This document shows positions 1 to 30,343 of a stretch of 30,343 nucleotides of DNA, piece by piece. Origin of the DNA: a virus; IMG/VR virus record IMGVR_UViG_3300004774_000478, positions 1 through 30,343 of that record. The stretch is one strand, 5' to 3'. Below the pieces are notes generated by a model. That model saw only the letters and a list, made by a program, of their open reading frames with translations. It was not told where the DNA came from and searched no databases. How positions within the stretch are numbered: the first letter of the stretch is position 1; each line of letters starts with the position of its first letter. The translations under genes were made by a program, and so were the position numbers.

Positions 1-63
1 TTTATATACACAAAACCGGTGCCGGCCGGTAGGTAATCGCAAAATAGTGAATATGCCAAAAAT

Positions 64-729
64 ATGCAGTCACAACCCGACGCCGCCGACCGTGATCTGG
101 TTGCCGCCGCCCTCCGCAAGACCAAGGCCGGCGAGAAGCTCAACCCGCCAGAAGCCGCAGCACTCAAGCGGTTCCGCGTCGCCGCCGAAGAGGCCGACCG
201 CTGGCGATACTACGCGACGATCCCCAAGAAACACTGGGTCAAGCTCAGCGGCCGGCAACACAAGATCCTGGACGAGCAGGCCAGTCGCTATCAACTCCCG
301 GTCCTCGGCTCAGTCATCGACCTGGGTGCCGTCGCCCGCTGGCTACACGACTTCCTGGCACGCAACGCCACTAAGCTCAAGCCTGGCGACGACGACGTGC
401 TCGTCCAGGGCGATTCTAATTGGGCCGAGCGATACCGAAAAGAACGCGCCTTACTGGTGCGGCTCGACCGTCGCGAGCGCGAGCAGGCCCTTGTCAGCCG
501 CGAGCGGTCGCATCAATGCTGGATTCGGGTCGCCGGCGTCCTGCGTCGGGCTGGCGAAACACTCCAGCGGCAGTTTGGGCCGACAGCCCTACGCATACTC
601 AACCAGGCACTAGAGGATGCGGAACGTGAAGTGGATTCTGTTTTTGCTGATGGCAACTCAACTAAGCCCGATCGATCAGACGACCGCCGCGGAGATTCGG
701 TGGTGCCTGACGTCGGCTCGAACTCGTGA
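64..729 (+). CDS. Probable terminase small subunit (Nu1-like position)
   Basis: The 221-residue product probably recognises phage DNA and recruits the large terminase for packaging. It lies directly upstream of, and overlaps, a GpA-type large terminase, the place of lambda nu1. Residues about 55-100 (SGRQHKILDEQA, then IDLGAVARWLHDFLA) look like a helix-rich DNA-binding region of the kind I associate with small terminases of planctomycete prophages. A charged helical stretch follows (about 115-190) and the last 30 residues are polar and probably disordered. No textbook HTH is obvious, so the call rests mainly on position and general resemblance. The ATG at 64 is the first reasonable start. 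No convincing Shine-Dalgarno is visible, and any gene upstream lies outside the window. Confidence 0.68.
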   Translation: MQSQPDAADRDLVAAALRKTKAGEKLNPPEAAALKRFRVAAEEADRWRYYATIPKKHWVKLSGRQHKILDEQASRYQLPVLGSVIDLGAVARWLHDFLARNATKLKPGDDDVLVQGDSNWAERYRKERALLVRLDRREREQALVSRERSHQCWIRVAGVLRRAGETLQRQFGPTALRILNQALEDAEREVDSVFADGNSTKPDRSDDRRGDSVVPDVGSNS

Positions 730-2683
730 AATCCGGACCCGCCGCCAATGGTGCGAGCAAGTACTCGTACCTTCTGAGGGGCCGCTTCGCGATCAGTTAT
801 GGCGTGCCGAGTCCCAGCCCTTTCAGGCCCTACTGCTCGACGCCATGGATAGCGGCAAGTGGCCCCGTATCGTCACCACCGGTTGCGTACAGAGCGGGAA
901 ATCTCTAATTTGCTTCGTCGTTCCACAGCTCTATCACCTGTTTGAGCTGCAAGAGACGACCATCGCCGGTGCTCCAACCCAGGATGTGAACCACGACAAA
1001 TGGGATAAGGAAACCAAGCCGGTCATTCTATCCTCGCCCGATCTCCGCGAGCTGCTCCCAACCTCCGGCCCTGGCAGTCGCGATGGAATAGGCAACCTCG
1101 AATCGATCAAGTTCAAGAACGGTGCAGAACTCAAGTTCATGTCGGCCGGCGGAGGCGATGAGAAGCGGTCGAGCTACACCTCCCGCGTCGTCGTGACCAC
1201 CGAGCTGGACAAGATGGATCAGGCGGGCGAATCCTCCCGTGAGACCGACCCGGTGACACAGATGGAGAACCGGTCCAGTGCCTGGGGCATCCTGGAGCGG
1301 AATTTCTACGGCGAATGCACCGTTTCCACGGAGCAGGGGAGGATCTGGCAGGAATATACACGTGGCACGCAGTCCCGCATCGTCTGCCCTTGCCCGCACT
1401 GCCGGCAGTATGTCGCCCCCGAGCGTGAGCATCTCCTCGGCTGGCAGCAGGCAACGACCGAAATCGAGGCCATGCGGCTAGCCCACTTCGTTTGCCCGTC
1501 CTGTGCCCAACCGATCAGCGCCGCCGAACGCCGCACAATGAACGAGGCGGGCCGGCTGCTGCACCGTGGTCAGTCGATCGACGCCGACGGCACGATCAGC
1601 GGCGAGGCCCCCGACACGCTGACCCTCGGGTTCCGCTGGTCTGCATTCAATAACCTCCTTTGGTTTCCCGACACGATCGGCGCCAAGGAATGGAAGGCAC
1701 TGCGGGCGGAAGACAACGAGTCCGCCGAGCGGGAGCTGGTGCAATTCGTCTGGGTCATCCCCCACGTACCGCCGGCCGTCGACGAAACGCCGCTCGAAGC
1801 CGCCAAGCTCGCCCTGCGAATGCAAGACCCCGGCAAGGGGATCGTCCCCGCCGACGCCCAGGCCCTCGTCATGCACATCGACATCGGCAAGCGAGTTTCC
1901 TACTGGATGCTCATGGCCTGGCTTCCCGACGGCCGTGGCCATATCGTCGATTATGGTACCTTCGAGGTCGCCGGCGACTCGATGGACATCGCCCGGGCGA
2001 TCCTGCTGGCCCTCCGCGATTTCCGAGATCAGATCATCGAGCCTGGTTTCGTGGTCGATGGCACGTCTGATAGGCGGATTCCTGAGCAGGTTTGGATCGA
2101 TGCCCGCTACAAGTCGCAAGGAATATTCGCATTCTGCGGCGAGTCTGGCCCTCGCTACAAGGCGGCGATGGGGTGCGGCGACGGAGCGCAGTATGGACGC
2201 CGGTACTCCCGCCCTGCCGCGATCAACAAGCGGATACGCCTGGTGGGAGAGGATTACCATATCGTCTGGTTCCCCACGGAGCGTGCTTGGGTTGTGGAAG
2301 TCAACGCCGATTACTGGAAATCGTGGGGGCATCGCCGCCTCGCCACGCCGATCACCGACGATGCCGGGAATCTCCAAGGTGGTGCCATGACCTTCTACGG
2401 ATCGACCGACCGCAACGAGCATATCCGCCTCGGTAAGCATCTCACCTCCGAAAAGGAAGTCGAGGAATTTCTTCCCAATCGCGGGCTGGTCCGAAAATGG
2501 GTCCGCCTCTCGCGATCGAACCATCACTTCGATAACTATTACAATTGTTGTGCGATCGGCCACGCCCTTGGGGTTCGGCTGATCGCTCCCCCGCCACCGC
2601 CTCCGCAGGCACCGACCCGCGAGGCCGCCCCATCACGGTTTGCCACCGACGGCAGGCCGTTCATGGTTAATGAAAGAAAGTAG
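650..2683 (+). CDS. Terminase large subunit, GpA family
   Basis: This is the packaging motor ATPase and nuclease that cuts phage DNA and pumps it into proheads. At 677 residues it is close to lambda gpA (641). A Walker A motif GCVQSGKS lies at about residues 78-85 and a Walker B-like VVVTTELD ends at about 187. Paired cysteines in CPCPHC and later CPSC look like a zinc-binding insert. An RNase H-like nuclease region follows (MHIDIG, then VDYGTF and VVDGTSD). A proline-rich tail (PPPPPPQAP) ends the protein. The ORF is open from an ATG at 617, but AGAGG lies directly against that codon and the added 11 residues are an unlikely hydrophobic stub, so 650 is preferred. Either way the gene overlaps the small terminase, which suggests translational coupling. 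Confidence 0.93.
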   Translation: MATQLSPIDQTTAAEIRWCLTSARTREIRTRRQWCEQVLVPSEGPLRDQLWRAESQPFQALLLDAMDSGKWPRIVTTGCVQSGKSLICFVVPQLYHLFELQETTIAGAPTQDVNHDKWDKETKPVILSSPDLRELLPTSGPGSRDGIGNLESIKFKNGAELKFMSAGGGDEKRSSYTSRVVVTTELDKMDQAGESSRETDPVTQMENRSSAWGILERNFYGECTVSTEQGRIWQEYTRGTQSRIVCPCPHCRQYVAPEREHLLGWQQATTEIEAMRLAHFVCPSCAQPISAAERRTMNEAGRLLHRGQSIDADGTISGEAPDTLTLGFRWSAFNNLLWFPDTIGAKEWKALRAEDNESAERELVQFVWVIPHVPPAVDETPLEAAKLALRMQDPGKGIVPADAQALVMHIDIGKRVSYWMLMAWLPDGRGHIVDYGTFEVAGDSMDIARAILLALRDFRDQIIEPGFVVDGTSDRRIPEQVWIDARYKSQGIFAFCGESGPRYKAAMGCGDGAQYGRRYSRPAAINKRIRLVGEDYHIVWFPTERAWVVEVNADYWKSWGHRRLATPITDDAGNLQGGAMTFYGSTDRNEHIRLGKHLTSEKEVEEFLPNRGLVRKWVRLSRSNHHFDNYYNCCAIGHALGVRLIAPPPPPPQAPTREAAPSRFATDGRPFMVNERK

Positions 2684-2688
2684 CTCCA

Positions 2689-3252
2689 ATGTCCGAAAGT
2701 AGCGACGCAATCAGCTTCAAAGCCCTCCGCGAATACTGCAAAGAACTCGGTCTAACCTCCGTGACTATCGGGATGCCGGTCGATGAGATGATCGCTCAGG
2801 CCCGCAAGACCGAAAACCCACGTGCCTGGCTAGCCGCCCTCAGCAACGCCCCTCCGGAAGACGATGAAGATTCAATCCGTGAGGCCCATGCAGAAGCCGC
2901 GTATACCGACCCACCCGCCGTCGCCGCTTCGATCCCTTCATGCGATCTAGTTCCGCACGAGCCTGACCCTATCCCTCAGTCTATCCCCTTCACACTGATC
3001 GGATCGGACCTCATTGCCGTCGTCCTTCCGATCTCGCGTGAGCAGCCCGTCGGCTACCTGGAGCGGGAAATGCGGCTCGACCTGCGGCTCGGTCCCGCCG
3101 CCTCGATCGCCTTCCGCCGGCTCTGGAAAGCCCTCGACCAAAATAACACCCGGCTCAAGTGCGGAAAGCACGTCGGCTCATCCCGGGCCGACGTCGTCCG
3201 CTGGGTCTTCGAGCAGGTCGCCGACGCAATCGCAACCAAAGGCGGCGTCTAA
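2689..3252 (+). CDS. Hypothetical protein in packaging operon
   Basis: An unrecognised 187-residue protein. The N-terminal 55 residues are helical. An acidic, proline-rich linker follows (about 56-105), then a compact C-terminal domain (about 105-180) with the pattern LEREMRLDLRLGPAASIAFRRLW and a VGSSRADVVRWVFEQV helix. That tail could be a small nucleic-acid or partner-binding helical unit, but no family is identified. It starts 5 nt after the terminase stop, and its own stop overlaps the next start by one base (TAATG at 3250-3254). It is therefore in the same transcriptional and translational unit as the terminase and the ParB-like gene. GC-rich codon use matches its neighbours, which supports it as a real gene. 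Confidence 0.72.
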   Translation: MSESSDAISFKALREYCKELGLTSVTIGMPVDEMIAQARKTENPRAWLAALSNAPPEDDEDSIREAHAEAAYTDPPAVAASIPSCDLVPHEPDPIPQSIPFTLIGSDLIAVVLPISREQPVGYLEREMRLDLRLGPAASIAFRRLWKALDQNNTRLKCGKHVGSSRADVVRWVFEQVADAIATKGGV

Positions 3253-3896
3253 TGGCCAAGAAGTCGCCCATCCACTTAACGACCCACGATCCCCATTCCC
3301 ACATCGCCGAGCAGCTCCGCCCGCTCGCCGTGGCGATGGACCGAGTACATCTCGACCCCAAGAACGCCCGCGAGCACTCCGCCGCCAACCTCACGGCGAT
3401 CGCCGCCAGCCTCCGGGAGTTTGGCCAGGTCAAGCCGATTGTCGCTAACCGGCAGAATAGTCAGATCGAGGCCGGCAACGGCACCTACCTCGCTGCTCAG
3501 ACCCTCGGTTGGTCCACCATCGCCGTCGTCTGGGTCGATCACGATTCTCAGCAGCAACGCGGCTTCTCCCTCGCCGACAACCGAACCGCCGAACTGGCCA
3601 ACTGGAATCAGCAAGTACTCGACGAGCTGCTGGCGGAGGTGCGCGACGAGAATGCGGATCTCTACAGCGAGCTGCTGTTGGCCGATCTCGAACAGCCATC
3701 GGCGGCCCCAACGCCTGAGATCCAGGAGCTTGATGAGCCACTACCCGCGATCGAGGAAACTACCAGACACACTGTCGTCCTTCCCTACGAAGATGCCGAC
3801 GTGCCCAAACTCCTCCGCTTCCTCGGACTGCGTTCGCAAGAGAAGCTGCCTCCGGCCCTGGGCAAGGCATTGATGAACAGAATCCGCATCGCATGA
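3252..3896 (+). CDS. ParB-like (ParB/Srx N-terminal fold) protein
   Basis: A 214-residue protein whose first 120 residues fit the ParB N-terminal/sulfiredoxin fold. Visible blocks are NAREHS at 38-43, GQVKPIV at 58-64, EAGNGTYLAA at 73-82 (the ParB nucleotide-binding block, with GNGT where GEGR or GNHR is usual) and LADNRTAELANW at 107-118. There is no central HTH as in chromosomal ParB, so it is the short phage type. Such domains in phages have been linked by genome context to DNA methylases and base modification. The start at 3252 overlaps the preceding stop, and the stop overlaps the ATG of the Mom-like gene (ATGA at 3893). This operon suggests a role with the Mom-like enzyme rather than in partition. 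An in-frame ATG at 3159 lies inside the previous gene and was not used. Confidence 0.85.
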   Translation: MAKKSPIHLTTHDPHSHIAEQLRPLAVAMDRVHLDPKNAREHSAANLTAIAASLREFGQVKPIVANRQNSQIEAGNGTYLAAQTLGWSTIAVVWVDHDSQQQRGFSLADNRTAELANWNQQVLDELLAEVRDENADLYSELLLADLEQPSAAPTPEIQELDEPLPAIEETTRHTVVLPYEDADVPKLLRFLGLRSQEKLPPALGKALMNRIRIA

Positions 3897-4519
3897 GCGA
3901 ACTCAAGATCAATCTTCGCATTGCCCGAATCAGTAACGTGGATGCCGTCGCGTTCCTGAAGCGACATCATCCACTCGGTGCCGGCGGGGCCTTTAAGTTT
4001 GCCTTCGGAGCATTCTACTCGGGCCGTTGCGAGGGCGTGCTGACATTCGGCTCGCCCTCAACGAATCACGCCACTACGGCTCTCGCACTTCGACAGTGTG
4101 ATGTTCTTGAGCTTCGCAAAATGGTATTAACGGATGTGCCCCCAAAAAACTCGGAGTCAAGAGCCTTGGCGATCGCCGGCCGTCTTGTCCGCCAGGCCTA
4201 TCCACAGATATACTGTCTGCTAACCTATTGCGAGGGTGAGGAGGCCGCTGCCGCGTACCGGGGCAGCGGGTGGCAGGTGTTGAGCCGATCCGAGTATATT
4301 GCTGCGTACAAAATTGGCGGAAAATGGTACACTGCCCGCGATGCCCACCGATCACGAATTGCCGATCAGGCAACGGAAACGAAAACAGCCAAAAAACAAA
4401 AACTAATCCTGATTCTAAATGCGTGCATAGCTCAGAGAGTAGAGCACCTCGTTTCCAGCGAGGCGATGGCGGCGCAATCCCGACCTGCACGCTCCATTTC
4501 ACGCGAAATAATCGGCTAA
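3893..4519 (+). CDS. Mom-like GNAT-fold DNA modification protein
   Basis: The 208-residue ORF carries the signature I associate with phage Mu Mom and its relatives. It has GVLTFGSPS at 48-56, then LELRKMVL at 72-79, DVPPKNSESRALA at 81-93, a long helix to residue 103, and YRGSGWQVL at 122-130. Mom converts adenine to N6-(carbamoylmethyl)adenine, protecting phage DNA from restriction; the carbon donor is not settled as far as I know. The conserved domain ends near residue 150. The last 30 or so residues read through a tRNA-like gene (4421-4496), so this C-terminus may be non-functional extension. It is translationally coupled to the ParB-like gene (ATGA at 3893-3896). Another GNAT acetyltransferase is the main alternative. 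Confidence 0.78.
   Translation: MSELKINLRIARISNVDAVAFLKRHHPLGAGGAFKFAFGAFYSGRCEGVLTFGSPSTNHATTALALRQCDVLELRKMVLTDVPPKNSESRALAIAGRLVRQAYPQIYCLLTYCEGEEAAAAYRGSGWQVLSRSEYIAAYKIGGKWYTARDAHRSRIADQATETKTAKKQKLILILNACIAQRVEHLVSSEAMAAQSRPARSISREIIG
4421..4496 (+). tRNA. tRNA-Gly(UCC)-like gene with aberrant D and T arms
   Basis: A complete cloverleaf of 73 nt plus encoded CCA (4494-4496). The acceptor stem GCGTGCA/TGCACGC (4421-4427/4486-4492) pairs perfectly. The D stem is GCTC/GAGC (4430-4433/4442-4445) and the anticodon stem CCTCG/CGAGG (4447-4451/4459-4463). The loop TTTCCAG puts anticodon TCC at 4454-4456. The bacterial GlyRS identity set is present: U73, G1:C72, C2:G71, G3:C70, C35 and C36. 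Oddities are A instead of G18 in the D loop, a T loop CGCAATC lacking T54 and T55, and a T stem GGCGG/CCGACC that pairs only if A4483 bulges. It may be chargeable yet poor for EF-Tu and the ribosome. Decay of an ordinary phage tRNA is the alternative. Confidence 0.72.
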
Positions 4520-4542
4520 AGTCTTGCCCGTCAAGGCTTTTT
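4518..4542 (+). terminator. Intrinsic terminator after the tRNA
   Basis: The stem GTCTTG/CAAGGC (4521-4526/4532-4537, one G-U pair, extendable by flanking A-T pairs) with a 5-nt loop CCCGT is followed at once by TTTTT. It lies 25 nt after the tRNA CCA end and would end the packaging/modification transcript, giving the tRNA a short 3' trailer. Confidence 0.65.
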
Positions 4543-4789
4543 GTCCTTTCTGAAAGCCCCTTTTTCGGCCCGGATATTGCCGAATTTACCGAACCCCTTA
4601 TCGGTTAATGGCTTACGACTAGCGTTTTCCGCGTTTGCCCTCCCCGCGTCGCGCTCGTGCGGCATTTTCAGTCAAATTCCAAAAATATCCGACATGCCTA
4701 AGTCCTTGATATATAAGGGCTTCTGACCTAATCCGATTTTCGAGGGATTGCCATACTAACGGCTATATGGTAATTCGTCGATTAGGTGA
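4543..4789 (+). other. Non-coding stretch with small inverted repeats
   Basis: There is no convincing gene here. The short ORF 4541-4726 has no SD and no coding character. Two palindromes are visible: AAGTCCTT at 4700-4707 against AAGGGCTT at 4715-4722, and CCTAATC at 4727-4733 against GATTAGG at 4780-4786. The second pair abuts the -10 element at 4790 and could be an operator. The stretch is more AT-rich than the genes around it, as expected for a control region. Confidence 0.5.
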
Positions 4790-4795
4790 TATAAT
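4790..4795 (+). promoter_or_regulatory. Candidate promoter -10 (TATAAT)
   Basis: A perfect TATAAT lies downstream of the terminator at 4518-4542 and upstream of the gene at 4875. No good -35 is found at 16-18 nt spacing; the nearest TTGCCA (4748-4753) is too far upstream. The 7-bp inverted repeat 4727-4733/4780-4786 touches the -10 and could bind a regulator. A phage sigma factor such as the one at 18008 might not need a standard -35, but that is speculation. Confidence 0.4.
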
Positions 4796-4874
4796 GAATC
4801 AATCGAGAGTGAGTGAGGCGAACGACCGAACCACGATCGACAGCAGCCGGTGATACCGGCAGGAGAATGAGGAA

Positions 4875-5225
4875 ATGACGAACGCAATTGAGAATCTCGA
4901 ATCGGTAGATGCAGCCGATGCAGCTTGCCTTCTTTCGCGCGCGACCCACAACGCAAACATCGGCCGCGATATTGCCTTGATCTGCGATCCGCAAACCGGC
5001 GAATACCGCACACGGAATAAAAACGAGTGCTCGCCCGATGAATACTACCAGAAGCAAGGGCCTGAAAGCCTGTTTGTGCTTGCCGTAAATCGCGGCTATT
5101 CCTGCGAGGATTGCACGGAAGAAAACGAGGATGAATGCGATAATTTGATTGCCGAAGATGTGCTCGTTGATCAAATCGCAGAAGCTATTGCAAATCGGAT
5201 TTCCGCAATCTCCGCCAACGCCTAG
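4875..5225 (+). CDS. Small acidic hypothetical protein with CxxC
   Basis: An unrecognised 116-residue protein. The upstream sequence AGGAG...GAGGAA gives a strong ribosome-binding region just before the ATG, so the start is well supported. The N-terminal half is helical and Ala/Asp-rich. A central stretch, about residues 78-90, has cysteines spaced as CEDC...DEC in an acidic context, which could bind a metal. A helical tail follows (VDQIAEAIANRI). It is the first gene after the candidate promoter at 4790 and is followed by the ASCH gene 82 nt downstream, so both may form a short operon ending at the terminator at 5698-5730. The reduced GC of this gene relative to the packaging genes hints at a different origin. 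Confidence 0.75.
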   Translation: MTNAIENLESVDAADAACLLSRATHNANIGRDIALICDPQTGEYRTRNKNECSPDEYYQKQGPESLFVLAVNRGYSCEDCTEENEDECDNLIAEDVLVDQIAEAIANRISAISANA

Positions 5226-5307
5226 CCCCGATTCCTGCCCGCGCGTCCCGACTAATCACCGGTTTGCCGAAAGGCGGCGCGCGGGCTGCTTTTCGGAAAT
5301 CGCATCC

Positions 5308-5676
5308 ATGAAAACGCTCACCATCCATGCCCCCTGGGCCTGGGCCATCATGCAGGGCTACAAGCGCGTGGAAAACCGCACCTGGAACACCCACTACCGC
5401 GGCCCCTTGGCGATCCATGCCGGAAACTCGATGAAGTCGGACGCCGAGGCCCGCGCCCTATTCGCCAACCTAGGGATCGGGTCCCCCGACGAATTCCCCC
5501 GGGGGGTCATTCTAGGGAGCGTCGATCTGGTGAATGTGCTCCGAACGGACGAGCTGGTCGCCGACCCCTTCGCCGTCGGCCCTTACTGCCTCATTCTCGC
5601 CAACCCCCAATTGCTTGCCGACCCGATCCCCGCCAAAGGTGCCTTGAGTTTCTGGCAGTCTGAAGTGATTCGCTAG
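5308..5676 (+). CDS. ASCH-domain (PUA-superfamily) protein
   Basis: A 122-residue single-domain ASCH protein. The start MKTLTIHAPWAWAIM and the block QGYKRVENRTW (16-26) followed by YRGPLAIHAG (30-39) are classic ASCH features. The domain forms a small beta-barrel that binds RNA, modified nucleotides or modified bases. Some family members, such as YqfB, are N4-acetylcytidine amidohydrolases; the Lys and Glu in the KRVEN block are the sort of residues used there, but the activity cannot be assigned. Its position about 800 bp after the Mom-like gene fits a reader or editor of modified nucleotides. An upstream in-frame ATG at 5149 overlaps the preceding gene and adds no domain sequence, so 5308 is chosen. 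The stop is 21 nt before a strong terminator. Confidence 0.85.
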   Translation: MKTLTIHAPWAWAIMQGYKRVENRTWNTHYRGPLAIHAGNSMKSDAEARALFANLGIGSPDEFPRGVILGSVDLVNVLRTDELVADPFAVGPYCLILANPQLLADPIPAKGALSFWQSEVIR

Positions 5677-5697
5677 CGGCCCCCAACACCTCGTCAA

Positions 5698-5730
5698 GAC
5701 GTCCCAGCCATCGCCTGGGGCGTCCTTTTT
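5698..5730 (+). terminator. Strong intrinsic terminator
   Basis: A 10-bp stem GACGTCCCAG/CTGGGGCGTC (one T-G wobble, 5698-5707/5715-5724) with a 7-nt loop is followed by C and TTTTT (5726-5730). It ends the ASCH transcript and separates the early packaging block from the head genes. Reading the other way there is no T tract, so it is directed to the + strand. Confidence 0.8.
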
Positions 5731-5740
5731 CGTTTCTTGT

Positions 5741-5983
5741 CTAGTTCGTCGAGGGCTTGGGAGGTATCGCCAAAGGCAGGCCAGTCTCTCCATCGAGGAT
5801 TTGCCCGTCCTGATCGAGGGCAAATGTCAGGGCTACATCGAATGTATCCCCGTCAAACTGCCACGGCTTGGTGCAGGTATCGCACTGATAGACCGCCAGA
5901 GTATGCCCGTCAATTGCCAGTTCCCCGCTGGCCACGATCGGCTGCCGGCACTTCGGACAGTGAACCTCGTTGCTTTTCTTCAT
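5741..5983 (-). CDS. Zinc-ribbon protein, lone minus-strand gene
   Basis: The 80-residue product has two CxxC knuckles, CPKC (Cys 9 and 12) and CDTC (Cys 34 and 37), about 22 residues apart, which is a typical zinc-ribbon arrangement. Its second half is acidic and ends in a Pro-rich tail. A good SD (GGAGG on the minus strand, 5992-5996) sits 8 nt before the ATG, and a promoter-like pair lies just upstream. It is convergent with the ASCH gene and stands against the direction of all surrounding late genes, the layout expected of a moron. It could be an antirestriction, transcription-modulating or host-takeover protein, but no specific function can be read from the sequence. Confidence 0.82.
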   Translation of the reverse strand: MKKSNEVHCPKCRQPIVASGELAIDGHTLAVYQCDTCTKPWQFDGDTFDVALTFALDQDGQILDGETGLPLAIPPKPSTN

Positions 5984-6002
5984 CGCGTTTACCTCCGCCT
6001 CT

Positions 6003-6032
6003 ATTCTATCCCGGCGATTCCCTTTTAGACAA
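6003..6032 (-). promoter_or_regulatory. Sigma-70-like promoter for the zinc-ribbon gene
   Basis: On the minus strand TTGTCT (6032-6027) and TAGAAT (6008-6003) are separated by 18 nt, matching 4 of 6 and 5 of 6 consensus bases. The predicted start near 5996 leaves a very short leader that begins at the SD, so the site is plausible but tight. It would let the gene be expressed independently of the late genes. Confidence 0.42.
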
Positions 6033-6112
6033 CGCCAAAACTATCCGCTCAATCCGGCTCCGGATCGCTCAAAAGCCCTAGGCGCGATGTAACGAGTGCT
6101 TATATTGAGCGC

Positions 6113-6439
6113 ATGAGCATCGACTCCACGAGCACGTTGCACGAGGTCAAGGCGGCTTATTACGATAACGCCGACTACGATCTATCGGGCGGAAGCCTGG
6201 CCAAGGCGGAGGCCTTTATTGGGGCTTGCCGTCAATTGCTCATCCGCCTATCGAAGAAGGTCGCGCACGGGAACCGCTCCGAAGAGATCGAGATCGACCC
6301 AGGCGTCATCGAGCGGCAGATCGCTGACTGCAAACGCTGGATCTTCGCCGCTGGCAACCGATCCTCGGCACCGCCGGTTAGGGTCTTCTCCCGTGGCGAT
6401 TACTTCCAGCCAACCTACCCCGGTCCCTATTACGGCTGA
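6113..6439 (+). CDS. Small pre-portal protein (gpW-like position)
   Basis: A 108-residue protein directly upstream of the portal gene, where lambda has gpW, the head-completion protein. Residues 8-80 alternate helical segments (HEVKAAYYDNADYD, then KAEAFIGACRQLLIRL, then ERQIADCKRWI), broadly like the helical gpW/Gp16-type completion proteins. The C-terminus is Tyr/Pro-rich (FQPTYPGPYYG). No motif proves the family, and it is somewhat longer than gpW (68 residues). The start has only a weak GAG upstream. The stop is 4 nt from the portal ATG, so the two are probably coupled. It is the first gene of the head module after the strong terminator. Confidence 0.65.
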   Translation: MSIDSTSTLHEVKAAYYDNADYDLSGGSLAKAEAFIGACRQLLIRLSKKVAHGNRSEEIEIDPGVIERQIADCKRWIFAAGNRSSAPPVRVFSRGDYFQPTYPGPYYG

Positions 6440-6443
6440 AATT

Positions 6444-8099
6444 ATGCGTAATGATGACCGCTCCAACCTGGCTAAGTCTTTTTTCTCGCTGAGAAACGAC
6501 TACGATGCCGCGCGACCGTCGATCTATCGCCGCACTCGTGTCGGCATCATCCCCCAGGGGACCGGTGCCGATTGGCATATCCGGATCCAGGTCGCCTACT
6601 TCCAGATGGTCGAGCTGGCCCGCGAGCTGATGCGGAACAATGTCGTCCTCGGTCAGGCTGTTCGACGCATGACCGCCAACATCGTCCAGGGCGGATTCAT
6701 CCCCGCCGCCAAGACCGGCGACCGCATGCTCAATACCGACCTCCAGCAACGCTGGGCCGAGTGGGCGAACAATAAGAAAGCATGTTCTCAGGATGGTACC
6801 AAGACCTTTTGGGACATGGAAAAGCTGATCGTCCAGCACACGGTTGTCGATGGCGACGTGTTCGTCCTGCCGACCAAGGAAGGCCGACTCTGGTGTGCGG
6901 AGAATCACCGATGCCGCACCCCGGTCAACGCGACGCGCAACAATAAGACTCACTGCGTCCACGGCATTGTCGCCAACGATGACGGCCGCCCCACCGAATA
7001 CTGGCTCACGAATCGCGATTGGGAGATTCACCAATCCGTCCGCCTGGTCAGCGATGTCACGAAGTATCCAGCCTACGCGAAGGACAGAGATCCCGACTTC
7101 GCCGGCTACGAATGGCCGAACGTCCTCCACATGTATCGCCCCGATCGGCTGAGCATGACGCGAGGCGTGACCGCCCTTGCTGCCCCCGCCGATACCTGCG
7201 GCATGATGGACGATCTGGCATTCGCCCAGCTTGTGAAGGCACAGGCCGCGAGTTGCTACACCTTCCTGCACGAATACTCTGGCGAAGTCGCCCCGCCGCT
7301 CGGCACCGGTGCCGGAGCAGGGAATGGCCAGAACTGGCCACCGTCTGGGATCCAAACGGGCGTCCGTGCCACGCAGCCAGGCCAGGACATTTATACCGAT
7401 GTGGCGGGCGAAAAAATCACCGGGTTCTCCCCGGCGATTCCGAACGCCGAATTCTTCCAACACGCCGCCCTCGTTCTGACATTCATATCGATTAACCTCG
7501 ACATGCCGCTCTGCGTCTTCCTCCTCGACCCGACGAAGACCAACTTCAGCGGATGGCGCGGTGCGATGGATCAGGCGAAGATCCGATTCAGGGATTTCCA
7601 GAAGTGGCTTTCGACCCATTTCCATGCCGACGTCTGGAAGTGGCGGGTCCGCCGCGCGATCGCCGATGACCAGGTGTTGCGGAACATGTTCCGAAAACTC
7701 GGTCCCGCGATATTCGCCCACGACTGGCACGCCCCCACCTGGCCCTACATTCAACCGCTCCAAGATGTGCAGGCCGACATGGCCGAAGCGGCCGCAGGAC
7801 TCAATAGCCGCCGGAGAATCATGGCCCGTAACGGCCTCGACGTGGATGAAGTCGACAAGGAGATCCTTTCCGAGAACTACCGCGTCATCCGGCGAGCGAA
7901 GCAATTGACGGCCAAGCTCAATACCGAATTTAATGACGGCCAGACCGTTCACTACCGCGAATTGATGAGCCGTCCATTCCCCGAAGGCATGTCCTTCAAG
8001 CTCACCGGCAAAGAAGGACCGGACGACATCGAGCCAGCCGGATCCGCGGGAACTTCCGAACCTTCCGAATCCACCCCGGCCACGAAGGAGACTCCGTAA
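6444..8099 (+). CDS. Portal protein, lambda gpB family
   Basis: A 551-residue subunit of the dodecameric ring at the prohead vertex through which DNA enters and leaves. It has family-typical segments: an N-terminal RNNVVLGQAVRRMTANIVQGGF block (64-85), the TVVDGDVF strand, and the conserved LDPTKTNFSGWRGAMDQA region followed by a basic helix (KWRVRRAI). The C-terminus is acidic and Pro/Ser/Thr-rich. The frame is open upstream to an ATG at 6219, but that part overlaps the preceding gene and lacks family resemblance, so 6444 (MRNDDRSN) is chosen. The following protease starts 3 nt after the stop. Length and order (terminase, small protein, portal, protease) match the lambda plan. Confidence 0.93.
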   Translation: MRNDDRSNLAKSFFSLRNDYDAARPSIYRRTRVGIIPQGTGADWHIRIQVAYFQMVELARELMRNNVVLGQAVRRMTANIVQGGFIPAAKTGDRMLNTDLQQRWAEWANNKKACSQDGTKTFWDMEKLIVQHTVVDGDVFVLPTKEGRLWCAENHRCRTPVNATRNNKTHCVHGIVANDDGRPTEYWLTNRDWEIHQSVRLVSDVTKYPAYAKDRDPDFAGYEWPNVLHMYRPDRLSMTRGVTALAAPADTCGMMDDLAFAQLVKAQAASCYTFLHEYSGEVAPPLGTGAGAGNGQNWPPSGIQTGVRATQPGQDIYTDVAGEKITGFSPAIPNAEFFQHAALVLTFISINLDMPLCVFLLDPTKTNFSGWRGAMDQAKIRFRDFQKWLSTHFHADVWKWRVRRAIADDQVLRNMFRKLGPAIFAHDWHAPTWPYIQPLQDVQADMAEAAAGLNSRRRIMARNGLDVDEVDKEILSENYRVIRRAKQLTAKLNTEFNDGQTVHYRELMSRPFPEGMSFKLTGKEGPDDIEPAGSAGTSEPSESTPATKETP

Positions 8100-8102
8100 A
8101 TC

Positions 8103-9278
8103 ATGCCTAAGTGCTCCATCACGAACAACGGAAACGGCCTCGCCGAGATCTGTCTCTATGACGAGATCGACAGCTTCTTTGGTGTCGGTGCCCGCCAGTT
8201 CAACGAGCAGCTCACGGCCCTTGGCGACGTCCACCAGATCACCCTTCGCATCAACAGCCCCGGCGGCAGCGTCTGGGAGGGGATGGCCGTGCTGGCCATG
8301 CTCCAGAACCACAAGGCGAAGATCATCACTCGCGTGGAAGGGATCGCCGCCTCCATGGCCTCGGTCGTCGCCATGGCGGGCGATGTGATCGAGATGCCAG
8401 AAAACGCCTTCATGATGATCCACAACCCCGCCGATTACGTCGGCGGCGGTTCGGAAGACATGCGCAAGAAGGCCGACGTCCTCGATCAGGTGAAGGCCGC
8501 ACTGGTCGGGATCTACGCCCAGCGGACCGGCCGAACGCCGGAGGAAATCGTCGCCTGGATGGATGATGAAACCTGGATGGACGGCGCGACCTGCCTCGAA
8601 CGCGGCTTCTGCACGAACTTACTGCCATCCGTCACGATCGCCGCCAGCATCACCGATAAGCGATTCCGCAATACTCCCGTGGGGTTGATTCAGCCCCTAA
8701 CTTCAGATCCTCAACCACTACCCCCAAGGAGTCCGAAAATGTCGGATATCACCGCAACCCCCGTCGCCGCTACCCTCAAGCAATTGAAGGCCGCCTGCCC
8801 GGGCGCAGACAATAACTTCCTCGTTGCTCAGCAGGAAGCCGATGCCACGATCGAGCAGGCCGCAACGGCCTACATGGTCGCCCAGCAAGCCAAGATCACC
8901 GACCTGGAGAATCAGGTCAAGTCGGGCGCAGCCGCCGGCCACAAGCCAGGCGTCAGCATCCCCACCGGCAAGAAGGCCAAAGGAAAAGATAAGCCGGTCG
9001 ATGACGACGAGGACAAGCAAGATTCCAGCGGCCCAATCGATCTCGCTTATAGCGAGATGGAAGCCTCGGAAGTCCTTAAGCATTTCGACGCGGCCGTCAA
9101 CCTCGAAATGCGAAACCGCGTCAAGACCGGCCGCGTCGCCGATCGCCGCGATGTGGTGATGTTCATCGCCAACAAGTTGCCCCAGTTGCACCAGGCGTGG
9201 CTCGTGGCCTGCAACACCAGCAAGGTCGGGCGCCGCCTGATCGAAGAGAAGTACGACCGACTCCCCGCAGCCAAGTGA
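8103..9278 (+). CDS. ClpP-type prohead protease fused to scaffold
   Basis: The 391-residue protein combines a ClpP/S14-like protease (about 1-195) with a C-terminal scaffold (about 213-391). In the protease, INSPGG at 50-55 and GIAASMAS at 80-87 place the nucleophile at Ser84, with His107 in MMIHNP; the acidic residue is less certain. It should cleave scaffold and itself during capsid maturation. A flexible Pro-rich linker (QPLPPRSP) is followed by a helical, charged part with a Lys/Asp-rich middle, as in scaffolding proteins. This is the lambda gpC/Nu3 design, and an internal start with a perfect SD lies at the junction. It follows the portal by 3 nt. Confidence 0.9.
   Translation: MPKCSITNNGNGLAEICLYDEIDSFFGVGARQFNEQLTALGDVHQITLRINSPGGSVWEGMAVLAMLQNHKAKIITRVEGIAASMASVVAMAGDVIEMPENAFMMIHNPADYVGGGSEDMRKKADVLDQVKAALVGIYAQRTGRTPEEIVAWMDDETWMDGATCLERGFCTNLLPSVTIAASITDKRFRNTPVGLIQPLTSDPQPLPPRSPKMSDITATPVAATLKQLKAACPGADNNFLVAQQEADATIEQAATAYMVAQQAKITDLENQVKSGAAAGHKPGVSIPTGKKAKGKDKPVDDDEDKQDSSGPIDLAYSEMEASEVLKHFDAAVNLEMRNRVKTGRVADRRDVVMFIANKLPQLHQAWLVACNTSKVGRRLIEEKYDRLPAAK
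8739..9278 (+). CDS. Nested in-frame scaffolding protein (Nu3-like)
   Basis: An in-frame ATG at 8739 (MSDITATP) has AAGGAG at 8727-8732, a 6-nt gap from the start and a better SD than the full-length gene's. It would make a 179-residue protein identical to the C-terminal part of the protease-scaffold fusion: helical N-terminus with an Ala/Gln-rich coiled segment (LENQVKSG), a disordered Lys/Asp linker, and a helical capsid-binding-like C-terminus. Lambda makes Nu3 scaffold from inside gene C in the same manner, supplying many free scaffold copies for each protease. The sequence shows the start signals; expression is inferred from that analogy. Confidence 0.68.
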   Translation: MSDITATPVAATLKQLKAACPGADNNFLVAQQEADATIEQAATAYMVAQQAKITDLENQVKSGAAAGHKPGVSIPTGKKAKGKDKPVDDDEDKQDSSGPIDLAYSEMEASEVLKHFDAAVNLEMRNRVKTGRVADRRDVVMFIANKLPQLHQAWLVACNTSKVGRRLIEEKYDRLPAAK

Positions 9279-9335
9279 GAAAGTGGGCAGTCCACCAACC
9301 ATCAACCACCAATACCTTTTTTCGGAGATTAAACC

Positions 9336-10250
9336 ATGCGTAAGCAAATCGGCAGTATCACGCTGCCAGTCACCCCGGGCGGGAGTTTCGCTCAGTTCCT
9401 GCGGGTGAAGATCACGTCGAGCGTGCTGGCACTTGCCGGATCGACCGACGATGAAGTCGGCGTCCTCGAACAGAATGTCCTCACGACCGACACCTGTGCG
9501 GCCGTCATCCCGCTCGACGATCAGGCAAGTCGCCAAGGCGTCGTCAGCGAAGCGATCACACAATACGCCACGGTCTATGCCGGGGCCAGCGGCAAGCTCG
9601 CCGCCAGCGGTACGTTGGTCCGCGGCATCGCATTGCAGGCCGCAACCGGCGATGGCTCGATCATCGAGTACCTGCCCCAACGTGCCAGCATCACCGGTGC
9701 CGTCCCCCGCACACAGCTTACCACCGACACCGCCGCCGTCTACGGTGTCAAACTCGCCAGCCTCGAAGCGACCGGCACCGGCACCCAGCTTGGGGCATCG
9801 GCCGGCACCCCCAGCGGTGCAATGGGTCTCACGATAGGTACCTTGGGATCCGCTGCCTCCATCGTGGTCTGCGAGGCCGCCAGCGGCAACGTCAAGACCG
9901 ACAAGGCCCGCTTTCAGTTCGTCCTGTCGGCCGAGTACGTCTCCGGTGCGGCGATCAGCGTGCGCATCAAGTGTCGCTCGTCCGTGCTCGCCACGGTCGG
10001 AAGCACGATCGTCGCCACGGCCTACAAGACCGACGGTGCCGCCGGCGTCGGAAGCAACCTGGTGACCACCTCGCTCATCACGCTCTCCGCGACCTACGCC
10101 AATCGAGATTTCGCGATCACGCCGACCGGTCTCGTGGCGGGCGACGTTCTCGACATCGAGATCGTTGGCATCTGCACCGACACGGGAGGCACCACAGGCG
10201 CGGTCATTCAGATCGGCGCCGTCGCAATGCTCCTCAACATCAAGGGCTAA
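9336..10250 (+). CDS. Probable capsid decoration protein, two domains
   Basis: A 304-residue protein between scaffold and major capsid genes, where lambda has decoration protein gpD. The first 115 residues resemble the small DUF2190-type capsid-stabilising proteins of phages (VVSEAITQYATVYAGASGKLAASG, then GIALQAATGDGSIIEYLP). The remaining 190 residues are Gly/Ala/Thr/Val-rich and beta-predicted, ending IQIGAVAMLLNIKG, like an added jelly-roll or Ig-like outer domain. The SD GGAG sits 9 nt before the ATG. The added domain would decorate the capsid surface. Alternative: a head fibre. The gene is followed by a long inverted repeat before the capsid gene. Confidence 0.62.
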   Translation: MRKQIGSITLPVTPGGSFAQFLRVKITSSVLALAGSTDDEVGVLEQNVLTTDTCAAVIPLDDQASRQGVVSEAITQYATVYAGASGKLAASGTLVRGIALQAATGDGSIIEYLPQRASITGAVPRTQLTTDTAAVYGVKLASLEATGTGTQLGASAGTPSGAMGLTIGTLGSAASIVVCEAASGNVKTDKARFQFVLSAEYVSGAAISVRIKCRSSVLATVGSTIVATAYKTDGAAGVGSNLVTTSLITLSATYANRDFAITPTGLVAGDVLDIEIVGICTDTGGTTGAVIQIGAVAMLLNIKG

Positions 10251-10275
10251 TAACCAGCATCCCCAGGGGCGAAAC

Positions 10276-10312
10276 GTGCCGGGTGGGCACTGACAATGGA
10301 CTCACCCGGCAC
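10276..10312 (+). repeat. Perfect 10-bp inverted repeat before the capsid gene
   Basis: GTGCCGGGTG (10276-10285) and CACCCGGCAC (10303-10312) are perfect inverted copies with a 17-nt loop, followed about 14 nt later by a T-rich tract (TTCTTTTTCTTCC). The T tract is too far for a standard terminator, so this may be an attenuator, an RNA stabiliser or a processing hairpin that raises capsid output. Confidence 0.7.
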
Positions 10313-10405
10313 GGCCCCGACTGATTCTTTTTCTTCCATTGTCTGGGATTTCGATACGTAACCAAATTCTCCATTGTCACCACCCCCGAACCCGGAGAAT
10401 TTAAC

Positions 10406-11398
10406 ATGTCCGCTCCCCGTACCGCAATCCAGCGTTTTGACTTGTCGTTTTCGTACGGCGAGTTCAACCTGCTGGCCAACCAAAAGAAGTTCATCGGCCT
10501 GAAGGTTTTGCCTCCGGCGCCGGTGGCCATGCAAGCCGCGTCTTACCTTCGCGTGAAGGTCGCCAGCCTGCTCACCAAGATCGAGGACACCAAGCGCGCG
10601 CCCTACACCGGCTACAAGCGAGGTAACTTCCTCTTCGATACCGACACCTACGCCACGGAAGACCACGGCGTCGAGGAACCGGTCGATGATCGCCAGTTGG
10701 CGGTTTACTCCAACGTCATCAAGTTGGAGAACTTCGCCACCATGCGGGCGATCAACCGCGTCCTGTTGGCCTATGAGGCCGACGTTGCCTCGGCCGTCTT
10801 CGCCACCGGAACGTTCTCCAACGCCGCCGCGGCCACTCCATGGACCACGCACGCATCGGCCAAGCCGATCGACGACATCGACGCAGCCCGGCAAGTCGTG
10901 CTACTCGCCTGCGGAACCCTCCCCAACACGCTGATCCTCAGCGATTGGGCCTTGGTTCAGCTCTGCCGTTGCAGCCAGATCCAAGACCTGCTCAAGTATT
11001 CGGGTCACGACGATCCGAAGCAGTACATTCAGCGGCTTCCCGCACTCTGCGAGCTGCTCTTGCTCGACGAGATCCTGGTCGGGCGTGGCATCAAGAACTC
11101 GGCCGACGAGGGACAGACCGCAACGATGGCCCGGATCTGGGATCCGACCATGGCGATGGTCTGCCACGTCTCCAAGGAGATCGATGTCGAGACGCCCGAG
11201 CCAACGATTGGCCGGACCTTCATGTGGACCGACGAAAACGCCCAGATCCCGGGCGGAGAAGACAGCACCCCCGGCGTCATCGTCGAGGAGTACCGCGAGG
11301 AAAACCGCCGCGGTGGCACGATCCGTGCCCGCAACGACCGCCAGGTGAAGATCTTCCACCCCGAGGCCGGCACGCTGATCACCAGCGTAACCGCGTAG
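10406..11398 (+). CDS. Major capsid protein, lambda gpE family
   Basis: The 330-residue shell subunit is about the size of lambda gpE (341). Features of this capsid group are an N-terminal LSFSYGEFNLLANQKKFIG segment, YKRGNFLFDTDTYATEDHGVEEPVDDR around residues 71-95 (the E-loop region), and a helical spine with AINRVLLAYE. A C-terminal beta region contains RTFMWTDENAQ and ends with the REENRRGGTIRARNDRQVKI block. It lies after protease, scaffold and decoration genes, as in lambda. The SD (GGAG) is 9 nt before the ATG. It is set apart by hairpin-forming gaps of 155 and 79 nt while most other genes are tightly packed, which suggests separate control of its level. Confidence 0.88.
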   Translation: MSAPRTAIQRFDLSFSYGEFNLLANQKKFIGLKVLPPAPVAMQAASYLRVKVASLLTKIEDTKRAPYTGYKRGNFLFDTDTYATEDHGVEEPVDDRQLAVYSNVIKLENFATMRAINRVLLAYEADVASAVFATGTFSNAAAATPWTTHASAKPIDDIDAARQVVLLACGTLPNTLILSDWALVQLCRCSQIQDLLKYSGHDDPKQYIQRLPALCELLLLDEILVGRGIKNSADEGQTATMARIWDPTMAMVCHVSKEIDVETPEPTIGRTFMWTDENAQIPGGEDSTPGVIVEEYREENRRGGTIRARNDRQVKIFHPEAGTLITSVTA

Positions 11399-11410
11399 AA
11401 AAAGGACGTG

Positions 11411-11462
11411 GGGCGTGGTCTGAGGCCAGGGGGCGAATATCCCCGCGTCCCGGACCACGCCC
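11411..11462 (+). repeat. Long inverted repeat after the capsid gene
   Basis: GGGCGTGGTC (11411-11420) and GACCACGCCC (11453-11462) pair perfectly. Inside the 32-nt loop GGGG and CCCC can pair again, giving a branched hairpin. No T tract follows, so it is not a typical terminator; it may protect the 3' end of the capsid mRNA or reduce readthrough into the tail genes. Confidence 0.7.
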
Positions 11463-11477
11463 AACGATTCCCCTATT

Positions 11478-11855
11478 ATGTCCAACCTCACCGACCACTT
11501 CGGCGACTCCGCCAGCCAGCTCATAGACGATCTGGCCGACACGCTCGACTATTCGCCCGACGGTAGCAATCCGCTTACTGTCGCGGCGATCATCGGGTAC
11601 GAGGAATCGCGGTCACTAGTCGAGATCGACGGAACCAAAACCCGCTACGTCCGCCACATTACCCTGCCACGGACCGCCGCGGCAGCCGGCGGCGGAGCCT
11701 ATATTGCAGACGTGCGACTCCACGACCAGCTTACGATCGAGGGTTTCCTGTACACGGTTGAAGCTATCGTCAGCATGTCATTGTCGTGGACCCAGGTGGA
11801 AGCCTATCGCGTCGCCACACGCGAGAAAACGAGGCAAGGATACCGAAGAACATGA
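11478..11855 (+). CDS. Probable head-tail joining protein (FII-like position)
   Basis: A 125-residue protein directly after the major capsid gene, where head-tail connectors and stoppers are found. A helical N-terminus (DDLADTLDY) is followed by a beta-rich core containing LVEIDGTKTRYVRHITLP and VRLHDQLTIEGFLYTVEAIVS, resembling the small beta-barrel head-completion proteins such as lambda FII or SPP1 gp16 in style. I do not see a motif that proves the family. The start has no clear SD and lies just after the hairpin at 11411-11462. The stop overlaps the next ATG (ATGA at 11852). Confidence 0.5.
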   Translation: MSNLTDHFGDSASQLIDDLADTLDYSPDGSNPLTVAAIIGYEESRSLVEIDGTKTRYVRHITLPRTAAAAGGGAYIADVRLHDQLTIEGFLYTVEAIVSMSLSWTQVEAYRVATREKTRQGYRRT

Positions 11856-12187
11856 ACCTAATTGCTCAGATCCCGGGCGCGGACGTTGCCATCAAGGCAG
11901 CCGAAGCATCCGGCTGGACCGCCGTGCTGCTCTGTGTGACTTTCTTGTTCACGTTAGCCGCCATGACGTGGCTGATCAAAAAAATGTTTGCGGAGAAGGA
12001 TGATCTCTCGCAGCGACTAACCAGCGTGGAAGATTTTCAAAAAACAAGTCTCACGGAGATGCACGTCAAGACAGAGACTGGTCTCCTGAAGGCCGCAATT
12101 GCGATGGACAACAACTCCCTAGCCCTAGGGAAACTGACTGACATCCTCGCCGGCCGACCCTGTCTGCGAAAAACAACGACCGCCTAA
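11852..12187 (+). CDS. One-TM membrane protein with helical tail
   Basis: The 111-residue product has one clear transmembrane segment (about 22-44, WTAVLLCVTFLFTLAAMTWL) followed by KK and a charged, coiled-coil-like helix (about 45-100). The layout resembles small BhlA/UviB-type holin-like peptides and some phage membrane-fusion proteins, but no family is proven. It overlaps the preceding stop by ATGA, so it is made with the head-tail proteins, which is an unusual place for a lysis gene. The usable start is the ATG at 11852; the in-frame ATG at 11786 lies within the preceding gene. No partner endolysin is present in this window. Confidence 0.65.
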   Translation: MNLIAQIPGADVAIKAAEASGWTAVLLCVTFLFTLAAMTWLIKKMFAEKDDLSQRLTSVEDFQKTSLTEMHVKTETGLLKAAIAMDNNSLALGKLTDILAGRPCLRKTTTA

Positions 12188-12212
12188 CCCACTGGAATCC
12201 CTCGCGACCCTC

Positions 12213-12803
12213 ATGCCTTTTTCCATTACCCACTTAACGCCGTTTGTCCGCACGCCACTGGCGGACCCGCTTGGCCCTATGAGCCAGGCACTGGAGGAAC
12301 TGCGCAGGATGCTGGCGAACTTGGGGGTATTTCAGGCTTTCATGGGGGTAGTTGGGTCGCTCGAAGCGTCAAACCGGATCTTTCTCTCCTCGGCACCGCC
12401 GGCACCCCAGATCCTCGACGGAGACGGAGGTCACGAATACACGCGCGCCCAATGGGAAAACCACCTGCGACCCTTCTGCTTGATCTATACCGCATCTACC
12501 GCCGGGTATCGCCTCACGCGAGTAAGCCGCTATTGCTTCAAGGATCACGGAAAACTCTTCGTAGAACTCGAAATGAACGCCCCCAGCGGTGCCGACACCG
12601 ACCCAGAAACGGCCGACCGGATCGTGCTGAATGCCATCGGACAGATCGCGAACGGACTGACGAACAACGCCGACCAGCCCGGCTATCTCGATATCGCTGA
12701 AATAACCATCGCCGCCGGACCCAGCCGCGAGCGTTTTGAGGAGATCGGTGGCACGGGGCAGTACTACTGGACACTACTCGAAATCTCCTACGGACCCGAT
12801 TAA
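12213..12803 (+). CDS. Hypothetical tail-completion or terminator-like protein
   Basis: A 196-residue protein between the head-tail joining region and the tail-tube genes. This is where lambda gpZ and gpU lie, which complete the tail end and cap the tube. Helical residues 20-50 (MSQALEELRRMLANLGVFQAFMG) precede a beta-rich domain with RLTRVSRYCFKDHGKLFVELEM and a C-terminal strand GTGQYYWTLLEISYGPD. A strand-helix-strand build with acidic loops would fit a tail terminator, but no signature is visible. Position is the main evidence. It follows the membrane protein by 25 nt and precedes the next gene by 5 nt. Confidence 0.5.
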   Translation: MPFSITHLTPFVRTPLADPLGPMSQALEELRRMLANLGVFQAFMGVVGSLEASNRIFLSSAPPAPQILDGDGGHEYTRAQWENHLRPFCLIYTASTAGYRLTRVSRYCFKDHGKLFVELEMNAPSGADTDPETADRIVLNAIGQIANGLTNNADQPGYLDIAEITIAAGPSRERFEEIGGTGQYYWTLLEISYGPD

Positions 12804-12808
12804 CCCCC

Positions 12809-13351
12809 ATGCTCCACGTTGACGTCCGCTACCAACTGCCGATGACATCGACCGTCGACCTGGGCGTTGCCGAGTTTCGCCGCGTCCTGACGGATGCGTG
12901 GAAGGACTGCGGATATCACCTCTTCAACAACTTCGTGGCTAAGCACTTCACGAAGGAGGGAGCGAAGGAGTACGGCTTCCAAATGCGGGCGGGCGAGGAC
13001 GCGACCGGAAAAACCTTCTGGCAGAGCTATACCGGCCGCAAACAGAAGAACTTGCATCATACGCTGGCGATGGTGTTTAGCGGCCGGACCCGCGAAGGGG
13101 CGAAGCGATCCACGATCTACGCCACCAGCAAGGGCGTCCGCGTAGCCCTGCCAGGCGTGGTCCACATGAACCAATACAAGCCGAAACAGAAGCGATGCGG
13201 TCCCCATGCCGGCGATCCACCCATCGACCTTCGAGACGAATTGATGGCGATCACCGCCACCGAAGCCGACGTGCTCGCAAAAATCCACGAAGCGGCCGTT
13301 GTCCGTGGCCTCGGCTCGCGACGCTTCTGGGCCGACAAACAGATGAAGTAA
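12809..13351 (+). CDS. Probable minor tail / tail-completion protein
   Basis: A 180-residue basic protein before the probable tail-tube gene. Its segment VAKHFTKEGAKEYGFQMR with following aromatic residues and RKQKNLHHTLAMVFSGRTREGAK recalls the tail-completion proteins often called HK97 gp10-like or virion morphogenesis proteins. Residues 95-130 are Lys/Arg-rich (YKPKQKRCGP). It starts 5 nt after the preceding stop and ends 22 nt before the next gene. I judge it a real structural or assembly protein by position, size and codon use. The exact role is not determined, and the ATG at 12809 is the only sensible one at the N-terminus. Confidence 0.5.
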   Translation: MLHVDVRYQLPMTSTVDLGVAEFRRVLTDAWKDCGYHLFNNFVAKHFTKEGAKEYGFQMRAGEDATGKTFWQSYTGRKQKNLHHTLAMVFSGRTREGAKRSTIYATSKGVRVALPGVVHMNQYKPKQKRCGPHAGDPPIDLRDELMAITATEADVLAKIHEAAVVRGLGSRRFWADKQMK

Positions 13352-13373
13352 ATCTTACAAAAGGAATCTTCCC

Positions 13374-14237
13374 ATGACATTTATCCTTCACACATCCGGA
13401 CCCGTCACGATTGGCGTAACCACGCTTGGCGGCATCACCTCCATCAACTCAGCACTCGGATCGCAGGTCAAAGAAGAGGCGACCAGCGGCGAGGTGATGG
13501 CCCGCGTGACTGCCCTCATGAGCCAAAAACCGTCGATGGGCTTTACCACGGAGGACATAAAAGCCGCCCTGGGTGCTTGCGGCCCGATGGGCGTCAGTCT
13601 GGCCACCAAGAGTCTCGTCCTCTATGGCAGCAAACTACTCTCCGGCGGCCGGCTCGACACGAGCGGGCACGTCAGCCTGACCGCTCCTCTCGGTGTCCTC
13701 GTGCCACAGCAATTGAGCTGCTCGCACCAGGGGAACGCCACGATCAGCTATCAGGCCCACCCGATTTCCGCCGACGATACGAGCGATCCATGGACCCTAT
13801 CCACAGGCGCGAGCCTGCCGACACCCGCTCCATCGCTCTGGACGCTCTTTACGGCCACGATCGGTGGAGTGGTGATCGACCAGCAGACGCAGGTCAAGAT
13901 TGATTTTGGGCTAAAAGTCGTCACCGAGGGGAGCAGCAGCAATATCCGGGACCAGATCGCCACGATCCGCAGCATTGCGCCCAAGATAAGCCTGACTAGC
14001 TCTAAGCAGGGCAGCTTCCTTGCCTACCTCGGCGTTCAAGGGGCATTTTCAATCGTGCTACGCAAGCGCAAGCAGGGCGGCACCTTCGATACCGGATCAG
14101 TCACTTTGTCGGGAAGCGCCTATGCGTTTCAAGAAACCCCCTTCAGTGCCTCGGGCCAGGGTGCGGCTACGATCCAGCTTCAGGCAAACGTCACGTGGGA
14201 CGGGACGAACGACCCGATCACCTACGTGGGAGCATAG
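13374..14237 (+). CDS. Probable major tail tube protein
   Basis: A 287-residue beta-rich protein with a clear SD (AAGGA) before the ATG. It lies after the connector-like genes and before the chaperone/tape-measure pair, the place of lambda gpV. It is Gly/Ser/Thr/Val-rich, with repeated strand patterns such as TSGHVSLTAPLGVLVPQQLS and ITLQAN-like strands near the end (AATIQLQANVTW). The sequence would build a tube-forming beta-barrel, with an outer domain suggested by the extra length over gpV (246). No diagnostic motif was found, so the call is positional. The strong SD fits an abundant product. Confidence 0.55.
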   Translation: MTFILHTSGPVTIGVTTLGGITSINSALGSQVKEEATSGEVMARVTALMSQKPSMGFTTEDIKAALGACGPMGVSLATKSLVLYGSKLLSGGRLDTSGHVSLTAPLGVLVPQQLSCSHQGNATISYQAHPISADDTSDPWTLSTGASLPTPAPSLWTLFTATIGGVVIDQQTQVKIDFGLKVVTEGSSSNIRDQIATIRSIAPKISLTSSKQGSFLAYLGVQGAFSIVLRKRKQGGTFDTGSVTLSGSAYAFQETPFSASGQGAATIQLQANVTWDGTNDPITYVGA

Positions 14238-14303
14238 TTTTTCATCAATCACAAGTCTCACGCAAAGGCGCGAAATCACAAAGGAAATAGGAGTCTTTAG
14301 AAA

Positions 14304-14741
14304 ATGTCCCTCGCAACGGTAGTAACCAAAAGCGTTTCCCAAAATGGGATTCCCAGCGTCAACATCACCAACACAATCACCGGTGCCCAGACGCCGCCGC
14401 TCGATGTAACGGTGCCCGTCGCCACGCCCCTCACCGTCAACGACGGAATCGGCGTGCTCTACTACGCGGCCCTCCAAATGCTCTACATCACGCCCGACAG
14501 CCTGGACGTGGATGTGAAGTTTTACGCCGCGACCGCCGCCGGAGGCGCACTCATCAACACGATCCACGTTCATGCCGGAGAGGCGTATGTGTGGGACTCC
14601 AACTCGGGCGGAACCAACCCGCTCGGCACCACAAATGCACTGTCGATGACAGTCACAGCAACCGCATTTGTCAAAGGCAACGCCAGCGGCGGAACCCCAA
14701 CCGGGACCGATGTCCACATCCGAACCTCGCTCTCCGCATAA
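14304..14741 (+). CDS. Small beta-rich tail protein, unknown
   Basis: The 145-residue protein is Thr/Ala/Val/Gly-rich with no hydrophobic segment. Strands such as PSVNITNTITG and LDVDVKFYAATAAGGALINTIHVH predict an Ig-like or jelly-roll fold. It has an SD (AGGAG) about 12 nt before the ATG. It lies between the probable tube protein and the chaperone pair, so it may decorate the tail tube or be a second tube subunit. I do not recognise a family. It precedes the next start by 6 nt, so it belongs to the same operon. Confidence 0.55.
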   Translation: MSLATVVTKSVSQNGIPSVNITNTITGAQTPPLDVTVPVATPLTVNDGIGVLYYAALQMLYITPDSLDVDVKFYAATAAGGALINTIHVHAGEAYVWDSNSGGTNPLGTTNALSMTVTATAFVKGNASGGTPTGTDVHIRTSLSA

Positions 14742-14747
14742 CTTCCT

Positions 14748-15485
14748 ATGTCAACGATCCTGTACTACCTACCCGAAGCCTCGACTGCCGCCGCCCAAAA
14801 GGGCTTGGCGGGACGCTTGGAAAGCGGCCAACACCAGCAGACGCTGAGCGCAGGCCCCGACGGCGGCCGGGGCACGATTATTGCCGCCTCCGACCGGATC
14901 GAGCCAGGCCGCATCCGCTACCAGCCGGCGGAGCAGACATGGCAGTCTGTCGATGGCGGGAAATACTGGATCGGGACCATTTCGGCCGAATCACCAACCC
15001 CTGACGACCTCATTCGCAAGAAGCCGCTGGCGGGGCACTGGATCGAACTCGCCGACGGTAAGCCGTGGCTCTGCCCCGTCGCTCGCGGCCAGGGCCAGGA
15101 GGACGGCCGGATGGTTTGGTATCACACCCTGCCCCGAGCGGTCGTGTTGCAGCCGAATGGCACCTGGGCGGAAGGGCCGGTCGTGTCACGCTGGGCACGA
15201 CTCTGGCAGTTGGCTGCCGATTACTGGAAGGCACGCGTCGGCTCCGCCTCGGAGGACGTCGTGGTCGGCGATGCCGTCACGTTTGATTTCCAAGCGGCCG
15301 CAGCGGCCGCCGTCGAATGCCTCGCGGTCAACTATCGTTTAACCGCCTTGGAGGTTTCGATGCTGGGCCTGCTCGATACCGACAGCCCCCGACAGATCCT
15401 CGACGCACTGATAGACTGGCCGACGCTCGTCGCACTTTCGGCCGAACTGCAAAAAAAAACGGAGTTGCTAGTTTCCGCACCATGA
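14748..15485 (+). CDS. Probable tail assembly chaperone (gpG-like)
   Basis: A 245-residue protein just upstream of the tape measure gene, where phages encode gpG-type chaperones that bind the tape measure and recruit tube subunits. The first 150 residues are beta-rich with many Trp and Gly (HWIELADGKPWLCPVARGQ), longer than ordinary gpG (140). The C-terminal 100 residues are helical (AAAAAAVECLAVNYRLTALEVSMLGLL, then DALIDWPTLVALSAELQ), as expected for the chaperone. The A9 run near the end and the downstream -1 ORF strongly suggest a G/GT-type frameshift. The gene could also carry an additional tail domain fused in front of the chaperone. Confidence 0.68.
   Translation: MSTILYYLPEASTAAAQKGLAGRLESGQHQQTLSAGPDGGRGTIIAASDRIEPGRIRYQPAEQTWQSVDGGKYWIGTISAESPTPDDLIRKKPLAGHWIELADGKPWLCPVARGQGQEDGRMVWYHTLPRAVVLQPNGTWAEGPVVSRWARLWQLAADYWKARVGSASEDVVVGDAVTFDFQAAAAAAVECLAVNYRLTALEVSMLGLLDTDSPRQILDALIDWPTLVALSAELQKKTELLVSAP
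15451..15459 (+). promoter_or_regulatory. Slippery A9 run: programmed -1 frameshift site
   Basis: Nine A residues contain the heptamer A_AAA_AAA in the frame of the 14748 gene (codons AAA AAA at 15453-15458). Slipping back one base continues in a frame open to 15565, just before the tape measure gene at 15572. The lambda G/GT pair uses a comparable slippery site. The frame and stop arrangement is seen directly; the shift itself is inferred. Confidence 0.72.
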
Positions 15486-15565
15486 CCCTCACGCGATGGG
15501 CACGCGGGCTTTTCCCCGCCTACCGCCCGACGCTTGCGGATCTATGGTGGCTCAACCAAGTGTAA
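15458..15565 (+). CDS. GT-like frameshift extension / 27-residue ORF
   Basis: This segment adds 35 residues to the chaperone after -1 slippage at the A9 run, giving a product of about 272 residues ending in LADLWWLNQV. It also contains an ATG at 15482 that overlaps the chaperone stop (ATGA) and would give a 27-residue peptide by coupled reinitiation. The basic, aromatic tail (RWARGLFPAYRP, then WW) fits a T-like domain that binds the tape measure or tube protein. The frameshift is the more likely use given phage precedent. The gap to the tape measure start is only 6 nt. Confidence 0.6.
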   Translation, partial: NGVASFRTMTLTRWARGLFPAYRPTLADLWWLNQV

Positions 15566-15571
15566 CCCCCC

Positions 15572-17632
15572 ATGGCCGGTGAAATCGCCTACAAACTGAC
15601 CGCCGACGAAGCGCAGGCCCTGCAAGCCGTTTCGCGCCTATCGCGGGAGTTTGGACTCAATGAGACGGCGATCAAGAAATCGGTCGAGGCGACGAAGGAA
15701 CTCGACCGCACCCAGCAGCAGATGGGCCGCGAGGCCGCGAAGGTGTTTGCCGACACTCGCACGCCGATTGAGCAGCATCAACAGCAGTTGAAAAAGCTCG
15801 ACGAACTGCACAAGCAGAACAAGATCGACGCCGAGACCTACGGCAGGTCCGTCAAACAAGCCACCGATGGCTACGAATCCTCGCTGAAAAACGTCCATCA
15901 GCAGCAGAAGCAATGTTTCGGATCCGAATCTTTATTAGACATCGCGAGCTTCGCGGTCGGACTCTTGTCGATTGGGACGGCAGTTGGTGCCGTAAAAACG
16001 GCACTCGAAGGCGTGCAGAAAATGAAGGACAAGGCCGGGGAAGATATCCGTCAAAACGAGAGACCATTCTCTGTGCTTGCGCAAGTCTCTGATCGCGATC
16101 CGGAGGAGAACGCCAGGCTCATTAAGAAGGCCGAGACCATTGCAAAAAGTGCTGGAATCTCAGAGAAGGACGCCGCGAATCTGGTCTTCAAGGCTGCAAG
16201 CGCGAGACAGTCAGGCGGCCTAGACGATCTCGATCTATTTGCGGAACTTGCGGGCCAAGGTCAGACGAACAATCCTGCTGAACTTCTGGAAAAAGTCAGC
16301 ACCATCAAAACGGCTGCGGGCGAAAAAAGCAATCTGAGTCGCCGCGACATTATGAGTAAGCTCGTCGCGGTAGGTGAGAATAGTTTCAAATCCGTAGAGC
16401 AGATTGCCCCAGCCGTGGCCGGAGCCGTCACTGGATCGAAAGAGGCGGGAGTTTCTCTTGATGAGGTCATGGGGGCCATTGCTTATACAAGCATGGCCAA
16501 TGATCCGGAACTTGCCAGAACTAGGCAGGTATCCCTCCAGAAGAGCTTGGCAAAATTGCGAAGCCCGAGCATGGCGGGAAAGTCTAGCGGCTACACCCAG
16601 GAGCAGTACGATAAAGAGTCTGCCGACCTCGACCAGGAAAAGCGCAACCTCCAATATGAGATCACGGCCGAGCAGCGGAAGATGACCGGCAGTCAAAGGA
16701 AGGCAGCAGACCCAGCCCGGTGGGACGCACAACACGCTGCGCTCAAGAAGAAGACTGAGGCCCTCCACCACAAAAAGGGAACTATCTCGCATGACTTAGA
16801 GGTGGACGAAGAGGGGCATCCCCTTGACGCGAACGCCAAGCAGTTGCGAGCCGCAGCATCGGCGGCACTAATCAAGGCCGGGCCGGGACTGTTCAGTCAA
16901 CTCCATGCGATAGAAGGTCTGAAACTGGATCCAGCGCAAAAGCAAAAGCTATTGGGCCGACAAGAGTCCGTCCAACAGATGGGGCTATTGCTCGAAAACG
17001 AAGAGGGCGTCAAAAAAGCAACAGATGCTATCAGCAGGGCAGCAAAAGAAGACGCGATAGGCGCGATTCTGAAGCTGCCTTCCACAAATGCCGGTATATC
17101 GGCTGCACAGGGCGCGAGAAAACAGGCACAGATAACGAAAGGTATTGACAAAGAAGAGTTTGGAACCGAAGCCACCTTGATCCAGCATTATTGGGACTGG
17201 CAGCATGCGCAGTCTGTGGCGCAGGGTAGTCCTACTACTGCTGCAATTGGCGACTGGATGAATAAGTCATCCAACCTTCTTCCAGGTGCCTACGGTCGAA
17301 CGCTACGCGGAGCGATCGATCCGGACACCGGTATTGGCGGCGGGAAAAACGCACTCCTTAATCCCCAAGTAACCAACCAAGAGACGAATGAAGAGTTAAG
17401 GCTCTCTGGTGCAAAACTCTTTACGGGAATCGTTAAGCAACAGGGCGGCATCGATCAAGTAACGGCCGGCATGAGGGATAAATCGGCTAATCAAGTGCGC
17501 TCGGAATTTGAAGAGGCGACCAAGTTGCTCCAACAGGCTGCTAAGTCGATGGAAAGTGCCGCAAGCGATACGAAGGCCGCCGCCCAATCCAGGCCAGCAC
17601 TAGCACCAGCACTCCACGACCCAGGAAAATAA
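15572..17632 (+). CDS. Tape measure protein
   Basis: The 686-residue protein that sets tail length and travels with the DNA during ejection. It has long coiled-coil segments rich in Lys, Glu, Gln and Ala (20-115 and 340-440), and a hydrophobic Gly/Ala segment (about 120-145, LLDIASFAVGLLSIGTAVGAV) like those seen in tape measures. The middle is mainly helical (AKSAGISEKDAANLVFKAAS) and the tail is helical (SEFEEATKLLQQAAKSMESAAS). It lies directly after the chaperone/frameshift pair. If the usual relation of about 1.5 angstrom per residue holds, a tail near 100 nm is implied. The GC content is somewhat lower than in neighbouring genes between 15900 and 17600. Confidence 0.88.
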   Translation: MAGEIAYKLTADEAQALQAVSRLSREFGLNETAIKKSVEATKELDRTQQQMGREAAKVFADTRTPIEQHQQQLKKLDELHKQNKIDAETYGRSVKQATDGYESSLKNVHQQQKQCFGSESLLDIASFAVGLLSIGTAVGAVKTALEGVQKMKDKAGEDIRQNERPFSVLAQVSDRDPEENARLIKKAETIAKSAGISEKDAANLVFKAASARQSGGLDDLDLFAELAGQGQTNNPAELLEKVSTIKTAAGEKSNLSRRDIMSKLVAVGENSFKSVEQIAPAVAGAVTGSKEAGVSLDEVMGAIAYTSMANDPELARTRQVSLQKSLAKLRSPSMAGKSSGYTQEQYDKESADLDQEKRNLQYEITAEQRKMTGSQRKAADPARWDAQHAALKKKTEALHHKKGTISHDLEVDEEGHPLDANAKQLRAAASAALIKAGPGLFSQLHAIEGLKLDPAQKQKLLGRQESVQQMGLLLENEEGVKKATDAISRAAKEDAIGAILKLPSTNAGISAAQGARKQAQITKGIDKEEFGTEATLIQHYWDWQHAQSVAQGSPTTAAIGDWMNKSSNLLPGAYGRTLRGAIDPDTGIGGGKNALLNPQVTNQETNEELRLSGAKLFTGIVKQQGGIDQVTAGMRDKSANQVRSEFEEATKLLQQAAKSMESAASDTKAAAQSRPALAPALHDPGK

Positions 17633-17648
17633 CACCCAACACACCCTC

Positions 17649-18011
17649 ATGCCCTCCATCAACACCATAGTCTGCTTCAGTATTATCGGCGTGATCCCCG
17701 CGCCGAAGATGAAGCTGTCTGTATGGACGGTGCCCGGCATCAATGGCTATGGAGCGCAGCAGCTCGGCTACCAGGACCAGCACTTCGAGGTGATTCTCGT
17801 TGGCTATGGGAGCAAGTCCGCCGCCCAGACGTGGAATACGCAAGTCTGCGCCTGCCAGGGAAAGTCGGTAACAATCGTCGATGATTTTGGCAAATCGAAT
17901 GAAAACTGCCTAGTAACCGAAGTCGGCCCCATGCGATTCGAGGCCGCGATCGCCGCCGGCGGAATCGCCGTCCGGGCGGAATGTAGCGTCAAGGGGGTTG
18001 TGAGAACATGA
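17649..18011 (+). CDS. Small tail protein after the tape measure
   Basis: A 120-residue protein in the position of distal-tail or minor tail proteins. It is beta-rich with a PGINGYGAQQLGYQDQHFEV segment and GKSVTIVDDFGKSNENCLVTEV, a pattern reminiscent of the small tail-tip proteins that carry a ring-forming beta-barrel. Cysteines sit in CAC and at NCLV. No SD is visible at the ATG, which follows the tape measure stop by 16 nt. Its stop overlaps the start of the sigma factor gene (ATGA at 18008), so the regulator is translationally coupled to a virion gene. The family is unknown. Confidence 0.6.
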   Translation: MPSINTIVCFSIIGVIPAPKMKLSVWTVPGINGYGAQQLGYQDQHFEVILVGYGSKSAAQTWNTQVCACQGKSVTIVDDFGKSNENCLVTEVGPMRFEAAIAAGGIAVRAECSVKGVVRT

Positions 18012-18526
18012 CCAACCACCTCCCGCTCGTGAAATCGATCGCCACGAAACTATGTCGCTATCTGCCTTCCACGCTCGACAAGGACGACCTAATCCAAGAG
18101 GGTGCTGTTGCGCTAGTGGAATGCCTGCGAAGTCACGACCCGGCCCGCGGAGCATTCAGCACCTACGCTTATCCGTTTATTCGTGGCGCGATGCTCGACA
18201 TCATTCGGAAGCAGGATTGGGCACCTCGATTGGAACGGCAGCGGAATCCAGATCGGCTAAAGAAGATGGTTTCCATGTTTGAACCGAACCAAAACGGCTC
18301 GACGCTAGCCGACGACCTGGCGGACGACGATCCGACATTGAAGCGATTCATTCATCGCGACGAGATAGGGTATAAACTGCGAAACGTAAACCAACCTGAC
18401 CGATGGCTACTGCAAGAGTATTACATGCAGGGCCGCACGCTAGCCGAGATAGGGTTAAAGCTCGGAGTAACTAAGCAGCGAATCGAACAGCGACACGCCA
18501 AAATAATGAAGGAACTGAGATCATGA
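18008..18526 (+). CDS. Sigma-70-family sigma factor
   Basis: The 172-residue protein has sigma region 2 at 1-70 (DLIQEGAVALVECL at 27-40, then the FSTYAYPFIRGAMLDIIRK block) and region 4 at about 115-171 (LAEIGLKLGVTKQRIEQRH, a helix-turn-helix). It lacks region 1.1 and most of region 3, like FliA-type or small phage sigma factors. It should bind host core RNA polymerase and direct it to particular phage or host promoters. It is coupled to the tail protein before it and to the PEP-CTERM gene after it (ATGA at 18523), so it would be made late. It may drive the last genes or keep late transcription on. Confidence 0.9.
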   Translation: MTNHLPLVKSIATKLCRYLPSTLDKDDLIQEGAVALVECLRSHDPARGAFSTYAYPFIRGAMLDIIRKQDWAPRLERQRNPDRLKKMVSMFEPNQNGSTLADDLADDDPTLKRFIHRDEIGYKLRNVNQPDRWLLQEYYMQGRTLAEIGLKLGVTKQRIEQRHAKIMKELRS

Positions 18527-20052
18527 AAAGATTCTTATTGTCACTCCTGATTCTTATGACCTTGGCCGCGACGGCCCATGCCCATATAGCCGTACTCGAC
18601 AACCCTGGTTATGCGTGGACGGGCGCATCTTCGACCATGGTAGTAATTTCCGATCCGATCACAATCACCACCGGTGCCAACGTGCTGGTACTCGATGTGG
18701 AGGCTTTCGGCAATTCCAACTGGACCGGATTCGCCTTCAACATCAACGGCACTCCTCTCGTGCAGGCCGCAGGCCAACTCACCACCGGAACCTATAAAAC
18801 GTCTAGCGCGATCTATTATTTCTACGATCCGCCCACAGGCAGCCTGACTCTCTCCGGCACGTTTGGCAGTGCGACAGCCGCCATACTCGATTACTACACG
18901 TTGTCGGGCGTCGATACGGCGATTGCCGTGGATGGCTACTCAACCAACGGCGGCAGCAATACCACGGCCAGCCTCACGGTATCGAACTCTGCCGGGGCAT
19001 TTGCGGCCGTCAACCAGGCGTTAAAGGCCGGAGCGGAAACCTACAGCTACGCGGCCACGCACGGCACGGCCAGCACGAATCCATCTGCCACGATCAATAA
19101 TCTGTCTGGCGGATCTGGCTACGTGTTGGGCCTGACGGCCGGTACGAACGCGATCACGGCCACGGTGGACCTGAATAACGGCACTACGCATCCCATGAGC
19201 GTGGCGGTATTCACGGCATCAATTCCGGCATCCGGTTCATCGCATTGGATCGCCGGCGATGGCAATTGGAGCGGAGGCTCTAATTGGGACAGTAGCCTCG
19301 TGCCGAACGGGTCGGGACAGACCGCGACATTTTCCCAGACGGGGGATCTCACAGAAACCATTACGATTGACGATTCGCCCACCGTTGGAACCCTCGCGCT
19401 AGGCTCTACCGCAGATTCCTCTACCGAGTACGTTTTTACCGGTGGGACGCTCACCCTTAGTACGTCGGCGAGTGGTGTGGTTTGCGTGAGCGGCGGGACT
19501 CAAACGATTATCAGTTCGATTATAGGAACTGGCAAAGTAATCCAAAACGGTTCGGGAACACTCATCCTCTCAGGCAGCAACAGCTACAGCGGCGGGACAT
19601 TCGTCAACGCTGGAATGATCGTTGCCACCTCAAGCGATGCCCTGCCCGATGACGGGAGCCTGACGATCGGTTCCGGCGGCACGTTGGTATTCGATCCGAG
19701 CTTTTCCCTATCTTCCTTCGCCGCGGCACCAGCATCGGTGAGCAGCGTCTCGCCGGTCCCTGAACCTTCATCCTTCGTAATGCTTTTTATATTTTTCTGT
19801 GGTCTCTCGCTCATGTTAGGAAGGCATATCATGCGTTTTCGGAATGCGTTTCTCGGTTGCGTTTTATCGTTGGCCCTCTCTTCGTGGGCGTGTGCCTGCG
19901 AGGAAGGAACCAGTCTCCCCGGTCCACCCGGCACGCCGGAGCCGGTAACGATGGGTCTGTTGGGTGCGGCGGCCCCCTGTCTACTGGCCTGCTGGTTGCG
20001 AAATAAGCGGCGATCCCGCCTCGATGCGATGGATGAGGCCAATGACGAATAA
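18523..20052 (+). CDS. Secreted PEP-CTERM protein with beta-strand repeats
   Basis: A 509-residue protein with a signal peptide (MKRFLLSLLILMTL, cleavage near AHA at 18-20) and a beta-rich body. Residues about 241-395 match autotransporter-associated beta-strand repeats (HWIAGDGNWSGGSNWD, then GTGKVIQNGSGTLILSGSNSYSGGT). A PEP-CTERM sorting signal follows at 411-440 (PVPEP, hydrophobic helix, then GRHIMRFR), recognised in hosts by exosortase. The frame then continues without a stop into a second signal-peptide-like and PEP-like unit (437-500). Such genes belong to Planctomycetes and Verrucomicrobia chromosomes, and it is unexpected in a phage tail cluster. It may alter the host surface, for example against superinfection. 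It is coupled to the sigma factor gene. Confidence 0.87.
   Translation: MKRFLLSLLILMTLAATAHAHIAVLDNPGYAWTGASSTMVVISDPITITTGANVLVLDVEAFGNSNWTGFAFNINGTPLVQAAGQLTTGTYKTSSAIYYFYDPPTGSLTLSGTFGSATAAILDYYTLSGVDTAIAVDGYSTNGGSNTTASLTVSNSAGAFAAVNQALKAGAETYSYAATHGTASTNPSATINNLSGGSGYVLGLTAGTNAITATVDLNNGTTHPMSVAVFTASIPASGSSHWIAGDGNWSGGSNWDSSLVPNGSGQTATFSQTGDLTETITIDDSPTVGTLALGSTADSSTEYVFTGGTLTLSTSASGVVCVSGGTQTIISSIIGTGKVIQNGSGTLILSGSNSYSGGTFVNAGMIVATSSDALPDDGSLTIGSGGTLVFDPSFSLSSFAAAPASVSSVSPVPEPSSFVMLFIFFCGLSLMLGRHIMRFRNAFLGCVLSLALSSWACACEEGTSLPGPPGTPEPVTMGLLGAAAPCLLACWLRNKRRSRLDAMDEANDE
19831..20052 (+). CDS. Possible nested 73-residue PEP-motif protein
   Basis: An in-frame ATG at 19831 has GGAAGG at 19818-19823, 7 nt upstream. 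It would make a 73-residue protein with its own signal-peptide-like N-terminus (MRFRNAFLGCVLSLALSS, then CACEE), a short Pro/Gly linker, a second PEP motif (TPEP), a hydrophobic segment and RNKRRSR. The arrangement duplicates a secretion and sorting unit at the end of the long protein. Either both proteins are made, or a stop codon between two once-separate genes was lost. A lipoprotein reading (Cys near residue 20) is possible but the lipobox is poor. Confidence 0.5.
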   Translation: MRFRNAFLGCVLSLALSSWACACEEGTSLPGPPGTPEPVTMGLLGAAAPCLLACWLRNKRRSRLDAMDEANDE

Positions 20053-20224
20053 CTTACTCGATCCACTCGCCGTGCCCGAAGTCTACGCACCCCGGCCCAA
20101 GAAGCGTCGTCAACGTGAGATGAGTGACGCGCAAGCCTACGTGATCATAGTCACCGTAGGATCTGTTTTTGGGGTTCTGATTGCGATTATTATCCTACCC
20201 CTATTGGCACTACTAGGAATATAA
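20042..20224 (+). CDS. Small one-TM membrane protein
   Basis: A 60-residue protein starting at ATG 20042, overlapping the PEP-CTERM gene by 11 nt. Its N-terminal half is polar with a basic cluster (PKKRRQRE, 20-26). A long hydrophobic segment follows (33-58, YVIIVTVGSVFGVLIAIIILPLLALL), so it should sit in the inner membrane with the N-terminus inside. Small single-span proteins in phages include holins, superinfection immunity proteins and modulators of secretion, but no motif decides. The overlap with the secreted protein suggests the two are made together. The fibre gene follows 3 nt after the stop. Confidence 0.62.
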   Translation: MTNNLLDPLAVPEVYAPRPKKRRQREMSDAQAYVIIVTVGSVFGVLIAIIILPLLALLGI

Positions 20225-20227
20225 AAA

Positions 20228-21982
20228 ATGCCCGCAGCACCTGCCGTTCTATTAAACTCCACAAACGTCATTAGCGACTACACCAGTCTGCTTGGGACGG
20301 CCTATACGGGTCTCACTGCTACGGGCGTGAGGTGGTTTGGCAATATCTCGACACCTGTTTCGATTGGTAGTTGTCTGTCGGCTGCGCTCGCAATGCGGAG
20401 TCTAATCGTATCCAGTAGCACGCGGGGCCAACAGGTCTACTTCCCCGAGGGTGGGAATCCACAGACGACCGATACGCTTTGGACAGGCACCGTGACGGCC
20501 AACGCACCTGGCGTGTTGGCATGGGCCAGGGCGAACAACAATATCACGGACAGCGGAACCCTCGGTAGTGCGGCCACCCTCGCCAGCGTATTAGCTCTCG
20601 CGAGCACGCCGGGGAGTTGGCCGGCGGGAGGTATGGTAGACGCGGCCGGGGCGCATCACCTGCTTGGCACCTATGGCCAGATCGACTGGCAAAACAAATC
20701 GGCCGTTAAGCTCGCCTTGCAGAATTTCAAGGCAATTTTTATCGTGCTCAATGGCACAACCCTTGTCACCGCGTCTACTAGCGGAAGTACGACCGTGGGA
20801 GCCAGGGACCGTTGCGTCTACGGCCAGGCGGCGGCAAACGGGGTGAACCATTGCTTTATCGTCTGCGATTATGGCACGGCCGCCCAACTCGCAACCCAAT
20901 ACGGTATCACGCTCCCCAGCGGACTCGCAACGGACACGTTTTGCCTAGGCGGTCTGTCCTGGGGAAAGTTCGTTATTCTCGATTGGCAATCGTGGCTAAA
21001 TCTCGGCTCCTATGCCTACGTCGTCACCACCGACGCCGACCGCGGCGATGCAGCGACATTCAACGCACAGGCACCCGCGATCTATGCCGGAATCACTGGG
21101 GCGAGCGGAATCAGCCCGATTGTCCTGGGGCCGTTTGTTTCCACCTCGTTCGCGCGGGTAACGACCGGCACGCCCGACTTGGCTGGCTATATCAACGGCG
21201 TGGCCCAGGGGCTTACTGGCCTGATTGGGGCCGTCGATTCGCTCGGATACGCGAAATATACCCCCAGTGCGGCCGACGTGTCGAACCTCGGGCAACTAAT
21301 CATTGACGCAACACTTACCGGAGCCGCTCCATTCTGCTGGCAAAAGCAGCTCACTTCGCAATCGGTAGGCAACGGCAACGCACTACAAAGCACTGTACGC
21401 GCCACACCTGCGACCGGGGCAAAGCAGTTCATTACCGACCTGCTTTACGCTACGGCATCCAGTAGCGGGCTGCTGACAAGCCTCGTTGGCCAGGTGGTCA
21501 CTTTCACCAGCGGTACGGCAATTGGAAAATCGTACCTCGTCAACGGCTACTCCAATGCAAGTAGTTACCTTTCGCTGAGCCTAGCAGGCGGTATGTCGCC
21601 GGCACCGACTGCAACCAACACGTTCATTCTCAGTAATGTCGCCACAGCCAACGCTCTTGCAACGCAGATCGCCACGCTGCCGGTCCTGGGGCAGATCATC
21701 GATCAAGTATCGGGCGACGGGTCGGCAATCATAACGACAGCGGGCGGGTTCAACGCAACCCTCGACCTCGACACGATCAGCATGACGCCCCCCACGTCGG
21801 CCACTGGTTTTGCCAACTGGACATTCCGGCAATTACTCGTCATGCTCGGCCGGCTCTTCTTTGGTCCCGCCATGGAAAACGGCAGCCAAAGAAAAACGTA
21901 CGCCAACGACGGCACGACGGTCATCACGAGGCAGACCATTGGCGACGATGGCACCACGCAGATACAGGGAAAGGTGCCATAA
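20228..21982 (+). CDS. Tail fibre with papain-like cysteine peptidase fold
   Basis: A 584-residue protein. The first 270 residues resemble a papain/C39-like domain: SIGSCLSAALAM puts the likely nucleophile at Cys49, GVNHCFIVCDYG gives His208, and GLSWGKFVILDW (242-253) matches the SWG segment seen in related domains. An Asn/Asp third residue is not clear, so activity is uncertain. The middle is Ser/Thr/Gly/Ala-rich and beta-predicted. The end carries a fibre-type motif (RKTYANDGTTVITRQ, then DGTTQIQG), common in phage tail fibre or upper baseplate proteins. It may trim surface proteins or peptidoglycan-linked peptides during adsorption. It follows the small membrane protein gene by 3 nt. Confidence 0.7.
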   Translation: MPAAPAVLLNSTNVISDYTSLLGTAYTGLTATGVRWFGNISTPVSIGSCLSAALAMRSLIVSSSTRGQQVYFPEGGNPQTTDTLWTGTVTANAPGVLAWARANNNITDSGTLGSAATLASVLALASTPGSWPAGGMVDAAGAHHLLGTYGQIDWQNKSAVKLALQNFKAIFIVLNGTTLVTASTSGSTTVGARDRCVYGQAAANGVNHCFIVCDYGTAAQLATQYGITLPSGLATDTFCLGGLSWGKFVILDWQSWLNLGSYAYVVTTDADRGDAATFNAQAPAIYAGITGASGISPIVLGPFVSTSFARVTTGTPDLAGYINGVAQGLTGLIGAVDSLGYAKYTPSAADVSNLGQLIIDATLTGAAPFCWQKQLTSQSVGNGNALQSTVRATPATGAKQFITDLLYATASSSGLLTSLVGQVVTFTSGTAIGKSYLVNGYSNASSYLSLSLAGGMSPAPTATNTFILSNVATANALATQIATLPVLGQIIDQVSGDGSAIITTAGGFNATLDLDTISMTPPTSATGFANWTFRQLLVMLGRLFFGPAMENGSQRKTYANDGTTVITRQTIGDDGTTQIQGKVP

Positions 21983-21988
21983 CAAACG

Positions 21989-22591
21989 ATGTCGCTCTCG
22001 CCCCTCGCATTCCTGCCGCCATTTCATCGGCCCTATCGCATGGCGACGTCTATCGTCATCGTGGCGATCGACGGCACGACCGAGGTGGAGGTGACGAGCG
22101 GGCTGAGGGGGACCGTCTATTATCATTGGTGGCTCAATGGTGCTTATCTTGGGCGGACCCTCGACGGCAGTCGCACTTTTCGACTGGACGAAGGCGAGGC
22201 CGCGAGGCTCGATGTTCACGACACCAAGGATCCGAATTACGATCCGGCGACCTTCGACTGCCAAGCGGCACCAGCTCGGCGACTAATCGCCTGGACTCGC
22301 AGCCTCGACCCCCTCTGCGCCTTCTATCGGATCGATCAGAAGAAGAATAACGAAGCATGGAAGAATGCGACATGGGTGCCGGCCGACGCACTCACATGGC
22401 AATATACATGGGAAAGCGACATCCTCGAAGACCTCCAAGACTACACCTGGCGGGTTGTTCCTCTCGACGCCGCCAGTAACGCAGGGACATCGATCACCCT
22501 GCCTACCGAGAAGATCGTCCGCACGCCCGACGCACCTAGATGGGGCTTTCATTTTAACCTCGTGACGCGTCTGGTACAGTTTTACAAATGA
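21989..22591 (+). CDS. FN3-like tail protein
   Basis: A 200-residue protein with two beta-sandwich-like parts. One holds YYHWWLNGAYLGRTLDGSRTFRLDEGE, with DVHDTKDPNYDP after it. The second (about 95-190) contains the fibronectin-III-like pattern LCAFYRIDQKKNNEAW, then LQDYTWRVVPLDAASNAGT, a common shape in tail fibres that bind surfaces. It ends with a strand (VTRLVQFYK). The start could also be an ATG at 22040 (MATSIVIV); 21989 is kept because it lies 6 nt after the upstream stop. The stop overlaps the next ATG (ATGA at 22588). I recognise the type as common in planctomycete-linked tail clusters, without a specific name. Confidence 0.65.
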   Translation: MSLSPLAFLPPFHRPYRMATSIVIVAIDGTTEVEVTSGLRGTVYYHWWLNGAYLGRTLDGSRTFRLDEGEAARLDVHDTKDPNYDPATFDCQAAPARRLIAWTRSLDPLCAFYRIDQKKNNEAWKNATWVPADALTWQYTWESDILEDLQDYTWRVVPLDAASNAGTSITLPTEKIVRTPDAPRWGFHFNLVTRLVQFYK

Positions 22592-23874
22592 CACCCAACC
22601 AACTCCAACTCGAAACGGCCGGCGTTCCGATCGTATCGCTCCAAGCAATTGGCACATTACACGGCGTCCGGATCTCGGCAGTCGCCGCGATGAATGGTCC
22701 TGGTGCTGGGCTACTCTCGATCGACGCCGCCGGCCTGGTCACCTGGTCGCCACCAGGCGGGGCCGATGGGCTGCCCGTCGATGTCTCAGCGGGTGGGGAA
22801 TTCGTTGTTTTTGGCGACGATCCGAATCAATGGCTTGCCATTTCGGTCGAGGCGGACTATCTGGCCCTAGCCAGTCAGGCCACGGTGATTTTACAGGATG
22901 TTTACAATAGCCCGCTCGTTGGCAGCGACGTCACAGCCACGCAATCGGCCGCCGGAAACGTCCAGGACTGGACGATTACCCTCCACAACACCTCGGCAGT
23001 TTCGATAAGCGATCTGAATGCCTGGCTCGCAGTAGACGCTTCCGACTGGCAGCATTGGCAGATCTCCGCCGACAACATCACCTGGTCGGTGCCAAGCGAC
23101 GCCGGGCACGCCCTGTCGATGCCGCCGATCGCCGCCTCCGGGACCGTGCCGCTCTACCTGCGTCGCACCGTCGTCACCGGCGAACCGTCGCGAGCCGAAT
23201 TGCGATTGTCGGTCCACCTGGCCTGGTCGGGATGCGAAACGGAAGCCCGCGGACTATGGAGGATCTTCGCACCGGCCTGCTACCGCTTCTACTGCGGCCG
23301 GGTTGTGCCACCCGTGGAAGGATCTACGCCATGGGACACGGCCACATCGCTCCCCCACACGCCCACCAGCCCATTTACTGAGGCAGACGGCACATGGTAT
23401 CTGGCCATGAGCTATTTCAACGGGGTCTATGATTCCGGCTTCCTTCCGCTCGGCCCCAGCGGAGAGACTTACCTCACTATGTCGATGACCTCTGGCTTAG
23501 TCGTTTCCGAACCGCCGACACCGATGTCGGTCGAGCTGGCCGAGACGACCCAAGGCGTGGTAACGGTGACCGCCCTGGTGGCCTCGGACGCAACCGCCGA
23601 CGAATGGCTGATTACCTACACCGTCGACGGCGGATCGCCCATCACTTTCGCCGAGCCGTATCCTTCCGGCGCGCTGGCCGTCCTGAGTGCATCGCTACCC
23701 GCTCAGGCGGCCGGCAGCGTCGTCGCCGTGACCGTGCAAACTCGCCGCAACGACGGCACCCCCGGCGTTTTTCTATGGGTGGTTGGTGATTCGCTCAGCG
23801 ATACCATCACCCTCGCGCTCGCTGGCCCAACCGCTCCGCTCGACGCAATCTCAGCTCAACCTATCCCCGAGTAA
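22588..23874 (+). CDS. Beta-rich tail protein, unknown
   Basis: The 428-residue protein is beta-rich with several Ig/FN3-like stretches. One around 120-215 (DWTITLHNTSAVSISDLNAWL, then RRTVVTGEPSRAELRLSVH) resembles a ligand-binding or structural sandwich. Another at about 315-425 (VTVTALVASDATADEWLITYTVDGG) could be an FN3-like repeat. A middle part is rich in aromatic residues (CYRFYCGRV, then WYLAMSYFNGVYDSGF). It has no transmembrane segment or signal peptide, so it is probably part of the tail tip. It overlaps the preceding gene by ATGA and is followed after 5 nt by the hub-like gene. No family is identified. Confidence 0.58.
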   Translation: MTPNQLQLETAGVPIVSLQAIGTLHGVRISAVAAMNGPGAGLLSIDAAGLVTWSPPGGADGLPVDVSAGGEFVVFGDDPNQWLAISVEADYLALASQATVILQDVYNSPLVGSDVTATQSAAGNVQDWTITLHNTSAVSISDLNAWLAVDASDWQHWQISADNITWSVPSDAGHALSMPPIAASGTVPLYLRRTVVTGEPSRAELRLSVHLAWSGCETEARGLWRIFAPACYRFYCGRVVPPVEGSTPWDTATSLPHTPTSPFTEADGTWYLAMSYFNGVYDSGFLPLGPSGETYLTMSMTSGLVVSEPPTPMSVELAETTQGVVTVTALVASDATADEWLITYTVDGGSPITFAEPYPSGALAVLSASLPAQAAGSVVAVTVQTRRNDGTPGVFLWVVGDSLSDTITLALAGPTAPLDAISAQPIPE

Positions 23875-23879
23875 GCACT

Positions 23880-25988
23880 ATGGGCGAAACAATTCTTGGA
23901 CCCGCCGGCACGATCCCCTACAAGACCAACCCGACCGTCGTCCAGACGAAAACGAAGTGGAGAGGCACTTGGAAGACCGAGCCCGGACTAATGCTCGAAA
24001 CGGCTACCCGAAACGCCGGCGGCAACGACCTCGACTCCGCGGTATTTCTCTGGAAATATGGCAACCTCGCCCACCCGTGGGATAAAGACCTGAAGCAATA
24101 TAAGCCGCTTGGACTCGACGGCGACTGGATCCGCGTCTGCCTCACCGTCAAGAACGAGCTTCAAACCCTCTGGTTTGGCCGCATCTATGGCGAGGGACGA
24201 AATATCCATGGCAGCGATACCGGAGCGGAGAATCCAGGCGACAAGGGATTTCCCAGTGGGGTACAACGGTGGCAGGCGTACGGCCCGCAAATGATTTTGC
24301 GCAAGATATCGATCAGCAAGAGCCTCTGGATCGCGACAGATAAAGCCGATCTCAAGGGAGATAACTGGCTCGGTTGGCTCCCTGACATGAACGACCGCGT
24401 AGGGCAACATGCTCTTTTGGTCGGCAATCGTTCTGTGGCAAATCATTCTGGCAAGAGCTATATTTTTGGTGGTACAGACATCTGGAGTGCCTACGACTTT
24501 GTTGAGTATGTCCTGGCGTGGCATTGCGACTTTTCCGCGACGGGTGGGCCGAAGTTCAAACTCGGCGGCCAGGCGGACGTTCTCAAATCTCTGACCTACG
24601 CGCAGAAGTGGCCAGAGACAACCACCGCCGACCACATCCTTCGCGAGTTAATTAGCCCACGGCTCGGCGTCGATTTCAAGATTGACTATTCCGACTCGAA
24701 TAAGTCATTCACGGTAAACGTCTTCTCCCTCCAAAGCAAGGCGATCGCCGCAGGTGATGCTAAACTGCCGGCGAACCCCAATAAAGTCCGGGTGAAGGCG
24801 GGCGAAAGTCCCGCCAACCTCAGCACCACCATCGCTGTGTCTTCCGACCACAAAGTCCATAAGATCCGTGTGCTCGGAAAGCGGGTGGTGGTCTGCTGTT
24901 CGCTTCTTGGCTCACAGTGCGACGACCTGGATGATCCGAGAGAAGGCGCCATTGATATGGCGTGGAATGCCGACGATGAACGCGCTTACAATGAGGGTAC
25001 GGGTGGATCTGCTCCGTCTGATGCTGATGGCTTATTGCAATACCCCGTCGATAGCGCGGAGCGGGCCGACTATATCCGCCGTGATTCGCGTTTTCGTGAC
25101 GTCTTCTCTCTCTGGCTGATGCCGAAGAACTTTGACCTCGCGACCATTTCGGCGGCAATCATGCTGGATGACAAAGGATCGCCTTCCGTCGGGGCCGGCG
25201 GCAACCTACCGCCCCGGCAACTCCTCACCCACAAGACACTCCATTGGCTCCCCCTTCAATCTGACTATGACTACAGCGTATGGCCGCCGACGAAGCTGGA
25301 CATCGAGAGCGATACGGACTATGCCCCGCAGATGATGCCGCCCCAGGTCTGGATCAGGAAGGACAAGGAAATGTACCAGCCGGCCCACATGGCCGGGATC
25401 CATGTCGGGATTCCGCGTCATGGACTGGGCGTCCGGCTCACTTGCAATCCACGCCACCTATTAGGTAAAGACAACTTCCTCGCTACGGCCCCTACATGCC
25501 ATGAGCCGATATGGAACGCCGCCGAGATGGTCGTCACCATTGCCTTTGATTCTGACGCACGGCTCGCGCTTGAATATGAGGTTCCTGGGAGCGACCCGCT
25601 CGACGGGATCGAAGAAATTCTCCTCAATGATGCGGAGATGTGGGTGCTTGCTCCAGGAACATTTCTTCAAACAAATACTGATCCCGACAAGTGGGGATTC
25701 TTCAAGTCCCCTGATCGGCTCGCCTTCACCCGCGATGACCGGCCCCGAATGGGAATGGTGCTGGCGGGTGCAATCGCCCGATATGGGTCCAGTCGCTGTC
25801 GGGCTGAGATCGTCGCCGCCGGCATCGCACCATGGCAGGGGCTACTGGGTCAGATCCTCACCACGATCGAGAGCGGCGGCATGTCGTCCGTCGTCGAGGC
25901 ACCGATCACGCAAATCTCCTGGAGCAGTTCGCACGACGGCGGTTTGCCGAGAACGACCATCCGAACGGGCTTTGCTAACCGAGAGTAA
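23880..25988 (+). CDS. Probable tail hub / baseplate protein
   Basis: A 702-residue protein, the third largest here, with no signal peptide. Residues about 10-130 are beta-rich and resemble a hub beta-barrel (WRGTWKTEPGLMLETATRNAGG, then GDWIRVCLTVKNELQTLWFGRIYGEG). About 215-310 fits the adjoining domain of gp27- or Tal-type hub proteins (KWPETTTADHILRELISPRLGVDFKI). The C-terminal part continues as a beta-rich structure ending ESGGMSSVVEAPITQISW. It is therefore the likely centre of the tail tip, on which fibres assemble. I infer this from size, order and the hub-like pattern; no catalytic motif is visible. It follows the previous gene by 5 nt and precedes the next ATG by 2 nt. Confidence 0.6.
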   Translation: MGETILGPAGTIPYKTNPTVVQTKTKWRGTWKTEPGLMLETATRNAGGNDLDSAVFLWKYGNLAHPWDKDLKQYKPLGLDGDWIRVCLTVKNELQTLWFGRIYGEGRNIHGSDTGAENPGDKGFPSGVQRWQAYGPQMILRKISISKSLWIATDKADLKGDNWLGWLPDMNDRVGQHALLVGNRSVANHSGKSYIFGGTDIWSAYDFVEYVLAWHCDFSATGGPKFKLGGQADVLKSLTYAQKWPETTTADHILRELISPRLGVDFKIDYSDSNKSFTVNVFSLQSKAIAAGDAKLPANPNKVRVKAGESPANLSTTIAVSSDHKVHKIRVLGKRVVVCCSLLGSQCDDLDDPREGAIDMAWNADDERAYNEGTGGSAPSDADGLLQYPVDSAERADYIRRDSRFRDVFSLWLMPKNFDLATISAAIMLDDKGSPSVGAGGNLPPRQLLTHKTLHWLPLQSDYDYSVWPPTKLDIESDTDYAPQMMPPQVWIRKDKEMYQPAHMAGIHVGIPRHGLGVRLTCNPRHLLGKDNFLATAPTCHEPIWNAAEMVVTIAFDSDARLALEYEVPGSDPLDGIEEILLNDAEMWVLAPGTFLQTNTDPDKWGFFKSPDRLAFTRDDRPRMGMVLAGAIARYGSSRCRAEIVAAGIAPWQGLLGQILTTIESGGMSSVVEAPITQISWSSSHDGGLPRTTIRTGFANRE

Positions 25989-25990
25989 CC

Positions 25991-28141
25991 ATGTACGAAC
26001 GCGAATCCGCTACCCTGATCTCTCCAGCCCCCGCGGTGCCCGTCGACATCCGGTACATCGAGCTGAAAACCGATATGACGGTTTTGACCAGCGATCCCCT
26101 CGCGGCCGTGAAGGGAGACGCCTATCTCCTCGACAAGAACGGCGTCCGCTACGATTCGAGCCTCGTCAAGGTCTGCAATCCGGCGGGAGTTCGACGAGTA
26201 TCGCTCGGGTCCGACAGCATCGGCAATGATGCCGCCGGCAGTCCTCGTCGCGGGGCGTTTGGCCAGGCTCGCCTTAACCCACGCCGCAATGTATTAGAGA
26301 TCGTGTCGATCCAACAGCTTGCCGAGGTGGTTTATGGCACCATCGTCAACGCCTTCGTTGCGACCGACTCGACCGTCCTGCTACGCGATGTCAAAACGTC
26401 CGGGCAGGTTTATGATCAGATCCCGCCCCTCAGCTCTGGCGGCTACCTGAGCGTGACGAACGTCAATAAGTTGGTGGGGATTCAGGACGGGGCCGCCATG
26501 GCTGTCCTTGATATCGGCACAAATAGTTACCGTCTCGTCTGTTGTCCGGCACCCAATACAACCCCGAATGATCTCACTGTCGTCACGGACGTCAGCTTTG
26601 ATATAGCGACCGGAGCCTGGCGAAAAAAGACCCGCACTATATATGCTCTAACGAACATACTAGGCACCGAATCAAGCTGGACTCCCTATGTTGCTGGCCT
26701 ACAAGCCGGCTCGTCTTACCAGCGCGACCCCGTGACAGTAACGGTGACCCCCTCATCGGGTCTCGTCTACGGAAAGCCCTGCCGAATAACCATGGCCGTC
26801 GCCCCCGTATCAGGCACAGGCACCGCCGCGGTAACAGGTTATCGGGAGATTATGATCGACGATACCTACGTGGACGCATCGCAGTTGATCACAGACCCCA
26901 ATAGCTGGCAAACTGGATACTACATGACCGCTGGAACGCACTCCCTGGTAGGCGTTTATGGCGGCGACGCCAATTACAACGGCAACACATCTTCCCAACA
27001 GTCCGTATCCGTTGCCAAAGCAACCCCTTCCCTTAGTGAAACGCACTCGCCGACCGGTGACACCTTTGAATATGGCGCGCAAGTAACCTGGAGTGTGGTG
27101 CTGAATCCTGGCGACATCGATCTAACGCAAGGGAGCCGAAACGGAAACATAGGCGTCAACTCTATTCCATCAGGCAACGTCACCATGACTTGCGATGGGG
27201 TATCCTTCGGCCATGCGGTTAAGTCCATAACGTTCAATGGTCATGCGGAATTCAAATTTGATATCGACCACCCGCTCGGGGCAGGCTCGCGGACCATCGT
27301 CTTCACTTACGAAGGGGACACGAATTACAACTCGTGCTCTCTATCGAAGACCCTTTCGATCACGAAGAAAACGCTGACCTACACGACTCCCAACAAGAGC
27401 AAAATCTACGGCACTCCGAATCCTGACCTGGCTGGCACCTGGAGCGGCTGGGTCGTCGGATCTTTAGACACTCCGGCCAGCCTGGGCGGGAACGGGATAC
27501 CGACGACCACAACCACCGCAACTACAACATCGCCCGCCAGTGCCGATTCAAGCCAGTATCCGATCACGACGGTAGCAGGGCCATGTTCGTCCTACAACTA
27601 CGATCTCCATTTCGTGAATTCCATTTTGACGATCACAAAGGCAAACCTGGTCGTCACCGCCAACGCACTCTCCATGGATTACGGAGATCCCATGCCGAGC
27701 TACCCCGGCTCGATCTCGGGAATCCAATCGGGCGATAACTCGAAGATCCACCTTGACCTGACCTGCGACTATACGCCGACTTCGGAGGCAAAGTGGTACA
27801 CAATCCATGCCAACGTGACGGGTGATGAAAACGTTCTGGATAGTTACACCATCGAAAGGCACGACTCAACGTTCTTGGTCAGGAAAGCCAACCTCACGGT
27901 GACAGCCAACGACCAGACCATGACGCAAGGAGGATCGGTCCCCGCTATCTCCGCGAGTGACGGAACGGTTTCCGGTACCAGAAACTCCGACGACATCCAA
28001 TTCGCCGGCTCTTGCGATACGGACGGGAAAGAAGCTGGCCTATTCGTCATTAACGCTTCCATCTCCAGTAAAGCCTACTGGGAGCTGCGATACAGCATCC
28101 TCTATGTTTCTGGAATCCTCACCGTCAACGCAGCACCATGA
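25991..28141 (+). CDS. Ig-like and MBG-repeat adhesin-like tail protein
   Basis: The 716-residue protein has an N-terminal part (1-245) that probably attaches to the tail tip, then a run of adhesin-type domains. Two Ig-like (Big_3-type) units lie at about 247-344 and 345-458; each has the YxGDxNYN signature (VYGGDANYNG, TYEGDTNYNS). Two or three MBG-type units follow at about 460-555, 556-637 and 638-716 (TITKANLVVTANALSMDYGD and VRKANLTVTANDQTM). These domains occur in large bacterial surface adhesins, so the protein is a likely receptor-binding fibre whose modules may have come from host adhesins. The next gene starts with an ATGA overlap at 28138. Confidence 0.78.
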   Translation: MYERESATLISPAPAVPVDIRYIELKTDMTVLTSDPLAAVKGDAYLLDKNGVRYDSSLVKVCNPAGVRRVSLGSDSIGNDAAGSPRRGAFGQARLNPRRNVLEIVSIQQLAEVVYGTIVNAFVATDSTVLLRDVKTSGQVYDQIPPLSSGGYLSVTNVNKLVGIQDGAAMAVLDIGTNSYRLVCCPAPNTTPNDLTVVTDVSFDIATGAWRKKTRTIYALTNILGTESSWTPYVAGLQAGSSYQRDPVTVTVTPSSGLVYGKPCRITMAVAPVSGTGTAAVTGYREIMIDDTYVDASQLITDPNSWQTGYYMTAGTHSLVGVYGGDANYNGNTSSQQSVSVAKATPSLSETHSPTGDTFEYGAQVTWSVVLNPGDIDLTQGSRNGNIGVNSIPSGNVTMTCDGVSFGHAVKSITFNGHAEFKFDIDHPLGAGSRTIVFTYEGDTNYNSCSLSKTLSITKKTLTYTTPNKSKIYGTPNPDLAGTWSGWVVGSLDTPASLGGNGIPTTTTTATTTSPASADSSQYPITTVAGPCSSYNYDLHFVNSILTITKANLVVTANALSMDYGDPMPSYPGSISGIQSGDNSKIHLDLTCDYTPTSEAKWYTIHANVTGDENVLDSYTIERHDSTFLVRKANLTVTANDQTMTQGGSVPAISASDGTVSGTRNSDDIQFAGSCDTDGKEAGLFVINASISSKAYWELRYSILYVSGILTVNAAP

Positions 28142-29907
28142 CCGACATTCGCGTACCAGGGCTGACTGGCACACCAACCACGTACCCGTCTTCTTACCTA
28201 GGCTATCCTCCTTCCGAGCAGGACTTACGGGATGCCGGGATTTACAACCTGACTGATACCCGCCCCCTGATGATTGCGTCGTGTTATCACGACCCAACCC
28301 TCACCCCTGCCCTCGGTACGCTCAATTGCCAGGGCGTGGCGCAGTCAGTCAAGGGGAACACGATAACGCCCGTAAGCTACTCGATCACGGTGGATGATTT
28401 TCCCGACACATTCAAGCAATCGGGGTATGGGACAACGGACTTCCCTGATTGGCACGCTCCCGGCGATCCGAGTCAGCATACGCTTCCACCTGGTCTTCCG
28501 GTGACGATTGTTTTCCCTGGGACAGATCCGACCTGGATTCCTGGCCCAACTACCGATGGTATCTGGGTATCGAAAAAAGAGTCGGCTGGAAAGCTTTCCG
28601 CTCCAAACGTTCCTGACACCAATGCGGCAGGTTGGTTTGCTGGCGGAAAGATAAGCTTCGCCTCTGGGTACATGGCATCGGGCGATCTTCTCGAAGTGTT
28701 CAACGGCCAGTCGTATTTCTATGGATCGCCATGCCGTGCATTCCGCAACCGTACCGCAACCGACTTTACGGGCATAGCTAGTGATCATCCCGGCAACAAC
28801 GCCGTCAACGCTTTGGGCACCTACACCTACAGCGGATCAAACTCCGCAACCCTGACGGTGTGGCCCGAACCGCCATTCCCGCCAAAAGTTGGCGATACCA
28901 TCTACTTTTACCGCACACCGTTCTACGCGAGGGGCGCGTTCGACCAACCACAGAGTCGGGTAATTACCGCTTATTCCGGCGGGGTGGCGACTTTCGGTGA
29001 GTATCTACCGCCCACAGGGGACGACAGACTTTTCATACCGGGAAACAACGCCCCGCTGTTTCCCGGCCCCAGTACGCCTTCTGTTCCGTGGAGCGAGGCA
29101 CCCATGCAGTGGAGCGGGTGGTTTATCGATTACGAATATCCAAAGATTCAGTTGGTGGATCGGATGCTGTTCGGCGGAAATCTAGCAGGGAGGCTTATTA
29201 ACGGCACCTCGAATTACTTGCTTTTCGCGAATATGCCAACGTATTACGAGACGGGCATGTACAGTGGCATGACATTCAACTTGCTGGATGAGGATGGGAA
29301 TATCACGCAAAGCAGAACGATTGCCGCGTCAGGCCCAAAGGACATATACGATAAGTTGGGTTTTCTGTTTACCAACTACTGGGATCCCGTTCCAGCGACG
29401 AACACTCGTTTCGAGGTTATATGGTCGGGTCCGGTCTCGAAAGCATACTACCTAGCCATTAGGGACTTCTACAATACCGGCGGCTTCCTGGTTGACGCAA
29501 ACGTACCCTACCTGATGGGCAGCCCGCGATTCACGCTCCATGTGCAGTGCATTTCTCGGACGATCAAGCAGGTTTCCGTCGCCACCGACACAGGCGGCAC
29601 CACGGGCGAGAACCACGACCTCCCGGTCAGTCTGACCAAAGAGACACACCAGATCACGGTAGGATTGACCTACAGCGTTTACTCCGGTGGTTGGCACCAA
29701 TACGAAGCCTCATGCTACTGGGGCGCAGAGTACCCGTCCTCCGTCTGGATCGAGGCCAACGGACTCGACGGCCTGACGCTCCCGTTGGTCTGGCAACCCT
29801 ATGCACCTGGTGCATGGGAGCACGACATGCCAAAAAGCCACGCGCCATGCCCCGACTGGACAGGCACTACCGTGACTGTGCGGCGAGTCAACGTGCCGTA
29901 CCGCTAA
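28138..29907 (+). CDS. Tail tip or fibre protein, unknown
   Basis: The 589-residue last tail gene is coupled to the adhesin-like gene (ATGA). It is beta-rich, with many Pro, Tyr and Gly residues in strand-turn patterns (PPLPVTIVFPGTDPTW-like, then VGDTIYFYRTPFYARGAFDQPQSR). The C-terminus (about 480-589) is Trp-rich with possible carbohydrate-binding surface character (YSVYSGGWHQYEASCYWGAEYP). There is no signal peptide or TM segment. Position after the Ig/MBG protein suggests the distal receptor-binding part of the fibre. No family is recognised. The stop overlaps by 4 nt the end of a convergent minus-strand gene, marking the end of the structural cluster. Confidence 0.6.
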   Translation: MTDIRVPGLTGTPTTYPSSYLGYPPSEQDLRDAGIYNLTDTRPLMIASCYHDPTLTPALGTLNCQGVAQSVKGNTITPVSYSITVDDFPDTFKQSGYGTTDFPDWHAPGDPSQHTLPPGLPVTIVFPGTDPTWIPGPTTDGIWVSKKESAGKLSAPNVPDTNAAGWFAGGKISFASGYMASGDLLEVFNGQSYFYGSPCRAFRNRTATDFTGIASDHPGNNAVNALGTYTYSGSNSATLTVWPEPPFPPKVGDTIYFYRTPFYARGAFDQPQSRVITAYSGGVATFGEYLPPTGDDRLFIPGNNAPLFPGPSTPSVPWSEAPMQWSGWFIDYEYPKIQLVDRMLFGGNLAGRLINGTSNYLLFANMPTYYETGMYSGMTFNLLDEDGNITQSRTIAASGPKDIYDKLGFLFTNYWDPVPATNTRFEVIWSGPVSKAYYLAIRDFYNTGGFLVDANVPYLMGSPRFTLHVQCISRTIKQVSVATDTGGTTGENHDLPVSLTKETHQITVGLTYSVYSGGWHQYEASCYWGAEYPSSVWIEANGLDGLTLPLVWQPYAPGAWEHDMPKSHAPCPDWTGTTVTVRRVNVPYR

Positions 29908-30242
29908 CGCAATGGGCGTATGTCCGCCGCAATCGCCGCGTCGAATGCAACGTCGTTTTCGGCGGCACTGGGTTTGGGTGTCGCGGATACAGCGCGCGGA
30001 ATCGCCTCTGGCCGCACTCGCACGATGGCCGGAATCTCGCCCATCACTTCGGCTTTTGCCTTCCTGGCCCCATGCTTATAGAAGACGCCCTTGTCTTCTT
30101 CGTGCTTCACGATTGCGACAAATGGCCAAAGAATGAGCATTAAGATTCCCAGGCCCGGTAGGATAAGGACCGCGGCAGACATGCCGTACGCAACGAGCAC
30201 GTAGAGTAGGACGACAGCTAGTAATAAGAAAACTACTTTCAT
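29904..30242 (-). CDS. Two-TM membrane protein, minus strand
   Basis: The 112-residue product has two hydrophobic spans (about 2-20 and 22-46), then a charged cytoplasmic-like tail with a basic segment (KHGARKAKAEV) and a Pro/Ala-rich end. An ATG at 30242 with GGGGAG 6 nt upstream is chosen over the TTG at 30248. It faces the structural operon and overlaps its last gene by 4 nt at the stop. It could be a holin, a superinfection-exclusion protein or a host gene at the edge of a prophage; no family decides. Its RBS is among the better ones in the window, which supports independent expression. Confidence 0.65.
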   Translation of the reverse strand: MKVVFLLLAVVLLYVLVAYGMSAAVLILPGLGILMLILWPFVAIVKHEEDKGVFYKHGARKAKAEVMGEIPAIVRVRPEAIPRAVSATPKPSAAENDVAFDAAIAADIRPLR

Positions 30243-30343
30243 TTTCAACTCCCCTTATTTTGCCGTTTCCATAAAACACAAAAACATATTCTTGCATTCC
30301 CGTTCCCGCGAATCATACTAGGACTATCCCCAAAATCCCTACC
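30243..30343 (-). other. Upstream region of the last minus-strand gene
   Basis: This 101-nt stretch holds the SD of the two-TM gene and an AT-rich part. It has no convincing ORF and no clear -35/-10 pair. It probably carries that gene's promoter and is cut by the window end. Confidence 0.4.

Follow-up and report, generated by a model that had tools for sequence, protein, structure and literature searches.

The stretch of DNA analyzed here, called the window throughout, spans a complete IMG/VR record (30,343 bases) in which Pfam and PHROG recognize terminase, portal, and other phage genes. It contains a ParB-like gene followed directly by a gene of the Mom family, with the stop codon of the first and the start codon of the second overlapping as ATGA (Table 1). 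The Mom-like ORF scores 80.9 bits against Pfam Mom (PF25680; E 1.3e-22, cut-off 27.1) and matches the PHROG Mom-like family at 2e-24. The ParB-like ORF matches its PHROG family at 8e-30, with a Pfam ParB_N score of 24.1 bits that lies slightly below the cut-off of 26.3. The coupling of a ParB-like gene to a Mom-like GNAT gene had been proposed from the letters alone, in what we refer to as the sequence-only reading, and it is upheld by both the overlap and the family matches. The terminator that this reading placed after a tRNA is also present, in the form of a terminator-like hairpin. A Mu-like com gene overlapping mom is absent from the window, where the upstream partner is the ParB-like gene instead. 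A candidate sigma-70 promoter inside mom was rejected, its match being only at chance level.

Table 1. Features of the ParB-like gene, mom, and tRNA-like element in the window
Feature	Position	Strand	Basis
ParB-like gene (ParB N-domain / sulfiredoxin-type)	3252..3896	+	Pfam, PHROG
Mom-family GNAT gene; frame spans the tRNA, stop at 4517-4519	3893..4519	+	
Conserved Mom domain	3911..4402	+	
tRNA-Gly(UCC)-like RNA, CCA encoded	4421..4496	+	Rfam, family model R1, MFE fold
5' acceptor strand GCGTGCA (G1 C2 G3), paired with 4486-4492	4421..4427	+	R1 alignment
D arm, loop AGAGAGTA; A18 replaces G18	4430..4445	+	Sequence
Anticodon arm CCTCG-TTTCCAG-CGAGG	4447..4463	+	R1 alignment, MFE fold
Anticodon UCC (C35 C36)	4454..4456	+	Sequence
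Odd T arm GGCGG-CGCAATC-CCG(A)CC; C54 G55, bulged A	4468..4485	+	R1 alignment
Discriminator U73 and encoded CCA	4493..4496	+	Sequence
Terminator-like hairpin, then T-rich tail	4518..4540	+	

The tRNA-like element lies on the same strand as mom, inside the last 33 codons of its frame and past the conserved domain, which ends near position 4402. It had been read as a tRNA-Gly(UCC) in and beyond the 3' end of mom; the cloverleaf stands, but the element is wholly within the ORF rather than partly outside it. Its minimum free energy fold is a cloverleaf (z -2.4) and, with its encoded CCA, it scores 32.9 bits against the Rfam tRNA family RF00005 (gathering score 29), although ARAGORN, when run on the window, did not detect a tRNA at 4421-4496. 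The family model R1, described below, gives it 77.8 bits (E 1.4e-15), the next match in the window reaching 14.8 bits (E 0.91), and it was the top-scoring element among the sets searched. The departures from a decoding (elongator) tRNA that had been claimed for it, namely the loss of G18, T54, and T55 and a bulged T stem, are all read directly from the sequence: A18 stands for G18, C54-G55 for T54-T55, and the bulged A sits in the 3' strand of the T stem. U33 is kept, as are the features expected of a substrate of glycyl-tRNA synthetase (GlyRS), G1:C72, C2:G71, U73, C35, and C36.

The AlphaFold model of the window Mom (pLDDT 92.5) has as its best match in the PDB the crystal structure of the phage Mu Mom S124A variant (8bv8; TM 0.74, E 2.7e-14). 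The enzyme family and fold are thus common to the window and the com-mom system of phage Mu (PF25680), and the serine that is mutated in the inactive Mu structure, Ser-124, is kept as Ser-89 in the window. Six residues that are near-invariant in the family are nevertheless replaced (Y27P, S28L, R76K, D114E, G119A, and Y171L), and the protein forms a long branch in the Mom tree. A scan with the single sequence found no viral relatives because of this long-branch position, and alignment-based searches were needed to reach them. The activity of the window Mom is therefore uncertain; with near-invariant residues being lost, this copy may be altered or decaying.

Other genes in the window include an ASCH-domain protein 3' of the module (5311-5676; above the Pfam cut-off) and a phage-encoded sigma factor (18008-18526; Pfam Sigma70 regions 2 and 4). 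Directly after the latter, a protein that looks secreted and whose end is PEP-CTERM-like (18523-20052) hints at a planctomycete-like host.

Occurrence of the element beside mom

The covariance model R1 was built from 36 diverse elements and searched against Mom loci that had been fetched by the Mom protein alone. A second model, R2, also matches ordinary host tRNAs, and weak R2 matches were counted only if they were beside mom and Gly-like. Whether such tRNAs sit beside Mom genes in relatives was the check proposed with the sequence-only reading, and the answer is strongly positive: the element was found in 80/80 loci of the first viral set, with no other match in 366 kb, and in 79/80 of the second, where the one exception (L465) stops at a contig edge. 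In both viral sets it touches the Mom domain or starts within 0-26 nt of the domain end. About 43 of 80 Mom loci from bacterial genomes carry it, two of them by the second model only. Thirteen whole bacterial genomes each gave 2-5 model matches, consisting of the Mom-linked element and, among the others checked, host tRNA-Gly, one tRNA-Glu, and one unassigned tRNA-like sequence. As far as the sequences compared can tell, the pairing of mom with a tRNA-Gly-like element is confirmed as one that generalizes to hundreds of phage loci, in phages that are unrelated to one another.

Searching from the RNA side led to the same enzyme. A DNA pattern derived from the T-arm and 3' acceptor-end sequences, with the anticodon left free, matched at least 120 viral stretches, and a Mom ORF lies on the same strand in 111/121 matches. 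Of the ten matches without one, three have a Mom C terminus at the contig edge, two start at a contig end, and one retains a remnant of Mom; the remaining four are without any Mom (L066, with half an element beside ParB, L097, L115, and L127). In L097, L127, and L115, the element stands beside ParB or another methyltransferase, which counts against the explanation that we favor below. The records of L127 (whole element) and L066 (half) show a ParB-like gene and then the element, with no Mom. In a further record of 83 kb (IMGVR_UViG_3300007177_000352, locus L522, 638-2287), a ParB-like gene, a C5-cytosine-methyltransferase-like gene, a tRNA-Gly-like element, and terminase follow one another, and the record contains no Mom; here, another enzyme is in place of Mom. 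Conversely, phiEf11 and some others have ParB-Mom without the element, which weighs against that explanation as well.

The position of the element relative to mom varies, being 3', 5', on the opposite strand (L460, L462, L466, L473, L366, L367, and Microbacterium phage Appa), in different reading frames, or in tandem copies. Labels for these positions change several times on the Mom tree (at least six changes for E5), and adjacency is thus maintained while placement moves. Two copies are found near one mom in L028 (3036-3176), L303, and L348, and four clostridial loci (L340, L341, L344, and L346) apparently have two tandem Mom matches with the element after the second. A sub-class (L363, L366, L367, L374, L388, L393, L230, and L235), many of whose loci are in sphingomonads, begins with GCGGCCC and has a bulge-free T arm; the element there is sometimes on the opposite strand.

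Directly upstream of mom, a ParB-like gene is present in 57/61 and 62/63 loci of the two viral sets (A3/A5-type) and in 0/78 Mu-like loci. It is absent from all 12 tree rows in which the element is 5' of mom and the upstream side is readable, and the pairing of Mom with the tRNA therefore does not depend on it; a part in targeting or loading on DNA is perhaps a reasonable guess. A covariance-model search found the element in 0/71 Mu-type com loci, and likewise not in phage Mu itself. These contrasts of the element with com and with ParB include too few phylogenetically independent cases for significance.

Cultivated phages provide further examples. Appa has an annotated, nearly canonical tRNA-Gly(CCC) 33 nt beyond mom on the opposite strand, and in Salinibacter phage B2_17 a tRNA-Gly is annotated immediately after mom. 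In Arthrobacter phages Sicarius2 and (by eye) Martha, a tRNA-Gly overlaps the mom 3' end. In Psychrobacter phage Y8A, the Mom of which is distantly similar to that of the window, the ParB-Mom pair is followed by two tRNA-Gly-like copies in tandem, whose acceptor ends and T arm match those in the window; the published annotation reports no tRNA genes (PMC10434257).

Conserved and variable features of the element

Among 102 distinct sequences, 96.2% of pair cells are paired and 19 of the 20 pairs show compensatory two-sided change, in an alignment that was fitted to the model structure and hence leans towards it. The covariation score is 0.680, compared with 0.153 for shuffled and at most 0.112 for slid alignments.

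No exception to G1:C72, C2:G71, U73, or C36 occurs among the 97 distinct sequences linked to Mom; C35 is present in 96 and G3 in 94, whereas acceptor pairs 4-7 are freely variable. The positions G1:C72, C2:G71, U73, C35, and C36 are those by which bacterial GlyRS is known to recognize its tRNA. The claim that the window tRNA has retained GlyRS identity is accordingly confirmed in its own sequence and extends to its relatives. U33 survives in only 40/97; U55 is found in 21/97 and G55 in 75/97. R1 is biased towards the features on which it was trained (T arm and TCCA). Lengths range from 67 to 77, with shortened D arms, and most elements have CCA. Position 34 is U in 53, A in 31, C in 9, and G in 3; the training pattern left the anticodon open, and nothing was selected away in the first set, where every Mom had a match. 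To our knowledge, bacteria make essentially no use of the anticodon ACC in decoding. Judged from these alignments, conservation tracks GlyRS identity and not decoding, and drift is concentrated in decoding features.

ARAGORN recognizes 3/160 elements, and its yield from 741 kb around 160 Mom genes is three Gly and one Met tRNA. It is tRNA-Gly only that accompanies Mom, and no other tRNA type. The T-arm bulge and the loss of G18, T54, and T55 that had been proposed as a signature are common in the family, but they are not universal: Appa is joined by L209-L211, where the tRNA is just 5' of mom, and by L460-L473 as nearly canonical members, and these tRNAs might decode. Their existence implies that the common feature of the module is a glycine tRNA, with decay of decoding a common but secondary trait.

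Possible functions of the element

The explanation that best accounts for these observations, to which we give a probability of about three in four, is that the ParB-like gene, mom, and the tRNA-like RNA constitute one phage DNA-disguise module in which Mom takes glycine from a dedicated Gly-tRNA. That the tRNA could feed glycine to a modifying enzyme was the central suggestion of the sequence-only reading; it has gained support from the Mom linkage and the conservation of GlyRS identity, and glycyl-transfer chemistry is consistent with it.

Several other functions have to be weighed. The element could act in cis, as a tRNA-like structure of the mom mRNA through which expression is controlled when, for example, Mom, GlyRS, or RNase P binds it, in a role like that of Com in Mu. 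Its frequent overlap with the mom 3' end would fit such a role, as would the mutual exclusion of com and the element, but the exclusion is based on few independent contrasts, and an element on the opposite strand, as in some loci, is not always within the mom mRNA. The full conservation of U73, the CCA in most elements, and the retention of C35-C36 point instead to charging, and we consider cis-acting control improbable.

The minority of nearly canonical members, such as the tRNA-Gly(CCC) of Appa and those of L209/L211, would be expected if this were an ordinary phage tRNA-Gly for the translation of glycine codons, parked beside mom by chance. Most elements, however, lack U33 and U55 and have lost a large part of the D arm, A34 is frequent, the tRNA finder passes over nearly all of them, and no other tRNAs stand alongside; neither chance nor translation explains the adjacency to Mom in 80/80 loci. 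We therefore reject the supply of codons as the role of the element and regard this origin as very unlikely.

The tight pairing could also be that of an enzyme with its substrate, in which Mom or the module modifies or acylates Gly-tRNA, with the phage copy serving as a decoy or a protected substitute. GNAT enzymes that act on Gly-tRNA exist in the TacT-type toxins, which speaks for this arrangement. Against it, Mu Mom is an established DNA-modifying enzyme and the ParB partner is DNA-facing, and a decoy would be expected to retain the features of a translating tRNA that are lost here, so that this possibility likewise receives very little weight from us.

An attachment site or integration scar in a host tRNA-Gly gene is highly improbable, despite host tRNA genes near some genomic Moms (L375, L360, and L362): the element is inside the phage beside terminase genes, is unlike host tRNA-Gly genes, and occurs in whole genomes besides them, and in the window it is found in the ParB-mom-terminase region rather than as a host tRNA copy at a phage end with an adjacent integrase. 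Finally, although the T arm reads in frame as GGATPTxxL in many loci, a conserved C-terminal Mom peptide (GGATPT) in place of an RNA is ruled out by the other frames, sides, and strands on which the element is placed (after the stop, 5' of mom, or opposite it) and by pervasive compensatory base-pair changes.

Glycyl-tRNA as a candidate donor for Mom

The unusual DNA base made by Mom was described in the 1980s, and its known product is N6-carbamoylmethyl-adenine. By formula, carbamoylmethyl is C2H3NO, exactly one glycine residue. A settled donor was not found in the open literature searched, where an acyl- or glycyl-CoA is only assumed, and work elsewhere, for example on 8bv8, could name one; a review assumes an acyl-CoA such as glycyl-CoA (PMC7824862).

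In the dedicated Gly-tRNA model, the tRNA-like RNA would be excised and then charged with glycine by the host GlyRS, as we infer from its identity positions, and the odd D and T arms, where present, would keep it off EF-Tu and the ribosome. The GNAT-fold Mom would use this Gly-tRNA, not acyl-CoA, as donor and add a glycine residue to the N6 amino group of adenine in DNA. In a subsequent rearrangement, the glycyl amine would displace the amide nitrogen at C6 to give N6-carbamoylmethyl-adenine (a purinyl glycinamide) with no further nitrogen donor. Such a donor would require only aminolysis by N6 and an intramolecular nitrogen shift at C6. Several points stand against a Gly-tRNA donor: the GNAT fold of Mom has stayed near that of acetyl-CoA enzymes in structure matches, the window Mom has lost near-invariant residues, and the nearly canonical Mom-linked tRNAs might decode. 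Where Mu has Com and lacks a tRNA, loci of the window type lack Com and pair mom with a ParB-like gene and a tRNA-Gly-like RNA. Mu Mom functions although its phage supplies no tRNA, and the element is never found with com-type Moms; a phage tRNA is therefore not universally required, and Mu-type com-mom phages would draw on ordinary host Gly-tRNA.

There are precedents for tRNAs and transferases of this kind. Staphylococcal cell-wall tRNA-Gly may also have GUGC in its T arm, a resemblance that we do not count as evidence. These non-proteogenic tRNAs, the donors for FemXAB, keep glycylation and feed transferases related to the GNAT fold; their isoacceptors lack G18G19, and their binding to EF-Tu is considered weak (PMC4052509). 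They are, however, bacterial housekeeping RNAs for peptidoglycan, whereas the phage RNA is tied to a DNA-modifying enzyme, its T arm is odd (G55, bulge), and its D arm is often shortened. By analogy, the GNAT-like-fold transferases L/F-transferase, FemX/MurM, and MprF use an aminoacyl-tRNA donor for a non-ribosomal reaction, as is proposed for Mom; their acceptors are protein, peptidoglycan, and lipid, whereas that of Mom would be adenine in DNA, and none of these transferases is among the listed fold matches of the window Mom, which are Mu Mom and CoA-type GNATs.

The supply of glycine to Mom is the best-supported interpretation of the element, and phages with the module probably use tRNA-borne glycine to disguise their DNA. 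We also consider it likely, at slightly lower confidence, that widespread phages carry a dedicated, partly non-decoding glycyl-tRNA that serves solely to supply a DNA-modifying enzyme with glycine, the amide arising by intramolecular rearrangement. If Gly-tRNA is the donor, then the mass of the modification, exactly one glycine residue, would be explained, and a tRNA class that tRNA finders miss would be added. The missing donor of Mom would be supplied, and this would be the first aminoacyl-tRNA-dependent modification of DNA.

Follow-up and report, generated by a model that had tools for sequence, protein, structure and literature searches.

A family of divergent tRNA-Gly-like RNAs adjoins the phage DNA modification gene mom and may serve as its glycine source

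Introduction

The locus described here raises the question of why a phage should keep, within the reading frame of mom, a gene known from phage Mu whose product chemically modifies DNA adenine to shield the phage DNA, a tRNA that appears fit to be charged with glycine while its decoding features are altered. A first-pass annotation of this stretch of viral DNA (IMG/VR record IMGVR_UViG_3300004774_000478; all 30,343 bases of it are hereafter the window), made from the letters alone, had noted a tRNA-Gly in which glycyl-tRNA synthetase (GlyRS) identity is intact and elongation features are lost, had likened it to staphylococcal cell-wall tRNAs and had inferred a non-ribosomal role. In bacteria the GlyRS identity set comprises G1-C72, C2-G71, G3-C70, U73, C35 and C36. 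Aminoacyl-tRNAs are used in protein, cell wall, lipid and small-molecule synthesis, and the non-proteinogenic tRNA-Gly species of staphylococci, which have altered D and T loops, are used outside translation, in pentaglycine bridges, with FemXAB as partner.

Results

The RNA element and its host gene

The element has the cloverleaf, glycine anticodon and acceptor of a tRNA-Gly, as judged by sequence, Rfam and fold (Table 1). It exceeds the Rfam tRNA cut-off of 29 bits and is the sole Rfam match in the whole record; its predicted structure (minimum free energy -29.8 kcal/mol) is a cloverleaf that includes the T-stem bulge, and none of 200 shuffled sequences was equally stable. ARAGORN found no tRNA in the window. 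The unusual bases had been correctly read: A18, the T loop CGCAATC and the bulged A4483 are present as described, and the predicted fold agrees with them. The complete bacterial GlyRS identity set is present in the sequence and in the corresponding alignment columns, charging itself being inferred, and the anticodon is preceded by U33 and begins with U34. The G18-U55 contact and canonical T loop are absent, the window having A18 and G55. The element also displays the features of the Mom-associated RNAs described below, namely a match to the family model R1 adjoining mom, the bulged A, U73 and CC.

Table 1. Positions of the features of the RNA element and its neighbouring genes in the window
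Feature	Position	Strand	Basis
tRNA-Gly(UCC)-like RNA, CCA encoded	4421..4496	+	Rfam 32.9 bits; family model R1 79.6 bits (window in R1 training set)
Acceptor stem, 7 pairs	4421-4427/4486-4492	+	Sequence reading
A18, covarying with G55 (4474) in relatives	4438	+	Covariation counts
G19	4439	+	Sequence reading
Anticodon UCC; C35/C36 are conserved GlyRS identity bases	4454..4456	+	Sequence reading, alignment columns
T loop CGCAATC; G55 is 4474, C56 is 4475	4473..4479	+	Sequence reading, alignment columns
T-stem bulged A, kept in the divergent family	4483	+	Sequence reading, Mom-anchored elements
Discriminator U73 (4493) and CCA (4494-4496)	4493..4496	+	Sequence reading, alignment columns
mom ORF, GNAT-fold DNA adenine modification enzyme	3893..4519	+	PF25680, phrog_1384, AlphaFold2, PDB 8bv8
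ParB-like gene directly upstream of mom	3159..3896	+	phrog_620 105 bits
ASCH-domain protein, a few hundred bases past the element	5149-5676		PF04266 27.4 bits

The ORF that surrounds the element met both tests of membership of the Mom family that were applied: it matches PF25680 above the curated cut-off (80.9 bits against 27.1; phrog_1384, 84.4 bits), and its AlphaFold2 model (pLDDT 93.1) has the same fold as the crystal structure of phage Mu Mom (8bv8; Z 18.7, 2.9 Å over 154 residues, 23% identity), the next GNAT enzymes scoring a Z of about 14. No FemXAB or LFTR chain is among the fold-search matches listed, to which we attach no weight either way. The modelled Mom fold stops at about 4420, where the RNA starts, and the open frame continues through the whole tRNA to the stop codon at 4517-4519. 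The protein is divergent; its best identity is 29%, it forms a long branch of uncertain place in a quick Mom tree, and some residues common in the family are missing. When it was used as a query, no relatives were found in viral contigs; the tblastn matches were to Mom of the Mu type and to one gene in Psychrobacter phage Y8A. On the evidence of profile and modelled fold the ORF is Mom; that the DNA of this phage carries the glycinamide modification is inferred. The nearest terminase relative (75% identity) has terminase, the next gene, portal and protease in the same order, and the ParB-like gene, mom and the element are all absent from the 18 kb of it in view.

A family of elements beside mom

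A scan of viral contigs with the T-arm pattern GGCGGYGCRAYYCCGACC returned at least 120 stretches, or 122 with Y8A added. Among the 122 matches listed, 107 have six or seven acceptor pairs; a same-strand mom lies no more than 1.5 kb away in 95 of the 107, and in none of the 15 with fewer pairs (Fisher p 2.8e-12). It should be emphasized that such p-values overstate independence, since the sequences are related by descent. Of the 12 well-paired matches without mom, nine were removed by hand because their acceptor pairing appeared to be due to chance and they lacked a discriminator and CCA-like end, which left 98 convincing elements among the matches listed. In 95 of these 98 a same-strand mom lies within 1.5 kb, two (L064 and L144) are at contig ends, the former preceded by a Mom-like SKPYP tail, and for one (L126:792-860) the 1,554 bases in view contain no mom, only frames resembling a cytosine methyltransferase and a terminase alongside. 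ARAGORN calls only three of the 98 (L056, L065 and L121). Two contigs carry two tandem Mom paralogues followed by one element (L101:449-1686 and L061:461-1725).

The family was also approached from mom. Single Mom proteins (from phiEf11, Y8A, Mu and Aeromonas phage pAEv1818) served as queries because an alignment of 40 Mom sequences was too diverse to scan with, and the retrieved loci were searched with R1, which was built from the pattern-derived first set. With the phiEf11 protein an element was found at 53 of 80 kept loci, starting 0-2 nt past the Mom domain in all 53, with no R1 match at phiEf11's own locus; with that of Y8A, at 72 of 80, mostly 39-109 nt downstream and in 13 of the 72 on the other strand. 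The Mu query yielded an element at 0 of 63 loci, and the Mu-like pAEv1818 query at eight of 70, all upstream of mom, the other 62 having none by R1; ARAGORN identifies seven of these eight as tRNA-Gly(UCC). Genome contigs have an element at seven of 28 mom loci, and at Chloroflexi/Dehalococcoidia loci (L329, L331 and L332) it lies upstream of the Mom domain. When R1 was applied to 50 control loci without Mom (26 terminase relatives and 24 pattern false positives; 474 kb), nothing scored above 30.5 bits, compared with 32.7-85.1 bits in the phiEf11 set.

Among named phages, R1 matches adjoin mom in Salinibacter B2_17, Arthrobacter Shade, Microbacterium Appa, where the match is an ordinary tRNA-Gly on the strand opposite mom, and Psychrobacter Y8A; no match was found beside mom at the other 13 named phage loci examined. 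Y8A has two tandem elements of 68 and 69 nt directly after mom. Both share the window element's acceptor end, U73-CCA, UCC loop, T stem and bulged A; the D arm is absent. Neither is reported by ARAGORN or Rfam, and the Y8A paper reports an absence of tRNA genes. Over 17 whole phage records R1 recovered the known copies in Y8A and B2_17 and a weak match (29.5 bits) in Halogranum tailed virus 1 (HGTV-1), far from its mom; the negatives of this search are weak, because it missed the Shade and Appa matches. HGTV-1 (L338, record position ~50.4 kb) has two tRNA-Gly genes (GCC and UCC), with mom some 54 kb away, and trans supply from these distant genes is possible.

The comparison of loci shows a large, mostly unannotated family of predicted RNAs that adjoins mom in many different phages. 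Of 117 same-strand downstream elements, 70 are spanned completely by the open mom frame, in which case the mom mRNA would lose its stop codon when the tRNA matures; co-transcription with mom is not universal, since some elements are on the opposite strand. In a quick tree of 93 Mom representatives, 50 have a divergent element, 12 a canonical-like one and 31 none, and as the tree needs 14 changes of presence the pair must have been gained or lost repeatedly. A canonical tRNA-Gly also adjoins mom, upstream in a Mu-like clade and on the opposite strand in some relatives, which points to repeated recruitment.

Features kept and features relaxed

Wherever an isotype is called, the tRNAs beside mom are tRNA-Gly: of the 39 that ARAGORN reports no more than 400 nt from mom at the Mom-anchored loci, 30 are tRNA-Gly, nine have an undetermined anticodon and none is assigned to another isotype, the six non-Gly tRNAs lying farther off. 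An alignment of relatives (61 rows) has 95.5% of pair cells paired and a covariation score of 0.515, against 0.125 when shuffled and at most 0.113 when slid. G1, C2, G3, G71 and C72 are each found in 61 of 61 rows, position 70 is C in 58 and U in three, U73 is present in 60, and C35 and C36 in 58 each, only three relatives lacking C at each position. The columns thus uphold the reading that the identity set is intact. Position 33, in contrast, is U in only 28 rows (A 17, G 10, C 6) and position 34 is U 30, A 21, C 7 and G 3, and so U33 and a normal wobble base are not family-wide features, although the window itself has both.

A dereplicated set of 142 elements, from which 18 without a four-pair anticodon stem in the automatic parse were dropped for counting, tells the same story: among 117 divergent elements a GCG start is found in 115, U73 in 116, U33 in 38 and CC in 92, the last figure reflecting the choice of some wrong loops by the parse. 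The D arm is reduced or absent in the 51 of 142 elements that are no longer than 72 nt. Across the family, as far as comparison of sequences can show, features read by GlyRS are kept and those needed for decoding are relaxed, and for this reason the non-ribosomal role inferred from the window alone is now well supported, expression, charging and EF-Tu binding remaining inferences.

The first-pass annotation had also held that free variation of the odd positions among relatives would refute its reading. They do not vary freely: 55 of the 61 aligned relatives have A in column 18, positions 18 and 55 covary and the bulged A is kept as its stem changes. Where the D arm can be parsed (74 elements), A18 occurs with G55 in 42 of 42, while G18 is accompanied by a base other than G at 55 in 22 of 27 (G18 with U55 is tallied in 22 of the 74). 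Since the T-arm pattern forces the T loop and bulged A columns of the 61-row alignment, these were judged on Mom-anchored sets, although R1 still leans towards both features there. In Mom-anchored elements alone A18 occurs with G55 in 10 of 10, and G18 with another base in 20 of 23. The T stems of this set covary (GGAGG/CCTACC, GACGG/CCGATC, AGCGG/CCGACT and others); the bulged letter is A in all 54 strictly parsed bulged stems, eight stems have no bulge, and 20 of 82 could not be strictly parsed.

Given the 18-55 covariation, A18 and the T loop of the window are best read as a single alternative tertiary contact and not as two lesions. The departures that the first-pass annotation pointed to are real but are not random damage, for A18, G55 and the bulged A are common to most relatives; likewise the canonical contact is indeed absent, but instead of 'elongation features lost' it is better to say that a different conserved contact between D loop and T loop has taken their place, or that they have been dispensed with.

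Discussion

We consider it probable that the element acts as a dedicated partner of Mom, a largely non-decoding tRNA-Gly that provides it with glycine. The linkage of Mom to tRNA-Gly, the Gly-only isotype, the kept GlyRS identity and the relaxed decoding features are shown by comparison, while expression, charging, glycyl transfer and rearrangement are inferred. According to this model the element would be transcribed with mom and then released by tRNA-processing enzymes, and it would be charged with glycine by host GlyRS, for which the acceptor end, U73 and C35/C36 are the main requirements. Mom, a GNAT-fold acyltransferase, would then move the glycyl group from Gly-tRNA onto adenine of the phage DNA; if the acyl group went first to N6 and the purine then shifted, N to N, onto the glycine amine, the known alpha-N-(purin-6-yl)glycinamide would result. 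Phages without their own copy, including those of the Mu type, would use host tRNA-Gly; having a tRNA for this purpose alone may ease the demand on the translation pool or give better binding to Mom.

In the literature the Mu product, a modified base described in 1983, goes by the name alpha-N-(9-beta-D-2'-deoxyribofuranosylpurin-6-yl)glycinamide, and one review suggests that the group is donated by an acyl-CoA, 'such as glycyl coA'. A glycyl adduct (+57 Da) has the same composition as carbamoylmethyl, and the N6-glycyl and glycinamide isomers are both +57 Da. The GNAT toxin AtaT2 recognizes Gly-tRNA-Gly and acetylates its glycyl group with acetyl-CoA (PMC7470980, seen in part), as a GNAT acting on Gly-tRNA-Gly resembling what is proposed for Mom, although AtaT2 does not act on DNA. 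Thus the Gly-only linkage, the GlyRS identity, the +57 Da product and recognition of the AtaT2 type make transfer from Gly-tRNA the simplest reading, and since the linked tRNA-Gly has held GlyRS identity and lost decoding features, the donor can be named in testable form. In general terms, Mom is likely to be a tRNA-dependent DNA modification enzyme with glycyl-tRNA as donor, supplied in many phages by a tRNA of their own that has been pared to the needs of GlyRS and Mom. Weighing against the donor model is the lack of elements at Mu-type loci (0 of 63), at 62 of 70 pAEv1818-type loci and in 31 of 93 Mom representatives. Also on this side are the element without mom in view (L126), the elements on the strand opposite mom, the few that lack C at 35 or 36, and the divergence of the window's Mom. 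It should be emphasized, moreover, that plain acyl transfer would give the N6-glycyl isomer; the rearrangement is a proposal only, and the model as a whole is without charging, binding or product data.

It could be argued that the element instead regulates mom, as a tRNA-like structure in or near its mRNA at which RNase P/Z cleavage or GlyRS binding would keep expression of a toxic gene low. Mu mom expression is indeed toxic and tightly controlled, according to the sources available in part, and where the mom frame spans the whole element, as in 70 of the 117 same-strand downstream cases, processing would remove its stop. Regulation, however, has no need of U73, C35 and C36 being kept while positions 33 and 34 drift, and is hard to reconcile with the 13 of 72 elements in one set that lie on the other strand or with those upstream of mom; we therefore regard it as unlikely, while not dismissing it. 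Alternatively, Mom could act on the charged tRNA as its substrate or use it as a specificity RNA, or the tRNA could be a decoy for defence systems that attack tRNAs. Which way the reaction runs is not settled by linkage alone, and GNAT enzymes that modify Gly-tRNA exist, as the partly available literature records; the known Mom product, however, already bears a glycine-derived group (again from partial sources), which transfer of glycine from the tRNA explains at once, and a general decoy would not need mom as neighbour, and so this possibility seems distinctly improbable.

An ordinary phage tRNA-Gly that aids translation of Gly codons would account for the Rfam match, for UCC and U33 in the window and for the canonical tRNA-Gly of some relatives. 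It would not account for U33 in only 28 of 61 rows, A34 in 21, the short elements with reduced or absent D arms, or the lack of any other isotype within 400 nt of mom, and we give it very little credence. A decaying tRNA fossil or attachment-site remnant might explain why ARAGORN misses the element and why positions are odd, but scarcely the strong covariation and conservation in 61 distinct relatives, the 18-55 covariation or the occurrence next to mom across very different phages, and this explanation was rejected. The glycine-donor model is retained as the preferred reading.

A related locus has been noticed before. A 2011 study (PMC3146451, seen in part) described a 76-bp tRNA-Gly-like locus with anticodon 'DCC' embedded in mom in 16 Dehalococcoides ssrA islands (modules) and one fosmid; it was labelled pseudo-tRNA by pipelines, and in the part available no separate function is ascribed to the RNA. 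That locus resembles the present family in being tRNA-Gly-like, mom-embedded and accompanied by a ParB gene, but was reported for those islands and the fosmid, whereas here a wide phage family emerges together with an analysis of GlyRS identity and decoding. The staphylococcal comparison made in the first-pass annotation holds for the altered D and T loops of a glycine tRNA and otherwise remains an analogy, as charging of the element is inferred, its partner is a DNA-modification GNAT encoded by mom and not FemXAB, and its family often lacks the D arm and has the A18:G55 contact. Phage Mu Mom shares its fold with the window ORF, but R1 detects no element in Mu, neither next to mom nor in the rest of the genome; the whole-record negatives of this search are weak.

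If the model is correct, the donor of the Mu mom reaction, at present only proposed in the sources partly available, would be settled, and an aminoacyl-tRNA would be used to modify DNA. It is this expenditure of an aminoacyl-tRNA on DNA that would be new; the RNA alone would be a non-decoding tRNA variant. No literature naming Gly-tRNA as the Mom donor was found, although coverage was partial and such a paper may exist. The analysis also brings to light a tRNA family that is common yet mostly overlooked by ordinary annotation, as the three ARAGORN calls among the 98 matches listed and the Y8A paper illustrate.

With respect to the genes nearby, PUA-like domains such as the ASCH domain encoded beyond the element can bind RNA or modified bases. 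In the window (3159-3896), Y8A, phiEf11, Appa and Shade (L002, L151, L152 and L153), mom is preceded, either immediately or with one gene between, by a ParB-like gene, which may be a partner of the modification system. On one contig (L077:140-215) the 3' end of a ParB-like frame itself scores 30.5 bits with R1 and contains both the T-arm pattern and ACGCTCCA; this match is either due to chance or an element remnant.

Follow-up and report, generated by a model that had tools for sequence, protein, structure and literature searches.

Most phages carry no sigma factor gene (86.6% of 4,350 phage genomes; PMC9429907), and two reports describe phage sigmas that act on host genes, either those of Bacillus anthracis phages (PMC2716549) or phage sigmas expressed in Bacillus subtilis (PMC9429907). 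In cyanophage P-SS2, ORF 003, a group-3 sigma, lies next to the terminase (PMC2784084). A literature search over partial texts, covering sigmas in tail gene clusters and sigma factors in planctomycete phages, returned nothing closer than P-SS2, and a search of the same kind for transcription control in phages of Planctomycetota, which are little described, returned nothing.

The stretch of DNA analysed, referred to here as the window, is the whole of record IMGVR_UViG_3300004774_000478 (30,343 nt, one strand). It encodes a sigma factor of an ordinary kind in a slightly unusual place, among the following features.

617..2683, plus strand: large terminase (GpA-type; PF05876 96.8 bits; phrog_15), used as a probe for phage group and hosts
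10406..11398, plus strand: major head protein (phrog_1005, E 1e-49), used as a probe for close relatives
15572..17632, plus strand: tape-measure-like gene, upstream in the same operon, named from position and length
17649..18011, plus strand: conserved gene of 120 aa that follows the tape measure immediately; its position makes it a probable minor tail protein
18008..18526, plus strand: sigma factor gene, ATG start, 172 aa, with sigma-2 at residues 3-71, sigma-4 at residues 131-171 and no sigma-3
18086..18103, plus strand: codons for DLIQEG (residues 27-32), the region-2.2 core-binding motif, placed from the translation
18523..20052, plus strand: exported PATR / PEP-CTERM protein, 509 aa, second gene of the accessory insert
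20228..21982, plus strand: variable gene, next after the insert, presumptively fibre-like, with a conserved C-terminal part

The sequence-only reading of this DNA had proposed a compact sigma-70-family factor at 18008-18526, and this was borne out, as both Pfam domains were found above their curated cut-offs (PF04542, sigma-70 region 2, 63.9 bits, E 1.2e-17, residues 3-71, cut-off 24; PF04545, region 4, 34.5 bits, E 1.4e-8, residues 131-171, cut-off 24.1) and the product matched phrog_351 'RNA polymerase sigma factor' (E 6e-30). At the level of sequence, membership of the sigma-70 family is genuine and chance is excluded. The open frame (179) is just seven residues longer than the protein (172), so the short N-terminus is not the result of a wrong start. 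Residues of the region-2.2 motif matter for core binding in sigma-70, and a check for lost core-binding residues found no loss, with the motif of the window sigma reading DLIQEG and resembling that of housekeeping sigmas. By column comparison, exact DLIQEG was present in 2 of 38 rows, the window sigma among them, and Q-E at this position in none of the 12 planctomycete FliA rows. In the AlphaFold model the helices of sigma-2 and sigma-4 are confident (pLDDT mostly 75-91 in blocks of ten residues), residues 72-119 have low confidence, and the whole-chain pTM is 0.44. The base composition of the gene is mildly atypical, with a GC of 53.2% compared to 58.6% for the window and a GC3 of 0.607, 1.4 sd below the gene mean (0.701, sd 0.069), which would be weak evidence for a recent arrival.

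The best NCBIfam model for the window sigma was FliA/WhiG (TIGR02479), at 111.2 bits and under its cut-off of 189.6. The nearest entries in a PDB sequence search were WhiG and FliA (6pfv, 9wsf and 6pmi; E 8e-20 to 5e-19, over approximately residues 3-81), and the listed matches of a fold comparison were WhiG, FliA and holoenzyme entries, with 6pfv and 9wsf among the best. Aligned with FliA, the window sigma was found to retain regions 2.1 to 2.4 (DLIQEG, FSTYAYPFIRGAMLD, DWAPR), with FSTYA, IRGAMLD and DWAPR all kept within region 2; a short acidic ADDLADDDPT follows, linker-like as before region 4, and then a normal region 4, and what is missing relative to FliA is the sigma-3 domain (~50 residues) together with the part before region 2.1. 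On this alignment the protein is a FliA/WhiG type cut down to sigma-2, linker and sigma-4. The residue just before region 2.4 differs, giving FIRGA in the window sigma versus RIRGA in nearly all FliA rows, and we therefore do not claim that it recognises the same promoter sequence as FliA. The window sigma shares with ECF (group 4) sigmas a lay-out of sigma-2 and sigma-4 alone; its ECF-type region 4 (Sigma70_r4_2) scored 15.5 bits, below the cut-off of 25.7, compared to 34.5 for the ordinary region 4, no anti-sigma match was found in the gene 3' of it, which encodes the PEP-CTERM protein, and no FlgM-type anti-sigma was matched anywhere in the record.

In a tree that kept L015 and L021 as FliA rows, the position of the window sigma was an open fork within the FliA-like sigmas, and constraining it with the FliA rows was neither supported nor rejected (p-AU 0.087). 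Phylogeny was rejected as evidence of the origin of the sigma, as 11 of the 35 inner branches of the tree are open and it contains several long branches that meet. The chromosomal compact sigma family was rejected as a specific parent, the FliA profile scoring higher despite a full-length match.

The gene order of the window starts with terminase, Mom, portal, head protease, head protein, tail genes and tape measure, and continues with the 17649 gene, the sigma, the PEP-CTERM gene, the fibre-like gene and further tail/appendage genes. The stop of the 17649 gene overlaps the sigma start by 4 nt (ATGA, 18008-18011) and the sigma stop overlaps the start of the next gene by 4 nt (ATGA, 18523-18526), with Shine-Dalgarno-like AAGGGGG before the sigma ATG and GAAGGA before the ATG of the 18523 gene; the largest intergenic gap across 15572 to 20052 is 16 nt. 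Because of the 4-nt overlaps on both sides, co-transcription of the sigma with late tail genes is likely. The proposed coupling between a tail gene and a secreted-protein gene was confirmed by these overlaps, 'tail' being assigned from position and export from domains, and the proposed late production of the sigma is likely from its coupling inside the tail operon. The place had also been called unusual, which is fair, yet it is paralleled by P-SS2 and by the related record G027.

The neighbouring products were characterised by similarity. Orthologues of the 17649 gene, at 36-57% identity, occupy the same place in relatives; its product had no Pfam match, and single-sequence searches of viral contigs found no relatives of it. 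The tape-measure-like product is 44-46% identical over its first half in syntenic relatives; it matched no PHROG, and no Pfam family above cut-off. The 18523-20052 product matched PF12951 (PATR; 41 bits, cut-off 27) and the PEP-CTERM domain TIGR02595 (21.1 bits, cut-off 16) and has a signal-peptide-like N-terminus, judged by eye; a single-sequence search of viral contigs found no relatives of this gene either. Two sorting-signal-like ends were seen in this protein, at residues 411-429 (Pfam, sub-cut-off) and 471-497 (NCBIfam), and it seems as if the sorting segment had been duplicated. The 20228..21982 product had no Pfam match, and its residues 507-584 are 64% identical in G002. Further along, 25991-28141 encodes an appendage protein in which MBG_2 repeats (three stretches, 85 bits) occur alongside bacterial Ig-like domains, and a convergent ORF on the minus strand (29904-30248), with its upstream end toward the contig end, encodes a small protein whose N-terminal half is hydrophobic.

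The closest relatives share the gene order of the window, with proteins mostly 44-81% identical; an exception is gene 14304, which lies slightly earlier in L003, L004 and L005. Capsid proteins of relatives are up to 78% identical, and the sigma site holds other genes or nothing. The 17649 orthologue is followed by a long fibre-like gene in L003 (G002), first by a small membrane-protein-like gene in L005 (G004) and L006 (G005), and directly by a 21989-type gene in L010 (G009), G027 and G033; in G040 the end of the contig prevents a reading of this site. A sigma was absent from the syntenic site in L003, L005, L006 and L010. Matches to the 17649 gene were found in 8 of 50 records searched, one a weak fragment, and none of the seven solid matches was adjoined by a sigma. 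Orthologues of 21989, 22588 and 23880 resume downstream in G002 and G005. As content after the 17649 gene varies and the order resumes later, the sigma and PEP-CTERM genes are an insert at a variable spot, and by this comparison of gene orders the sigma gene is accessory. It is absent from the same site in relatives, as a moron would be, and has no promoter and terminator of its own, the genes overlapping their neighbours; a sigma gene that lies within an operon and lacks a promoter to itself is unlike the classical moron.

Sigma-70 region 2 was detected in four of the 87 related virus records screened, a set with many fragments (0/13, 3/37 and 1/37), and the four sigma-bearing records differ from one another and from the window. 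The sigma lies near an integrase, ~15 kb before the terminase, in G057, ~6 kb before the terminase in G082, and ~7 kb before it on the opposite strand in G039. In G027 a sigma of 219 aa, 28% identical to the window sigma, starts within the stop of the preceding gene, and an attachment-site search of this record found no direct repeat and no tRNA that would mark it as a prophage. A P0001 search of 13 head-protein relatives, with no control of its own, was empty. Searching viral contigs for close relatives of the window sigma gave none by single sequence, and an alignment query reached distant ones only. One viral contig (L028) carries two nearby sigma genes, one compact and one longer and FliA-like (1414-2040 and 3080-3814). 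GenBank 'phage' matches with FliA-type proteins (gut records) were dropped as phage precedents after reading MT837366 (L015); that record (MT837366.1) is filed under 'Bacteriophage sp.' but has the look of a chemotaxis-FliA operon from a bacterium, the gene names behind this reading being our assumption, and similar gut records may be mislabelled.

Relatives of the terminase in named genomes comprised 13 loci, two of them from one isolate, of which 12 carry Planctomycetota names (including Roseiconus and Thalassoglobus, which we take to be Planctomycetota genera) and one just 'bacterium'. Judged from these relatives the phage group lives in Planctomycetota, and the PEP-CTERM gene of the window fits such a host. 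At 30 kb the window is short compared to the 41-48 kb of its longest close relatives, and the early part of the genome is probably absent from it; no integrase or repressor was identified in the window. Of the 392 Planctomycetota genomes sampled, 266 yielded a match to the sigma at E 1e-12 or better, and most of these matches are FliA-like in length. Planctomycetota chromosomes also encode a compact sigma-3-less family of ~210 aa (L205-L213), with conserved neighbours that are presumably topoisomerase VI subunits, and the lay-out of the phage sigma is thus not new in the host phylum. A Mom-family protein (3893-4519; PF25680, 80.9 bits), possibly a DNA-modification gene against host restriction, is encoded just past the terminase genes; an ASCH-domain protein (5311-5673; 28.7 bits, cut-off 21.2) and a weak match to ParB_N (3159-3896; 24.2 bits, below the cut-off of 26.3) lie among the packaging genes; and a close phage relative (G005; L163, 12379-12714) has a CsrA-family gene (58.5 bits) in a non-structural region.

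Promoter searches were carried out against shuffled sequence. The FliA-type promoter consensus is TAAA-N15-GCCGATAA, and 5 matches of at least 10 of 12 positions were found in the window compared to a shuffle mean of 3.6 (range 0-7), a comparison of low power with few gaps. Among nine upstream regions, five spaced word pairs recurred, none of them in more than two regions, versus 2.3 (sd 2.3) in shuffles. The sites at 4790, 6113 and 29904, which the sequence-only reading had put forward for a common upstream motif, had no spaced word pair in common and no more shared sequence than shuffles, with one 7-mer in two of them versus 2.6 in shuffles. Sigma-70-like promoter matches were rarer than in shuffles, and across 15500-30343 promoter-like and terminator-like matches were fewer than in shuffles, with no excess around the sigma gene. 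No promoter motif above chance was found in the window, where intergenic gaps are few and the early region is probably missing, making these weak tests. Feedback on phage late promoters, as had been suggested, found no backing in them, FliA-type and shared-motif matches being at chance level; the promoter tests, weak as they are, do not support late-gene feedback, and targets in the missing early region would remain compatible with them. By eye, an extended -10-like host promoter (TGATATAAT, at ~4770-4800) was seen upstream of 4875.

We favour, at a probability of about 0.5, a reading in which a late-made accessory sigma of a tailed phage would take host core RNA polymerase to alternative-sigma-type promoters, of host or phage, outside its own operon. 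The sigma and the exported PEP-CTERM gene would have been inserted between the conserved tail gene and the variable fibre-like gene, and the sigma would be translated from a late polycistronic message, late expression being expected because of the gene overlaps and the lack of an internal promoter. With its motif intact, sigma-2 of the protein is predicted to bind host core RNA polymerase and, late in infection, the sigma may direct core to promoters of the group-3 alternative-sigma type, the likelier targets being host genes or phage genes beyond the window and not the encoding late operon. Action at host-type promoters is more probable than action as a dedicated late-gene sigma.

Next in likelihood, as a possible if tentative explanation, is a sigma dedicated to the phage, which would amplify the transcription of phage genes from late or very late promoters or from promoters of the missing region. 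The translationally coupled position in the late operon would suit it, as would the coupled compact sigma of G027 at the end of the tail module, and phage sigmas commonly serve phage development (PMC9429907); against this, close relatives with the same late operon lack a sigma in the sequence at hand, and no shared or FliA-type motif rose above shuffles in the window.

That the sigma and the PEP-CTERM surface protein would jointly remodel the host surface, as a lysogenic- or late-conversion pair, appears unlikely. Both genes lie in one insert with a 4-nt overlap, the second encodes an exported PEP-CTERM protein, and phage-encoded sigmas alter exopolysaccharide, biofilm and sporulation in Bacillus anthracis lysogens (PMC2716549), but no integrase or repressor was identified in the window, the PEP-CTERM protein had no relative among the viral contigs searched, and expression in the lysogenic state would not be expected from late-operon genes. 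We consider it improbable that the reduced sigma, with sigma-3 missing, an N-terminus that begins inside region 2.1 and DLIQEG intact, works as a competitor that has no promoters to itself and takes up host core or obstructs the FliA regulon of the host, as the region 4 helix-turn-helix is retained and confidently modelled and sigma-3 is likewise missing from the same-phylum chromosomal relatives, which are conserved along with the genes around them, so that loss of sigma-3 does not imply lost function.

Because the gene would be made with the virion proteins and is coupled to a tail gene, the sigma could in principle be packed in the virion, injected with the DNA and used to steer host RNA polymerase to the first phage genes when the next cell is infected; this is very improbable, and an encapsidated bacterial-type sigma would, if true, be a new way of starting early transcription. 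A two-domain phage sigma of FliA type, whose timing is hinted at by its place in the operon, would offer a handle on late transcription or host reprogramming in Planctomycetota. Compact sigmas that differ from each other occur in the late operons of two related phages, those of the window and G027, which suggests a recurring use.

Compared with known systems, the window sigma resembles FliA/WhiG (group 3, sigma-28, including the chromosomal FliA of Planctomycetota) in its region 2, where it is 34-49% identical to planctomycete homologues, and in its region 4 helix-turn-helix; unlike these it lacks sigma-3 and the part before region 2.1 and does not reach the TIGR02479 cut-off. It has the same lay-out as the compact chromosomal sigmas of Planctomycetota (~210 aa, L205-L213), aligning with them over nearly the full length at 28-32% identity, yet it scored 73.8 bits with their profile versus 92.6 with the FliA profile and so is no specific member of that family. 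Bacillus anthracis phages likewise encode bacterial-type sigmas that act on host genes, Bcp25/26 and Wip38/39 (PMC2716549), in other hosts and genomes, a likeness drawn from their description. ORF 003 of cyanophage P-SS2 (group-3 sigma, 214 aa; 46 bits with the planctomycete FliA profile) also has a FliA-like region 2 and lies in a siphovirus packaging/structural operon, but after the terminase instead of the tape measure, and with a diverged region 4. The G027 sigma (L156:5401-6060, minus strand) is from the same phage group, compact and without sigma-3, and it shares a 4-nt overlap with the late gene before it; it differs in being 28% identical and in lying at the far end of the tail module, whereas the window sigma lies inside its own.

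Follow-up and report, generated by a model that had tools for sequence, protein, structure and literature searches.

A phage-borne gene with host-type PEP-CTERM sorting signals in a cargo slot of a tailed phage, probably of Planctomycetota

Some phage morons alter the surface of the host cell, as in superinfection exclusion and lysogenic conversion. A different route to the cell surface is taken by the PEP-CTERM/exosortase (EpsH) substrates, which, in the excerpted text of their original description, have a signal-peptide-like start, a C-terminal PEP with a helix and a basic cluster, and no enzyme domain; in the model given there, the inner membrane has the PEP at its outer face and the basic cluster on the inside (PMC1569441). 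A membrane helix between the signal peptide and the PEP-CTERM is rare in the survey of the same excerpt, and exceptions exist (PMC1569441). The functions of PEP-CTERM proteins have been established in few cases, one being floc formation in Zoogloea, according to the excerpt of a second source (PMC9012009). For viruses, an excerpted report on a hot-spring virus community places 13 host-derived proteins in TIGR03118, with a putative exosortase-interaction domain (PMC11003980), and our literature search, which was partly over-broad, found no paper that appears to have phage-coded PEP-CTERM proteins as its subject.

The DNA analysed here (the window) is a metagenomic contig of 30,343 bases, the whole of IMG/VR record IMGVR_UViG_3300004774_000478. 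A standard module for packaging and head formation makes up the left part (gpA-type terminase, ParB-like protein, Mom-like protein, portal, ClpP-like protease and major head protein), and the contig is a genuine tailed phage. The downstream genes give few family matches, yet their order is kept in related phages, so that this part fits a tail region. At 3159-4519 a gene for a Mom-like DNA modification protein (PF25680, E 1.3e-22) comes after that for a ParB-like protein, a pair with which the phage may modify its own DNA. Near the tail genes, 25991-28141 encodes a 716-aa protein with MBG_2 and Big_3_5 Ig-like domains, the first 114 aa of which resemble a protein of the closest relative. The gene under study has the following parts.

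18523-20052, + strand: PEP-CTERM ORF, 509 aa (sequence, Pfam and NCBIfam matches)
18523-18585, + strand: signal-peptide-like N-terminus, aa 1-21 (sequence; hydropathy peak at aa 4-20)
18586-19230, + strand: N-terminal region, predicted to be exported, aa 22-236 (without a Pfam or NCBIfam match)
19240-19707, + strand: beta-strand-repeat module over roughly aa 240-395, including one PATR repeat (aa 340-364; PF12951)
19753-19830, + strand: internal PEP-CTERM-like segment of PEP, helix and basic residues, aa 411-436 (PF07589, sub-threshold; structural scan)
19831-20052, + strand: possible separate 73-aa product with a second signal-peptide-like helix and the PEP-CTERM (in-frame ATG at 19831; upstream context)
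19933-20013, + strand: C-terminal PEP-CTERM domain, aa 471-497 (TIGR02595)

An earlier note on this DNA had given the coordinates and frame of the ORF correctly and had read its start as a signal peptide, in keeping with the sequence MKRFLLSLLILMTLAATAHA, where a hydrophobic peak follows MKR (mean hydropathy of 1.99 over aa 4-20). The sorting signal that it named is likewise present: the domain at aa 471-497 of 509 scores 21.1 bits with TIGR02595 against a cut-off of 16 (E 2.5e-5 for the record). As for the beta-strand repeats, the PATR match at aa 340-364 exceeds both cut-offs (PF12951, E 2e-10, 41 bits versus 27; TIGR02601, 39 bits versus 19.85), but the plural does not stand, one repeat being recognised. 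The protein resembles the exosortase substrates of the excerpted description (PMC1569441) in its signal-peptide-like start, in its C-terminal PEP, helix and basic cluster, and in that no enzyme domain was recognised in it. It differs from them in being phage-encoded beside a sigma factor, and in holding a second PEP-CTERM-like segment and helix within one frame. With the PATR (TIGR02601) autotransporter-associated repeat proteins of Planctomycetota it shares the central module, over the cut-offs, and it departs from these in its single recognised repeat and in an N-terminal 215 aa that are nearly without relatives. For the module, 13 of 392 Planctomycetota genomes gave matches (E<=1e-5), none of them outside aa 191-401; the N-terminal 215-aa region has weak matches in 3 of the 392 at E<=0.01. 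Similarity searches with the whole protein returned no relatives in viral contigs, phage records or plasmid records, and PADLOC gave no match. The structure prediction (mean pLDDT 41.5) was too poor for use.

The earlier note had passed over the internal segment, as well as the in-frame ATG and the second signal-peptide-like helix that come after it. This segment, with its PEP at 19759, has the same layout as the C-terminal one, that is, PEP, hydrophobic helix and basic residues. It is sub-threshold in both curated libraries: the best stretch for PF07589 is aa 411-429, the whole protein reaching 17.9 bits, under the gathering score of 20.7, and the segment alone scores 13.5 bits, below the cut-off. 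A scan of the six frames of the window for PEP, helix and basic tail finds exactly two places, the segments at aa 411-436 and aa 471-497, while 200 codon-shuffled windows together gave the pattern 5 times and 236,886 bases from related phages did not give it at all. Two hydrophobic segments, aa 417-433 and aa 443-459, lie between the two ends of the ORF, the second being a signal-peptide-like helix, and with these the protein departs from the usual helix-free layout of PEP-CTERM substrates, which is not a strict criterion in the excerpted survey (PMC1569441). That layout would be restored only if two products were made or if the protein were cut at the first PEP.

The in-frame ATG at 19831 is preceded by an SD-like AGGAAGG, 6 bases upstream. 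Together with the signal-peptide-like helix between the two segments, this start makes the frame look as if one PEP-CTERM protein were succeeded by a small one of 73 aa, the latter either fused to the former or made from an internal start. Two separate proteins, from adjacent PEP-CTERM genes that lost the stop codon between them or from initiation at 19831, we hold to be a serious possibility that falls somewhat short of even. The AGGAAGG, the second signal-peptide-like helix and the second PEP-CTERM speak for it, as does the finding that, among the TIGR02595 matches listed for five genomes with terminase relatives, no same-strand pair lies within 177 bases, the spacing seen here, a comparison in which weak second copies would escape the threshold used. 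On the other side, the frame is open throughout, and the fused form would likewise satisfy the positive-inside rule. Two products would be a variant of the explanation that we prefer below, not its opposite.

The gene lies in the following surroundings.

17649-18011, + strand: conserved left flank of the cargo slot (homologues in 8 of nine tail loci)
18008-18526, + strand: phage-type sigma factor with regions 2 and 4 (PF04542, E 1.2e-17; PF04545, E 1.4e-8; phrog_351 sigma factor, E 6.2e-30)
20042-20224, + strand: small one-helix membrane protein, 60 aa, start predicted (hydropathy, one strong hydrophobic segment)
20228-21982, + strand: 584-aa protein, presumed fibre-like cargo (tblastn to the slot protein of the closest relative)
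21989-22591, + strand: conserved right flank of the cargo slot (homologues in 8 of nine tail loci)

The sigma factor just upstream and the small membrane protein just downstream, both pointed out in the earlier note, are confirmed, the latter as an ORF. The stop of the former and the start of the PEP-CTERM ORF overlap by 4 bases, ATGA, and the ORF in turn overlaps the predicted start of the 60-aa protein. Overlapping in this way, the sigma gene and the ORF may well be transcribed together, and we infer an operon. A promoter and terminator scan at the PEP-CTERM gene stayed at background, no better than shuffles. The sigma factor also matches MzaA, a sigma-like protein of a defence system; this similarity, the one that the defence-gene library gave, probably reflects no more than the shared sigma fold; the 60-aa protein has no PADLOC match. 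The 584-aa protein is 42% identical over 69 aa (tblastn, E 9e-4) to a 995-aa protein that occupies this slot in the closest relative. A papain-like identity, suggested for it by eye, was dropped for want of evidence, and its structure prediction (mean pLDDT 32.4) was too poor for use.

The description of these genes as a tail cluster is borne out by position and synteny but not by family, the neighbouring genes having no significant PHROG tail match; single-sequence searches with three neighbouring proteins gave no relatives. The tail-region location, beside a small membrane protein and a fibre-like protein, and the beta-helix-type repeat would also agree with a particle adhesin or spike, or with a membrane-active lysis helper, in place of a coat for the host. 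The 509-aa protein, however, has no lysis or tail family match, and an export signal with two PEP-CTERM segments would make assembly into virions in the cytoplasm unlikely; we regard a virion or lysis part as improbable.

Relatives of the phage were reached through the terminase and then through a tail-gene alignment, which gave nine tail loci. Both flanking genes are present in seven of these; the other two are without a match to one flank. In 6 of the 7 two-flank relatives the flank matches lie 23-200 bases apart, with no cargo between them. The seventh is the closest relative (terminase 75% identical), and its slot is filled by 3.4 kb of other cargo, including the 995-aa protein. The PEP-CTERM domain occurs in 0 of the 26 other related records, and so in this phage alone among 27, many of which are fragments. 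Carried by one phage and absent from relatives with conserved flanks, as befits a moron, the gene is cargo as judged from sequence comparison. Two related phages encode short proteins (L031, 17378-17713; L229, 15482-15679) which, by eye, we take to resemble CsrA. The closest relative, L031, also has minus-strand frames in two overlapping pieces at 14546-15509, presumably resembling an insertion-sequence transposase (by eye).

Joining of phage and host sequence in assembly might be suspected in a metagenomic contig with a host-like gene. We consider such a chimera very improbable given the overlap with the upstream gene, the conserved genes in order on both sides, and the different cargo that the closest relative has in the same slot. 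The absence of the domain from the 26 other records may point to a recent, neutral pick-up of host DNA, functionless in the phage. The host-like repeat module agrees with this, as does the codon use of the 509-aa ORF, which scores lowest (least typical) of all listed genes longer than 100 aa, a figure slightly biased by a reference set that excluded the ORF itself. Against it stand the intact 509-aa frame and the ATGA overlap with the sigma gene, to which the recurrence described below is to be added.

We examined the host group through the terminase. A scan of bacterial genomes with a five-member alignment confirmed 127 relatives, of which 80 were kept. The best four are from Planctomycetota (44, 42, 40 and 37% identity), and the fifth-best is from a Methylococcaceae MAG (38%). 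Among the four, a complete Planctomycetales chromosome (G027) has terminase, portal, protease and capsid homologues in order, and a related phage has probably integrated there. Planctomycetota are thus probably the host group, and the phage host itself is inferred to be a planctomycete. TIGR02595 matches exceed the cut-off in 3 of 5 genomes with terminase relatives, with 72 in one Planctomycetales MAG; G027 has no TIGR02595 match at E<=0.01. Exosortase (PF09721) was found in 61 of the 149 Planctomycetota genomes searched, which means that the predicted host group can have the machinery, and an exosortase in the phage host is plausible. Among the 20 larger ORFs of the window that were scanned, no Pfam match to an exosortase was found.

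Since the 509-aa protein has no close relatives, viral contigs were searched for the motif itself, with a degenerate pattern for VPEP[AS][TS]LALL. The pattern matched 69 viral contigs, in frame in all 69 (F being allowed where the pattern allows it), and in 67 of them the fetched stretch has a stop <=40 aa from the motif. Of these 67, a crude signal-peptide test accepts 47. The TIGR02595 cut-off was exceeded by 10 of 10 representatives. A packaging, head or tail homologue is present in 35 of the 69 fetched stretches, with queries from the representatives or the window, so that loci of representatives match themselves. Placements include the following.

L155: PEP-CTERM gene between portal and major head protein
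L199 and L182: PEP-CTERM gene just ahead of terminase and portal
L206: PEP-CTERM gene adjoining the terminase
L198: PEP-CTERM gene adjoining the major head protein
L191: PEP-CTERM gene between portal and SbcCD-type genes
L150: PEP-CTERM gene less than 5 kb away from tail fibre and tape measure genes

Terminase and portal families differ among these phages. When clustered without the PEP tail, 65 sequences fall into groups of 27, 8, 6, 3, 2, 2 and 2 and 15 singletons; the largest has 43 members if the shared tail is included, and the 27 were used. Within this group dN/dS is <1 in all 292 usable pairs (median 0.41), 59 of 351 pairs having been excluded for a dS outside 0.1-1.5 or a short alignment; the pairs are not independent, and some contigs are near-identical. 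These values indicate purifying selection on one phage PEP-CTERM family, though not that of the window gene. Some of the phage proteins, though not the window protein, match the flocculation-associated PepA (NF033554), at <=45 bits, short of the 80-bit cut-off. Relatives of the L191 protein occur in 5 of 199 Planctomycetota genomes, and a protein of viral contig L259 is 37% identical to it. These two homologous PEP-CTERM proteins (L191, 8612-9337; L259, 8580-9431) are rich in repeats of the form DxSxVxIxGG; five neighbouring proteins tested in L259 have no PHROG match. A second, looser pattern (49 contigs) gave many short chance frames, and the 20 contigs chosen from it by eye were left out of the argument.

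Four phage PEP-CTERM proteins, that of the window and three others, have 0 matches in 50,697 isolated-phage records. Hosts of this kind may be rare among those of cultured phages, or some of the contigs may hold host DNA; for the loci named above, the position among packaging genes argues against the latter. The earlier note had named, as grounds for giving up its idea, a lack of conservation in related phages together with an origin as chance host DNA. The first is what we find (0 of 26 records; slot empty in 6 of 7), but the second does not agree with an intact ORF whose start overlaps the upstream gene and whose kind recurs near packaging genes in unrelated phages. With this recurrence, and with one other family under purifying selection, a neutral pick-up appears rather unlikely.

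We prefer, at somewhat better than even confidence for the whole, the explanation that the gene is a host-type moron in a Planctomycetota phage whose exosortase-sorted product alters the host surface. The ORF with its two PEP-CTERM segments, the phage context and cargo position of the gene, and the recurrence of the class are observed; to these the explanation adds a probable host group and a predicted operon, export and exosortase cleavage. A host-type cargo gene would have been inserted between two conserved tail-region genes and would be expressed together with the phage sigma factor, the small membrane protein and the fibre-like protein. The 509-aa product would be exported by the general secretion route of the host, and its C-terminal helices would hold it in the inner membrane, basic tails inside. 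The passenger would then lie outside, the first helix crossing in and the second out, a short loop bearing the second PEP, and the last helix crossing in. A host exosortase could cut at either PEP and so release the passenger to the outer envelope or anchor it there, and the surface of the infected or lysogenic cell would thereby be changed.

Placement of a protein on the host surface, as the earlier note proposed, agrees with a phage-borne gene, host-type signals and the sigma overlap; the placement itself is a prediction, and it is the natural reading of host-type export and sorting signals in a phage whose host group can have exosortase. The window gene is like the surface-altering morons in its cargo position and its predicted envelope-directed product, and unlike them in that the product carries a host exosortase sorting signal. 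Surface alteration of some kind is the most likely effect, and whether it blocks later phages or changes adhesion or aggregation is a guess. Superinfection exclusion and lysis timing are possible candidate roles that no specific finding singles out, the former, taken as the specific effect, being unlikely.

The gene, with its two sorting tags in one frame, is one of a wider group of genes for putative exosortase substrates carried by phages, a group that includes the conserved family weakly related to PepA. The recurrence of tagged genes in unrelated viruses suggests that some viruses may redecorate the surface of infected cells. Tentatively, and with the balance still against so broad a claim, tailed phages of exosortase-bearing bacteria may generally carry exosortase-substrate morons and recoat infected or lysogenic cells, the window gene being one instance. 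Such recoating would alter phage adsorption, or how far the cells stick or flocculate. Should it be a repeated habit of phages to carry exosortase substrates, the pathway would be a ground of phage-host conflict, phages would supply small natural substrates with which to test it, and there would be a phage route to altered aggregation of environmental bacteria.
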